A stretch of DNA of 36,621 bases from Acidobacteriaceae bacterium. Its GTDB lineage: Bacteria > Acidobacteriota > Terriglobia > Terriglobales > Acidobacteriaceae. Of the stretch, positions 1-36,621 are shown one piece after another. The stretch covers positions 1 to 36,621 of the forward strand of contig PLPA01000191.1 in NCBI GenBank assembly GCA_003159355.1, read 5' to 3'. The position numbers and the translations under genes were made by a program. Within the stretch, counting starts at the first letter, position 1. Every line of letters starts with the position of its first letter. The notes under the pieces are model-generated. The model had not been told where the DNA came from. It did no database searches and saw nothing but the letters and a program-made list of their open reading frames with translations.

Positions 1-595
1 TCACCAGCGGCGGCAGTTCGGAAGCGTAGAGAAATTTCTCCCAGGCCGCGAGACACGGCTCAATCTCACCAGGCGGCGGCGGAATGAAAGAGGCCGTCGC
101 CAATGTGCTCCCGGGCTTGCCAATCCAATTCTGCGATCTGCGGAATTCGCCCGGAGTTGCCTGGTCTCCTCTCACGTCCGCCATGAGCTTGCTGTGCAGC
201 TCGCGGATGAGCCGGACGCATAGAGGGAGCTTGTGAAGCTGGGCGATTCCATGCTCCAGGGCAACGATATAGTTTCCGACTTCGCGCAAATCTTCCGGGC
301 TGCGATCAACGACAGCCCCGGCTTCCGCAGCCAGCAGTTCGCCCAAGGTGGCCTGCGTGCCTTCGATCCGGCTCGACAGAACGGCTTCACGGCGTATGAA
401 GGGGCGAATGAGAATATGAGGGTTGGGCAGCCGTCCGCCTTCTCCAGCAAGTCTCCCGATGAGGCGATCCGCATCAGAGAGCGAGCGGATCAGCCGAGGC
501 GTCCAATCGAACTCTGGAGGCAAGGTCGCAGGGATAAATGCGCTGTAGGTGCCTTGGGAGACCTTCTGCCCCGGTATCGCTTTGCGTTGGCTCAT
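1..595 (-). CDS. Fic family protein, N-terminal part (runs off the left edge)
   Basis: The frame is open from an ATG at 595 to the window edge, giving 198 residues that begin MSQRKAIPG. It carries the Fic N-terminal region: an RREAVLSSRIEGTQ segment around residues 70-83 (the SSRIEG motif of this domain), then LRELHSKLM-like and TPGEFRRSQNWIG segments. That last element precedes the Fic core in this family. The catalytic HPFxxGNGR loop would lie beyond the left edge and cannot be checked. Fic proteins usually transfer AMP to target proteins, and stand-alone ones often carry a C-terminal winged helix. The family call is firm; the target and activity are unknown. A 9-bp inverted repeat lies just upstream and may be its operator. 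Confidence 0.88.
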   Translation of the reverse strand, partial: MSQRKAIPGQKVSQGTYSAFIPATLPPEFDWTPRLIRSLSDADRLIGRLAGEGGRLPNPHILIRPFIRREAVLSSRIEGTQATLGELLAAEAGAVVDRSPEDLREVGNYIVALEHGIAQLHKLPLCVRLIRELHSKLMADVRGDQATPGEFRRSQNWIGKPGSTLATASFIPPPPGEIEPCLAAWEKFLYASELPPLV

Positions 596-607
596 TGGTT
601 TCACAGG

Positions 608-635
608 CGCTAATAGCGTCCTGCCTCTATTAGCG
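608..635 (-). promoter_or_regulatory. Inverted repeat upstream of the Fic gene (candidate operator)
   Basis: CGCTAATAG (608-616) and CTATTAGCG (627-635) form a perfect 9-bp inverted repeat with a 10-nt spacer, 12 nt upstream of the Fic start codon. A TATAAC-like -10 element (minus strand, about 635-640) abuts it. A related half-site CTATTTGCG lies near 667. The position overlaps the expected transcription start, which fits a repressor site; autoregulation is inference. Confidence 0.45.
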
Positions 636-908
636 TTATACACGATAAACGAAAATAGAGCGCGTTCCTATTTGCGTGCGTGATAATAGAGATGCATCAG
701 CGCCGCAGGCAGGCTGGCAGGCATTTTCACCGTGCATCCCGCGATGACTTCGGCATTGATTCGGACTGGAATCTGAAGGGATACTGAGCGCAATTTCGGG
801 TGAATTCTGGGGCCACTTTTTGGCCATATCTCATAGTATTATTAAGTACTTCCGAGAATGAATAATTTTGTGCTTTCGGAAATATTTCGATCACGCAGAG
901 GCGTGGCG

Positions 909-966
909 GACTTAAAATCCGCAGGCCGCAAGGCCGTGGGGGTTCAAGTCCCCCTCTGGGCACCAA
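909..966 (+). repeat. 3' fragment of tRNA-Leu(UAA), left copy; att-like direct repeat
   Basis: The segment contains the 3' half of a tRNA-Leu: an anticodon loop CTTAAAA (anticodon TAA), a GGCC-GCAA-GGCC variable arm, a T arm GGGGG-TTCAAGT-CCCCC and the acceptor 3' strand TCTGGGCACCA. No matching GCCCAGA 5' acceptor strand or D arm lies upstream, so it is a fragment and not a working tRNA. The same 58 bp recur at 33591-33648 with two mismatches. tRNA 3' ends are classic integrase attachment sites, and a truncated integrase gene lies 150 bp downstream. Confidence 0.85.
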
Positions 967-1070
967 ATAATTATTCAGCGTATATGGTTGATAAATTAAT
1001 AACTTATTACCGAATTGCAAACAGCATTTTAGATGCGGTTAAGGGATGCGGAGCGGTGCGACTTGACGCT

Positions 1071-1107
1071 GGTGATACATAAGGGGATATTTGGTTCCAG
1101 GTGATAC
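1071..1107 (+). repeat. Two GGTGATAC direct repeats inside the left att-like end
   Basis: GGTGATAC occurs at 1071-1078 and 1100-1107, between the left tRNA fragment and the integrase remnant. The same octamer occurs twice in the same orientation at 33441-33460, inside the right end. The arrangement resembles integrase arm-type sites, but this is inference from position and sequence alone. Confidence 0.4.
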
Positions 1108-1119
1108 CTGGGAGTAAAA

Positions 1120-1369
1120 ATGCCTCGGAAAGTGCAAGCAAAAGCAACCGGCGTTTGGGAGAAGATTCCCGGTAGTGGAGTGTGGTGGATCAGGTACAGG
1201 GTCGATGGGAGGCTCAAGCGAGAGAAAGTTGGCCGCAAGGGCGATGCGATCGATCTCTACCAAAAGCGTAAGGCGGATATTCGGGCGGGGGTAAAGCTGC
1301 CTGACAATATGAAGAGTGCCGGGGTCAAGTTCAAGTCCCTGGCCGATGCGATCCTGACATACAGCAAAG
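1120..1369 (+). pseudogene. Tyrosine-recombinase (phage-type integrase), 5' fragment
   Basis: The ATG at 1120 opens a frame whose first ~83 residues read like the N-terminal arm-binding domain of a tyrosine recombinase: MPRKVQAKATGVWEKIPGSG, then GVWWIRYRVDGRLKREKVGRKGDA-type sequence, a KRKADIRAG helix and a SLADAILTYSKA start of the core-binding domain. Homology stops at about 1369, where the sequence becomes the antisense of an ABC ATPase gene. The whole catalytic domain (R-H-R-Y) is missing. The position next to a tRNA fragment is where an island integrase is expected. It marks the left end of an old integration and must be inactive. Confidence 0.75.
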
Positions 1370-1740
1370 CGCAGCAACTCGAAGGACTCGATGACGGGCA
1401 AGTCCCACCAAAGCTGAGTGCGCTGGCCGAAGACCACGCCAATCTCCGCAACGTGCTCGACACGCTGCCGCCAGGGCACACGTCCGCGCACTTCGCACCG
1501 GCCGGAGTCAGGTACCAGGATTCCGGAGAGCGTCTTGACCGTGGTGCTCTTGCCTGCGCCGTTGGGTCCGATATATCCGACCAGTTCGCCCGCGTCGATC
1601 GAAAAGCTGACCCCGTCGAGAGCCCGCAGCTCACGGTACCGCCGATGAACCAGTCCGCGCACACCGCCCCATAATCCCGGCGCGCGCTCGGCGATGCGAT
1701 AACTCTTGACCAGGTCTTCGACGACAATCTGGGGCGGCAT
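1370..1740 (-). pseudogene. ABC transporter ATP-binding protein, 5' fragment
   Basis: Reading leftward from the ATG at 1740, about 124 residues match an ABC-2-type exporter ATPase: MPPQIVVEDLVKSY, a Walker A GPNGAGKST at about residues 58-66, and a Q-loop region GVVFGQRTQLWWDLPVIESF. Homology breaks after ELLR at about 1370, exactly where the oppositely oriented integrase fragment ends. The signature motif, Walker B and the rest of the gene are gone. The two fragments are thus fused tail to tail by a deletion or recombination. No permease gene is nearby, so no function is expected. Confidence 0.78.
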
Positions 1741-1926
1741 CGGTTGATTCCTCCTGCCAGGCAAAGCTAAGAAAGCTAACAGCAGTTATTTGAAAGCCAT
1801 TGAATAATAAGATGACTCCTGAGATTTGATGACAAGAGATAGGATATTCGCCGCTGGATCGGAACACCGTGTCGATCCGATGAATGTTACCGTAAATTCA
1901 TACCCGCTGATCGCGGCAACCGTACA

Positions 1927-2355
1927 ATGGCTGCTATGAACTGGATTGTATGGGCCTTGCTCTCCGCAGTCTTTGCCGCAGCCACGGCCCTGCTGGCCAA
2001 GGTGGGCGTGGCCCACGTGGACTCGAACCTGGCCATGGCGCTGCGCACCAGCGTGGTGGTGGTCTTTGCCTGGGGCATCGCTCTCGCTCTGGGCAAGCAC
2101 GGGGAACTCGGTTCGCTTGATCGCCGTACCTTGCTCTTTCTTACGCTCTCCGGGTTGGCCACCGGCTTGTCCTGGATCTGCTATTTCCGCGCCCTCCAGT
2201 TGGGACCGGCCTCGCGCGTGGCCCCGCTCGACAAGCTGAGTGTCCCCTTGGTCATGGTTTTTGCATGGTTGCTGCTGGGTGAGAAGCTCACCGCTCCGGC
2301 TCTGTTGGGCGGCCTGCTCATCACCGCCGGGGCCGTGGTCATCGCGCTAGGCTGA
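1927..2355 (+). CDS. Small EamA/DMT-superfamily transporter (single domain)
   Basis: This 142-residue protein has one EamA repeat: five hydrophobic segments, beginning NWIVWALLSAVFAAATALLAKVG and ending in the glycine-rich LLGGLLITAGAVVIALG. The conserved ALQLGPASRVAPLDKLSVP stretch is typical of 140-residue EamA proteins annotated as small drug/metabolite transporters. Such proteins work in the inner membrane, probably as dimers replacing the usual ten-helix form. The substrate is unknown. ATG codons at 1927 and 1936 are both possible starts. Its 3' end overlaps the convergent coaX by 9 bp. Confidence 0.82.
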   Translation: MAAMNWIVWALLSAVFAAATALLAKVGVAHVDSNLAMALRTSVVVVFAWGIALALGKHGELGSLDRRTLLFLTLSGLATGLSWICYFRALQLGPASRVAPLDKLSVPLVMVFAWLLLGEKLTAPALLGGLLITAGAVVIALG

Positions 2356-3141
2356 ACGGTTGCGCTCGAACAGGATGCGCAGCCCATCGAGCGTGAGCAT
2401 ATCGTCGATTGCGGCGATATAGCGGGAATCCTCGGCGATCATGCGGGCAAGGCCGCCGGTGGCGATGACCCGCGGCTGCTCGCCCAGTTCGGCCCCCAAC
2501 TCGGACAGAATGCGCTCCAGAATGCCATCCACCAGGCCAATGTAGCCGAAATAGAGGCCGCTTTGCAGGTGCGCGAGGGTATTGGTGCCGATCACCTTGG
2601 CCGGCCGTTTGATATCCACGCGGGTAAGCCGCGCCGCGCGCGAGAAAAGCGCGTCGGCGCTGATGCCAAGCCCCGGCGCAATGGCCCCGCCGAGATACTC
2701 GCCGCGCGCCGAGATAACCTCAAACTTGGTCGCCGTCCCGAAGTTGACCACGATACATGGGCCACCATAGCGTTCAAATGCTGCTATCGAGTCAGCCAGC
2801 CGGTCCGCGCCCAACTCGGCGGGGTTATCCACCAGCAACGGCATTCCGGTTTCGATTCCCGGCTCAACAAACAGCGGTGTAATGTGAAAGCACTTTTCGC
2901 AGAGCTGACGCAATGTGGTTTCCACGGGCGGCACCACCGAGGCGATGATGATGTGCCTCACTTGACTGGGGGCCATGCCGTTCATCGCAAAGAGATTCAC
3001 GAAGAGAGCGCCGTACTCGTCCACTGTCTGGGCGTGGTGCGTGGTAAGGCGCCAATGCGCCGCTAACTCAGGCTGTTTTCCATCCAACCGGTAGAGGCCC
3101 AGTTTCGTATTTGTATTGCCAACATCGAGAGCAAGCAGCAT
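2347..3141 (-). CDS. coaX: Type III pantothenate kinase
   Basis: The 264-residue product matches CoaX in length and motifs: the N-terminal phosphate loop DVGNTNTKLG (residues 6-15), the GADRLAD motif in the middle, and NFGTATKFEVIS, then a GGLARMI segment near the C-terminus. CoaX phosphorylates pantothenate with ATP, the first step of CoA synthesis, in the cytoplasm, and is not inhibited by CoA. It starts 6 bp after the stop of the upstream EEP-family gene, so the two are likely one transcript. Its 3' end overlaps the EamA gene. A panE gene, feeding the same pathway, lies at 29918 in the window, but no direct link is visible. Confidence 0.93.
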   Translation of the reverse strand: MLLALDVGNTNTKLGLYRLDGKQPELAAHWRLTTHHAQTVDEYGALFVNLFAMNGMAPSQVRHIIIASVVPPVETTLRQLCEKCFHITPLFVEPGIETGMPLLVDNPAELGADRLADSIAAFERYGGPCIVVNFGTATKFEVISARGEYLGGAIAPGLGISADALFSRAARLTRVDIKRPAKVIGTNTLAHLQSGLYFGYIGLVDGILERILSELGAELGEQPRVIATGGLARMIAEDSRYIAAIDDMLTLDGLRILFERNRSA

Positions 3142-3147
3142 TGTATT

Positions 3148-3954
3148 TCAGCTCATCTCCGCTGGGTCGAATGGATAAAGGAGAAACGTCGCGCAGACAG
3201 GGTAGTGATCGGAAGGATAGAGTCCATTGGCGGTGTGCGCGACGGTTTCAGCAGTAAGCGTTTGTCCTGCATTGCGATGCAGAATCCAATCGAGTCTTCT
3301 CGTGCCCTTGAATTTTCCAAAGCCATGGAATGTGCCTTCGGGACCAACCCTCTCATTCGCGGTGATCCAAGCATCGGCGAGCGTCTCTGTCAGCATTCTG
3401 TAGACTTCACCCCCCTCGGGCGCGTTGAAGTCGCCGGTGAGAAAGAGCGGCAGGTGTTGCGGCAGTTCCTGAATCTTCCGCAACAGCACTTGCGTCGATT
3501 GACGGCGTGCTTCGTCCGCGTTCCGTCCGTAGGGAAGATGAGTATTCATGATCAGAATCTCGTGGCCGGAGGTTGCCCGCAGCTTGCCCCAGGTGACCAT
3601 GCGCGGCCGGGGAATCCCCCAGTCGCTGGAGCCGGGGATCTCCGGTGTTTCAGAAAACCAGAGATCGCCGCATTCGATAAGCAAGAGCCTGCGCCGGTCA
3701 AAGAAAATCTTGTTGTGTTTGTCGCATTCGTCTCCGAAGCGGCCTCGGCCAAAGCAACCGAATGCGGGAATCCGGTCGAGGATGAAGGCCGTCTGCTCGG
3801 CGTGGATCTCTTGGGTGCCGAGCAGGGCCGGCGAGTGCATCAGAATCGTTTCGACCAGTAAATCCCTGCGCCGTTCCCAGGCATGAGCTTCGTCCTCGAC
3901 ATCCATTTGCAACACGTTGAACGTCATCACGCGCAGAGCTTCTATCTGTGTCAT
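3148..3954 (-). CDS. Endonuclease/exonuclease/phosphatase (EEP) family hydrolase
   Basis: The 268-residue protein has the DNase I-like EEP motifs in order: VMTFNVLQ near the start, LLGTQE (metal-binding Glu), IMNTHLPYG, TGDFNAPEG, RRLDWIL and the C-terminal SDHYPVCATF (catalytic Asp-His). No signal peptide or extra domain is apparent, so it is probably cytoplasmic. Family members hydrolyse phosphodiesters in DNA, RNA, sphingomyelin or small molecules, and the sequence does not distinguish these. It precedes coaX with a 6-bp gap. Two start codons (M1, M10) are plausible. Confidence 0.85.
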   Translation of the reverse strand: MTQIEALRVMTFNVLQMDVEDEAHAWERRRDLLVETILMHSPALLGTQEIHAEQTAFILDRIPAFGCFGRGRFGDECDKHNKIFFDRRRLLLIECGDLWFSETPEIPGSSDWGIPRPRMVTWGKLRATSGHEILIMNTHLPYGRNADEARRQSTQVLLRKIQELPQHLPLFLTGDFNAPEGGEVYRMLTETLADAWITANERVGPEGTFHGFGKFKGTRRLDWILHRNAGQTLTAETVAHTANGLYPSDHYPVCATFLLYPFDPAEMS

Positions 3955-4068
3955 CTTCAGCCGCCCCTTAGCCGAACGATAATCGAACTGGCGGGCCGAA
4001 GTGTCAAACCAGGATAAAAATCAATCGGACCCAACGAGATATTCTTCGTCTACGCATGATCGGCGGAA

Positions 4069-4743
4069 TTATCCTGCCTTTGGCTTGGTTTCAGTCTGAA
4101 TTTTCTTTCTTCTCGGAGAGCGAACTGCCAGCTTGATTGCGCGCGTGATTCTTTCAGGAGCGACGTGCGGAAGCAGTTGCGCAACCTTTGTCTCGGCCAT
4201 CGCCGCTTCACGACCCGGCCTCATGCGGAACTCCGGATTCGATTTCTGAAGCAGAGTCTCCCTTTCGCGCTGCATCTGCGTGAAAACCCGGTCGAGTATA
4301 TCCAGCGCCTGTCTTCCCTCTTCGCCGGAGAAGCACTGCTGCAGCTCGTTGCGCATGGGACTCCAGTCGGATGAAAGCTTCTGCATGACAGTTTGCCCAT
4401 GCGCGGTGAGAGAGAGAAGACGCACACGCCCGTCGCTGGGGCAGGATTTGCGCCGCAGAATTCCACGCTTTTCCAGCAGTGTCACCATGGCCGTCACGGT
4501 ATTGGGCTCGGCGAAAATTTCGTTCGTCACGTCGGCCTGGCGGATGCCCGGATTCCTATGCACCGCACGCATCAGAGCATACTGCTCGGTGGTTAGCCGG
4601 TAGGGGCTGAAGATGACATCGCCACAGCGGCAGATGGAGAGAAAAGCTCTGCGCATCCTGCGGACGATATACATGGAGCTTCCCTGCAAAGGTTGCGCCG
4701 GGAGTGTTGCATCCGAAGCGATCTGTTCTTCAATCAGTGGCAT
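4069..4743 (-). CDS. MarR-family transcriptional regulator with basic C-terminal tail
   Basis: From the ATG at 4743 the protein has 224 residues. The MarR winged helix is clear: LTTEQYALMRAVHRNPGIRQ, the recognition region VTNEIFAEPNTVTAMVTLLEKRG, and the wing SDGRVRLLSLTAHG. The family is usually 140-160 residues; here a ~60-residue tail rich in Lys/Arg (…SPRRKKIQTETKPKAG) is added. An upstream in-frame ATG at 4893 would add 50 poorly structured residues and is less likely. The gene is divergent from the TonB receptor, with a perfect TTCGTATACGAA palindrome between them. That palindrome recurs upstream of the exporter and phn operons, so this protein is the best local candidate for their regulator (inference). 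The ligand is unknown. Confidence 0.87.
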   Translation of the reverse strand: MPLIEEQIASDATLPAQPLQGSSMYIVRRMRRAFLSICRCGDVIFSPYRLTTEQYALMRAVHRNPGIRQADVTNEIFAEPNTVTAMVTLLEKRGILRRKSCPSDGRVRLLSLTAHGQTVMQKLSSDWSPMRNELQQCFSGEEGRQALDILDRVFTQMQRERETLLQKSNPEFRMRPGREAAMAETKVAQLLPHVAPERITRAIKLAVRSPRRKKIQTETKPKAG

Positions 4744-5235
4744 TGCATTCCGTCCGTTCCTCGACGGCCTGTTTCCGGCTGAAGGGCGTTGTGGAAAAAT
4801 CGTGTGTGAAATACCTTGCAGGCTGACGAAGCTTCTCGATCTGCCATGGCGTTGGCCGAGCGGCAGCCAAGCCGTCGGCCAACCTTGCTGCAAGTGCTTG
4901 CCGATACGTCATTTGAAAGCCGATTGACGCGGCGCTCAAGTGCGTAAATATGGAGTATATCAGAGATACAGAGAAATCCAGCGAATGTTTTCTTAATCGT
5001 TCGTATACGAATATTTCACCTGATCGTGACCTTTCATCAACACTCGGTTGCGTACACTGCGCATATATCACCTGCAATTGTCCACGCCCGTCGAGGAGCA
5101 TGGGCTATTTGAGCTTGAGGAGAGGCTGTGTTCGACTAGCCGGTCTGAAGGCTTCAACATCCGCAAGCAAATCCGCGCGGTCAGGCGTTGCTGAAATCGC
5201 GCTATCCGACAGTAAAGACTTGAAGGGGACTAAAA
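4744..5235. other. 492-bp divergent intergenic region between marR and the TonB receptor
   Basis: No convincing coding region is seen here. The segment near 4950-5070 is AT-richer than the flanking genes and holds the palindrome at 5000-5011. It should contain the promoters of both divergent genes, but no clear -35/-10 pair stands out by eye. Confidence 0.6.
5000..5011. promoter_or_regulatory. Palindromic operator candidate, site 1 (marR / TonB receptor)
   Basis: TTCGTATACGAA is a perfect 12-bp palindrome. Near-identical sites lie at 19581-19592 (TGCGTATACGAA) and 19722-19735 (ATTCGT-AC-ACGAAT), both upstream of genes in the phosphonate locus. The core GTATAC is shared by sites 1 and 2. The bound regulator is inferred to be the neighbouring MarR protein; a GntR-type regulator encoded elsewhere is an alternative. 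Confidence 0.6.
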
Positions 5236-8200
5236 ATGCGATCTTTTTTCCGCCAGATGCGAACTTACCTTTACGTAGGTGTGTTCTTGTTGACCGCTTC
5301 CTCCGGTGCGCAGCTCTTTGCACAGAGTGCAACCGTCAGCGGCCAGGTTATTGACACCACCGGGGCTGCCGTCAAGGACGCGACGGTCTCTCTTCTCAAC
5401 ACAGATACGCAGGTGGAATTGACTACGATCAGCGGCGCCACTGGCAGCTTTATACTGCCACCTGTAAAGCCTGGTCATTATAAGGTTGTGGTGACAGCCG
5501 CGGGCTTTGAACCCTGGGTGGACACTGAAATCACACTGGAAATTGGCGAGGACAAAGACGTGGCCGCGATACTTCACGTCGGGATGCTCAATCAGACCGT
5601 GACCGTGAGCGATGCGCCGGCCGAGCTGCAGACTGAAAATGCCGACCGCAGCACGCTTCTGGAGCCCAGCTTTGTCGCCAACCTGCCGCTTGATCCTCGC
5701 AACCCGCTGCAACTGATTGCCGCAACCGTTGGGGTTACGAATAACGACGCGGGGACCGCAGGCACGAACAACACTACGGAGAGCACCACAAACACCTTCC
5801 GCATCAACGGCGCCAAGTACGCGACCACCGATCTGCTGATCGATGGCGGCGCGAACATGGTGGCCTACAACAGTCAGGCCGCAGGCATCCCCGGCGTGGA
5901 TGCAACCTCGGAGTTCCGCGTGCTGACCACGGCCTATGCGCCCGAGTACGGCTATACCAGCGGCGGCATTGTCAATATGTCGATCAAATCCGGCACCAAC
6001 CAACTGCATGGCGGCGCCTGGGAGTACTTCCGCGACGACGCGATGGACGCCAACGGCTACAACGCCAATGCCGCGCATGAAGCGCGCCCGCCATTGACCA
6101 GAAACCAGTTCGGCTTCAATGCCGGCGGCCCCATCATCATCCCCAAGCTCTACCACGGACGCGACAAGACCTTCTTCTTCTTCTCATACGAAGGACTGCG
6201 CGATACCTATGAGCCGGCGGGCGGCTTTTCCGCGTTTGTGCCGACAGACGCGATGATTGGGCGCAACGGATTGCCTGGAGGCGACTTCTCGTACGCGACC
6301 AACAGCGCCAACTACCCGGTTCTATCCACTTTATCGAAATGGGGTGTCTACGACCCGACCAACGTCGTTTCCGGAAGCCGTCAGCTATTTACGTCCGGTG
6401 GTGTAACTCCGGCGCAATGCGCGGCTACGCCTGCGCTCACGGGGTGCAATGTGATTCCCGCAGGCAGAATCGACCCCGTCGGTCAAAAGCTGCTCTCGAT
6501 GTTTCCTTCTCCGACGCCGGGATATTTTGCCGCGTCCAGTGGAGCGGCCAACTACTTCTCCAACGCAACAGAAGGCGATACCGACAACAGCATCGACTTT
6601 CGCGTGGATCACCAGTTCAATGCGAAGCACAGCATCTTCGGCCACTTCGACCGCTTCAGCAACTACATCATCAATCCCAACGACTATGGCCCGGGCGGCC
6701 TGGGCAACTTTCAGGAGCCGACGTACTCAAATGATCGCATTCCCGGCTACCATGCCTTGGTCAGCCACACCTGGAGCATCAAGAACGATCTGATCTTTAC
6801 GCAGCATGGTTCCTGGGGACATAGCGAATCAAATCGCGGTTCGACAAACCCGCTCTCGCCGAGCAGCGTCTTCGGTTTCAATGCCACGGCCGCTCCCGGA
6901 AGTACCGATGTCTTTACCCCGCAGATATACAATGTCTCCGGCCAGATTGGCATCCTAGGCGGCTCGAGCACCACCTCAGCCATCGGCAACATGGAGCCGC
7001 TGGAGCAGAACAAGTCTTCGGTTTACCAGTATCAGTCCGAACTCAACTGGCTCAAGGGCAAGCACACCTTCAAGGTTGGCACGGACATCCGCCGCTACTT
7101 CGTTCAGCATTTCGATCCCCAGGGCCTGACGTTCTCGGCGAGCAAATCCCTCACCGGCGGCCCGACTTCCTCGGGGTCGAATGGCAGCGCCATCGCGGAG
7201 TTACTTCTCGGCTTTACGCCGGTTGTCAGCGGTTATGACCCCTTGGTGACCCTGCGGGACATGGTGTATTTCGGCTACGGCGAGGACACCTACAAGATGA
7301 CTCATAAACTAACGCTCACCTATGGCGTTCGCTATGGCATCATCGGCAGTTGGGTGACGGATGGAAATATGCTGAACTATCTGGACACCTCCTCGCCCTC
7401 CCCGGTTGCAGCGGCCTCCGGCCTGCCCAACCTGGTGGGCGGCATCGGCATTCCTGGGGTGAGCATTTCGTCGCGCACCGAACAGCAGCCGAACTTGCTT
7501 CACATTGAACCCCGCTTCGGTGCCTCCTACGCCCTGGACAACAACACAGTCATTCACGCAGGCTTCGGTATCTTCCGCTATCCCCAGGCCTCGGAAGCAT
7601 CGTATTCCGAGTTAGGCGGCTCCGCGCGCATCTCCACTTCCGTGAACACCGTGAATTCCGGAGCGAACACGTTAGTTGCCCCCGGATCGAGCACCAGTTC
7701 GCCCGGCTACTACTCATTGCATGACCCGTTCTACGGCAGCCCAAACGATGCCCCGCCCACTCCTTACGGAAACAACCCAACTCCTCTGGCTGGAAATAAT
7801 GTCGGCAGCGGCCCTCTCAGCATCAACCTCGGCCAGGCAGTCGAAGGTGATCTTCGCCAGCAAACCGGCCCCTACCAGGAGATTGTCTCTGTCGATGTGC
7901 AGCGCTCGTTCAAGGGGCACTTCGTTGCAACCGCAGGCTACATTAGCAGCGAGGGCGTTCGCATGAGAAGTGGAATCCAGACGAATCAGCTCTCCGATTC
8001 CGTGCTGGCTCAGTGCGCAACTGGGGCCAATGTCGGGGGCACGTTCGTGGCTGGCGACCCAACCGGAGCTACCTGCGCGCCGCTCACTACCAGCGTCCCC
8101 AATCCTTTCTACAAGGTCATCACCGATTCCAGCACGCTTCTCTCCAAAGCAACCGTGCAAAACGGATACCTGCAGCGCGCCTTTCCGCAGTTCACCAAAT

Positions 8201-8958
8201 TCCAGCCGATCGACGTAGGCTGGGGACACTCCTCCTACGATGCCCTGCAGTTGACGCTTCAGCACCGCGAGGCAAACGGTCTCTCTCTTCTGGTGGGCTA
8301 CACCTACAGCAAGGCCATCGATCAGACCGGCGATAGCAGCAGCACCTTCAGCATTCAAGACAACGCCTGCCATTCCTGCGAGCGCTCTGTCTCGGAGCAG
8401 AACGAAACCCACAACTTCACCGAGAACACGATGTACGAACTGCCCTTCGGCCACAACCACAAATTCCTCAACAGCGGCCTTCCTGCTGTGCTCTCTGGCG
8501 GCTGGCAGCTTGGCGATGCCTACAAGTACTCCAGCGGCATCCCCGTTCAACTCACGGAGTCGGCTTCGTCCACGCCCTCCACGCTCATTGGCGCTGGAGT
8601 GATTCGCCCCTCAATCGTCTCAGGCGTGAGCCTTGCGCCAACCTCTAGTACGCAAGCCTTCAACCCAGCGGCATTTGCGGTGACTCCGAATTACAAATTT
8701 GGCAATGCGCCCCGGTATGAGTCGCAGATTCACTACCCCGACTACCAGAACCTCGATGTTTTCCTCCAAAAGCAGACCAAGTTCTGGGGTGAACGGTTGG
8801 GCGTAACCATCCGCTTTGAGGCGCTCAACGCGCTCAACTCGGTTGTCTTTGGCGCTCCCGGCGCGAATGTGAGCAGTCCCTCATCGTTTGGCCTCAAGTC
8901 AACCACGCAGACCAACAGCCCGCGCGAAGCACAACTGAGCGCGCGGTTTACCTTCTAA
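5236..8958 (+). CDS. Oar-like TonB-dependent outer-membrane receptor
   Basis: The 1240-residue protein begins with a signal peptide (MRSFFRQMRTYLYVGVFLLT…, cleavage expected near residue 30). A carboxypeptidase-regulatory-like beta-sandwich follows (about residues 33-115, GQVIDTTGAAVKDATVSLLN), then a plug with FRINGAKYATTDLLIDGG and GGIVNMSIKSGTNQLHGG, and a long beta-barrel. The final residue is Phe (SARFTF), as expected for outer-membrane barrels. Length and architecture match the receptors expanded in Acidobacteriota, which import large or scarce substrates using TonB energy; substrates are mostly unassigned. An AAGGGG ribosome-binding site precedes the ATG. The shared palindrome upstream and the phnM gene directly downstream suggest a role in taking up a phosphonate or phosphonate-bearing polymer (inference). 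A strong terminator follows. Confidence 0.93.
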   Translation: MRSFFRQMRTYLYVGVFLLTASSGAQLFAQSATVSGQVIDTTGAAVKDATVSLLNTDTQVELTTISGATGSFILPPVKPGHYKVVVTAAGFEPWVDTEITLEIGEDKDVAAILHVGMLNQTVTVSDAPAELQTENADRSTLLEPSFVANLPLDPRNPLQLIAATVGVTNNDAGTAGTNNTTESTTNTFRINGAKYATTDLLIDGGANMVAYNSQAAGIPGVDATSEFRVLTTAYAPEYGYTSGGIVNMSIKSGTNQLHGGAWEYFRDDAMDANGYNANAAHEARPPLTRNQFGFNAGGPIIIPKLYHGRDKTFFFFSYEGLRDTYEPAGGFSAFVPTDAMIGRNGLPGGDFSYATNSANYPVLSTLSKWGVYDPTNVVSGSRQLFTSGGVTPAQCAATPALTGCNVIPAGRIDPVGQKLLSMFPSPTPGYFAASSGAANYFSNATEGDTDNSIDFRVDHQFNAKHSIFGHFDRFSNYIINPNDYGPGGLGNFQEPTYSNDRIPGYHALVSHTWSIKNDLIFTQHGSWGHSESNRGSTNPLSPSSVFGFNATAAPGSTDVFTPQIYNVSGQIGILGGSSTTSAIGNMEPLEQNKSSVYQYQSELNWLKGKHTFKVGTDIRRYFVQHFDPQGLTFSASKSLTGGPTSSGSNGSAIAELLLGFTPVVSGYDPLVTLRDMVYFGYGEDTYKMTHKLTLTYGVRYGIIGSWVTDGNMLNYLDTSSPSPVAAASGLPNLVGGIGIPGVSISSRTEQQPNLLHIEPRFGASYALDNNTVIHAGFGIFRYPQASEASYSELGGSARISTSVNTVNSGANTLVAPGSSTSSPGYYSLHDPFYGSPNDAPPTPYGNNPTPLAGNNVGSGPLSINLGQAVEGDLRQQTGPYQEIVSVDVQRSFKGHFVATAGYISSEGVRMRSGIQTNQLSDSVLAQCATGANVGGTFVAGDPTGATCAPLTTSVPNPFYKVITDSSTLLSKATVQNGYLQRAFPQFTKFQPIDVGWGHSSYDALQLTLQHREANGLSLLVGYTYSKAIDQTGDSSSTFSIQDNACHSCERSVSEQNETHNFTENTMYELPFGHNHKFLNSGLPAVLSGGWQLGDAYKYSSGIPVQLTESASSTPSTLIGAGVIRPSIVSGVSLAPTSSTQAFNPAAFAVTPNYKFGNAPRYESQIHYPDYQNLDVFLQKQTKFWGERLGVTIRFEALNALNSVVFGAPGANVSSPSSFGLKSTTQTNSPREAQLSARFTF

Positions 8959-8971
8959 CCTGTTTTTCGCA

Positions 8972-9010
8972 ACAGCCGGCGGCTTCAGGGCCGCCGGCTG
9001 TCTCTTTTCT
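8972..9010 (+). terminator. Rho-independent terminator after the TonB receptor gene
   Basis: A 12-bp perfect GC-rich stem (8972-8983 with 8990-9001, ACAGCCGGCGGC) with a 6-nt loop is followed by the T-rich tail CTCTTTTCTC. It begins 14 bp after the receptor's stop codon. Confidence 0.9.
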
Positions 9011-9053
9011 CAATCTGTTTTCTGCGGTCCATATCGCGAACAAGGATTTATCG

Positions 9054-10211
9054 ATGAGCGACGATTTGATTTTGAAGAATGCCCGGGTAGTGACGCCCAC
9101 GGAAGTTGTTGCAGGATCGGTCCATCTTCGCGACGGCTTGATCGCCGACATTCAAACCGGTCCGATAAATTCGCCGAGCGCTATCGATCTCGAAGGAGAC
9201 TATCTTATTCCCGGTCTGGTCGACCTGCACACCGATAACGTGGAACGCCACATACGTCCGAGAAGAGATGCGGATTGGCCGATGCTGGCTGCGCTTATGG
9301 CGCATGACGCCGAGATGGCGGCCGTGGGCATCACAACTGTTTTCGACGCTCTCTATGTTGGGCAAAGGAACATCGATCCGCAAAGTTCCGGCACGCTTGA
9401 ATTGGCTATTGCCGCGCTTAATGCTGGACGGAAGAAGAAGGTATTTCGCGCAGAACATTTTCTGCATCTGCGCGCCGAAACTTCGCGGGAGGCGATGCCG
9501 GAGATATTCGCTTCGGTCTACCCAGAGGCGAGTGTGCGCTTGATCTCGGTGATGGATCACACACCAGGACAACGGCAATTTGCCAATCGCCAAGGAAACG
9601 GCGGCCAATATGGCGGCGGCGGCCGGAGAAGGGATCGCGGGTCAGCGGAAGAAATTGCAAGCGGACCTGATATGAGCGCAGAAGAGCGCCAGGAAAAGAT
9701 AGCCGCGTCCAACCGCGCCAATCTGCTTTCCATGCTTTCCGGTCATTCGATCGCGCTGGCCAGCCACGACGATACGACGATCGAGCATGTGGAGCAGGCG
9801 TACGCGGAGGGGATCAGCATCGCAGAATTTCCGACCTCGGTAATCGCAGCCCAGACAGCGCGCGATAAGGGGATGAAGATCGTGGCCGGCTCACCGAATC
9901 TGGTGATTGGCCGTTCTCTCTCCGGCAACGTCGCCGTTGAAGAACTGGGGCGGCTCGGCCTGCTGGATGTGTTGGCCTCTGATTATGTGCCCGCAAGCCT
10001 GCTGCACGGTGCATTCCTATTGTCAGAAAAGATTGGGATCCCACTGCCGGAAGCGATCGGAATGGTTACTCTGAATCCCGCGCAACTGACGGGCCTGAAC
10101 GACCGTGGCTGCATCGCGCATGGCAAGCGCGCCGATCTGGTGCGTGTGCGAATGGAAGAGGGGCTTCCGGTTCCGACAATTGTATGGCGCGAAGGAATGC
10201 GCGTCTGCTAG
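9054..10211 (+). CDS. phnM: PhnM-type alpha-D-ribose 1-methylphosphonate 5-triphosphate diphosphatase, copy 1
   Basis: The 385-residue amidohydrolase resembles classical PhnM. It has a metal-binding HTDN at residues 59-62, MDHTPGQRQ at 167-175, ASHDDTT at 236-242, a SGNV segment and ASDYVPASLL near 308-317. PhnM removes pyrophosphate from the ribose-1-phosphonate-5-triphosphate intermediate, making the 5-phosphate substrate of PhnJ. An odd Gly/Arg-rich insert (residues ~180-195, GGQYGGGGRRRDRG) replaces the usual loop after MDHTPGQRQ. The gene starts 43 bp after the terminator, so a promoter of its own lies around 9003-9053. It leads a four-gene block, and a close paralog follows two genes later. 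Confidence 0.92.
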   Translation: MSDDLILKNARVVTPTEVVAGSVHLRDGLIADIQTGPINSPSAIDLEGDYLIPGLVDLHTDNVERHIRPRRDADWPMLAALMAHDAEMAAVGITTVFDALYVGQRNIDPQSSGTLELAIAALNAGRKKKVFRAEHFLHLRAETSREAMPEIFASVYPEASVRLISVMDHTPGQRQFANRQGNGGQYGGGGRRRDRGSAEEIASGPDMSAEERQEKIAASNRANLLSMLSGHSIALASHDDTTIEHVEQAYAEGISIAEFPTSVIAAQTARDKGMKIVAGSPNLVIGRSLSGNVAVEELGRLGLLDVLASDYVPASLLHGAFLLSEKIGIPLPEAIGMVTLNPAQLTGLNDRGCIAHGKRADLVRVRMEEGLPVPTIVWREGMRVC

Positions 10212-10241
10212 GTGCATACTCGCCACGGATTGGATGACTTT

Positions 10242-11072
10242 ATGAATATCAGTGTAAGTATGTATGAGGACACCGCAGCGTTCTCGGACGTTGCCGGAGA
10301 GTTCCTGCGCTCGCAACCGGTTCACCACAACCTGATTCTCACGCGGCTGGATGGACGTCAGGCCGTTCCTGGTGCTGGCCGTTATTGGGTTGTAATGAAA
10401 GGCGGGCAGGCTGCCGGCGTGGCGATCCAAACCGATCCGGCTCGTTTCGCGATGATTGTGCCGATGGACCGTGTTTCAACAATCGCCTTGGTTGATGCCA
10501 TAGTAGACGGCGGAGTTGTTCTCCCTGGTGTCTTTGGCGATGTGGCAACCGCAGCCAGCTTTGCCGGACGATGGACCGAAAGATTCAAATCAGCGGCAAC
10601 GCCAACGCATGGCAGTCGCCTATATGAATTGCAGGAGCTGAATGCGATAGGAACCGTCAAAGGGAAACACCGCAAGGCCGATGAGTCAGATCGCAAGCTG
10701 GCGGAGGCTTGGTTGAAGGCGTTCCAGACTGAAACCCTCAATCCAACCGGAAACATCGATCGCCTAGTGGATGGCTGGCTCACGGAGGGACAGCTTTGGC
10801 TTTGGCAAGACGGCGAACCGGTTTCCATGGTTGTTGCTCAGAAGCCCATCGTAGAAGTTGCCCGCCTCTCGACTGTCTATACCCCTCCAAAGAAGAGGAG
10901 GCGCGGATACGCCGCAGCCTGCGTTCATACGATTTCAAAGAAACTAACGGAGGCAGGCCTTCATTGCATTCTCTACACTGACTTGGGAAATCCCACATCG
11001 AACTCGATCTATCGCCGCATGGGATACCGCGCCATTGCGGAGGGGATTCACTATCGCTTCAACCGGACTTGA
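10242..11072 (+). CDS. GNAT-family N-acetyltransferase
   Basis: The C-terminal half carries a GNAT fold: VARLSTVYTPPKKRRRGYAA (the V-x-T-P-x4-R-G-x-A acetyl-CoA-binding motif A) and LYTDLGNPTSNSIYRRMGYR. The ~130-residue N-terminal half is a second, degenerate GNAT-like or substrate domain. The total of 276 residues is far longer than PhnO (about 144), the aminoalkylphosphonate acetyltransferase of E. coli, so it is not a simple PhnO. Its place between two phnM copies suggests acetylation of an aminophosphonate or a detoxification role (inference). A GTG at 10212, right after the phnM1 stop, would add ten residues; the ATG at 10242 was chosen. Confidence 0.82.
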   Translation: MNISVSMYEDTAAFSDVAGEFLRSQPVHHNLILTRLDGRQAVPGAGRYWVVMKGGQAAGVAIQTDPARFAMIVPMDRVSTIALVDAIVDGGVVLPGVFGDVATAASFAGRWTERFKSAATPTHGSRLYELQELNAIGTVKGKHRKADESDRKLAEAWLKAFQTETLNPTGNIDRLVDGWLTEGQLWLWQDGEPVSMVVAQKPIVEVARLSTVYTPPKKRRRGYAAACVHTISKKLTEAGLHCILYTDLGNPTSNSIYRRMGYRAIAEGIHYRFNRT

Positions 11073-11138
11073 ACGAAGATATGTGTGCCGCCAAACATGA
11101 AGACAACTACGAATGCACAAAACACAAAGGATGGCGCA

Positions 11139-12278
11139 ATGCCGAATGAGTTGATGTTGAAGAATGCAAGGATTGTAACACCGACTGAGATCGTGGAGGG
11201 ATCGGTTCTTCTTCGCGACGGTCTGATTGCCGATATTCAATCCGGTCCGGTCGTGTTGGCGAAGTCTATCGACCTCGAAGGAGACTATCTCATCCCCGGT
11301 CTGGTCGATCTGCACACGGACAATTTTGAGCGCCTTGTAAAGCCGAGGAACAATGTGGATTGGCCGGTGATGGCCTCCTTGGTGGCGCACGATGCGCACA
11401 TGGTCTCTGCCGGCATTACCACCATCTTCGATTCGCTCTACGTGGGGTTCCTGGGCTTCGGATCGCGTAGCTTCGACACGCTCAAGAATACAATCTCCGA
11501 ATTGGAGATATGCCAGAGAAGCGGAATGTTTCGTGGAGATCACCTGCTGCACTTGCGCGCCGAAGTATCGATGGAGGTAATGCTCGAGCAGTTTTCATCA
11601 GTCTTTCCAGAGGAGAAGGTGAGGCTGGTTTCCTTGATGGATCACACGCCGGGGCAGCGGCAATGGAGAGACCTCGACAAGTATGTAGCGATGGAGAAGA
11701 AGGATTTTCATCTCACGCAGGAGGAAGTCGACAACTTCCTGAAGACTGCTCAGGAGCGGCATGAAAAAGTCTCTCCAGCAAATCGCGTCAAGCTGCTTTC
11801 CATGGTCGAGGGTCATTCCATCGCCCTGGCAAGTCACGACGACACCACCGTCGAGCATGTGGAGCAGGCTCATGCGGAGGGCATTACGATCTCCGAGTTT
11901 CCCACCACGATTGAAGCGGCAGAGACGGCGCGCGCCAAGGGAATGCATGTAGTCGCGGGATCGCCGAATCTTGTGCTGGGGCGGTCGCACTCCGGCAATG
12001 TTTCGGTAGAGGAGCTTGCGCGGCGCGGTCTGCTGGATGCGCTGGCCTCGGACTACGTGCCATCGAGCCTGCTGCACGGCGCATTCCTGCTCACCCAGAA
12101 GATAGCAATGCCGCTGCACGAGGCTATCAAGATGGTCACCCTGGCTCCGGCGCGGATGGCTGGCTTGCAGGATCGCGGCAGCATCGAGACAGGTATGCGA
12201 GCCGATCTGGTGCGTGTGAAGCAGGCGCACGGCTTACCGCTTCCGTTGACGGTTTGGCGCGAAGGAGTGCGAGTGTGA
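11139..12278 (+). CDS. phnM: PhnM-type diphosphatase, copy 2
   Basis: This 379-residue amidohydrolase is closely related to copy 1 along its full length: MPNELMLKNARIVTPTEIVE against MSDDLILKNARVVTPTEVVA. It shares VDLHTDN, SLMDHTPGQRQ, ALASHDDTTVEHVEQ and ASDYVPSSLLHGAFLL. It lacks the Gly/Arg insert and has the ordinary loop WRDLDKYVAMEKKDFHLT, as in E. coli PhnM. The start at 11139 has an AAGGATGG ribosome-binding site and aligns with copy 1; an upstream GTG at 11085 is less likely. The two genes look like a tandem duplication with the GNAT gene in between. The stop overlaps the start of the kinase gene by 4 bp. Confidence 0.93.
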   Translation: MPNELMLKNARIVTPTEIVEGSVLLRDGLIADIQSGPVVLAKSIDLEGDYLIPGLVDLHTDNFERLVKPRNNVDWPVMASLVAHDAHMVSAGITTIFDSLYVGFLGFGSRSFDTLKNTISELEICQRSGMFRGDHLLHLRAEVSMEVMLEQFSSVFPEEKVRLVSLMDHTPGQRQWRDLDKYVAMEKKDFHLTQEEVDNFLKTAQERHEKVSPANRVKLLSMVEGHSIALASHDDTTVEHVEQAHAEGITISEFPTTIEAAETARAKGMHVVAGSPNLVLGRSHSGNVSVEELARRGLLDALASDYVPSSLLHGAFLLTQKIAMPLHEAIKMVTLAPARMAGLQDRGSIETGMRADLVRVKQAHGLPLPLTVWREGVRV

Positions 12279-12841
12279 TCGCGGCGCAATTCCGTCAGAA
12301 ACATATTCATGTCACCGGCGCGGCGGGTAGCGGAGTCACGACTCTGGGCAGTGCGCTTAGCCAGGCACTGGGCAGTACGCAACTCGATATCGACGACTAT
12401 TACTGGTTTCCCACCGAGTCACCGTACACGATAAAGCGTCCGCGTGAGCAGCGATTGGCGCTGTTGAACGAAGATTTTGCACGGGCCTCCGACACGGGGT
12501 GGGTGCTCTCCGGTTCTATCCTGGAATGGGGCGATTCGCTAATTCCACTCTTTGACTTGGTAATCTTTATTTCAACGCAGACCGAGTTGCGCTTGAAACG
12601 TCTTCAAGCGCGCGAAGCAGCCCGCTTCGGAGCTGAGGCTATTGCACCAGGCGGGTCAAGACATGAAGTATATGAGGCGTTTATAAAGTGGGCTGCGGCT
12701 TATGAGGCGTTGCACCACGAGGGCCGCATCCGCTCTCGGCATGAGGCTTTGCTCGCGCAACTTCCCTGCCCAATCTTGCGTCTCGACGGCAGTCTGCCTG
12801 TTGAACTTCTTGTACAGCAGGCAATCAGTAAGCTGGGATAA
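12275..12841 (+). CDS. P-loop nucleoside/adenylate-kinase-like protein
   Basis: The 188-residue product starts with GTG at 12275, overlapping the phnM2 stop (GTGA), with GAAGGAG as ribosome-binding site. Near the N-terminus it has the loop GAAGSGVTTLG: the usual Walker A Lys is Val, a variation seen in a family that typically reads GASGSGTTTLG. It then has DIDDYYWFPTESPY, WVLSGSILEWGD, and an FDLVIFI strand with an RLKRLQARE lid-like helix. It is not the guanylate-kinase-like PhnN by sequence. Because no phnN is present and it is translationally coupled to phnM2, it could take over phosphorylation of a ribose phosphate in this pathway (inference). Substrate and ATP binding need testing. Confidence 0.75.
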   Translation: MIAAQFRQKHIHVTGAAGSGVTTLGSALSQALGSTQLDIDDYYWFPTESPYTIKRPREQRLALLNEDFARASDTGWVLSGSILEWGDSLIPLFDLVIFISTQTELRLKRLQAREAARFGAEAIAPGGSRHEVYEAFIKWAAAYEALHHEGRIRSRHEALLAQLPCPILRLDGSLPVELLVQQAISKLG

Positions 12842-12880
12842 CTTGTAACGTTATCCCAGCGTTCCGCAACGGTTACAAGT
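12841..12880. terminator. Hairpin between convergent operons
   Basis: ACTTGTAAC (12841-12849) pairs with GTTACAAGT (12872-12880); with one bulged base the stem extends to 12 bp. It lies exactly between the converging kinase and acyltransferase genes. No long U-tract follows on either strand, so it may be a bidirectional terminator of modest strength. An alternative stem GATAAC/GTTATC (12837-12855) overlaps it. Confidence 0.45.
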
Positions 12881-13553
12881 ACTTTTCGACAAACTCCTCG
12901 GCGCTCATCTTGCGCAGGTCGGGCATGGCGATTTCGAGCTTCTCGCGCGGCCAATCCCACCATGCCAGCTTGAGAAGCCCCTCCTGCACTTTCTCGGGAA
13001 AGCGAAAGCGAATGTGCTTTGCCGGCACGCCGCCTACGATGGCAAAGGGCGGCACATCTTTGGAGACGACCGCGCCTGCGCCGATGCCTGCGCCTGTGCC
13101 GATTCTCACGCCGGGAAGAATGACCGCGCCGTGGCCGATCCACACATCGTTTCCCAGGGTAACTCTATGCTCTTTTCGCCACTCGAAAAACTCGTGATCG
13201 TCTTCGACCGCAAAGCCATACGATTCGCTGCGGTAAGTGAAGTGATGCAGCGCGGCGCGCCACATGGGATGGTTTCCTGGATTGATGCGGTTGGCCGATG
13301 CGATGGAACAGAATTTGCCGATGTCGGCCCATACGATACTACAGTCGTTGACGACATAGGAATAGTCGCCGAAGGTGGATTCTCCCATTGAGGTTCGTGG
13401 ACCGATCGATGTGTAAGGCCCAAGTACGCACTTGCGCACGCGAGCGGTGGGATCGATGCGAGGCTCCAGTCCAAGGGACTGTCTTTTCGCCTGGGTCTGA
13501 TCCGCCGGTGGATCGGGCAGGGTCTCCATTGGTTCAAGGTGTGTGGTCGCCAT
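12873..13553 (-). CDS. Phosphonate-cluster hexapeptide-repeat acetyltransferase
   Basis: The 226-residue protein is a left-handed beta-helix acyltransferase of the xenobiotic/chloramphenicol acetyltransferase type. Repeats with a hexapeptide rhythm (…DPTARVRKCVLGPYTSIGPRTSMGESTFGDYSYV…, IGHGAVILPGVRIGTGAGIGAGAVVSKDV) frame an extruding loop with the likely catalytic His in NPGNHPMWRA (about residue 95). Relatives with this layout recur in C-P lyase operons and have been named phosphonate-metabolism transferases; the acceptor is not known. The start at 13553 is preferred because GGAGAGAAAG precedes it; an ATG at 13571 is possible. It is the last gene of the exporter-led block. Confidence 0.85.
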   Translation of the reverse strand: MATTHLEPMETLPDPPADQTQAKRQSLGLEPRIDPTARVRKCVLGPYTSIGPRTSMGESTFGDYSYVVNDCSIVWADIGKFCSIASANRINPGNHPMWRAALHHFTYRSESYGFAVEDDHEFFEWRKEHRVTLGNDVWIGHGAVILPGVRIGTGAGIGAGAVVSKDVPPFAIVGGVPAKHIRFRFPEKVQEGLLKLAWWDWPREKLEIAMPDLRKMSAEEFVEKYL

Positions 13554-13592
13554 CTCTTTCTCTCCATTCATTGATTTGAATTGTTGCTGGAA

Positions 13593-15026
13593 TCAGTGGG
13601 CGGTTATGTCCTGCAACTCCCGATGAACCTGCGCGGCTACTTCGGGCAAGGACAACATGCATTGCGCAAGGATGCGCTCGTGGCTTCTTGCATCGAAGCC
13701 CTCGATACGCAACGACAGGACAGCTTCAGTCCCGGACTCACGAACCAGGACGACGCCGTCTTTCAGGGTGAAGCGAAGACCGTCGATTTTCAAGATGCCG
13801 GCTTCGGGAAATGCGGCGGTCAACGCATCCACAGCTCTACTGAAGGTCAGCGATTCAGTTGGTATGCGCAACTCCGGCATAGCGAAGATTTGTGGCAGGC
13901 CGCGCCGAAGCTGGGCCAGCGACAGACCCTTCTGTTGCAACAGATCGAGAATGAAGAGCGCGGCAAAGAGTCCATCGTCACCGCCGTTCAGCTCCTCAAA
14001 GAAGTAGTGGCCGCAGGCGTCGAGGCCCATCAACGCCTGCTCAACCACCATCCGGCCGCGCATGAAGGCATGGCCAGTCCGTTCGAGGAGTGGTATTCCT
14101 CGAAGCTGCTCGATGGCGCGACGCACGAGGTCGGAAGATTTGATATCGACGACAATCCTGCGGTTTGCAGAGCCAGTCTTGTCTTGTTCCTCAAGCACCG
14201 CATGGGTCAACAGGATCGCTATCTCATCCGGAGAGACAAAGATTCCTTCTTCATCGACAAAGGCAACGCGGTCTCCATCGCCGTCCCATGCAATGCCGAT
14301 CGAGTCTGGCTGCTCGGCAACCGCACCGCTCAAGCGCGTGAGATTGGATGCGCGCGAGCAATCCGGGGAGCGGTCGGGAAAGTTGCCGTCGATGACGCAC
14401 GATATGCAAGTCACATCGAAGCCCAGGCGGCGGAATATCTCCGGAGCGATCTCCGACCAGGCTCCGTTTCCCGCATCCAGTACTACTTGTCCAGGCCCGT
14501 TTGCATGGAGATGGTTCCACCGCTTCAGCAAGGTTCGCTCATAGTCCTGGAGAAGATTGATCTCTTCTCTGTGGCCGCTACCGGGGCGAAATGCGCGCTT
14601 TATGGTAAGCGCGCGTATCTTGGCGAGTTGCTCTGGAGTTGTAGGAGACGAGCCGAGCATCAGCTTAAGTCCATTGTGAGAGGCTGGATTATGCGAAGCA
14701 GTCACAATCAGCACCGCATCCGCGTTGACCCGGCTGGCTGTAAAATACGCCAGCGGAGTGGGGCCTTGTCCTGCATCCAGAACATCAACGCCAGTTGCGA
14801 GCAGCCCTTCTGCAAGAGCGTGCTTCAACGCAGGCGTGCTCAATCTGAAATCTCCCGCAACCACCACGCGAGAAGAAGGCGGAAGCATGGTGCCGATCGC
14901 GCCGCCAATATCGCGGAAGAGTTCAGTCGAAACGGCATCTGGAAAGACGCCGCGCAGGTCGCAGGGCTTCCACGGATCTGACTCAGGCAAGATCAACTCC
15001 TCTGCCATGGCATGATTCATTGTCAT
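13593..15026 (-). CDS. Phosphohexomutase (phosphomannomutase/phosphoglucomutase family)
   Basis: From the ATG at 15026, which overlaps the upstream stop as ATGA, the protein has 477 residues, the usual length. It has all four alpha-D-phosphohexomutase landmarks: the catalytic serine loop TASHNP (Ser111), the Mg loop DGDGDR (248-253), a sugar-binding loop that reads EELNGGDDG where GEMSGH-like sequence is usual, and a phosphate-binding loop RESGTEA instead of R-x-SGTEP. These enzymes move phosphate between C1 and C6 (or C5) of sugar phosphates. The altered sugar loop suggests a non-standard substrate. Placement between DUF1045 and the hexapeptide transferase in a phosphonate block is unusual. 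A role in isomerising ribose phosphates released by C-P cleavage is inference. Confidence 0.88.
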   Translation of the reverse strand: MTMNHAMAEELILPESDPWKPCDLRGVFPDAVSTELFRDIGGAIGTMLPPSSRVVVAGDFRLSTPALKHALAEGLLATGVDVLDAGQGPTPLAYFTASRVNADAVLIVTASHNPASHNGLKLMLGSSPTTPEQLAKIRALTIKRAFRPGSGHREEINLLQDYERTLLKRWNHLHANGPGQVVLDAGNGAWSEIAPEIFRRLGFDVTCISCVIDGNFPDRSPDCSRASNLTRLSGAVAEQPDSIGIAWDGDGDRVAFVDEEGIFVSPDEIAILLTHAVLEEQDKTGSANRRIVVDIKSSDLVRRAIEQLRGIPLLERTGHAFMRGRMVVEQALMGLDACGHYFFEELNGGDDGLFAALFILDLLQQKGLSLAQLRRGLPQIFAMPELRIPTESLTFSRAVDALTAAFPEAGILKIDGLRFTLKDGVVLVRESGTEAVLSLRIEGFDARSHERILAQCMLSLPEVAAQVHRELQDITAH

Positions 15027-15760
15027 GAAGACCTCAAGTAGACCCGATCCAGAAGCTGAAACGGTGCTTCCGGATGCGACTCGTGAAAGATGCAAACAGA
15101 ATCGACCAACAATGCCTCGCCACAAACCGATGCAAAGCGTTGGCGGAGATATTGTTTAAGAGGCGGCAGCGCTTCCGGAGGCATAGAACCGGTGAGCGAC
15201 ATATGAAACTTCCAGGTATCGAGGACGTAAGGATAACCCCATCGCAAGACATATTCCCGCTCCCGCAGAGAGAGAGAGTCTCGCAATCGTTGCGCCAATT
15301 CGGCCTCCGTGGCTGGGAGTCGATAGCGATCAAACTCGCGTACGCAATCGGTTGCCAGATGGCAGAACTCTTCGCTCGATGCCGACAGAGTGAGGGCGAG
15401 AAACCGTCCCAAGGTTCCTATGCGAAGTGGGGGCGCGCAAAAGCAAACGTGTCTCTTGGCTAATTCGTGGAGAGCTGCCTGCAAATCTTCATACGTTGCG
15501 TTTTCCGCAAGCCGAAAGGGAGGCTTGAGAGTTGCATGAAACCCATAGCGGCGCGGGCTTTCGGTAGCGCGCAGCCATTCTTCATGTTGGATGTGATCGG
15601 GCAAATCTGGATCGAGATCGGCGCCTGTGGCGGCGTCACGGCCAAGCCATCGACTGCCTTGACCGTAGAGCGGCGCACTGGGGCTGGGGCAGAAGTAGAT
15701 TGCGTATCGCGATGTGTTTCCGTTCAGATCGTGCATATTAAAATCGGTCCTCTTTGCCAT
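15023..15760 (-). CDS. DUF1045 family protein of phosphonate operons (2H phosphoesterase-like)
   Basis: The 245-residue protein shows two H-x-T/S motifs, HAT at residues 75-77 (YGFHATLKPPF) and HMS at 186-188 (KFHMSLTG). These are the paired catalytic motifs of 2H phosphoesterases, which act on cyclic phosphodiesters. DUF1045 proteins recur in phn operons without an assigned step. Since phnP, the enzyme opening 5-phosphoribosyl 1,2-cyclic phosphate, is absent here, this protein could do that reaction (inference). The gene follows the ABC exporter gene after 19 bp and overlaps the mutase by 4 bp. The start may be 15760 or 15736; the latter has an AAAGAGGA sequence upstream. Confidence 0.85.
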   Translation of the reverse strand: MAKRTDFNMHDLNGNTSRYAIYFCPSPSAPLYGQGSRWLGRDAATGADLDPDLPDHIQHEEWLRATESPRRYGFHATLKPPFRLAENATYEDLQAALHELAKRHVCFCAPPLRIGTLGRFLALTLSASSEEFCHLATDCVREFDRYRLPATEAELAQRLRDSLSLREREYVLRWGYPYVLDTWKFHMSLTGSMPPEALPPLKQYLRQRFASVCGEALLVDSVCIFHESHPEAPFQLLDRVYLRSS

Positions 15761-15779
15761 CTTTCATAAGTCGATCTTT

Positions 15780-17753
15780 CTACAGCGTAGGTTGCAGCAG
15801 GTGTCCGTTACCATGTTGCTTTGATGCGGCGCCATGCGCCTGATGATGCGCCTCCAGCGGAATGCTCGCGGAGAAGACTTCTTCGGATTCAGTCTGATGT
15901 CCAAACTGTATCTGAAAAAGCCGCCAGTAAAGCCCGCGCAGGTCAAGCAACTCCTCGTGTGTGCCGATCTCCGCGACCTTGCCTTTGTGCATCACCAGAA
16001 TTCTGTCTGCGGTGAGAATTGTTGATAGACGATGAGCGATCACGATTGAGGTTCTGTTTTCGATCAAACGGTTCATGGCTCCGCGAATGCGCGCTTCGGT
16101 CTCGATATCAATATTCGAAGTGGCTTCATCCAACAGCAGATATTGTGGATTGTGGGCTAGCGCGCGGGCAAAGGCAATCATCTGCTTCTGTCCGGTGGAG
16201 AGATTATCGCCGCGCTCTTGCACCCACGTCTCCAGCCCCTCCGGCAAATCTTGCAGCAGCGCGTCCAGCCCTATCTGGTGGGCTGCGCGCATCGCATCCT
16301 CGTCAGTCAACGTCTCGGAGCCAAAGCGAATGTTGTCCAGAATCGTTCCTTCGCGGACGTACGTGTCCTGCAGGACGGCGCCGAACTGACGGCGCAGATC
16401 GGAAGGGTGCATCTCCCATATATCGATGCCGCCGATGCGGATGGTTCCACGCTGCGGCCGATAAAACCGCAACAGAAGATTGCTTATGGTTGTTTTGCCC
16501 GCGCCCGTGTGCCCAACGATCGCCAGCATTTCACCGGCGCGAATATGGAAGCTGACATCGTTCAACACCCAGCGGTCAGCTTTGTAAGCAAACCATACAT
16601 TCTCGAATGCGATATCGAGGCCGCCGGGCTTTGCCTCGGTACGCGGCTCCAAGTCCGCTGGAGCTTCCGTGTCAAGAAGAGCGAAGACCTTTTCGGCGGA
16701 GACGATGCTGGTCTGCAAGATGCTGTACCGCTCGCTGATCTCCTGGATGGGACGCAGGAATTTGGTTCCATATTGCAGGAAGGCAACGAGCGTTCCGATG
16801 GAGAGGCCGCCGGGATGGAGCAGATGGGCGCCGACGATGAGCAGTCCGGCCTGCGAGATGGTGCCGAGCAACTCGATGGACGGCATGAACCATGCGTTGG
16901 CCGTGACCCACTGCTTGGATGCCTCCATGTGTTCGCGGTTGATCGCGTCGAAGGTCTCCAGGCTCGTCTGCTGGCGATTGAACAGATGCACCACGTAGAT
17001 GCCGTTGACATGCTCGGCGATGAATGCGTTGATCCGGGCCAAGAGAATGCGGACCCTCTGCTGGCTGCGGGTGATGATGCGGCGGAATATCGTGGTCAAG
17101 ACTACGAAGACGGGAATGACGGCGGCCAGCACCAGCGACATATTCCAGTTGATGCGGACCATTGCGGCAAGAAAGAAGAGGGTCATTACCGCATTGGCCA
17201 GCAGGGCTACGATTCCGTTGGCGAATAGATCGTTTAAAGCCTCGATATCCGTGGTGAGGCGCGTCACCAATCGCCCGGCCGGAGTTACATCGTAGTAGCT
17301 GACGGGGAGTTGGTGCAGATGCTTGAGCAATTTGCGGCGAAGGTCGGCCATGGCCATCTGGCCGGTCCACTGCGCCAGGAAGTTCTGTGCGCTGTCGATC
17401 ACCAGCGTTAGCGCGAGCACGCCGAGATACACGACGGAAAGCAGAGCGATGCCCCGCGTGGAGTTTTCCGGCAATACGCCGGCAAGCGGTCCCCATTTTG
17501 TCGCGTGTTTGAGGAAATACACATCAATAGCGACGGAAAGAATCAGCGGGTTGAGGACCTGTAGCAAGGTGGAAACGAGAGAGCAGACAAGGGAAGCGAA
17601 GACGCAGATCCAATAGGGCGCCAGAAGCTTCAGCAGGCGCGAGAGCAGATACCAATCGCGGACATTGGCGGAGACTTCCTCGGCATTGGCGTTGCCACTG
17701 CCCATGCCTCTGCCGCCGCCTCCGCCATGCAGGCCAAATCCGTAGGCGCTCAC
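15780..17753 (-). CDS. ABC exporter half-transporter B (consensus ATP site subunit)
   Basis: The 657-residue protein has a Gly-rich N-terminus (residues 7-20), a six-helix exporter membrane domain (about 45-345) and an ATPase domain. The ATPase has Walker A GHTGAGKT (414-421), signature LSTGQ (518-522) instead of LSGGQ, Walker B YLLLDE (538-543) with the catalytic Glu, and the switch His574. Together with its partner it fits a heterodimeric exporter of the BmrCD/TM287-288 type: this subunit's Walker sites pair with the partner's normal LSGGQ to make the competent site. Such pumps expel drugs, lipids or peptides. The start overlaps the partner's stop by 4 bp. The substrate is unknown. Confidence 0.92.
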   Translation of the reverse strand: MSAYGFGLHGGGGGRGMGSGNANAEEVSANVRDWYLLSRLLKLLAPYWICVFASLVCSLVSTLLQVLNPLILSVAIDVYFLKHATKWGPLAGVLPENSTRGIALLSVVYLGVLALTLVIDSAQNFLAQWTGQMAMADLRRKLLKHLHQLPVSYYDVTPAGRLVTRLTTDIEALNDLFANGIVALLANAVMTLFFLAAMVRINWNMSLVLAAVIPVFVVLTTIFRRIITRSQQRVRILLARINAFIAEHVNGIYVVHLFNRQQTSLETFDAINREHMEASKQWVTANAWFMPSIELLGTISQAGLLIVGAHLLHPGGLSIGTLVAFLQYGTKFLRPIQEISERYSILQTSIVSAEKVFALLDTEAPADLEPRTEAKPGGLDIAFENVWFAYKADRWVLNDVSFHIRAGEMLAIVGHTGAGKTTISNLLLRFYRPQRGTIRIGGIDIWEMHPSDLRRQFGAVLQDTYVREGTILDNIRFGSETLTDEDAMRAAHQIGLDALLQDLPEGLETWVQERGDNLSTGQKQMIAFARALAHNPQYLLLDEATSNIDIETEARIRGAMNRLIENRTSIVIAHRLSTILTADRILVMHKGKVAEIGTHEELLDLRGLYWRLFQIQFGHQTESEEVFSASIPLEAHHQAHGAASKQHGNGHLLQPTL

Positions 17754-19567
17754 ATGACCTCCAGTTCTTCTTCAAGCACCTGCAAAGACGCTAGACGCGC
17801 ATAGCGCCCTCTCTTTTGCAAGAGAGTAGAGTGCGTGCCCTCTTCGACGATGCGGCCATGCTTGAGCAGGACGATGCAGTCTGCTTGCATGGCGGTCGCC
17901 ACGCGATGAGTGACCAGAATCGTTGTGCGTTCCGCCATGATGCTCTTGAGATGTTCGAGAATGCGTTGTTCGGTCACCGAGTCCACGCTGGAGAGCGCAT
18001 CGTCCAGGATCAGGATGCGCGGATTCTTGAGGACCGCGCGGGCGATGGCGATGCGCTGCTTTTGGCCTCCGGAGAGCATGATGCCGCGCTCTCCGACGAC
18101 AGTATCGAAGCCCGACGGCAACGCCGCCAGATCGGGATCGAGTCCGGCGATCGTCGCCGCGTTTCCGATCTCTTCTTTGGTTGCGCCATCAACACCGAGC
18201 GCGATGTTTTCCGCAAGGGTCATGCTGAACAGAAAGGTCTCTTGCGGCACGACACCCACCAGCGTTCGCAGAGCCGTCAGCGGAAGTTCGCTGCAATCCA
18301 CGCCGTCAAACGCGATGCTGCCCTCACTCGGATCGAGCGAGCGCGTCAGCAGCTTGACCAGCGTGCTCTTGCCCGATCCAGTTTCGCCGAGAATGGCTAA
18401 AGTGGCCCCGGCGGGAATATCGAGATTGATCGAATCCAGCGCTTTATGTTCGCCAAAGACGACGCTTACCTGGCGCAGCGAAATGCTGGCGGGCGCATGG
18501 TGGACGTTCGTCTGATGAGCGCCATGCGATTCAAGCCACTGGCCGGGATCGATCGAGGGCGCTTCGTCAAAGAGCAGCTTCAACCGTCCCACAGAGGCCA
18601 TGCCGCGTTGCATGATATTGACGACGCGGCCCAGGTTGGAGATGGGGCGCGCGAGCATGGCCATATAGGTTGTGAACAGCACGAAATCGCCTACCTGCAA
18701 GGTTTTTGCAACAACCAGCGCCCCACCGTACCAGAGAACGATGAGCACGGAGATTCCAGTGATAAAGGTCAGCAAGGGGTCCAGCGTACTGCTATAGATT
18801 CCCAGGATGCAGTTGGAGCGCACGTAGGACTGATTCATTCCTTCAAAGCGGTGCTGTTCGGCCTCTTCGCACACAAAGGATCGAACGACACGCGCGCCTG
18901 CAATGGTCTGCTGCACGGCCGCGCTCATGGTGGAAAACTGAGCCTGAATCCGATCAAAGCGCCGCCGGATGATCTTTCCATAGCGCATCAGCAGCAGCAC
19001 GGCAAGGGGCGCGGGAAGCAGTGCGGCGGCGGTCAACCGCCAATTGACTGAGCCAAGAATAACAATCGCCACGGGCAAAGAAATCAGGGACTCAATGAGA
19101 GAGGTGAGTCCCGGACCCAGCATCATGCGTACGGCGTTCAGATCGTTGGTGGCCAAGGCCATCACGTCTCCGGTGCGCGTTCGCCCCCAAAAGGACGCGT
19201 CGAGCCGGAAGAGGTGCTGAAGGAGGTCCCTGCGCATCGCGTATTCGACATTGCGCGAGGTGCCCATCAGGTTGAGGCGCGCAATGGTCTGAAAGGCGGA
19301 GCGGGGGATGGCCACACCAACAATGGCCAAACCGATCCATACAATACCCTCCCGCGCGTTGCCCCTCGAACCTGTCAATGTGTTGATTCCAGCGCGGATC
19401 AGCAACGCAATGGCGGGGGCGACGCTCTCGCGGCCTATCATGCTGAGGCTGCCGAAGAGAAGCGCGCGCGGATAAGCCTTCAGATATGCCCAAACGAAGG
19501 CAAATCGCTGAATAAACGGGACGAAGGCTTCGTCCTGCAGAAATCGGTTGGCTGAGTTTTCCTGCAC
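17750..19567 (-). CDS. ABC exporter half-transporter A (degenerate ATP site subunit)
   Basis: The 605-residue protein has six membrane helices (about 35-325) and an ATPase domain. The ATPase has Walker A GETGSGKS (394-401), signature LSGGQ (498-502), Walker B ILILDD (518-523) with Asp in place of the catalytic Glu, and His554. Asp there is the hallmark of the non-hydrolysing site in heterodimeric exporters, matching the LSTGQ of subunit B. The start codon is GTG with no Shine-Dalgarno. A TAATAT box at 19579-19574 lies just upstream, so the transcript may be leaderless (inference). The palindrome site 2 sits just upstream of that box, in the position of a repressor operator. It heads a five-gene block with phosphonate-linked genes. 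Confidence 0.92.
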   Translation of the reverse strand: MQENSANRFLQDEAFVPFIQRFAFVWAYLKAYPRALLFGSLSMIGRESVAPAIALLIRAGINTLTGSRGNAREGIVWIGLAIVGVAIPRSAFQTIARLNLMGTSRNVEYAMRRDLLQHLFRLDASFWGRTRTGDVMALATNDLNAVRMMLGPGLTSLIESLISLPVAIVILGSVNWRLTAAALLPAPLAVLLLMRYGKIIRRRFDRIQAQFSTMSAAVQQTIAGARVVRSFVCEEAEQHRFEGMNQSYVRSNCILGIYSSTLDPLLTFITGISVLIVLWYGGALVVAKTLQVGDFVLFTTYMAMLARPISNLGRVVNIMQRGMASVGRLKLLFDEAPSIDPGQWLESHGAHQTNVHHAPASISLRQVSVVFGEHKALDSINLDIPAGATLAILGETGSGKSTLVKLLTRSLDPSEGSIAFDGVDCSELPLTALRTLVGVVPQETFLFSMTLAENIALGVDGATKEEIGNAATIAGLDPDLAALPSGFDTVVGERGIMLSGGQKQRIAIARAVLKNPRILILDDALSSVDSVTEQRILEHLKSIMAERTTILVTHRVATAMQADCIVLLKHGRIVEEGTHSTLLQKRGRYARLASLQVLEEELEVM

Positions 19568-19580
19568 ATTCAGATATTAC

Positions 19581-19592
19581 TGCGTATACGAA
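19581..19592. promoter_or_regulatory. Palindromic operator candidate, site 2 (ABC exporter block)
   Basis: TGCGTATACGAA differs from site 1 at a single base. It lies 13 bp upstream of the exporter start codon and directly upstream of a TAATAT -10-like box (minus strand, 19579-19574), so a bound protein would block RNA polymerase. Confidence 0.55.
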
Positions 19593-19721
19593 CTAACGTA
19601 TGTAAATATTTCATGTATCGCTGAACGCTTCTGAATGACTGTGGAGTGCGTCGCGTGAAGATAAATGTTTTTTTCATATTGCTGCAACATTCCTGCCGAC
19701 GCGGTGTGCCATTATCTATTC

Positions 19722-19735
19722 ATTCGTACACGAAT
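19722..19735. promoter_or_regulatory. Palindromic operator candidate, site 3 (phnG operon)
   Basis: ATTCGT and ACGAAT form a perfect 6-bp inverted repeat around AC. The site is 111 bp upstream of the chosen phnG start and shares ten of the twelve core positions with site 1. It lies in the divergent region between the exporter block and phnG. No clear -10/-35 pair is seen next to it. Confidence 0.55.
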
Positions 19736-19846
19736 CTATCGCGTCGAAGAGGAATGACCGCAGACGGGATTTGCGTCAGAGGCATTCATCCGCGGGCGAA
19801 CCGGCTGGTTCGGGCGCCTGGGTTGGAAAAGGGGACGGATTCTGGA

Positions 19847-20314
19847 ATGACAGCCAATCTTGTGAACCGAAATTCGCATGAAACGGGAGAACTCGGACTG
19901 GGTCCGGACTACACTCTGTGCGAATGCGAATTGGAGCCATTGAAGCAACTGGTTGCGCGGCTGGAGCGGGCCAGCCAGGTTGAAGTTCGAAAGAGTCCTT
20001 CGGTTTGCCTGACCATGATTCCCGCCGAGGACTCGCTGGAAAAGCAGAAGTTCTTTCTTGGCGAGGCTCTGACGACGGAGTGCGAGGTAGCCGTGGATGG
20101 TCTTCCGGGCTTTGGACTTTGTCTTGGGGACGAACCCGTCCGAGCGTATTGCATCGCCGTGGTGGATGCGCTGTTGCATGGAGATCGCCCTGCTCCCATC
20201 GAGGTCGAAGCGTTTCTTCGCGAGCAGGGTGAGGCGGTTGCCCGCCGCGATCAGGACGAGTTCGATCTGGTGCTCCAGACGCAAGTTGACTTCAAGCTGA
20301 TGGAGGAAGAATGA
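19847..20314 (+). CDS. phnG: C-P lyase complex subunit PhnG
   Basis: From the ATG at 19847, with GGGGACGG as ribosome-binding site, the product is 155 residues, the normal PhnG length. It has the family core FFLGEALTTECEVAVDG and the conserved AYCIAVVDALLHG, ending RRDQDEFDLVLQTQVDF. PhnG is part of the PhnGHIJ core and, with PhnI, is needed to couple phosphonate to ATP ribose. The frame is open upstream to ATG codons at 19754 and 19646; 19754 has an AGAGGA directly against it and would add 31 residues without family similarity. The stop overlaps phnH by 4 bp. Site 3 lies upstream. Confidence 0.88.
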   Translation: MTANLVNRNSHETGELGLGPDYTLCECELEPLKQLVARLERASQVEVRKSPSVCLTMIPAEDSLEKQKFFLGEALTTECEVAVDGLPGFGLCLGDEPVRAYCIAVVDALLHGDRPAPIEVEAFLREQGEAVARRDQDEFDLVLQTQVDFKLMEEE

Positions 20315-20934
20315 GCACTCTGGTAACAGTTCAGCCCTATAACCAAATCTTCGATGGACAGAAGCACTATCGCACCTTGCTGCAATGCACCGCTCGTCCT
20401 GGAACCATTGGCCAGCTCGACGATGCGTTGCTGAATCTTCCATCGCAATTGAACCGCGCTACCGCACTGCTTGCGCTGGCTCTCTTCAGCGGAGACATCT
20501 CATACTATCTGGACGAAAACCAAGCGCAGGCCGCTAATTTTATCCGCAGCGAGACGGCTGCCAAGCCGATCTCCGCCGAGCAAGCGGACTTCCTGATTCT
20601 TACCGACGGAAACCGGCTTGAGGGGCTTCAGCAGGCCAAGCCGGGAACTCTTTCGTTTCCGGATCAAGGCGCTACCGTTGTGTTGCAGGTTTCGGCAATC
20701 TCTCCTGCTCCGCTGGCGGATTCTCTGCGCCTGACGCTGACAGGGCCGGGAATCGAATCTGAAACCGTGGTGTTCGTACTGGGCGCCTGCGAAGAGTTCT
20801 TTGCAACTTTGCGGGAACGCAATGCGGAGTTTCCTTTGGGCGTTGATGTTTTTCTTACATGCGACAGCTTGTCGGCGGGTCCGTGCGTGATGGCTCTGCC
20901 GCGCACTACGCGCGTGCAATGGGAGCGGATATAA
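20311..20934 (+). CDS. phnH: C-P lyase complex subunit PhnH
   Basis: The 207-residue protein matches PhnH: YNQIFDGQKHYRTLLQCTARPGTIG at the start (the F-R-x-LL-x-A-x-ARPG region), a central GPGIESETVVFVLG, and the C-terminal FPLGVDVFLTCDSLSAGPCVMALPRTTR. PhnH is a PLP-transferase-like fold without cofactor that binds in the C-P lyase core complex; its chemical role is unclear. It overlaps phnG (ATGA), indicating coupling, and precedes phnI by 36 bp. Confidence 0.93.
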   Translation: MSTLVTVQPYNQIFDGQKHYRTLLQCTARPGTIGQLDDALLNLPSQLNRATALLALALFSGDISYYLDENQAQAANFIRSETAAKPISAEQADFLILTDGNRLEGLQQAKPGTLSFPDQGATVVLQVSAISPAPLADSLRLTLTGPGIESETVVFVLGACEEFFATLRERNAEFPLGVDVFLTCDSLSAGPCVMALPRTTRVQWERI

Positions 20935-20970
20935 AAGAAGTTTCAACTGGAATGCGGGGATGGTGACGGA

Positions 20971-22137
20971 ATGGGATATGTAGCAGTCAAGGGCGGACAG
21001 GACGCGATCGAAAATGCGATCAAGCTGGTCGACTACTTCCGTTGGAAGGGGCGGACCAAGCCGATCGAACTCGATCAGGCGCGTACCCAAATGCGGCTGG
21101 CAGTGGACAGAGCCATGGGCGAGGGATCGCTCTATGCGCCGGAGCACGCGGCGCTGGCGTTGTTGCAGGTGGAGGGCGATTCCTTCGAGGCGGCCTTTCA
21201 TCTGCGCGCTTATCGGGCCACACTCGAGCGCCGCTACGACGCCGAGATTCTGAATACACGAGAGATGTTTGTGCACCGCCGCATCTCTTCAACCTTCCGC
21301 GATATACCAGGCGGCCAGATACTCGGTCCCACCCGGGATTACTCCTTTCGGCTTCTTAATCCAGCTCTTCTCAATGCCAGCCTCGGTTCCATCGAGAAGT
21401 TTCTCTCCGATCTCCGCGACGAGATCGATCCCAACAAGCTGCATGAGATGACGACCTACAAGAAGGTGATCGATATCTTCCTGAAAGAAGGTCTAATGAG
21501 CAGTCAGGCGCGCCCCGGCGAGGACCGGCGTGTCTTCGATGTAACGCGCGAGGCGATCAAGTTTCCCGTGCCGCGCTCCGCCACGCTACAGATGCTGGCG
21601 CGCGCCGAGACGGGCGCGCTGATGTGCATGGCCTATAGCACCATGCGCGGCTTCGGCATGGCGCATGGAACCGTGGGCGAACTGCGCGTCGGTGAAGTGC
21701 CGGTGCGCGTTGTGGATAAGCGCGGACGGCTGCGTTGCGTGGGCAAGATCAAAGTCTCCGAGGCCGAAATGGTAGGCGGATCCGGTCACGGGCAGGGTGA
21801 GGGTGGCGGTCGCGCGGCAAAAAAGACGGGCGCACCAAGATACTCGATCGGTTATGGCCTCTGTTTTGGGCAAAACGAGACCAAGGCCATCTGCATGGGC
21901 ATGGTTGAAAGCGCGCTGCGCAATCCCAACTCGGATAATCCCGCGAACAATCAGGAGTTTGTTCTCTATCACACCGAAGTGATCGAGGGATATGGATTCA
22001 CCAACCATCTCAAGCTACCGCACTACGTAACTTTCCAGGCAGGCATGGAAGGCGCTCGCAGAGTAGCCCGGAAGAACAGCGATAAGGCAGAACAAGTGAC
22101 CGTAAGCGCGGGCGGCGTGGAGGAAAACAATGATTGA
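20971..22137 (+). CDS. phnI: C-P lyase complex subunit PhnI
   Basis: The 388-residue protein begins MGYVAVKGGQDAIENA, as PhnI does. It keeps DIPGGQILGPTRDY, AYSTMRGFGMAH, RYSIGYGLCFGQNE and NHLKLPHYVTFQ. His346 and His351 in that last motif correspond to the two invariant histidines that bind metal at the PhnI-PhnJ interface in E. coli. PhnI has nucleosidase activity and, with GHL, transfers ribose-triphosphate to the phosphonate. A Gly/His-rich insert (residues ~269-287, GGSGHGQGEGGGR) expands one loop. It overlaps phnJ by 8 bp. Unlike PhnJ, no key residue looks lost. Confidence 0.95.
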   Translation: MGYVAVKGGQDAIENAIKLVDYFRWKGRTKPIELDQARTQMRLAVDRAMGEGSLYAPEHAALALLQVEGDSFEAAFHLRAYRATLERRYDAEILNTREMFVHRRISSTFRDIPGGQILGPTRDYSFRLLNPALLNASLGSIEKFLSDLRDEIDPNKLHEMTTYKKVIDIFLKEGLMSSQARPGEDRRVFDVTREAIKFPVPRSATLQMLARAETGALMCMAYSTMRGFGMAHGTVGELRVGEVPVRVVDKRGRLRCVGKIKVSEAEMVGGSGHGQGEGGGRAAKKTGAPRYSIGYGLCFGQNETKAICMGMVESALRNPNSDNPANNQEFVLYHTEVIEGYGFTNHLKLPHYVTFQAGMEGARRVARKNSDKAEQVTVSAGGVEENND

Positions 22138-23014
22138 AAATCTCAAGTTTCAGCATAGCTTCAACTACGCATACATCGACGAGTTCACCAAGAAAGAGAT
22201 ACGGCGTAAGACACTCAAGGCGGTTTGCATTCCCGGCTATCAGGTTCCTTACTCTTCACCGGAGATGCCGATCTCGCGCGGCTGGGGAACCGGCGGCTTG
22301 CATCTGACGCTCTCTCTGGTAGGACCGGACGATGTGCTGAAGGTGATCGATCAAGGCAGCGACGCCAGCGTGAACGCCTGCAATCTGCGTCTCTTCATCA
22401 AGGAGATGTCCAATTGCGCAGTCACCTTCGATACCGCCGAGGCCACGCTAATTCAGACGCGCCATCGCGTGCCGGAAGAGATTCTTACCGAGAAGCAGAT
22501 TCTAGTTCTCCAGGTGCCGCAGCCGGAGGTTCTTCGCGGCGTTGAGAGGCATGAGGCCAAGACTCGCATAATGCACGGCGAAGCCGATTACGCGAAGATC
22601 TGGGTGACTCTGTATGAAGCCTATGTTAGAAGCGGTACTCTGCGCAACGGCGCCGGCCATCCCATCATGGTCAATGGGCGTTATGTTGCCACGCCGTCTC
22701 CGATTCCGAGCTGGGATGTGCCGAATCTGAATAAGGCTCGCTGCCTCTATCTCTTTGGCGCGGGGCGCGAAAAGCGCATCCATTGCATTCCTCCCTTCAC
22801 CCGCGTCGAACCGCTGGAATTTGAAGATATTCGCTTCAAGGTGGAAGAGTTTGTCGGCGTTCGCTGCTCGACGTCCGGTCAGGACAAGGCGTTCATGGAT
22901 CAGGTCTACGCAGACGACCTGAGCAGCAGTTACGTGATCAACGACAGTAACTTTCTCGACAAACTGCGCAAAGGGCCACGGCCGCCGCAGAAACTCTTTA
23001 CCAATCCCGAATAG
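22130..23014 (+). CDS. phnJ: PhnJ-family C-P lyase catalytic-subunit homolog lacking conserved cysteines
   Basis: The 294-residue protein aligns with PhnJ from end to end: AVCIPGYQVP with the glycyl-radical Gly (Gly36), GWGTGGLHLT, DVLKVIDQGSDAS, TLIQTRHRVPEE, NGRYVATPSPIP and LFGAGREKRIH…PPFTRVEPLEFED. In E. coli PhnJ, Cys241, 244 and 266 hold the [4Fe-4S] cluster and Cys272 carries the thiyl radical. Here the matching positions read C246, S249, I270 and L276, so three of four are gone although the reading frame is intact. Other cysteines (33, 84, 96, 205, 219) are not in that pattern. Radical-SAM C-P cleavage by the known mechanism is therefore doubtful. A TGGAGG ribosome-binding site precedes the start. 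The gene sits in the normal place between phnI and phnK. Confidence 0.93.
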   Translation: MIENLKFQHSFNYAYIDEFTKKEIRRKTLKAVCIPGYQVPYSSPEMPISRGWGTGGLHLTLSLVGPDDVLKVIDQGSDASVNACNLRLFIKEMSNCAVTFDTAEATLIQTRHRVPEEILTEKQILVLQVPQPEVLRGVERHEAKTRIMHGEADYAKIWVTLYEAYVRSGTLRNGAGHPIMVNGRYVATPSPIPSWDVPNLNKARCLYLFGAGREKRIHCIPPFTRVEPLEFEDIRFKVEEFVGVRCSTSGQDKAFMDQVYADDLSSSYVINDSNFLDKLRKGPRPPQKLFTNPE

Positions 23015-23028
23015 GAATGAAGGCCGCG

Positions 23029-23868
23029 ATGAATAACAATTGGTTGTTGCGTGTTCGGAATCTGACCAAGATTTATGGTGAAGCTACGCCGGGAGTGCTG
23101 GAGCGTACCGGGCCAAAATTCGATACGAATATCTGCTCCAGGACCGGCGCCGTCGTTGCAGTGAACGGCATCAGCTTCGATCTTTATCCGGGCGAGGTGC
23201 TGGGCGTTGTTGGAGAGAGCGGGTCGGGCAAAAGCACGCTGGTGCAGATGCTTTACTTCGATCAGGAAGTAACTGCGGGCGAGGTAAACTTCAAGCCCAT
23301 CGAGGACGGCAACGTCAACCTCTTCGAGCTTTCCAACCAGAAGAAGCGCTACGTCCGCAATCACTTGATGGGCATGGTCTATCAAAATCCGCGGGATGGG
23401 TTGAACTTCCGCTTTACTTCCGGCGGAAATATCGCCGAGAAGCTGCTTATGGCCAATGTCTTCAACGTAGGCAAGATTCGTATTCGTGGCGCCGACCTGC
23501 TGACCAAGACCGAGGTGCCCATCCAGCGCATGGATGAATCTCCGGCGCGCTTCAGCGGCGGAATGCAGCAGAGGGTGCAGATCGCCAAGGCCATCGCCAA
23601 CAATCCTCCGCTGCTGCTGTTGGACGAGGTGACCAGCGGTCTCGATGTCTCCGTGCAGGCCAAAGTCCTGGACCTGATTCGCGGCCTGCAACAGGATCTT
23701 GGTGTATCGATGATCGTCGTCTCGCACGATCTCGGCGTGATCCGCATGTTGACCGACCGCACCATGGTTCTGAAGCACGGCCAGATCGTCGAACAGGGAC
23801 TGACCGATCAGATTCTGCAAGACCCGCAGCATGGATACACACAGCTTCTGGTCAGTTCGCTGCTCTAG
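23029..23868 (+). CDS. phnK: C-P lyase ATP-binding subunit PhnK
   Basis: The 279-residue ABC-type ATPase has Walker A GESGSGKS (62-69), the Q-loop at 119, signature FSGGMQQ (175-181), Walker B LLLLDE (195-200) and VVSHDLGV. The PhnK-like LTDQILQDPQHGYTQLLVSSLL closes the protein. PhnK docks on the GHIJ core and is required for phosphonate use in vivo. An insert of about 20 residues (20-42) with a Cys precedes the first core strand. The ATG at 23029 with AAGG upstream is preferred over 23017, where AGGA abuts the start. It directly follows phnJ. Confidence 0.92.
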   Translation: MNNNWLLRVRNLTKIYGEATPGVLERTGPKFDTNICSRTGAVVAVNGISFDLYPGEVLGVVGESGSGKSTLVQMLYFDQEVTAGEVNFKPIEDGNVNLFELSNQKKRYVRNHLMGMVYQNPRDGLNFRFTSGGNIAEKLLMANVFNVGKIRIRGADLLTKTEVPIQRMDESPARFSGGMQQRVQIAKAIANNPPLLLLDEVTSGLDVSVQAKVLDLIRGLQQDLGVSMIVVSHDLGVIRMLTDRTMVLKHGQIVEQGLTDQILQDPQHGYTQLLVSSLL

Positions 23869-23912
23869 CGAGTGTGAGCGCGCAAGGTACGGACAGAGAA
23901 AAAGAGGACAAG

Positions 23913-24629
23913 ATGGGATCGTTATTGGAAATCGTGGACTTGGAAAAACGGTTTGAGTTGCACATCCTCAATGAGAAAGAGATCGATGCTCTGCATGATG
24001 TCTCCTTCGATGTGAAAGAGGGAGAAATCCTCGCACTGACCGGCAAGTCAGGCTCGGGTAAGTCGACTCTGATGAAGTGCATCTATCGGACTTATCTTAC
24101 AACCAGTGGCCGGATGATTTATCGCGATGGACAGGGCGCGGTGATTGATCTGGCATCCGCAACCGAGCATGAGGTTCTGCGGATTCGCAGGACAGAGATG
24201 ACGTATTGCTCACAATTTCTTCAAGTCATTCCGCGCGTGCCGGCAATCGATGTGGTCGCCTCCGGCTTGGTAGCGCGTGGGCGGTCGATCGAAGAAGCGC
24301 GGCGCGCTACCAGCGTATGTTTTGAACGTCTGAGTCTGCCTGCGGAACTCTGGGATGCCTATCCGTCGGTCTTCAGCGGAGGAGAACAGCAGCGCGTGAA
24401 CATTGCCCGCGCCATGATCTCGCGCCCCCGCTTCCTGCTGGTAGATGAACCGACGGCCTCTCTGGACATCACCACGAAGGATGCGGTGATCGATATGCTG
24501 CTCGAACTCAAGCTGGCCGGCACGTCGATCATCCTGATTTCCCACGACGAGCATACATTGCGAAGGATGTCTGACCGTTCGCTGCATCTGGAGAACGGGC
24601 GTCTCAAAGAAGCAGTTGTCTACGCATAA
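23913..24629 (+). CDS. phnL: C-P lyase ATP-binding subunit PhnL
   Basis: The 238-residue ATPase has Walker A GKSGSGKS (44-51), signature FSGGEQQ (154-160), Walker B FLLVDE (174-179) and switch His211. The segment YCSQFLQVIPRVPAIDVVA is characteristic of PhnL, whose Q-loop is followed by a similar VIPR. PhnL takes part with PhnG, H and I in making the ribose-triphosphonate intermediate and can stack on PhnK as a second ATPase. AAGAGGACAAG precedes the ATG at 23913; a GTG at 23874 is an unlikely alternative. Confidence 0.92.
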   Translation: MGSLLEIVDLEKRFELHILNEKEIDALHDVSFDVKEGEILALTGKSGSGKSTLMKCIYRTYLTTSGRMIYRDGQGAVIDLASATEHEVLRIRRTEMTYCSQFLQVIPRVPAIDVVASGLVARGRSIEEARRATSVCFERLSLPAELWDAYPSVFSGGEQQRVNIARAMISRPRFLLVDEPTASLDITTKDAVIDMLLELKLAGTSIILISHDEHTLRRMSDRSLHLENGRLKEAVVYA

Positions 24630-24638
24630 AGGAGAATC

Positions 24639-25571
24639 ATGAAACGCCTGTGGATCTGCTTTGTTGTACTTATTTCGGGAGTCATATTCATTTCTCTGAA
24701 TGGCTGCAAGGCAAGCCATGCTAGTGACGGAAGACCGACGGTTTTGCGTTACGCGTTTATGCCTCAGGTTGAACAGTTAGAGGGTGGTAACCTGCGCACC
24801 GAGCTGATGCGCAATTATCTTCAGAATCAGCTTCATATGCCGGTTGAGATTGTGAAATTGGAAGGATACGCCTCAACCATTGAAGCCATGCGCGCCGAGA
24901 AAATAGATATGTTCTCCGGCAGTTCGCTGACCTATCTCATTGCGGCGCAAAAGGCTGGCGCGGAAGCGATTGCCGCGCGTGGCTTCCCGGACGGCACGCT
25001 GGGCGGATACCGGTCGGTGATCGCGGTGCCCAAAGACAGTCCGATTCACTCCATGCAGGATCTGAAGGCGCACGCCAAGGATACCGTCTTCGCATTTGCC
25101 GAGCCGGCTTCCACCTCTGGATATCTGTACCCTCGCGTTGGACTGCTTGATGCGGGCATCGATCCGGAAAAAGACTTCAAGAAGGTGGTCTTCGCGGGCA
25201 ATCATATCGCCACGATTATGACAGTCAAGTCAGGCAAGGTGGGCGCGGCAGGCTTCATGCTGGGTTACATGACTCGGCTCATCGAAAAACATAAGTTGGC
25301 ACCGGACGATGTGCGCGTGATCTGGACCTCTGATCTGATTCCAAACGGCCCCTACGCAGTTCGTAAAGGTTTGCCCGATCAACTGAAGAAGGATATTCAG
25401 GCTGCGTTGATTGCCATGCCGACCAAAGCCCCGGATGCCTGGGCCAATATCAACAGCTTGTTCCGCACGCCGGCCAGCGGGACTGTGCTTATTCCTGTCA
25501 ACGATGCGACGTATGACGGCTTGAGAAAGTATGCGTCGCAGGTCAAAGACTTTAACTTTGCTGAAAAGTAG
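24639..25571 (+). CDS. phnD: Phosphonate ABC transporter substrate-binding lipoprotein
   Basis: The 310-residue protein has a lipoprotein signal ending in LNGC (lipobox 20-23, lipidated Cys23), so it is anchored in the periplasm. The mature part is a PhnD-type type-II binding protein: YAFMPQVEQLEGGNLRTEL, MRAEKIDMFSGSSLTYLIAA, GGYRSVIAVPKDSP and the phosphonate-contacting loop FAFAEPASTSGYLYPRVGL. PhnD binds phosphonates and delivers them to PhnE. A GGAGA ribosome-binding site lies 9 bp after phnL. The binding spectrum cannot be read from the sequence; phosphite or phosphate binding is possible in this family. Confidence 0.93.
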   Translation: MKRLWICFVVLISGVIFISLNGCKASHASDGRPTVLRYAFMPQVEQLEGGNLRTELMRNYLQNQLHMPVEIVKLEGYASTIEAMRAEKIDMFSGSSLTYLIAAQKAGAEAIAARGFPDGTLGGYRSVIAVPKDSPIHSMQDLKAHAKDTVFAFAEPASTSGYLYPRVGLLDAGIDPEKDFKKVVFAGNHIATIMTVKSGKVGAAGFMLGYMTRLIEKHKLAPDDVRVIWTSDLIPNGPYAVRKGLPDQLKKDIQAALIAMPTKAPDAWANINSLFRTPASGTVLIPVNDATYDGLRKYASQVKDFNFAEK

Positions 25572-25577
25572 GCTTCC

Positions 25578-26417
25578 ATGCTTCATGTATCGAACATTGT
25601 CGTACAACTTCCGAATGGCAAGCGCCTTGTGGATCAGGTGAATTTCACGGTTGGGCGCGGCGAGTTTGTCGGGATTCTCGGATCAAGCGGGGCGGGCAAA
25701 TCGATGACGCTGCGATGCATTGTTGGACTTACCCGGCCCAACGAAGGCGAGATCAGCATTACTGGATGCAACGGCAAAACCTATCGCACAACCAATGTCA
25801 AAGCGCAAGAGCTACGCAGGGCGCGGCGTCACATCGGCTTCATCTTTCAGGGATCGAATCTGGTCAAGCGGCTGACGGTATTGGAAAACGTGATGCTGGG
25901 CCGCCTGGGGCACATCAGTCCCGTTCGCAGTTGGCTGCTGGGCTTCAAGGATGCGGAGGCGCGCGAAGCGATGGTGGCGCTGGACCGCGTGAAAATGGCC
26001 CACTGCGCCGCACGAATGGCAGGTTCACTGAGCGGCGGCGAGATGCAGCGCGTAGCCATTGCGCGCGCCATCCATCAGCGCCCGCTGATCTACCTGGCCG
26101 ATGAGCCGATCTCCAGTGTCGATCCGAGGAACGCCGATGCGATCATGTCGATTCTGCAGCCTCTCTCGCACGAGACGCCGGTGATCGGCGCTTTCCACCA
26201 ACCGGCAGCCGTAGCCAAGTATTGCACGCGCGCCATCGGCATTCGCACGGGCAAGATCGTGTACGACGGTCCGGCACAAATCGCGCCTCGTCAGTTGGAG
26301 TACATCTATGGCGAGTCCGACGGTGATTCAGCGTCGCTAGTTTGGGAATCAGACGCGCAGCCGCCATTGTTCAACTCAGGTGTCGAGGCAGTTTTGCATG
26401 AAGGAGTGACCGTCTAG
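25578..26417 (+). CDS. phnC: Phosphonate ABC transporter ATP-binding protein
   Basis: The 279-residue ATPase has Walker A GSSGAGKS (35-42), Q-loop IFQGSNLVKRLTVLENV (typical of PhnC), signature LSGGEMQRVAIARAI, Walker B IYLADE and a switch-type His in GAFHQP. It powers uptake of phosphonate through the two PhnE permeases. A ~30-residue C-terminal extension beyond the usual end (…SLVWESDAQPPLFNSG…) is not recognised. It starts 6 bp after phnD, and its TAG stop shares one base with the GTG start of phnE. Confidence 0.93.
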   Translation: MLHVSNIVVQLPNGKRLVDQVNFTVGRGEFVGILGSSGAGKSMTLRCIVGLTRPNEGEISITGCNGKTYRTTNVKAQELRRARRHIGFIFQGSNLVKRLTVLENVMLGRLGHISPVRSWLLGFKDAEAREAMVALDRVKMAHCAARMAGSLSGGEMQRVAIARAIHQRPLIYLADEPISSVDPRNADAIMSILQPLSHETPVIGAFHQPAAVAKYCTRAIGIRTGKIVYDGPAQIAPRQLEYIYGESDGDSASLVWESDAQPPLFNSGVEAVLHEGVTV

Positions 26418-27286
26418 TGGGTTCATCGAGCAAAGAGTTCTTTCGGCAGGAGCCTCCGATCCTGGATTCCAAGTTCCTGGATTGGAAGTTTCTGGAGTGG
26501 AAGAAAAGTATCGCTGGCCAACGCGGTAAGCAGGCCGTGATTGCTCTGGTGCTTGTATTGCTGGTAGCCCTGACGGCGTGGCGCTGCAATGTCGATGTGC
26601 AATCGTTCATAACAGGCATCAATAAAGGCTTTCCATTGGTGGGCATGTTCTTCCCCCCCGAGTGGAGCGGGATGGCGGACATGCTGCAACCGCTCGGTGT
26701 AACAACTGTGATGGCGATGGCCGCCACAATTCTGGGGATGTGTCTGTCTCTTCCTTGCGCGCTGGCTGCGTCCTCGAACATCGCTCCACCTGTGGTGCGC
26801 CAGGTGATGCGAGCCTTCATCGCGCTGGAGCGCGGCTTGCCGGAGATTGTGCAGATGCTGCTGCTCATCGCCATCTTCGGCCTGGGCGCGGTTCCCGGCC
26901 TGGTTGCGCTCTCCTTCAGCAGCATTGGCATGTTAGCCAAGCTGCTGGCCGACGCCATTGAGGAGATTGAACCGCAGATGCTCGAAGCGGTGGCGGGAAC
27001 CGGCGCCACTCGCTCACAGGTGATCCGCTATGCGGTCATTCCCCAGATTCTTCCCGCTCTCTTTGCCAATGGGTTGTTTCGCTTTGAATTCAACGTGCGC
27101 GCGGGCGTGATCCTGGGGGCCATCGGGGCGGGTGGGATCGGATATGTGATGATGACCGCGATGAATTCCATGGACTATCAAAAGGCCTGTATGGCCACGC
27201 TGCTGACGCTGACTCTGGTCTTCTTCTCGGAGCGCATCTCCGATTTCTGCCGGACTCGCATTCTGGATGGAGGAACGCCGCGATGA
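26417..27286 (+). CDS. phnE: Phosphonate ABC transporter permease PhnE, copy 1
   Basis: The 289-residue membrane protein has about six helices, the permease coupling motif EAVAGTGATRSQVIRYAVIPQ and the PhnE hallmark FEFNVRAGVILGAIGAGGIGY. It starts with GTG overlapping the phnC stop, with GGAG 10 nt upstream. The N-terminal ~30 residues before the first helix are unusual, with a short repeat (DSKFLDWKFLEWKKS) made by near-tandem 15-bp units in the DNA. It pairs with the second PhnE to form the inner-membrane channel. Confidence 0.92.
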   Translation: MGSSSKEFFRQEPPILDSKFLDWKFLEWKKSIAGQRGKQAVIALVLVLLVALTAWRCNVDVQSFITGINKGFPLVGMFFPPEWSGMADMLQPLGVTTVMAMAATILGMCLSLPCALAASSNIAPPVVRQVMRAFIALERGLPEIVQMLLLIAIFGLGAVPGLVALSFSSIGMLAKLLADAIEEIEPQMLEAVAGTGATRSQVIRYAVIPQILPALFANGLFRFEFNVRAGVILGAIGAGGIGYVMMTAMNSMDYQKACMATLLTLTLVFFSERISDFCRTRILDGGTPR

Positions 27287-28107
27287 ATATCGAAGTGCCG
27301 GCCGGAGCGCTGCCCTCGCGAAAATTCCGCATGACGATTCTTTATCTGGCGGCGACCGCAGCAGCGATCTGCCTTCTGTTTACCTATCTGGACATGAGCC
27401 CTTCCAGCTTCGTCGTCGATTTTCGCTTCATCGTAGACCTGGTGCAGCAGATGTTTCCGCCTAACATCGCCCTCTTCTGGACCAAGAAAACGATATTCCT
27501 TTCGTTGATCGATACTCTCTCGATGGCCTTTCTGGGCACCGTCTGCGGCGGCGGCATCGCGTTGTTCCTGGCCTTCTTTGCTGCAACGAATACGACGCCG
27601 CACCCATTGGTGAGGCTTGCCGTGCGCACCTTGCTGGCCATGGAGCGCTCGATTCCGCAACTGATTGTCATTCTTGTGTTGTTGATTACCGTCGGCATCG
27701 GACCATTTGCGGGAGTGCTGACTCTGGTCATAGGATCGGTGGGAATGTACAGCAAATTCTTCGCCGACTCCATCGAACAAGCCGACAAAAACACGATGGA
27801 ATCAGTCGAGAGCTTGGGCAGTACGCGACTGCAGACCATTCGCTATGCCGTGTTGCCGCAGGTGATGCCGTCCTTCGTCGCCAATCTCTTCTACGCCTTC
27901 GATTACAACCTTCGCGCCGCCATTCCACTGGGCGTCTTCGGCGGTGGGGGCATCGGCTTCGAGCTGGCCTTTGCCAACGGCCTGCTGCATTACAAGGACG
28001 TGTTGGCATACACCATTCTGATCGTGGTGATGATTACGGCCATGGAACGCATCTCCGACTGGGTGCGCCGCAGCATCATCACACAACCGCAGCTTATTAC
28101 AAAATGA
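27283..28107 (+). CDS. phnE: Phosphonate ABC transporter permease PhnE, copy 2
   Basis: The 274-residue permease overlaps the first phnE by 4 bp. It has the coupling loop ESVESLGSTRLQTIRYAVLPQ and FDYNLRAAIPLGVFGGGGIGFEL, the PhnE-type late motif. Two different PhnE subunits suggest a heterodimeric channel, as found in several bacteria where phnE is split into phnE1/E2. It is followed 30 bp later by phnM3. Confidence 0.92.
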   Translation: MNIEVPAGALPSRKFRMTILYLAATAAAICLLFTYLDMSPSSFVVDFRFIVDLVQQMFPPNIALFWTKKTIFLSLIDTLSMAFLGTVCGGGIALFLAFFAATNTTPHPLVRLAVRTLLAMERSIPQLIVILVLLITVGIGPFAGVLTLVIGSVGMYSKFFADSIEQADKNTMESVESLGSTRLQTIRYAVLPQVMPSFVANLFYAFDYNLRAAIPLGVFGGGGIGFELAFANGLLHYKDVLAYTILIVVMITAMERISDWVRRSIITQPQLITK

Positions 28108-28137
28108 CCGAACGAAGAACAGGGAGACTGAAGAGTG

Positions 28138-29346
28138 ATGATCGAGACAATTTTGACCAATGCCCGCATTGTTTGCCCCGATTGTGAGGTGAACGGGACG
28201 CTTGTTATCGAGGATGAATGCATCGTCGATATTCTTCCCCACAACCTTCCCGACGGAATCGATCTGCACGGCGCGATCCTCATCCCCGGCATTATCGATA
28301 TCCACACCGACTACCTGGAGCGCGAGATCAGCCCGCGTCCGAGCGCCAAGATTCCGCTTGAGCTGGCCCTGCACGTCATGGATCTGCGCGCCCTCAGTTG
28401 CGGCCTTACCACCGTGTCTACCGCCGCGCGCATCTCGGAAGAACGAGTCGGCGAGATGGGGTCATGGCGCGGAGACGGTCTGGCGCTGGCCAAGCAATTC
28501 GACGAGTTGATTCCGCAGATGCGCGCGAGGCACCGCATTCACCTGCGCTGGAGCCCCAACTTTGAACCGGTCGATGACATTCTCGATCAGTTGCTCCAAC
28601 TGAAGAGCGTCGCCAATCTTGTCTTCAACGACGATATGCCCGGCCAGCGCCAGTTCCGCGACATTGAGGCAATGTTAAAGCAGCACTCCACTCGCCAGGG
28701 AATCTCGATCGAGGCGGCGCGGCAGCGTATGCAAGAGCGCATAGAGAAGGCCGGCAAAGTGAACAACCGCATGGCGGTCAAGGCGCGTGTGGCTGGCAGA
28801 ATTCCTCTCGGAAGTCATGACGACACCACGGTCGAGCACGTGATTGAAGCATTCGAGTCGGGAGCCACTCTGAGCGAAATGCCTTGCTCCATCGAGGCCG
28901 CGCGCAAAGCGAAAGAACTTGGGATGATGGTCTGCATGGGCGCGCCCAACTACTATCGCGGCGGCTCGCACTGCGGAAATCTTTCTTGCCACGATGCGAT
29001 GGCGGAAAACCTGGTGGACATCATTTGCAGCGACTATCATTTTCCGTCTATGCTGGCGTGCGCCATTCGCATGGTGGAAGAAGGCATGACGCTTCCCGCG
29101 GCCATCAATCTGTTTACTCTGAATCCAGCAACGCACCTGGGGTTTGGCGACACTACCGGCAGCATCGAATTGGGCAAGCAGGCGGACCTGGTCGCCTTTC
29201 ATCCGCACAAGGGGTACGGTGATGTCGCCCGCGTCTGGGTCGGCGGCCAGGAACGCTATTCAGCGCTCAAGAATCGTCCTTCGTCGCATCCAGGAATGAA
29301 AGAGTCGCTCCAGCCGGAAGAAGATGCCGTCCCCGCTGGCCAATAG
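28138..29346 (+). CDS. phnM: PhnM-family amidohydrolase, divergent copy 3
   Basis: The 402-residue protein is a third PhnM-type amidohydrolase but differs from copies 1 and 2: the metal motif is IDIHTDYLERE instead of VDLHTDN, the loop is FNDDMPGQRQFRD instead of MDHTPGQRQ, and it has PNYYRGGSHCGNLSCHDA and SDYHFPSMLA. Both SHDDTTVEHV and a late SDY are kept, so metal binding is likely. This version closes the phnG-E operon and may be the main diphosphatase, with copies 1 and 2 acting on other intermediates, or the reverse. A GTG at 28135 is an alternative start. The tail of ~25 residues is low-complexity. Confidence 0.9.
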   Translation: MIETILTNARIVCPDCEVNGTLVIEDECIVDILPHNLPDGIDLHGAILIPGIIDIHTDYLEREISPRPSAKIPLELALHVMDLRALSCGLTTVSTAARISEERVGEMGSWRGDGLALAKQFDELIPQMRARHRIHLRWSPNFEPVDDILDQLLQLKSVANLVFNDDMPGQRQFRDIEAMLKQHSTRQGISIEAARQRMQERIEKAGKVNNRMAVKARVAGRIPLGSHDDTTVEHVIEAFESGATLSEMPCSIEAARKAKELGMMVCMGAPNYYRGGSHCGNLSCHDAMAENLVDIICSDYHFPSMLACAIRMVEEGMTLPAAINLFTLNPATHLGFGDTTGSIELGKQADLVAFHPHKGYGDVARVWVGGQERYSALKNRPSSHPGMKESLQPEEDAVPAGQ

Positions 29347-29370
29347 CAGCCGGCGCTGTCTAGGCATTAG

Positions 29371-29802
29371 AGGATTCGCCTTTCCATCGCGCGGGCACTG
29401 CTTGCCAAGCCCCGCATCCTTATCCTCGACAAGGCCACAAATTCGCTCGACTCCGAGTCCGAAGCCATGATTCAGGACGGGCTGAACAAGCTGATGCGCA
29501 GGCGCACCATCTTTGTCATTGCTCATCGTCTCACAACGATTCGCCGCGCCGACCAGATTCTGGTTATCGAGGAAGGACGCATCATCGAACGCGGCAATCA
29601 CCGGCATCTCTATGCGCTCGGTGGCCGCTACTATGACCTCTATACCCGCCAGCACGGCCTCGAAACCAATCTCTTTCTCGCGCCAGGCGAGGGAGATGAC
29701 GAGGCAGATCGCAATCCAGACGAGAGAGTTGAAGCTGACTCGCCGGCAGAGGACGAACTGGTGCCAGTGATGATGAGCGGAACCAGGTCCGGTGCCCCCT
29801 GA
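29371..29802 (+). pseudogene. ABC exporter, C-terminal fragment
   Basis: After an in-frame stop at 29368 the sequence reads RIRLSIARALLAKPRILILDKATNSLDSESEAMI, then IFVIAHRLTTIRRADQILVIEEGRIIERGNH. This is the end of an exporter ATPase from just after the signature motif to the C-terminus. The Walker B Glu is Lys (ILDKAT), so the site would be dead even if expressed. The membrane domain, Walker A and signature are absent, and no start signal is seen. It is the leftover of a larger gene at the right border of the phn block, followed by a ~30-residue acidic tail. Confidence 0.82.
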
Positions 29803-29917
29803 AATGAAAGCTCTGGAGGAGGTCAAAATCCCGATGGCAGGGTGTGTTCCATGCGTGGGCCGCCCGGCGAAATCTGTACCCGCGGATGTGAGACAAACTG
29901 ATATGAGAGGAGCAGAG

Positions 29918-30796
29918 ATGGCGCGTGCGGCGGTAGTGGGAGTGGGGGCGATCGGCGGGGTGCTGGCGGCGTTGCTTGATTCGACGGCACGGCATGAGAT
30001 TACCTTGTGTACGCGGCGGCCGTTGAAGGAGTTGACGGTGAAGACGCCGGATGGCGTGGTGAGGGTGAAGACTCGGAATTTGACCGACCCTGCACAGGCA
30101 GAAGCTGTTGACTGGGTGCTGGTAGCGAGCAAGGCGTACGACGCGGAGAGCACCGCGCAGTGGCTGCCAGGACTTACGGCGGATGGCGCGCCGGTGGCGG
30201 TGGCGCAGAACGGAGTGGAGCACCGGGAACGGTTTGCGCCGTGGGTGAAGCAGGAACAGCTTGTGCCCGTGGTGGTGCATATTTCCGTGGACCGGCAGGC
30301 AGATGGAACCATCTGGCAGCGCGGGCCGGCGCGGCTGACGGTGGAAGAGGGGCGGCTGGGACGGGAGTTTGCGGAGTTGTTCAGGGGGAGCAATTCGGAG
30401 GTTGTTGTTACGGAAGACTTCAAGACGGCGCTGTGGCGGAAGTTATGTGGGAACTCAACGGGGACGCTTTCCGTTCTGGCGAAGAAGCCGTTTTCGGCGT
30501 TCAAGCTGCGGGATGAGGCGCTGGCGCGGGTGGTGTTGGAGATGGCGCTCGAATGCGTGGCTGTGGGACGGGCGGAAGGCGCGCAATTGGATGACAGCAC
30601 CGCGCAACGCATAGCGGATGGAATCATGAGAGGAACTGGAGATCGAGCCAATTCGATGCTAGCGGACCGTCTCGCGGGTCGGCCGATGGAGATCGACGCG
30701 CGGAACGGGGTGATTGTTCGCCTGGGAGAAAGGCACGGTATTGCAACGCCCCTCAACCGCATGGCGGTAGCTCTGCTGCGGGCTGAGGGGTGTTGA
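29918..30796 (+). CDS. panE: 2-dehydropantoate 2-reductase (ketopantoate reductase family)
   Basis: The 292-residue protein begins with the NADP-binding loop GVGAIGG and has the middle motif VLVASKAYDAEST, AQNGVEHRE, and the active-site region ALWRKLCGNSTGTLSVL with the catalytic Lys. A C-terminal helix domain ends NGVIVRLGERHGIATPLNRM. PanE reduces ketopantoate to pantoate for CoA synthesis; some family members reduce other 2-keto acids. The ATG at 29918 has AGAGGA upstream; in-frame starts from 29792 would read into the pseudogene. Codons end in G far more often than in the neighbouring phn genes, hinting at a different origin. The stop overlaps a possible start of the next gene. Confidence 0.87.
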   Translation: MARAAVVGVGAIGGVLAALLDSTARHEITLCTRRPLKELTVKTPDGVVRVKTRNLTDPAQAEAVDWVLVASKAYDAESTAQWLPGLTADGAPVAVAQNGVEHRERFAPWVKQEQLVPVVVHISVDRQADGTIWQRGPARLTVEEGRLGREFAELFRGSNSEVVVTEDFKTALWRKLCGNSTGTLSVLAKKPFSAFKLRDEALARVVLEMALECVAVGRAEGAQLDDSTAQRIADGIMRGTGDRANSMLADRLAGRPMEIDARNGVIVRLGERHGIATPLNRMAVALLRAEGC

Positions 30797-30825
30797 AGAA
30801 AGAAGACGGGCGGGGATATAGAGGA

Positions 30826-31806
30826 ATGGTTGAATCTCAGCACACAGATCAGATTGGCTCCCGGTACATTCGCTTTGCAGAGAACGAAGCCCGCGGCCGC
30901 TCGCCGCTCTATGAGGAACTGGCTCTAGGTGTTGCAGGAGATCCATCGGTGCTTGAGTTTCTTGCCCAATTGCCCTACGCGAAGCAGCAACCTAACCTGC
31001 TGTTTGCGGCTGTACGCCACCTCTGTGACACTCCAAGGGACTGGGAAGACTTCCGCCGGTCGTTGGCGTCGCGGCCGGATGAAATCCGTGAAGTTATGTT
31101 GAAACGCCGCACACAAACCAATGAGCCTGCCCGATGCGCAACCTTGCTTCCATTGCTTGCGCTGCTTCCCCAGCCTTTGGCTCTTCTCGAAGTGGGAGCT
31201 TCTGCTGGTCTTTGCCTGATCCCGGATCGCTATTCCTACTGCTACAACGGCGTGGATGTGGAGCCGTCTTCGAACACGGACGCAGTGCCACCCAGATTCT
31301 CATGCACAACGAACCTCCAAACGCCGATCCCCAGGGCCAATGTCAAAATTGCATGGCGAATGGGCCTCGATCTCGAACCTGTCCGTGTCGAGAACGATGA
31401 ACAGGTTGCATGGCTGGATACTCTCGTCTGGCCTGGAGAAGAGAACCGCCTTGTTCTTCTGCGCCGAGCTTTGGACGTTGCTCGATGCGATCCTCCCATT
31501 GTCATTGAGGGAGACCTTCGAACGGATGTGCCACGCCTTGCGGCTCAGGCGGAAAAAGGCGCCACATTGGTCATCTTTCACAGCGCGGTTCTGGCCTACG
31601 TTTTGTCCGAGAAGGATCGAGCTGAATTTGCGCAGACGGTCGCTCACATTGGAGCAATTTGGATTGCCAACGAATCTCCCCGCCTCATTCCAGGTATCAC
31701 GGAACAGGCGTGTAACCAATGTTTACCGGGTGAGTTCTTGATCACCATGGATCGAAAGCCCATTGCCTGTAGCGATCCACATGGCAGGTCTCTGCGATGG
31801 TTGTGA
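30826..31806 (+). CDS. DUF2332 family protein
   Basis: The 326-residue protein matches the DUF2332 family: YIRFAENEARGRSPLYEELALGVAGDPSVLEFLAQLP and KQQPNLLFAAVRHLC at the N-terminus, a Rossmann-like LALLEVGASAGLCLIPDRYSY with a G-x-S-x-G-like turn, and VIEGDLRTDV followed by LVIFHSAVLAYV. No function is established for the family; the glycine-rich loop after a beta strand resembles methyltransferase folds, which is only a resemblance. It probably shares a transcript with panE. The start is uncertain: GTG at 30790 overlaps panE, while ATG at 30826 has AGAGGA directly against it. Confidence 0.82.
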   Translation: MVESQHTDQIGSRYIRFAENEARGRSPLYEELALGVAGDPSVLEFLAQLPYAKQQPNLLFAAVRHLCDTPRDWEDFRRSLASRPDEIREVMLKRRTQTNEPARCATLLPLLALLPQPLALLEVGASAGLCLIPDRYSYCYNGVDVEPSSNTDAVPPRFSCTTNLQTPIPRANVKIAWRMGLDLEPVRVENDEQVAWLDTLVWPGEENRLVLLRRALDVARCDPPIVIEGDLRTDVPRLAAQAEKGATLVIFHSAVLAYVLSEKDRAEFAQTVAHIGAIWIANESPRLIPGITEQACNQCLPGEFLITMDRKPIACSDPHGRSLRWL

Positions 31807-31858
31807 AACTCCGGCAAAGCTGTTTCCTGCGATCAGGGCATTGACCCGCTCCAGGACT

Positions 31859-33223
31859 ATGATGTCAGGCGGTGTCCGGCCTGATGAGGAAGATATCTTG
31901 ATTCCCGCATTGCAAGCGCCACGCGATGAAACCGAGGAAATTCCTGCCTTGGTGGAACCGCACATCAACACCGGGGTCTCTCATGCCTGGCGCGCGCTGC
32001 GTCATCGCAACTTCCGGCTTTTCTTTGGCGGACAAAGTATTTCGTTGATTGGCTCGTGGATGACGCTGGTGGCCACCCGTTGGCTGGTTTACCGCCTTAC
32101 GGGGTCGGCGCTGCTCTTGGGAACGGTCGGCTTCGTGGGGCAGATCCCATCCTTTTTGCTTGCGCCTTTTGCGGGTGTTTGGATGGATCGTCTCGACCGT
32201 CGAAAGGTGCTTCTGTGGACTCAGACTCTATCCATGATACAGTCGCTGTTGCTGGCGGCCATGACGCTGTCAGGACGGATCACAATCCCTTGGTTGCTGG
32301 TTCTTAGCGCGATGCAGGGCATCATCAATGCATTCGATATGCCTGGACGGCAGGCCTTCATGGTGGAGATGCTGGAAGACCGGCGCGACTTGAGCAACGC
32401 CATCGCCATCAATTCGTCGATGGTGAATGCGACGCGGCTGATCGGCCCGTCGCTGGCCGGAATCTTGATTGCCGCCACCAACGAGGGATGGTGCTTTCTG
32501 ATTGATGGCTGTAGTTTCATTGCCGTAATCGCGTCCCTGTATTCGATGCGTCTGCGTGTCTCCACTGTGATGCGGATTCCTACGTCAACGCTTGCTGAAC
32601 TGAAAGTGGGCTGGACGTATGTGTCGGAGTCCATGCCGATCCGAACGATTCTGCTGCTCTTTGCCCTGATCAGCCTGATGGGTATGCCGTTTGTGGTGTT
32701 GATGCCCATCTTCGCGGTCCAGGTGCTGCATGGCGGTCCGAATACGCTGGGCTTTCTGATGGGCGCCATGGGGATTGGCGCGCTGGCATCGGCCTTGTCG
32801 TTGGCGGCGCGCAAGAGCGTGGTGGGACTGGTCAGGATGATTCCCATTGCAGCCGGTGTCTTTGGCCTGGGGCTGATTGGCTTCGGGCTTTCGCACGCGC
32901 TCTGGCTCTCTATGATCATGGCGCTGGTGGCGGGCATCGGCATGATGCAGGGCATGGCTGCCAGTAACACTATCATCCAAACCATCGTGAGCGAAGACAA
33001 GCGCGGGCGCGTAATGAGCTACTATGCAATGGCGTTGGTAGGCATGGCGCCGTTCGGCAGTCTGCTCGCTGGAACCATGGCGCACTCCATCGGAGCGCCA
33101 CGGACGGTGATTGCAAGTGGAGTTGTAATCCTGCTAGGCGGGGCATGGTTCGCTCTGCAATTGCCGGCGGTGAAGCGCGCAATCTGCCCGATTTATCGCA
33201 AGATGGGCATTTTGCCTGTATAA
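31859..33223 (+). CDS. MFS transporter (MFS_3, enterobactin-exporter-like)
   Basis: The ~454-residue membrane protein has about twelve helices. The family pattern is clear: RHRNFRLFFGGQSISLIGSWM before helix 1, motif A as GVWMDRLDRRKVLLWTQ, and NAFDMPGRQAFMVEMLEDRRDLSNAIAINSSMVNATRLIGPSLAG, hallmark of the EntS-like exporter group. These pump out siderophores or drugs; the substrate here is unknown. Adjacent ATGs at 31859 and 31862 with AGGA upstream are preferred over an ATG at 31763 that overlaps the DUF2332 gene by 44 bp. It is the last gene before the right att-like end. Confidence 0.88.
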   Translation: MMSGGVRPDEEDILIPALQAPRDETEEIPALVEPHINTGVSHAWRALRHRNFRLFFGGQSISLIGSWMTLVATRWLVYRLTGSALLLGTVGFVGQIPSFLLAPFAGVWMDRLDRRKVLLWTQTLSMIQSLLLAAMTLSGRITIPWLLVLSAMQGIINAFDMPGRQAFMVEMLEDRRDLSNAIAINSSMVNATRLIGPSLAGILIAATNEGWCFLIDGCSFIAVIASLYSMRLRVSTVMRIPTSTLAELKVGWTYVSESMPIRTILLLFALISLMGMPFVVLMPIFAVQVLHGGPNTLGFLMGAMGIGALASALSLAARKSVVGLVRMIPIAAGVFGLGLIGFGLSHALWLSMIMALVAGIGMMQGMAASNTIIQTIVSEDKRGRVMSYYAMALVGMAPFGSLLAGTMAHSIGAPRTVIASGVVILLGGAWFALQLPAVKRAICPIYRKMGILPV

Positions 33224-33590
33224 CAAAGAACACGGAAGACCAAACTTTTGTGACTTGATAGGCTTTGAGAACACAAAGGGCATTCTGTCCTGAGGAGGGA
33301 GTTTGCAACCGGCACCGTTGAATGGAAGCATATTCAGACCCAGCAACGGGAAGAGGTCAGGTATAAGTTTCAGAAATGGCTCATTGGGCACACCGCCTGA
33401 TTTGCATTTCACATTATCCAAAGAAATCCGCAGGTTTTCTGGTGATACTTATGGTGATACTTTGTACCGGACAATTGTGCGCCGTTTTGCAATATCATGC
33501 GAGATAATGTTCGGACTAAATATTATTTTTGTCAATGCTATACAAACATCATGCGACATTCTGCAATGTCTTGCAAAATCGCGATGATCA
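33224..33590. other. Non-coding right end of the island
   Basis: No supported gene is seen. The stretch becomes AT-rich toward the tRNA fragment. It holds two GGTGATAC repeats (33441-33460) and a small hairpin GACATT-CTGC-AATGTC (33555-33570), 20 bp before the fragment. A 94-codon ORF here has no family-like features. The content fits an integration-site end rather than a gene. Confidence 0.55.
33441..33460 (+). repeat. Two GGTGATAC direct repeats inside the right att-like end
   Basis: GGTGATAC occurs at 33441-33448 and 33453-33460, 12 bp apart, in the same orientation as the two copies near the left end (1071 and 1100). They may be integrase or excisionase arm sites; this is inference. Confidence 0.4.
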
Positions 33591-33648
33591 GACTTAAAAT
33601 CCGCAGACCGCAAGGCTGTGGGGGTTCAAGTCCCCCTCTGGGCACCAA
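33591..33648 (+). repeat. 3' fragment of tRNA-Leu(UAA), right copy; att-like direct repeat
   Basis: The 58 bp match the left copy (909-966) except for two bases, both in the variable arm. The 5' half of the tRNA is missing here too: the sequence upstream has no GCCCAGA or D arm. A perfect terminator hairpin follows 22 bp after the CCA, as expected behind a native tRNA gene. This copy is therefore likely the original 3' end displaced by an integration, with the whole tRNA regenerated somewhere to the left of the window (inference). Confidence 0.85.
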
Positions 33649-33669
33649 CAAGACAAAAGACTTATATGC

Positions 33670-33703
33670 AAAATTGCCTCCCGTGAACGGGAGGCAATTT
33701 TCG
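33670..33703 (+). terminator. Rho-independent terminator behind the tRNA-Leu 3' end
   Basis: A 13-bp perfect stem (33671-33683 with 33688-33700) with loop TGAA is flanked by A and T runs, making it usable on both strands. It probably ended the original tRNA-Leu transcript, and may also serve the GH31 gene that ends at 33873 on the minus strand. Confidence 0.88.
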
Positions 33704-33872
33704 TCTGATGCCTGTTTTGGTGCATGTTGTGTCAGGCAGTGCTTGTTGGCTGTACCAGACGTTCTGACGCTGATGCTGTAACCTCTGGGGAAAGGTGGCT
33801 ATAACGGGCCGATTTACTGATCGTCATGAGCAGGAGGTATCAAGAGTCGAATTCCATGGTCCATGGCTCAAA

Positions 33873-36257
33873 TCAATGTCCGGCAATTTTGACAATCGCG
33901 CTGTCTGGTTCGCTCCAGCTAGCGGCGCCGTCATGCGTGAGCATCTGTTTTGCGTCGTTCCAATAGAGCCGGGTAATGGAGCCCGCGCCCTTCTCATAGG
34001 CATAGGTCGTACCGTCGTCGGAGAAGAGCGTGAAGCTGCCGTCGGCGCCGGGATAGACTCTCAACTGCGCAATAGCCTGCAGTTGATGCGTGCTTTCGAC
34101 CGGAACTCCCAGCGGAACGATCGAACCGGCACGGACAAACAGAGGAATGGTGTCGATGGGAGCTGCGACAGTGATCGTCTGGCCGCCCTTCACGCGCTCA
34201 TTGGTCCAGAAGTTATACCAATCGGTTCCGGCCGGCAGATAGACCTCGCGGCTGGTCGCGCCCTGGTCGGTGACCGGCGCAACCAGAAAGGCCGGTCCGA
34301 ACATGTACTCGTCGCGCAGGTCGGCAACTTTTGGATCATTCGGAAAGTCCAGTGGCAGGGCGCGCATGAACGGAGCGCCCGAGAGCCAGGTTTGGTAACC
34401 CATCGAGTAGATGTAAGGTATCAGTTGGTAGCGCAAGCGCAGGTACTTTTCCAGAATCGGCTCAGCCTGTTTGCCATACGACCACACCTCATTCGCCGGG
34501 CGGCCGCCGTGGGTACGGAAGATGGGCAGGAAGGTTGCGTACTGAAACCAGCGCGTGTAGAGCTCCGGGTAGTCGTCGTATCCGCCTACGTTGGCGCGGG
34601 CATCGGAGGGGTCGAGCAGTGGCGCATGCTCCGGCACATGGACTTTGGGCAGATCCTGCCAGCCGCCGGTGTCGTTGGACCAGTACGCGATCCCCGAGGC
34701 CGCGACGTCCAGCCCGGTGGGAATCTGGCGCTTCAGCGTATCCCAGGTGGGATAGATGTCGGAGGACCAGAAGATGGTTCCATTGCGCTGCGCTCCGGTG
34801 AAGGCATCGCGAGAGAGGATCAGCGCGCGCCGGCCGGGCTCGTCCTTGCGGAAGCCATTGTAGAGCGCCGCGGTGTGGAAGAGCGGATACACGTTGAAGA
34901 ATTCCGTGCCTGGACCAAGATGAAAATAGGCGCCGCTGGGAGGCAGATCGGGCTCCGTTTCATCAGCCCAAAGGGAGTCGAAACCCTTGCGGACGATGTT
35001 GTCGCGGATCGTGTTCCAGTACCACGTTGCGGCCTCGGGGTTGGTCGTGTCGATGTCGGAACCGGCGCGGTCGTAAGGCAACCCGTCGATGGGCGTGCCA
35101 TCGGCCAGGTGGATGAACCAGTTATTCTTCCGCAGCTCATCGTAGAACCGGTCATCGGGCACAAAGCGCGGCCAAACACTGATCATGGTTTCAAAGCCCA
35201 TCTCGTGGAGTTGCTTGTTCATAGCCGACGGGTCGGGCCAGAACCGGGGATCGAAGTCCATTTGGCCCATTTTCGTGTAGTAGAACCAATCCACCACCAG
35301 CACGTCGGCCGGCAGATGGCGGTCGCGATAACCCTTTGCAACCGACAGTAATTCCTGCTGGCTGGCATAGCGCTGTTTGCACTGGATGTAACCGTAAGCC
35401 GCTTTGGGCAGCATGTGCGTGGGGCCCGTGAGCAGCTTGTAGCCAGCGTAAATCTCGTCCGCGGTGGCGCCGGCGATCACGAAGAAGGAGACACGGCTGC
35501 CCGCCTCGGAGACCCAGCGGGTCTGCTCATTGAAGCCCGGCTCGATGGTGGTCTTGGAGGGGTTGTCCCACAACAGCCCATAGCCCTTGTTGGTGATCAG
35601 CAACGGCACGCAGAAACTGGGAGCGGCTGGAGCCGTGTAATCTGCCCAGCAACGGACCGGATGTCCGCGATGGTCCAGAAAGCCCTCTTGATTCTGTCCC
35701 AGCCCGTAGTAATGCTCGTCGCCGGGCGAGGCGAAGGTTGCGCCCACCGTGTAGAACTGCGGGTCGGTGGGGCGGCGATCATTGGCCAACCGGGCGGTGC
35801 CGTCCTTGTGATTGGGAACAGCCTGGGACCAGCCGGTCAGTTCAAGCAGCTTTGCACCCCCGGGTGTGCGAAAAGTGATGTTCGTGTTTGGAGTGGAGCC
35901 GTTGAAGTATTTGGCAATGTCGGCCATCGTCCGCAGTGGCGGCGGGCCGGAAGGCGGTTCGCGGTCCACCGTGACGACCATCCGCGACGACCCGTACACG
36001 TCAGCCTGCGTGGTCTGGCTTGCGCTCCAGCCGGCCGCGTCAGGCGCAGCCACAACGCCATCCCCCGGCGCGGCCAGCGCGGATTCCGGCTGCAGGCTGA
36101 GCGTGACGCGCACAATGTTGGGCGCGTAGGACTCCAGCACAATTGTCTCGCCGGTGCGGTTCAGTTCCAGGCGCTGGCTGGGGTTCTGCGCCCGCGAGCA
36201 AACAGCAGTGAGGGTGATTCCGGCAACGATTGCGAGAACGGCAAAAAACTTTTGCAT
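33873..36257 (-). CDS. Secreted glycoside hydrolase family 31 (alpha-xylosidase/alpha-glucosidase-like)
   Basis: The 794-residue protein has a signal peptide (MQKFFAVLAIVAGITLTAVC…, cleavage near residue 23), an N-terminal beta-sandwich (to about 275), a TIM barrel and C-terminal beta domains. The nucleophile lies in SLWADETEPD (Asp432) and the acid/base in FWSSDIYPTWDTL (Asp500), the GH31 pattern. The KQRYASQQELLSVAKGYRDRHLPADVLVVDWFYY stretch is typical of the family. The GH31 subtype with ADETEPD is common among bacterial alpha-xylosidases; maltose- or sulfoquinovose-type activity cannot be excluded. It starts 18 bp after the stop of a GH35-type gene, so the two are likely one operon against xyloglucan- or galactan-like polymers (inference). 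Confidence 0.92.
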   Translation of the reverse strand: MQKFFAVLAIVAGITLTAVCSRAQNPSQRLELNRTGETIVLESYAPNIVRVTLSLQPESALAAPGDGVVAAPDAAGWSASQTTQADVYGSSRMVVTVDREPPSGPPPLRTMADIAKYFNGSTPNTNITFRTPGGAKLLELTGWSQAVPNHKDGTARLANDRRPTDPQFYTVGATFASPGDEHYYGLGQNQEGFLDHRGHPVRCWADYTAPAAPSFCVPLLITNKGYGLLWDNPSKTTIEPGFNEQTRWVSEAGSRVSFFVIAGATADEIYAGYKLLTGPTHMLPKAAYGYIQCKQRYASQQELLSVAKGYRDRHLPADVLVVDWFYYTKMGQMDFDPRFWPDPSAMNKQLHEMGFETMISVWPRFVPDDRFYDELRKNNWFIHLADGTPIDGLPYDRAGSDIDTTNPEAATWYWNTIRDNIVRKGFDSLWADETEPDLPPSGAYFHLGPGTEFFNVYPLFHTAALYNGFRKDEPGRRALILSRDAFTGAQRNGTIFWSSDIYPTWDTLKRQIPTGLDVAASGIAYWSNDTGGWQDLPKVHVPEHAPLLDPSDARANVGGYDDYPELYTRWFQYATFLPIFRTHGGRPANEVWSYGKQAEPILEKYLRLRYQLIPYIYSMGYQTWLSGAPFMRALPLDFPNDPKVADLRDEYMFGPAFLVAPVTDQGATSREVYLPAGTDWYNFWTNERVKGGQTITVAAPIDTIPLFVRAGSIVPLGVPVESTHQLQAIAQLRVYPGADGSFTLFSDDGTTYAYEKGAGSITRLYWNDAKQMLTHDGAASWSEPDSAIVKIAGH

Positions 36258-36275
36258 AAACAGGAATCTCCCTTT

Positions 36276-36621
36276 TCAATATGTGGCGACCGAGACCCGG
36301 ATCACCTCGGGTTCCGAAGAGAAGTTGAGGCCCCAGTCCGTTTGATCGCCATTCAGGATGCGCTGGAACTTGAAAGCGCCGTTTTCATACGCGCCTTCTT
36401 CAACGCGAAGGAATTGCCGATGCTGCCACTTGCCATCGATGAGAGCCGAGGGTGTCTGTCCGGTTCCCACTACGATATTCCCGGATTTCCGCTGTTGCTC
36501 GGCGCCGGCGGGGCGGAAGTCGACGCTGCAATTGAACCCGGTGACAAGAAACTGATTGCCGCCAAGCTGCGCGACCAGAGCGCGGCCGAGAGGCTCGCGA
36601 TTTTGATTGGCATTTGCCATG
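36276..36621 (-). CDS. GH35-type beta-galactosidase, C-terminal DUF5597 end (runs off the right edge)
   Basis: The last ~114 codons before the TGA at 36276 read GRALVAQLGGNQFLVTGFNCSVDFRP…, RVEEGAYENGAFKFQRILNGDQT and end VIRVSVATY. This resembles the DUF5597 domain found at the C-terminus of GH35 beta-galactosidases, whose marker is R-x-LNGDQT. The catalytic barrel lies outside the window, so activity is not visible. The gene is upstream of and probably co-transcribed with the GH31 gene. An ATG at 36620 is internal, not a start. Confidence 0.75.
   Translation of the reverse strand, partial: MANANQNREPLGRALVAQLGGNQFLVTGFNCSVDFRPAGAEQQRKSGNIVVGTGQTPSALIDGKWQHRQFLRVEEGAYENGAFKFQRILNGDQTDWGLNFSSEPEVIRVSVATY

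Follow-up and report, generated by a model that had tools for sequence, protein, structure and literature searches.

In this study, we analysed a contig of 36,621 nucleotides from an Acidobacteriaceae bacterium (PLPA01000191.1, assembly GCA_003159355.1), the whole of which is referred to here as the window, and found that the PhnJ protein encoded in its C-P lyase operon belongs to a conserved class in which cysteines of the Fe-S and thiyl-radical sites are missing. Comparison of 24 distinct PhnJ proteins of this Cys-less form, drawn from four phyla, with 37 canonical ones, all of which have all four cysteines, revealed a pattern of cysteine loss far too consistent for chance or sequencing error. 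Our preferred reading, to which we assign a probability of about 0.5, is that the Cys-less operon encodes a functional, non-radical complex resembling C-P lyase, which would act on a heterolytically cleavable bond.

The window operon and its PhnJ

The seven core genes phnGHIJKLM lie in one forward-strand operon (19646-29346) with the order phnG-H-I-J-K-L-D-C-E-E-M, in agreement with a sequence-only reading of this DNA that had called the operon otherwise complete. The first gene, phnG (19646..20314; PF06754, 74 bits), has an ORF of 222 residues whose family match (TIGR03293) begins only at residue 91, so that its true start may lie further in. It is followed by phnH (20311..20934; PF05845, and TIGR03292 above its cut-off) and phnI (20971..22137; PF05861, 397.7 bits), in which both histidines of the motif HLKLPH, the zinc ligands H346 and H351 that the same reading had described as kept, are indeed present. 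Downstream of phnJ (22130..23014) are phnK (23017..23868; best match TIGR02323), phnL (23874..24629; TIGR02324, 253.7 bits), phnD for a phosphonate-type substrate-binding protein (24639..25571; PF12974, 192 bits), phnC for a transporter ATPase (25578..26417; best match TIGR02315), the transporter permease genes phnE1 and phnE2 (26417-27286 and 27283-28107), assigned from operon position and matches to PhnE of other phn loci, and phnM (28135..29346; TIGR02318, 319.6 bits). The order G-H-I-J-K-L, the seven genes and the PhnI zinc histidines are those of a canonical C-P lyase operon, whereas canonical PhnP and PhnN were not found in the 12 Cys-less genomes tested, and 2H, PHP or other predicted phosphoesterases often lie close to Cys-less operons. 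Two extra phnM genes (9054-10211 and 11085-12278, forward strand), both over the NF011984 cut-off and with a GNAT gene between them, lie about 8-10 kb upstream of the operon without phnGHIJ genes of their own, bringing the PhnM total of the window to three.

Several genes on the reverse strand precede phnG. Two of them encode ABC exporter half-transporters (15780..19567; ORFs 15780-17753 and 17750-19567) and are divergent from phnG, a position that they share with counterparts in two other Acidobacteriaceae loci, L072 and L073; none was seen beside the operon of a further genome of the family, G183. The adjoining gene (15023..15760; PF06299, 172.9 bits; TIGR03223) encodes a DUF1045 protein with the two H-x-T/S motifs of 2H phosphoesterases, HATL and HMSL, and is a candidate ribosyl cyclic phosphodiesterase replacing PhnP. 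Beyond it are a phosphohexomutase-family protein (13593..15125; PF02878/02879/02880), in a divergent gene set of the same layout in L072 and L073, and a phn-associated hexapeptide acetyltransferase (12873..13571; TIGR03308, 293.9 bits, over its cut-off) of a type that also adjoins most other Cys-less operons.

The phnJ ORF is intact, running from ATG to TAG over 294 codons for amino acids, and its product matches PF06007 over nearly the full length of the family (391 bits; profile positions 2-273 of 275). It occupies the same slot between PhnI and PhnK as E. coli PhnJ, alpha-D-ribose 1-methylphosphonate 5-phosphate C-P lyase (EC 4.7.1.1; PDB 4xb6, 7z15-7z19), in which Cys241, Cys244 and Cys266 hold the [4Fe-4S] cluster, Cys272 is the thiyl-radical residue and Gly32 is the site of the stable radical. 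Residues 10-275 align with residues 6-271 of the E. coli chain (7z15), and the two proteins are alike in Gly32 (Gly36 in the window PhnJ), Arg107, His108, Gln124 and Cys241. The three cluster cysteines correspond, however, to C246, S249 and I270, and Cys272 corresponds to L276, which lies one residue beyond the printed alignment and is placed there because F275 matches Tyr271. The region concerned (residues 246-276; 22865..22957, forward strand) reads C-S-T-S ... V-I-N-D-S-N-F-L, with the codons TCC, ATC and CTC in the DNA for S249, I270 and L276. Without cysteines at 244, 266 and 272, the window PhnJ has neither the three-cysteine [4Fe-4S] site nor the thiyl residue of EC 4.7.1.1.

These observations bear out what the sequence-only reading had claimed of this gene, namely a full-length PhnJ that keeps Gly36, the four residues C246, S249, I270 and L276 in place of the catalytic cysteines, and the codons that encode the three substitutions. 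It had also stated that the claim should be given up if resequencing revealed cysteines or if a second canonical phnJ existed elsewhere in the genome, with the window copy isolated and under relaxed selection; Cys-less relatives occur in independent assemblies, and the window copy was the only phnJ found in the source genome (89.7% complete). Its suggestion of a substitute metal site built from C33, C205, C219 and C246 was not supported: C246 alone recurs throughout the class, and in the Chloroflexota relative the first three are replaced by A, H and A.

Distribution, selection and descent of the Cys-less class

Hosts of Cys-less PhnJ proteins were found among Acidobacteriaceae, Chloroflexota, Thermus thermophilus plasmids and Alphaproteobacteria, with complete GHIJKLM sets at loci of all four groups. 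In the family of the window, phnJ was present in two of 300 genomes, the source genome and G183, whose PhnJ is 88% identical to that of the window and likewise Cys-less, and the same form was identified in two Acidobacteriaceae MAGs (L003 and L004; 89-90% identical) and a Chloroflexi MAG (L005; 52% identical). Among 400 Chloroflexota genomes (the phylum of G656, as sampled), 37 had phnJ, and in 12 of these 37 it was Cys-less and the sole phnJ match of its genome. Further Cys-less proteins are encoded on the plasmids of T. thermophilus, including pVV8 of strain HB8, and on those of Sinorhizobium sp. B11, Mesorhizobium AR07, Rhizobium 11515TR, Haematobacter massiliensis, Nitratireductor OM-1 and Microvirga VF16. 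All four cysteines were present in the enteric, haloarchaeal, Bacillales and Actinomycetota proteins examined, as well as in those of Sinorhizobium meliloti, Variovorax and Methylibium. Beyond Chloroflexota and Acidobacteriota, the genome sampling covered one Actinomycetota class, in which nine of nine full-length PhnJ were canonical by eye, and left out Pseudomonadota chromosomes. No relative was confirmed in viral contigs. A record of Pseudomonas phage Y12 (OQ572413.1, 6958-7776) holds a PhnJ-like stretch 47% identical to the window protein, which could be host DNA. The surveys also brought to light a Chloroflexota genome (G946) with two canonical phnJ genes about 13 kb apart (L013 and L051), and, in Actinoplanes sp. 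TBRC 11911 (L006, 5056-7761, forward strand), a single frame of 902 residues that joins PhnJ to an ABC ATPase with the Walker A motif GESGSGKS and is possibly a PhnJ-PhnK fusion.

The phn cluster of T. thermophilus HB8 pVV8 is also Cys-less (C-T-V-M) and has the full GHIJKLM set; the plasmid record names it C-P lyase, and its genes have been described merely as phosphonate-metabolism genes (PMC5529391). Unlike the window operon, it has a LacI-type regulator and a TIGR00282 metallophosphoesterase nearby, the latter adjoining the Thermus clusters, and in trees it is distant from the Acidobacteriaceae. Plasmid pOT1-5 of H. massiliensis carries two phn operons. The one at about 117-130 kb is Cys-less, has the order phnFGHIJKLM-C-E-E and is accompanied by the hexapeptide acetyltransferase; the other, at 143-151 kb, has a canonical PhnJ (C-A-L-C ... 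V-C-S-D-T-D-Y-C) and phnK, phnL and phnN named by annotation. That both operons are kept on one plasmid suggests that they have separate roles. None of the open-licence papers searched described a class of Cys-less PhnJ proteins, although an earlier mention in subscription journals is possible.

The Cys-less phnJ genes of Acidobacteriaceae are under strong purifying selection. Among four of them, pairwise dN/dS (Nei-Gojobori) was 0.025-0.058 when the gene was taken as a whole, and most values for the region of the lost cysteines lay at about 0.02-0.13; these figures are rough since dS is near saturation. The comparison by alignment, tree and dN/dS that the sequence-only reading had proposed placed the Cys-less forms in conserved clades within complete phn operons and, in Acidobacteriaceae, under purifying selection. 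The Cys-less state may have had one or two origins. A PhnJ tree built without the cysteine region was compatible with one change of state, though its support was weak (69), and Tyr9, Phe85 and Gly170, which are shared by the class, favour one origin. In a joined tree of PhnH, I, J, K, L and M, however, the Cys-less forms of Chloroflexota, Alphaproteobacteria and Thermus grouped together with full support while those of Acidobacteriaceae fell elsewhere, and an AU test rejected a single Cys-less clade (p 0.023).

Active-site residues, other cysteines and gene neighbours

In the E. coli complex, 5-phosphoribosyl 1,2-cyclic phosphate (PRcP) lies at a zinc bound by PhnI His328 and His333 and is held by Arg107, Gln124, His108 and the 47-50 loop of PhnJ, the putative Fe4S4 site being about 30 Å from Gly32 and Gly32 itself 31 Å from the zinc in the open state (PMC9947105). 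Gly32, Arg107, His108, Gln124 and Cys241 are present in each of the 24 Cys-less PhnJ, the loop at 36-51 is almost unchanged in the 19 that were checked, and PhnI of Cys-less operons has both zinc histidines wherever that part was covered; the PhnI-PhnJ zinc site is accordingly present in the window and in the class. Position 244 is Ser or Thr in 24 of 24, and positions 266 and 272 are never cysteine, with L, A, V, M or G at the latter; Asp268 and Lys274 are also invariant. With the zinc and PRcP residues invariant and the Fe-S and thiyl residues gone, the Cys-less class has retained the zinc and cyclic-phosphate site and dropped the radical residues. Judged from residue conservation, the full retention of the cyclic-phosphate contacts favours an active site that is still in use over a purely structural PhnJ. 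A structure prediction made from six sequences had a mean pLDDT of 37.6, too poor for inspecting the site.

Cysteines in other subunits were also compared. Canonical PhnK of Chloroflexota mostly has a four-cysteine insertion, C-x2-C ... C-x2-C, before Walker A, as does PhnK of one actinomycete (L090-L107 and L116 for the two groups together); in the window PhnK the insertion is still there, but a single one of its four cysteines is left. The four-cysteine form was present in 18 of 20 canonical versus none of 20 Cys-less sets. A coupling of this loss to that in PhnJ does not follow, since canonical Actinomycetota (L109, L110, L111 and L113-L115) have the four PhnJ cysteines without those of PhnK, which makes the PhnK loss a correlate and not proof of coupling. 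The idea that the cysteine cluster had moved to another subunit (PhnG, H, I, K, L or M) was rejected, as no column was both invariant and specific to Cys-less sets: the columns of PhnG and PhnI in which cysteine is frequent are not invariant, that of PhnL is common to canonical forms, and none in PhnH, PhnK or PhnM was enriched in cysteine among Cys-less operons.

In 12 Cys-less genomes, no gene exceeded the cut-offs for PhnP, PhnN or PEP mutase, and the best match to TIGR03307 (PhnP) in one of the genomes searched, G000, scored 82 bits against a cut-off of 272. Other phosphoesterases were found in the neighbourhood. Counted as phmmer matches in stretches of about 15-20 kb, 2H-type genes in Chloroflexota were near six of nine Cys-less loci but near none of the 18 canonical ones (Fisher p 0.0003; p 0.003 with three near-copies merged), and the TIGR03308 acetyltransferase was near six of nine Cys-less versus one of 18 canonical loci. 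DUF1045 genes with two H-x-T/S motifs are close to the operon in the window, L072, L073 and Mesorhizobium, a PHP-domain gene ends the operon at L061, and the TIGR00282 gene of the Thermus clusters is a further candidate. These candidate genes are near, and not always inside, Cys-less operons, and 2H proteins accompany some canonical operons too. One of these is the canonical cluster of fosmid B3_TF_MPn_2, which supported growth on methylphosphonate and whose 2H protein was proposed to replace PhnP as the cyclic phosphodiesterase (PMC3840354), a likeness to Cys-less loci that is drawn from the 2H gene and not from the PhnJ cysteines. Phosphoesterases in such positions would suit a ribose 1,2-cyclic phosphate as the product but are no proof of it. 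Many Cys-less operons have PhnD/PhnCDE transporters and PhnF-type regulators alongside. G183 has a GHIJKLM operon without phnD, C or E and no PF12974 match in its genome; there at least, the substrate is not imported by a PhnD-type protein.

Function of the Cys-less complex and its implications

In the non-radical route that we favour, the PhnGHI part would couple a phosphorus substrate to C1 of the ribose of ATP and PhnM would trim the triphosphate, after which the ribose 2'-OH would attack the phosphorus at the PhnI-PhnJ zinc site and expel the organic group of the substrate with no radical step. The 5-phosphoribosyl 1,2-cyclic phosphate that would remain could then be opened by a 2H-type, PHP-type or other phosphoesterase instead of PhnP. 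As there would be neither an Fe-S cluster nor a thiyl radical, the broken bond should lend itself to heterolytic cleavage, and the substrate would most likely be a phosphate ester (P-O) or an activated phosphonate and not an unactivated alkylphosphonate. Against a P-O ester, PhnD and PhnCDE point to phosphonate-like substrates, though G183 does without a PF12974 protein. The sequence-only reading had offered either a C-P-lyase-like complex with new chemistry or a new substrate, or a PhnJ reduced to a structural role; our analyses make the first the more probable.

The structural alternative holds that PhnJ is a binding subunit of a complex that ribosylates phosphonates without cleaving them, the ribosyl-phosphonate itself being the product, which might be exported, stored or passed to another enzyme, or serve in detoxification. 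The disappearance of the catalytic cysteines from a fold that is otherwise kept, the exporter pair divergent to the operon in three Acidobacteriaceae and the lack of any other obvious C-P cleaving gene within the window are all in its favour; we nevertheless regard it as unlikely, given that Arg107, His108 and Gln124 are invariant, that phosphodiesterase genes suiting a cyclic product are close by, and that the exporters were seen neither beside the G183 operon nor in other phyla. Cleavage restricted to activated phosphonates, for example those with a carbonyl or other carbanion-stabilising group, by a heterolytic step after ribosylation would agree with the transporters and PhnF-type regulators beside many Cys-less operons, and hydrolytic C-P cleavage of such compounds is established for other families, for example PhnA and phosphonopyruvate hydrolase. 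Since activated phosphonates are normally cleaved by these dedicated hydrolases without ribosylation, the energetic cost would be hard to account for, and this explanation seems to us quite unlikely.

Two further explanations fare worse. Radical chemistry might persist through another cluster site or another activating protein: the invariant Cys241 leaves one ligand, and some steps of the radical model fit the E. coli structure poorly (PMC9947105). No second cysteine is conserved in Cys-less PhnJ, however, the other subunits offer none that is invariant and class-specific, and the annotated stretches examined contain no radical SAM gene, making such persistence very improbable. Decay, a pseudogene or sequence error would explain the absence of three essential residues, but independent genomes and complete plasmids show the same pattern in 24 proteins, the operons are intact and dN/dS is about 0.03-0.06 in Acidobacteriaceae. 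The conserved nature of the loss already refutes this explanation, whose chances we put at next to nothing, and upholds the earlier contention, based on the window, that simple decay is not the cause.

Returning to the non-radical reading, the genes labelled C-P lyase probably include, to judge from the sequences compared, a distinct class in whose work radical chemistry has no part. This matters since phnJ is the marker gene by which both C-P lyase and the aerobic release of methane from methylphosphonate are surveyed. It was called strictly conserved in a recent paper (PMC12413358). If there is a conserved class without the radical cysteines, phnJ surveys over-count, mostly where Chloroflexota, Acidobacteriaceae and rhizobia matter. 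A question for the field is how an Fe4S4 site so far from Gly32 joins the chemistry with a cyclic product at the zinc (PMC9947105), and a complex with the zinc site and without the Fe-S site separates the two and represents a natural test, which the heat-stable proteins of T. thermophilus HB8 make practical. More tentatively, and with odds that we would place somewhat short of even, several phyla may possess a second, radical-free complex for phosphorus acquisition that is annotated as C-P lyase, in which the PhnI-PhnJ zinc site alone would ribosylate the substrate and, through attack by the 2'-OH, release its organic group. In that case many of the phnJ genes now taken for methane-producing C-P lyase would cleave no unactivated C-P bond, and the Fe-S part of PhnJ would have arisen or been lost as a separable module.
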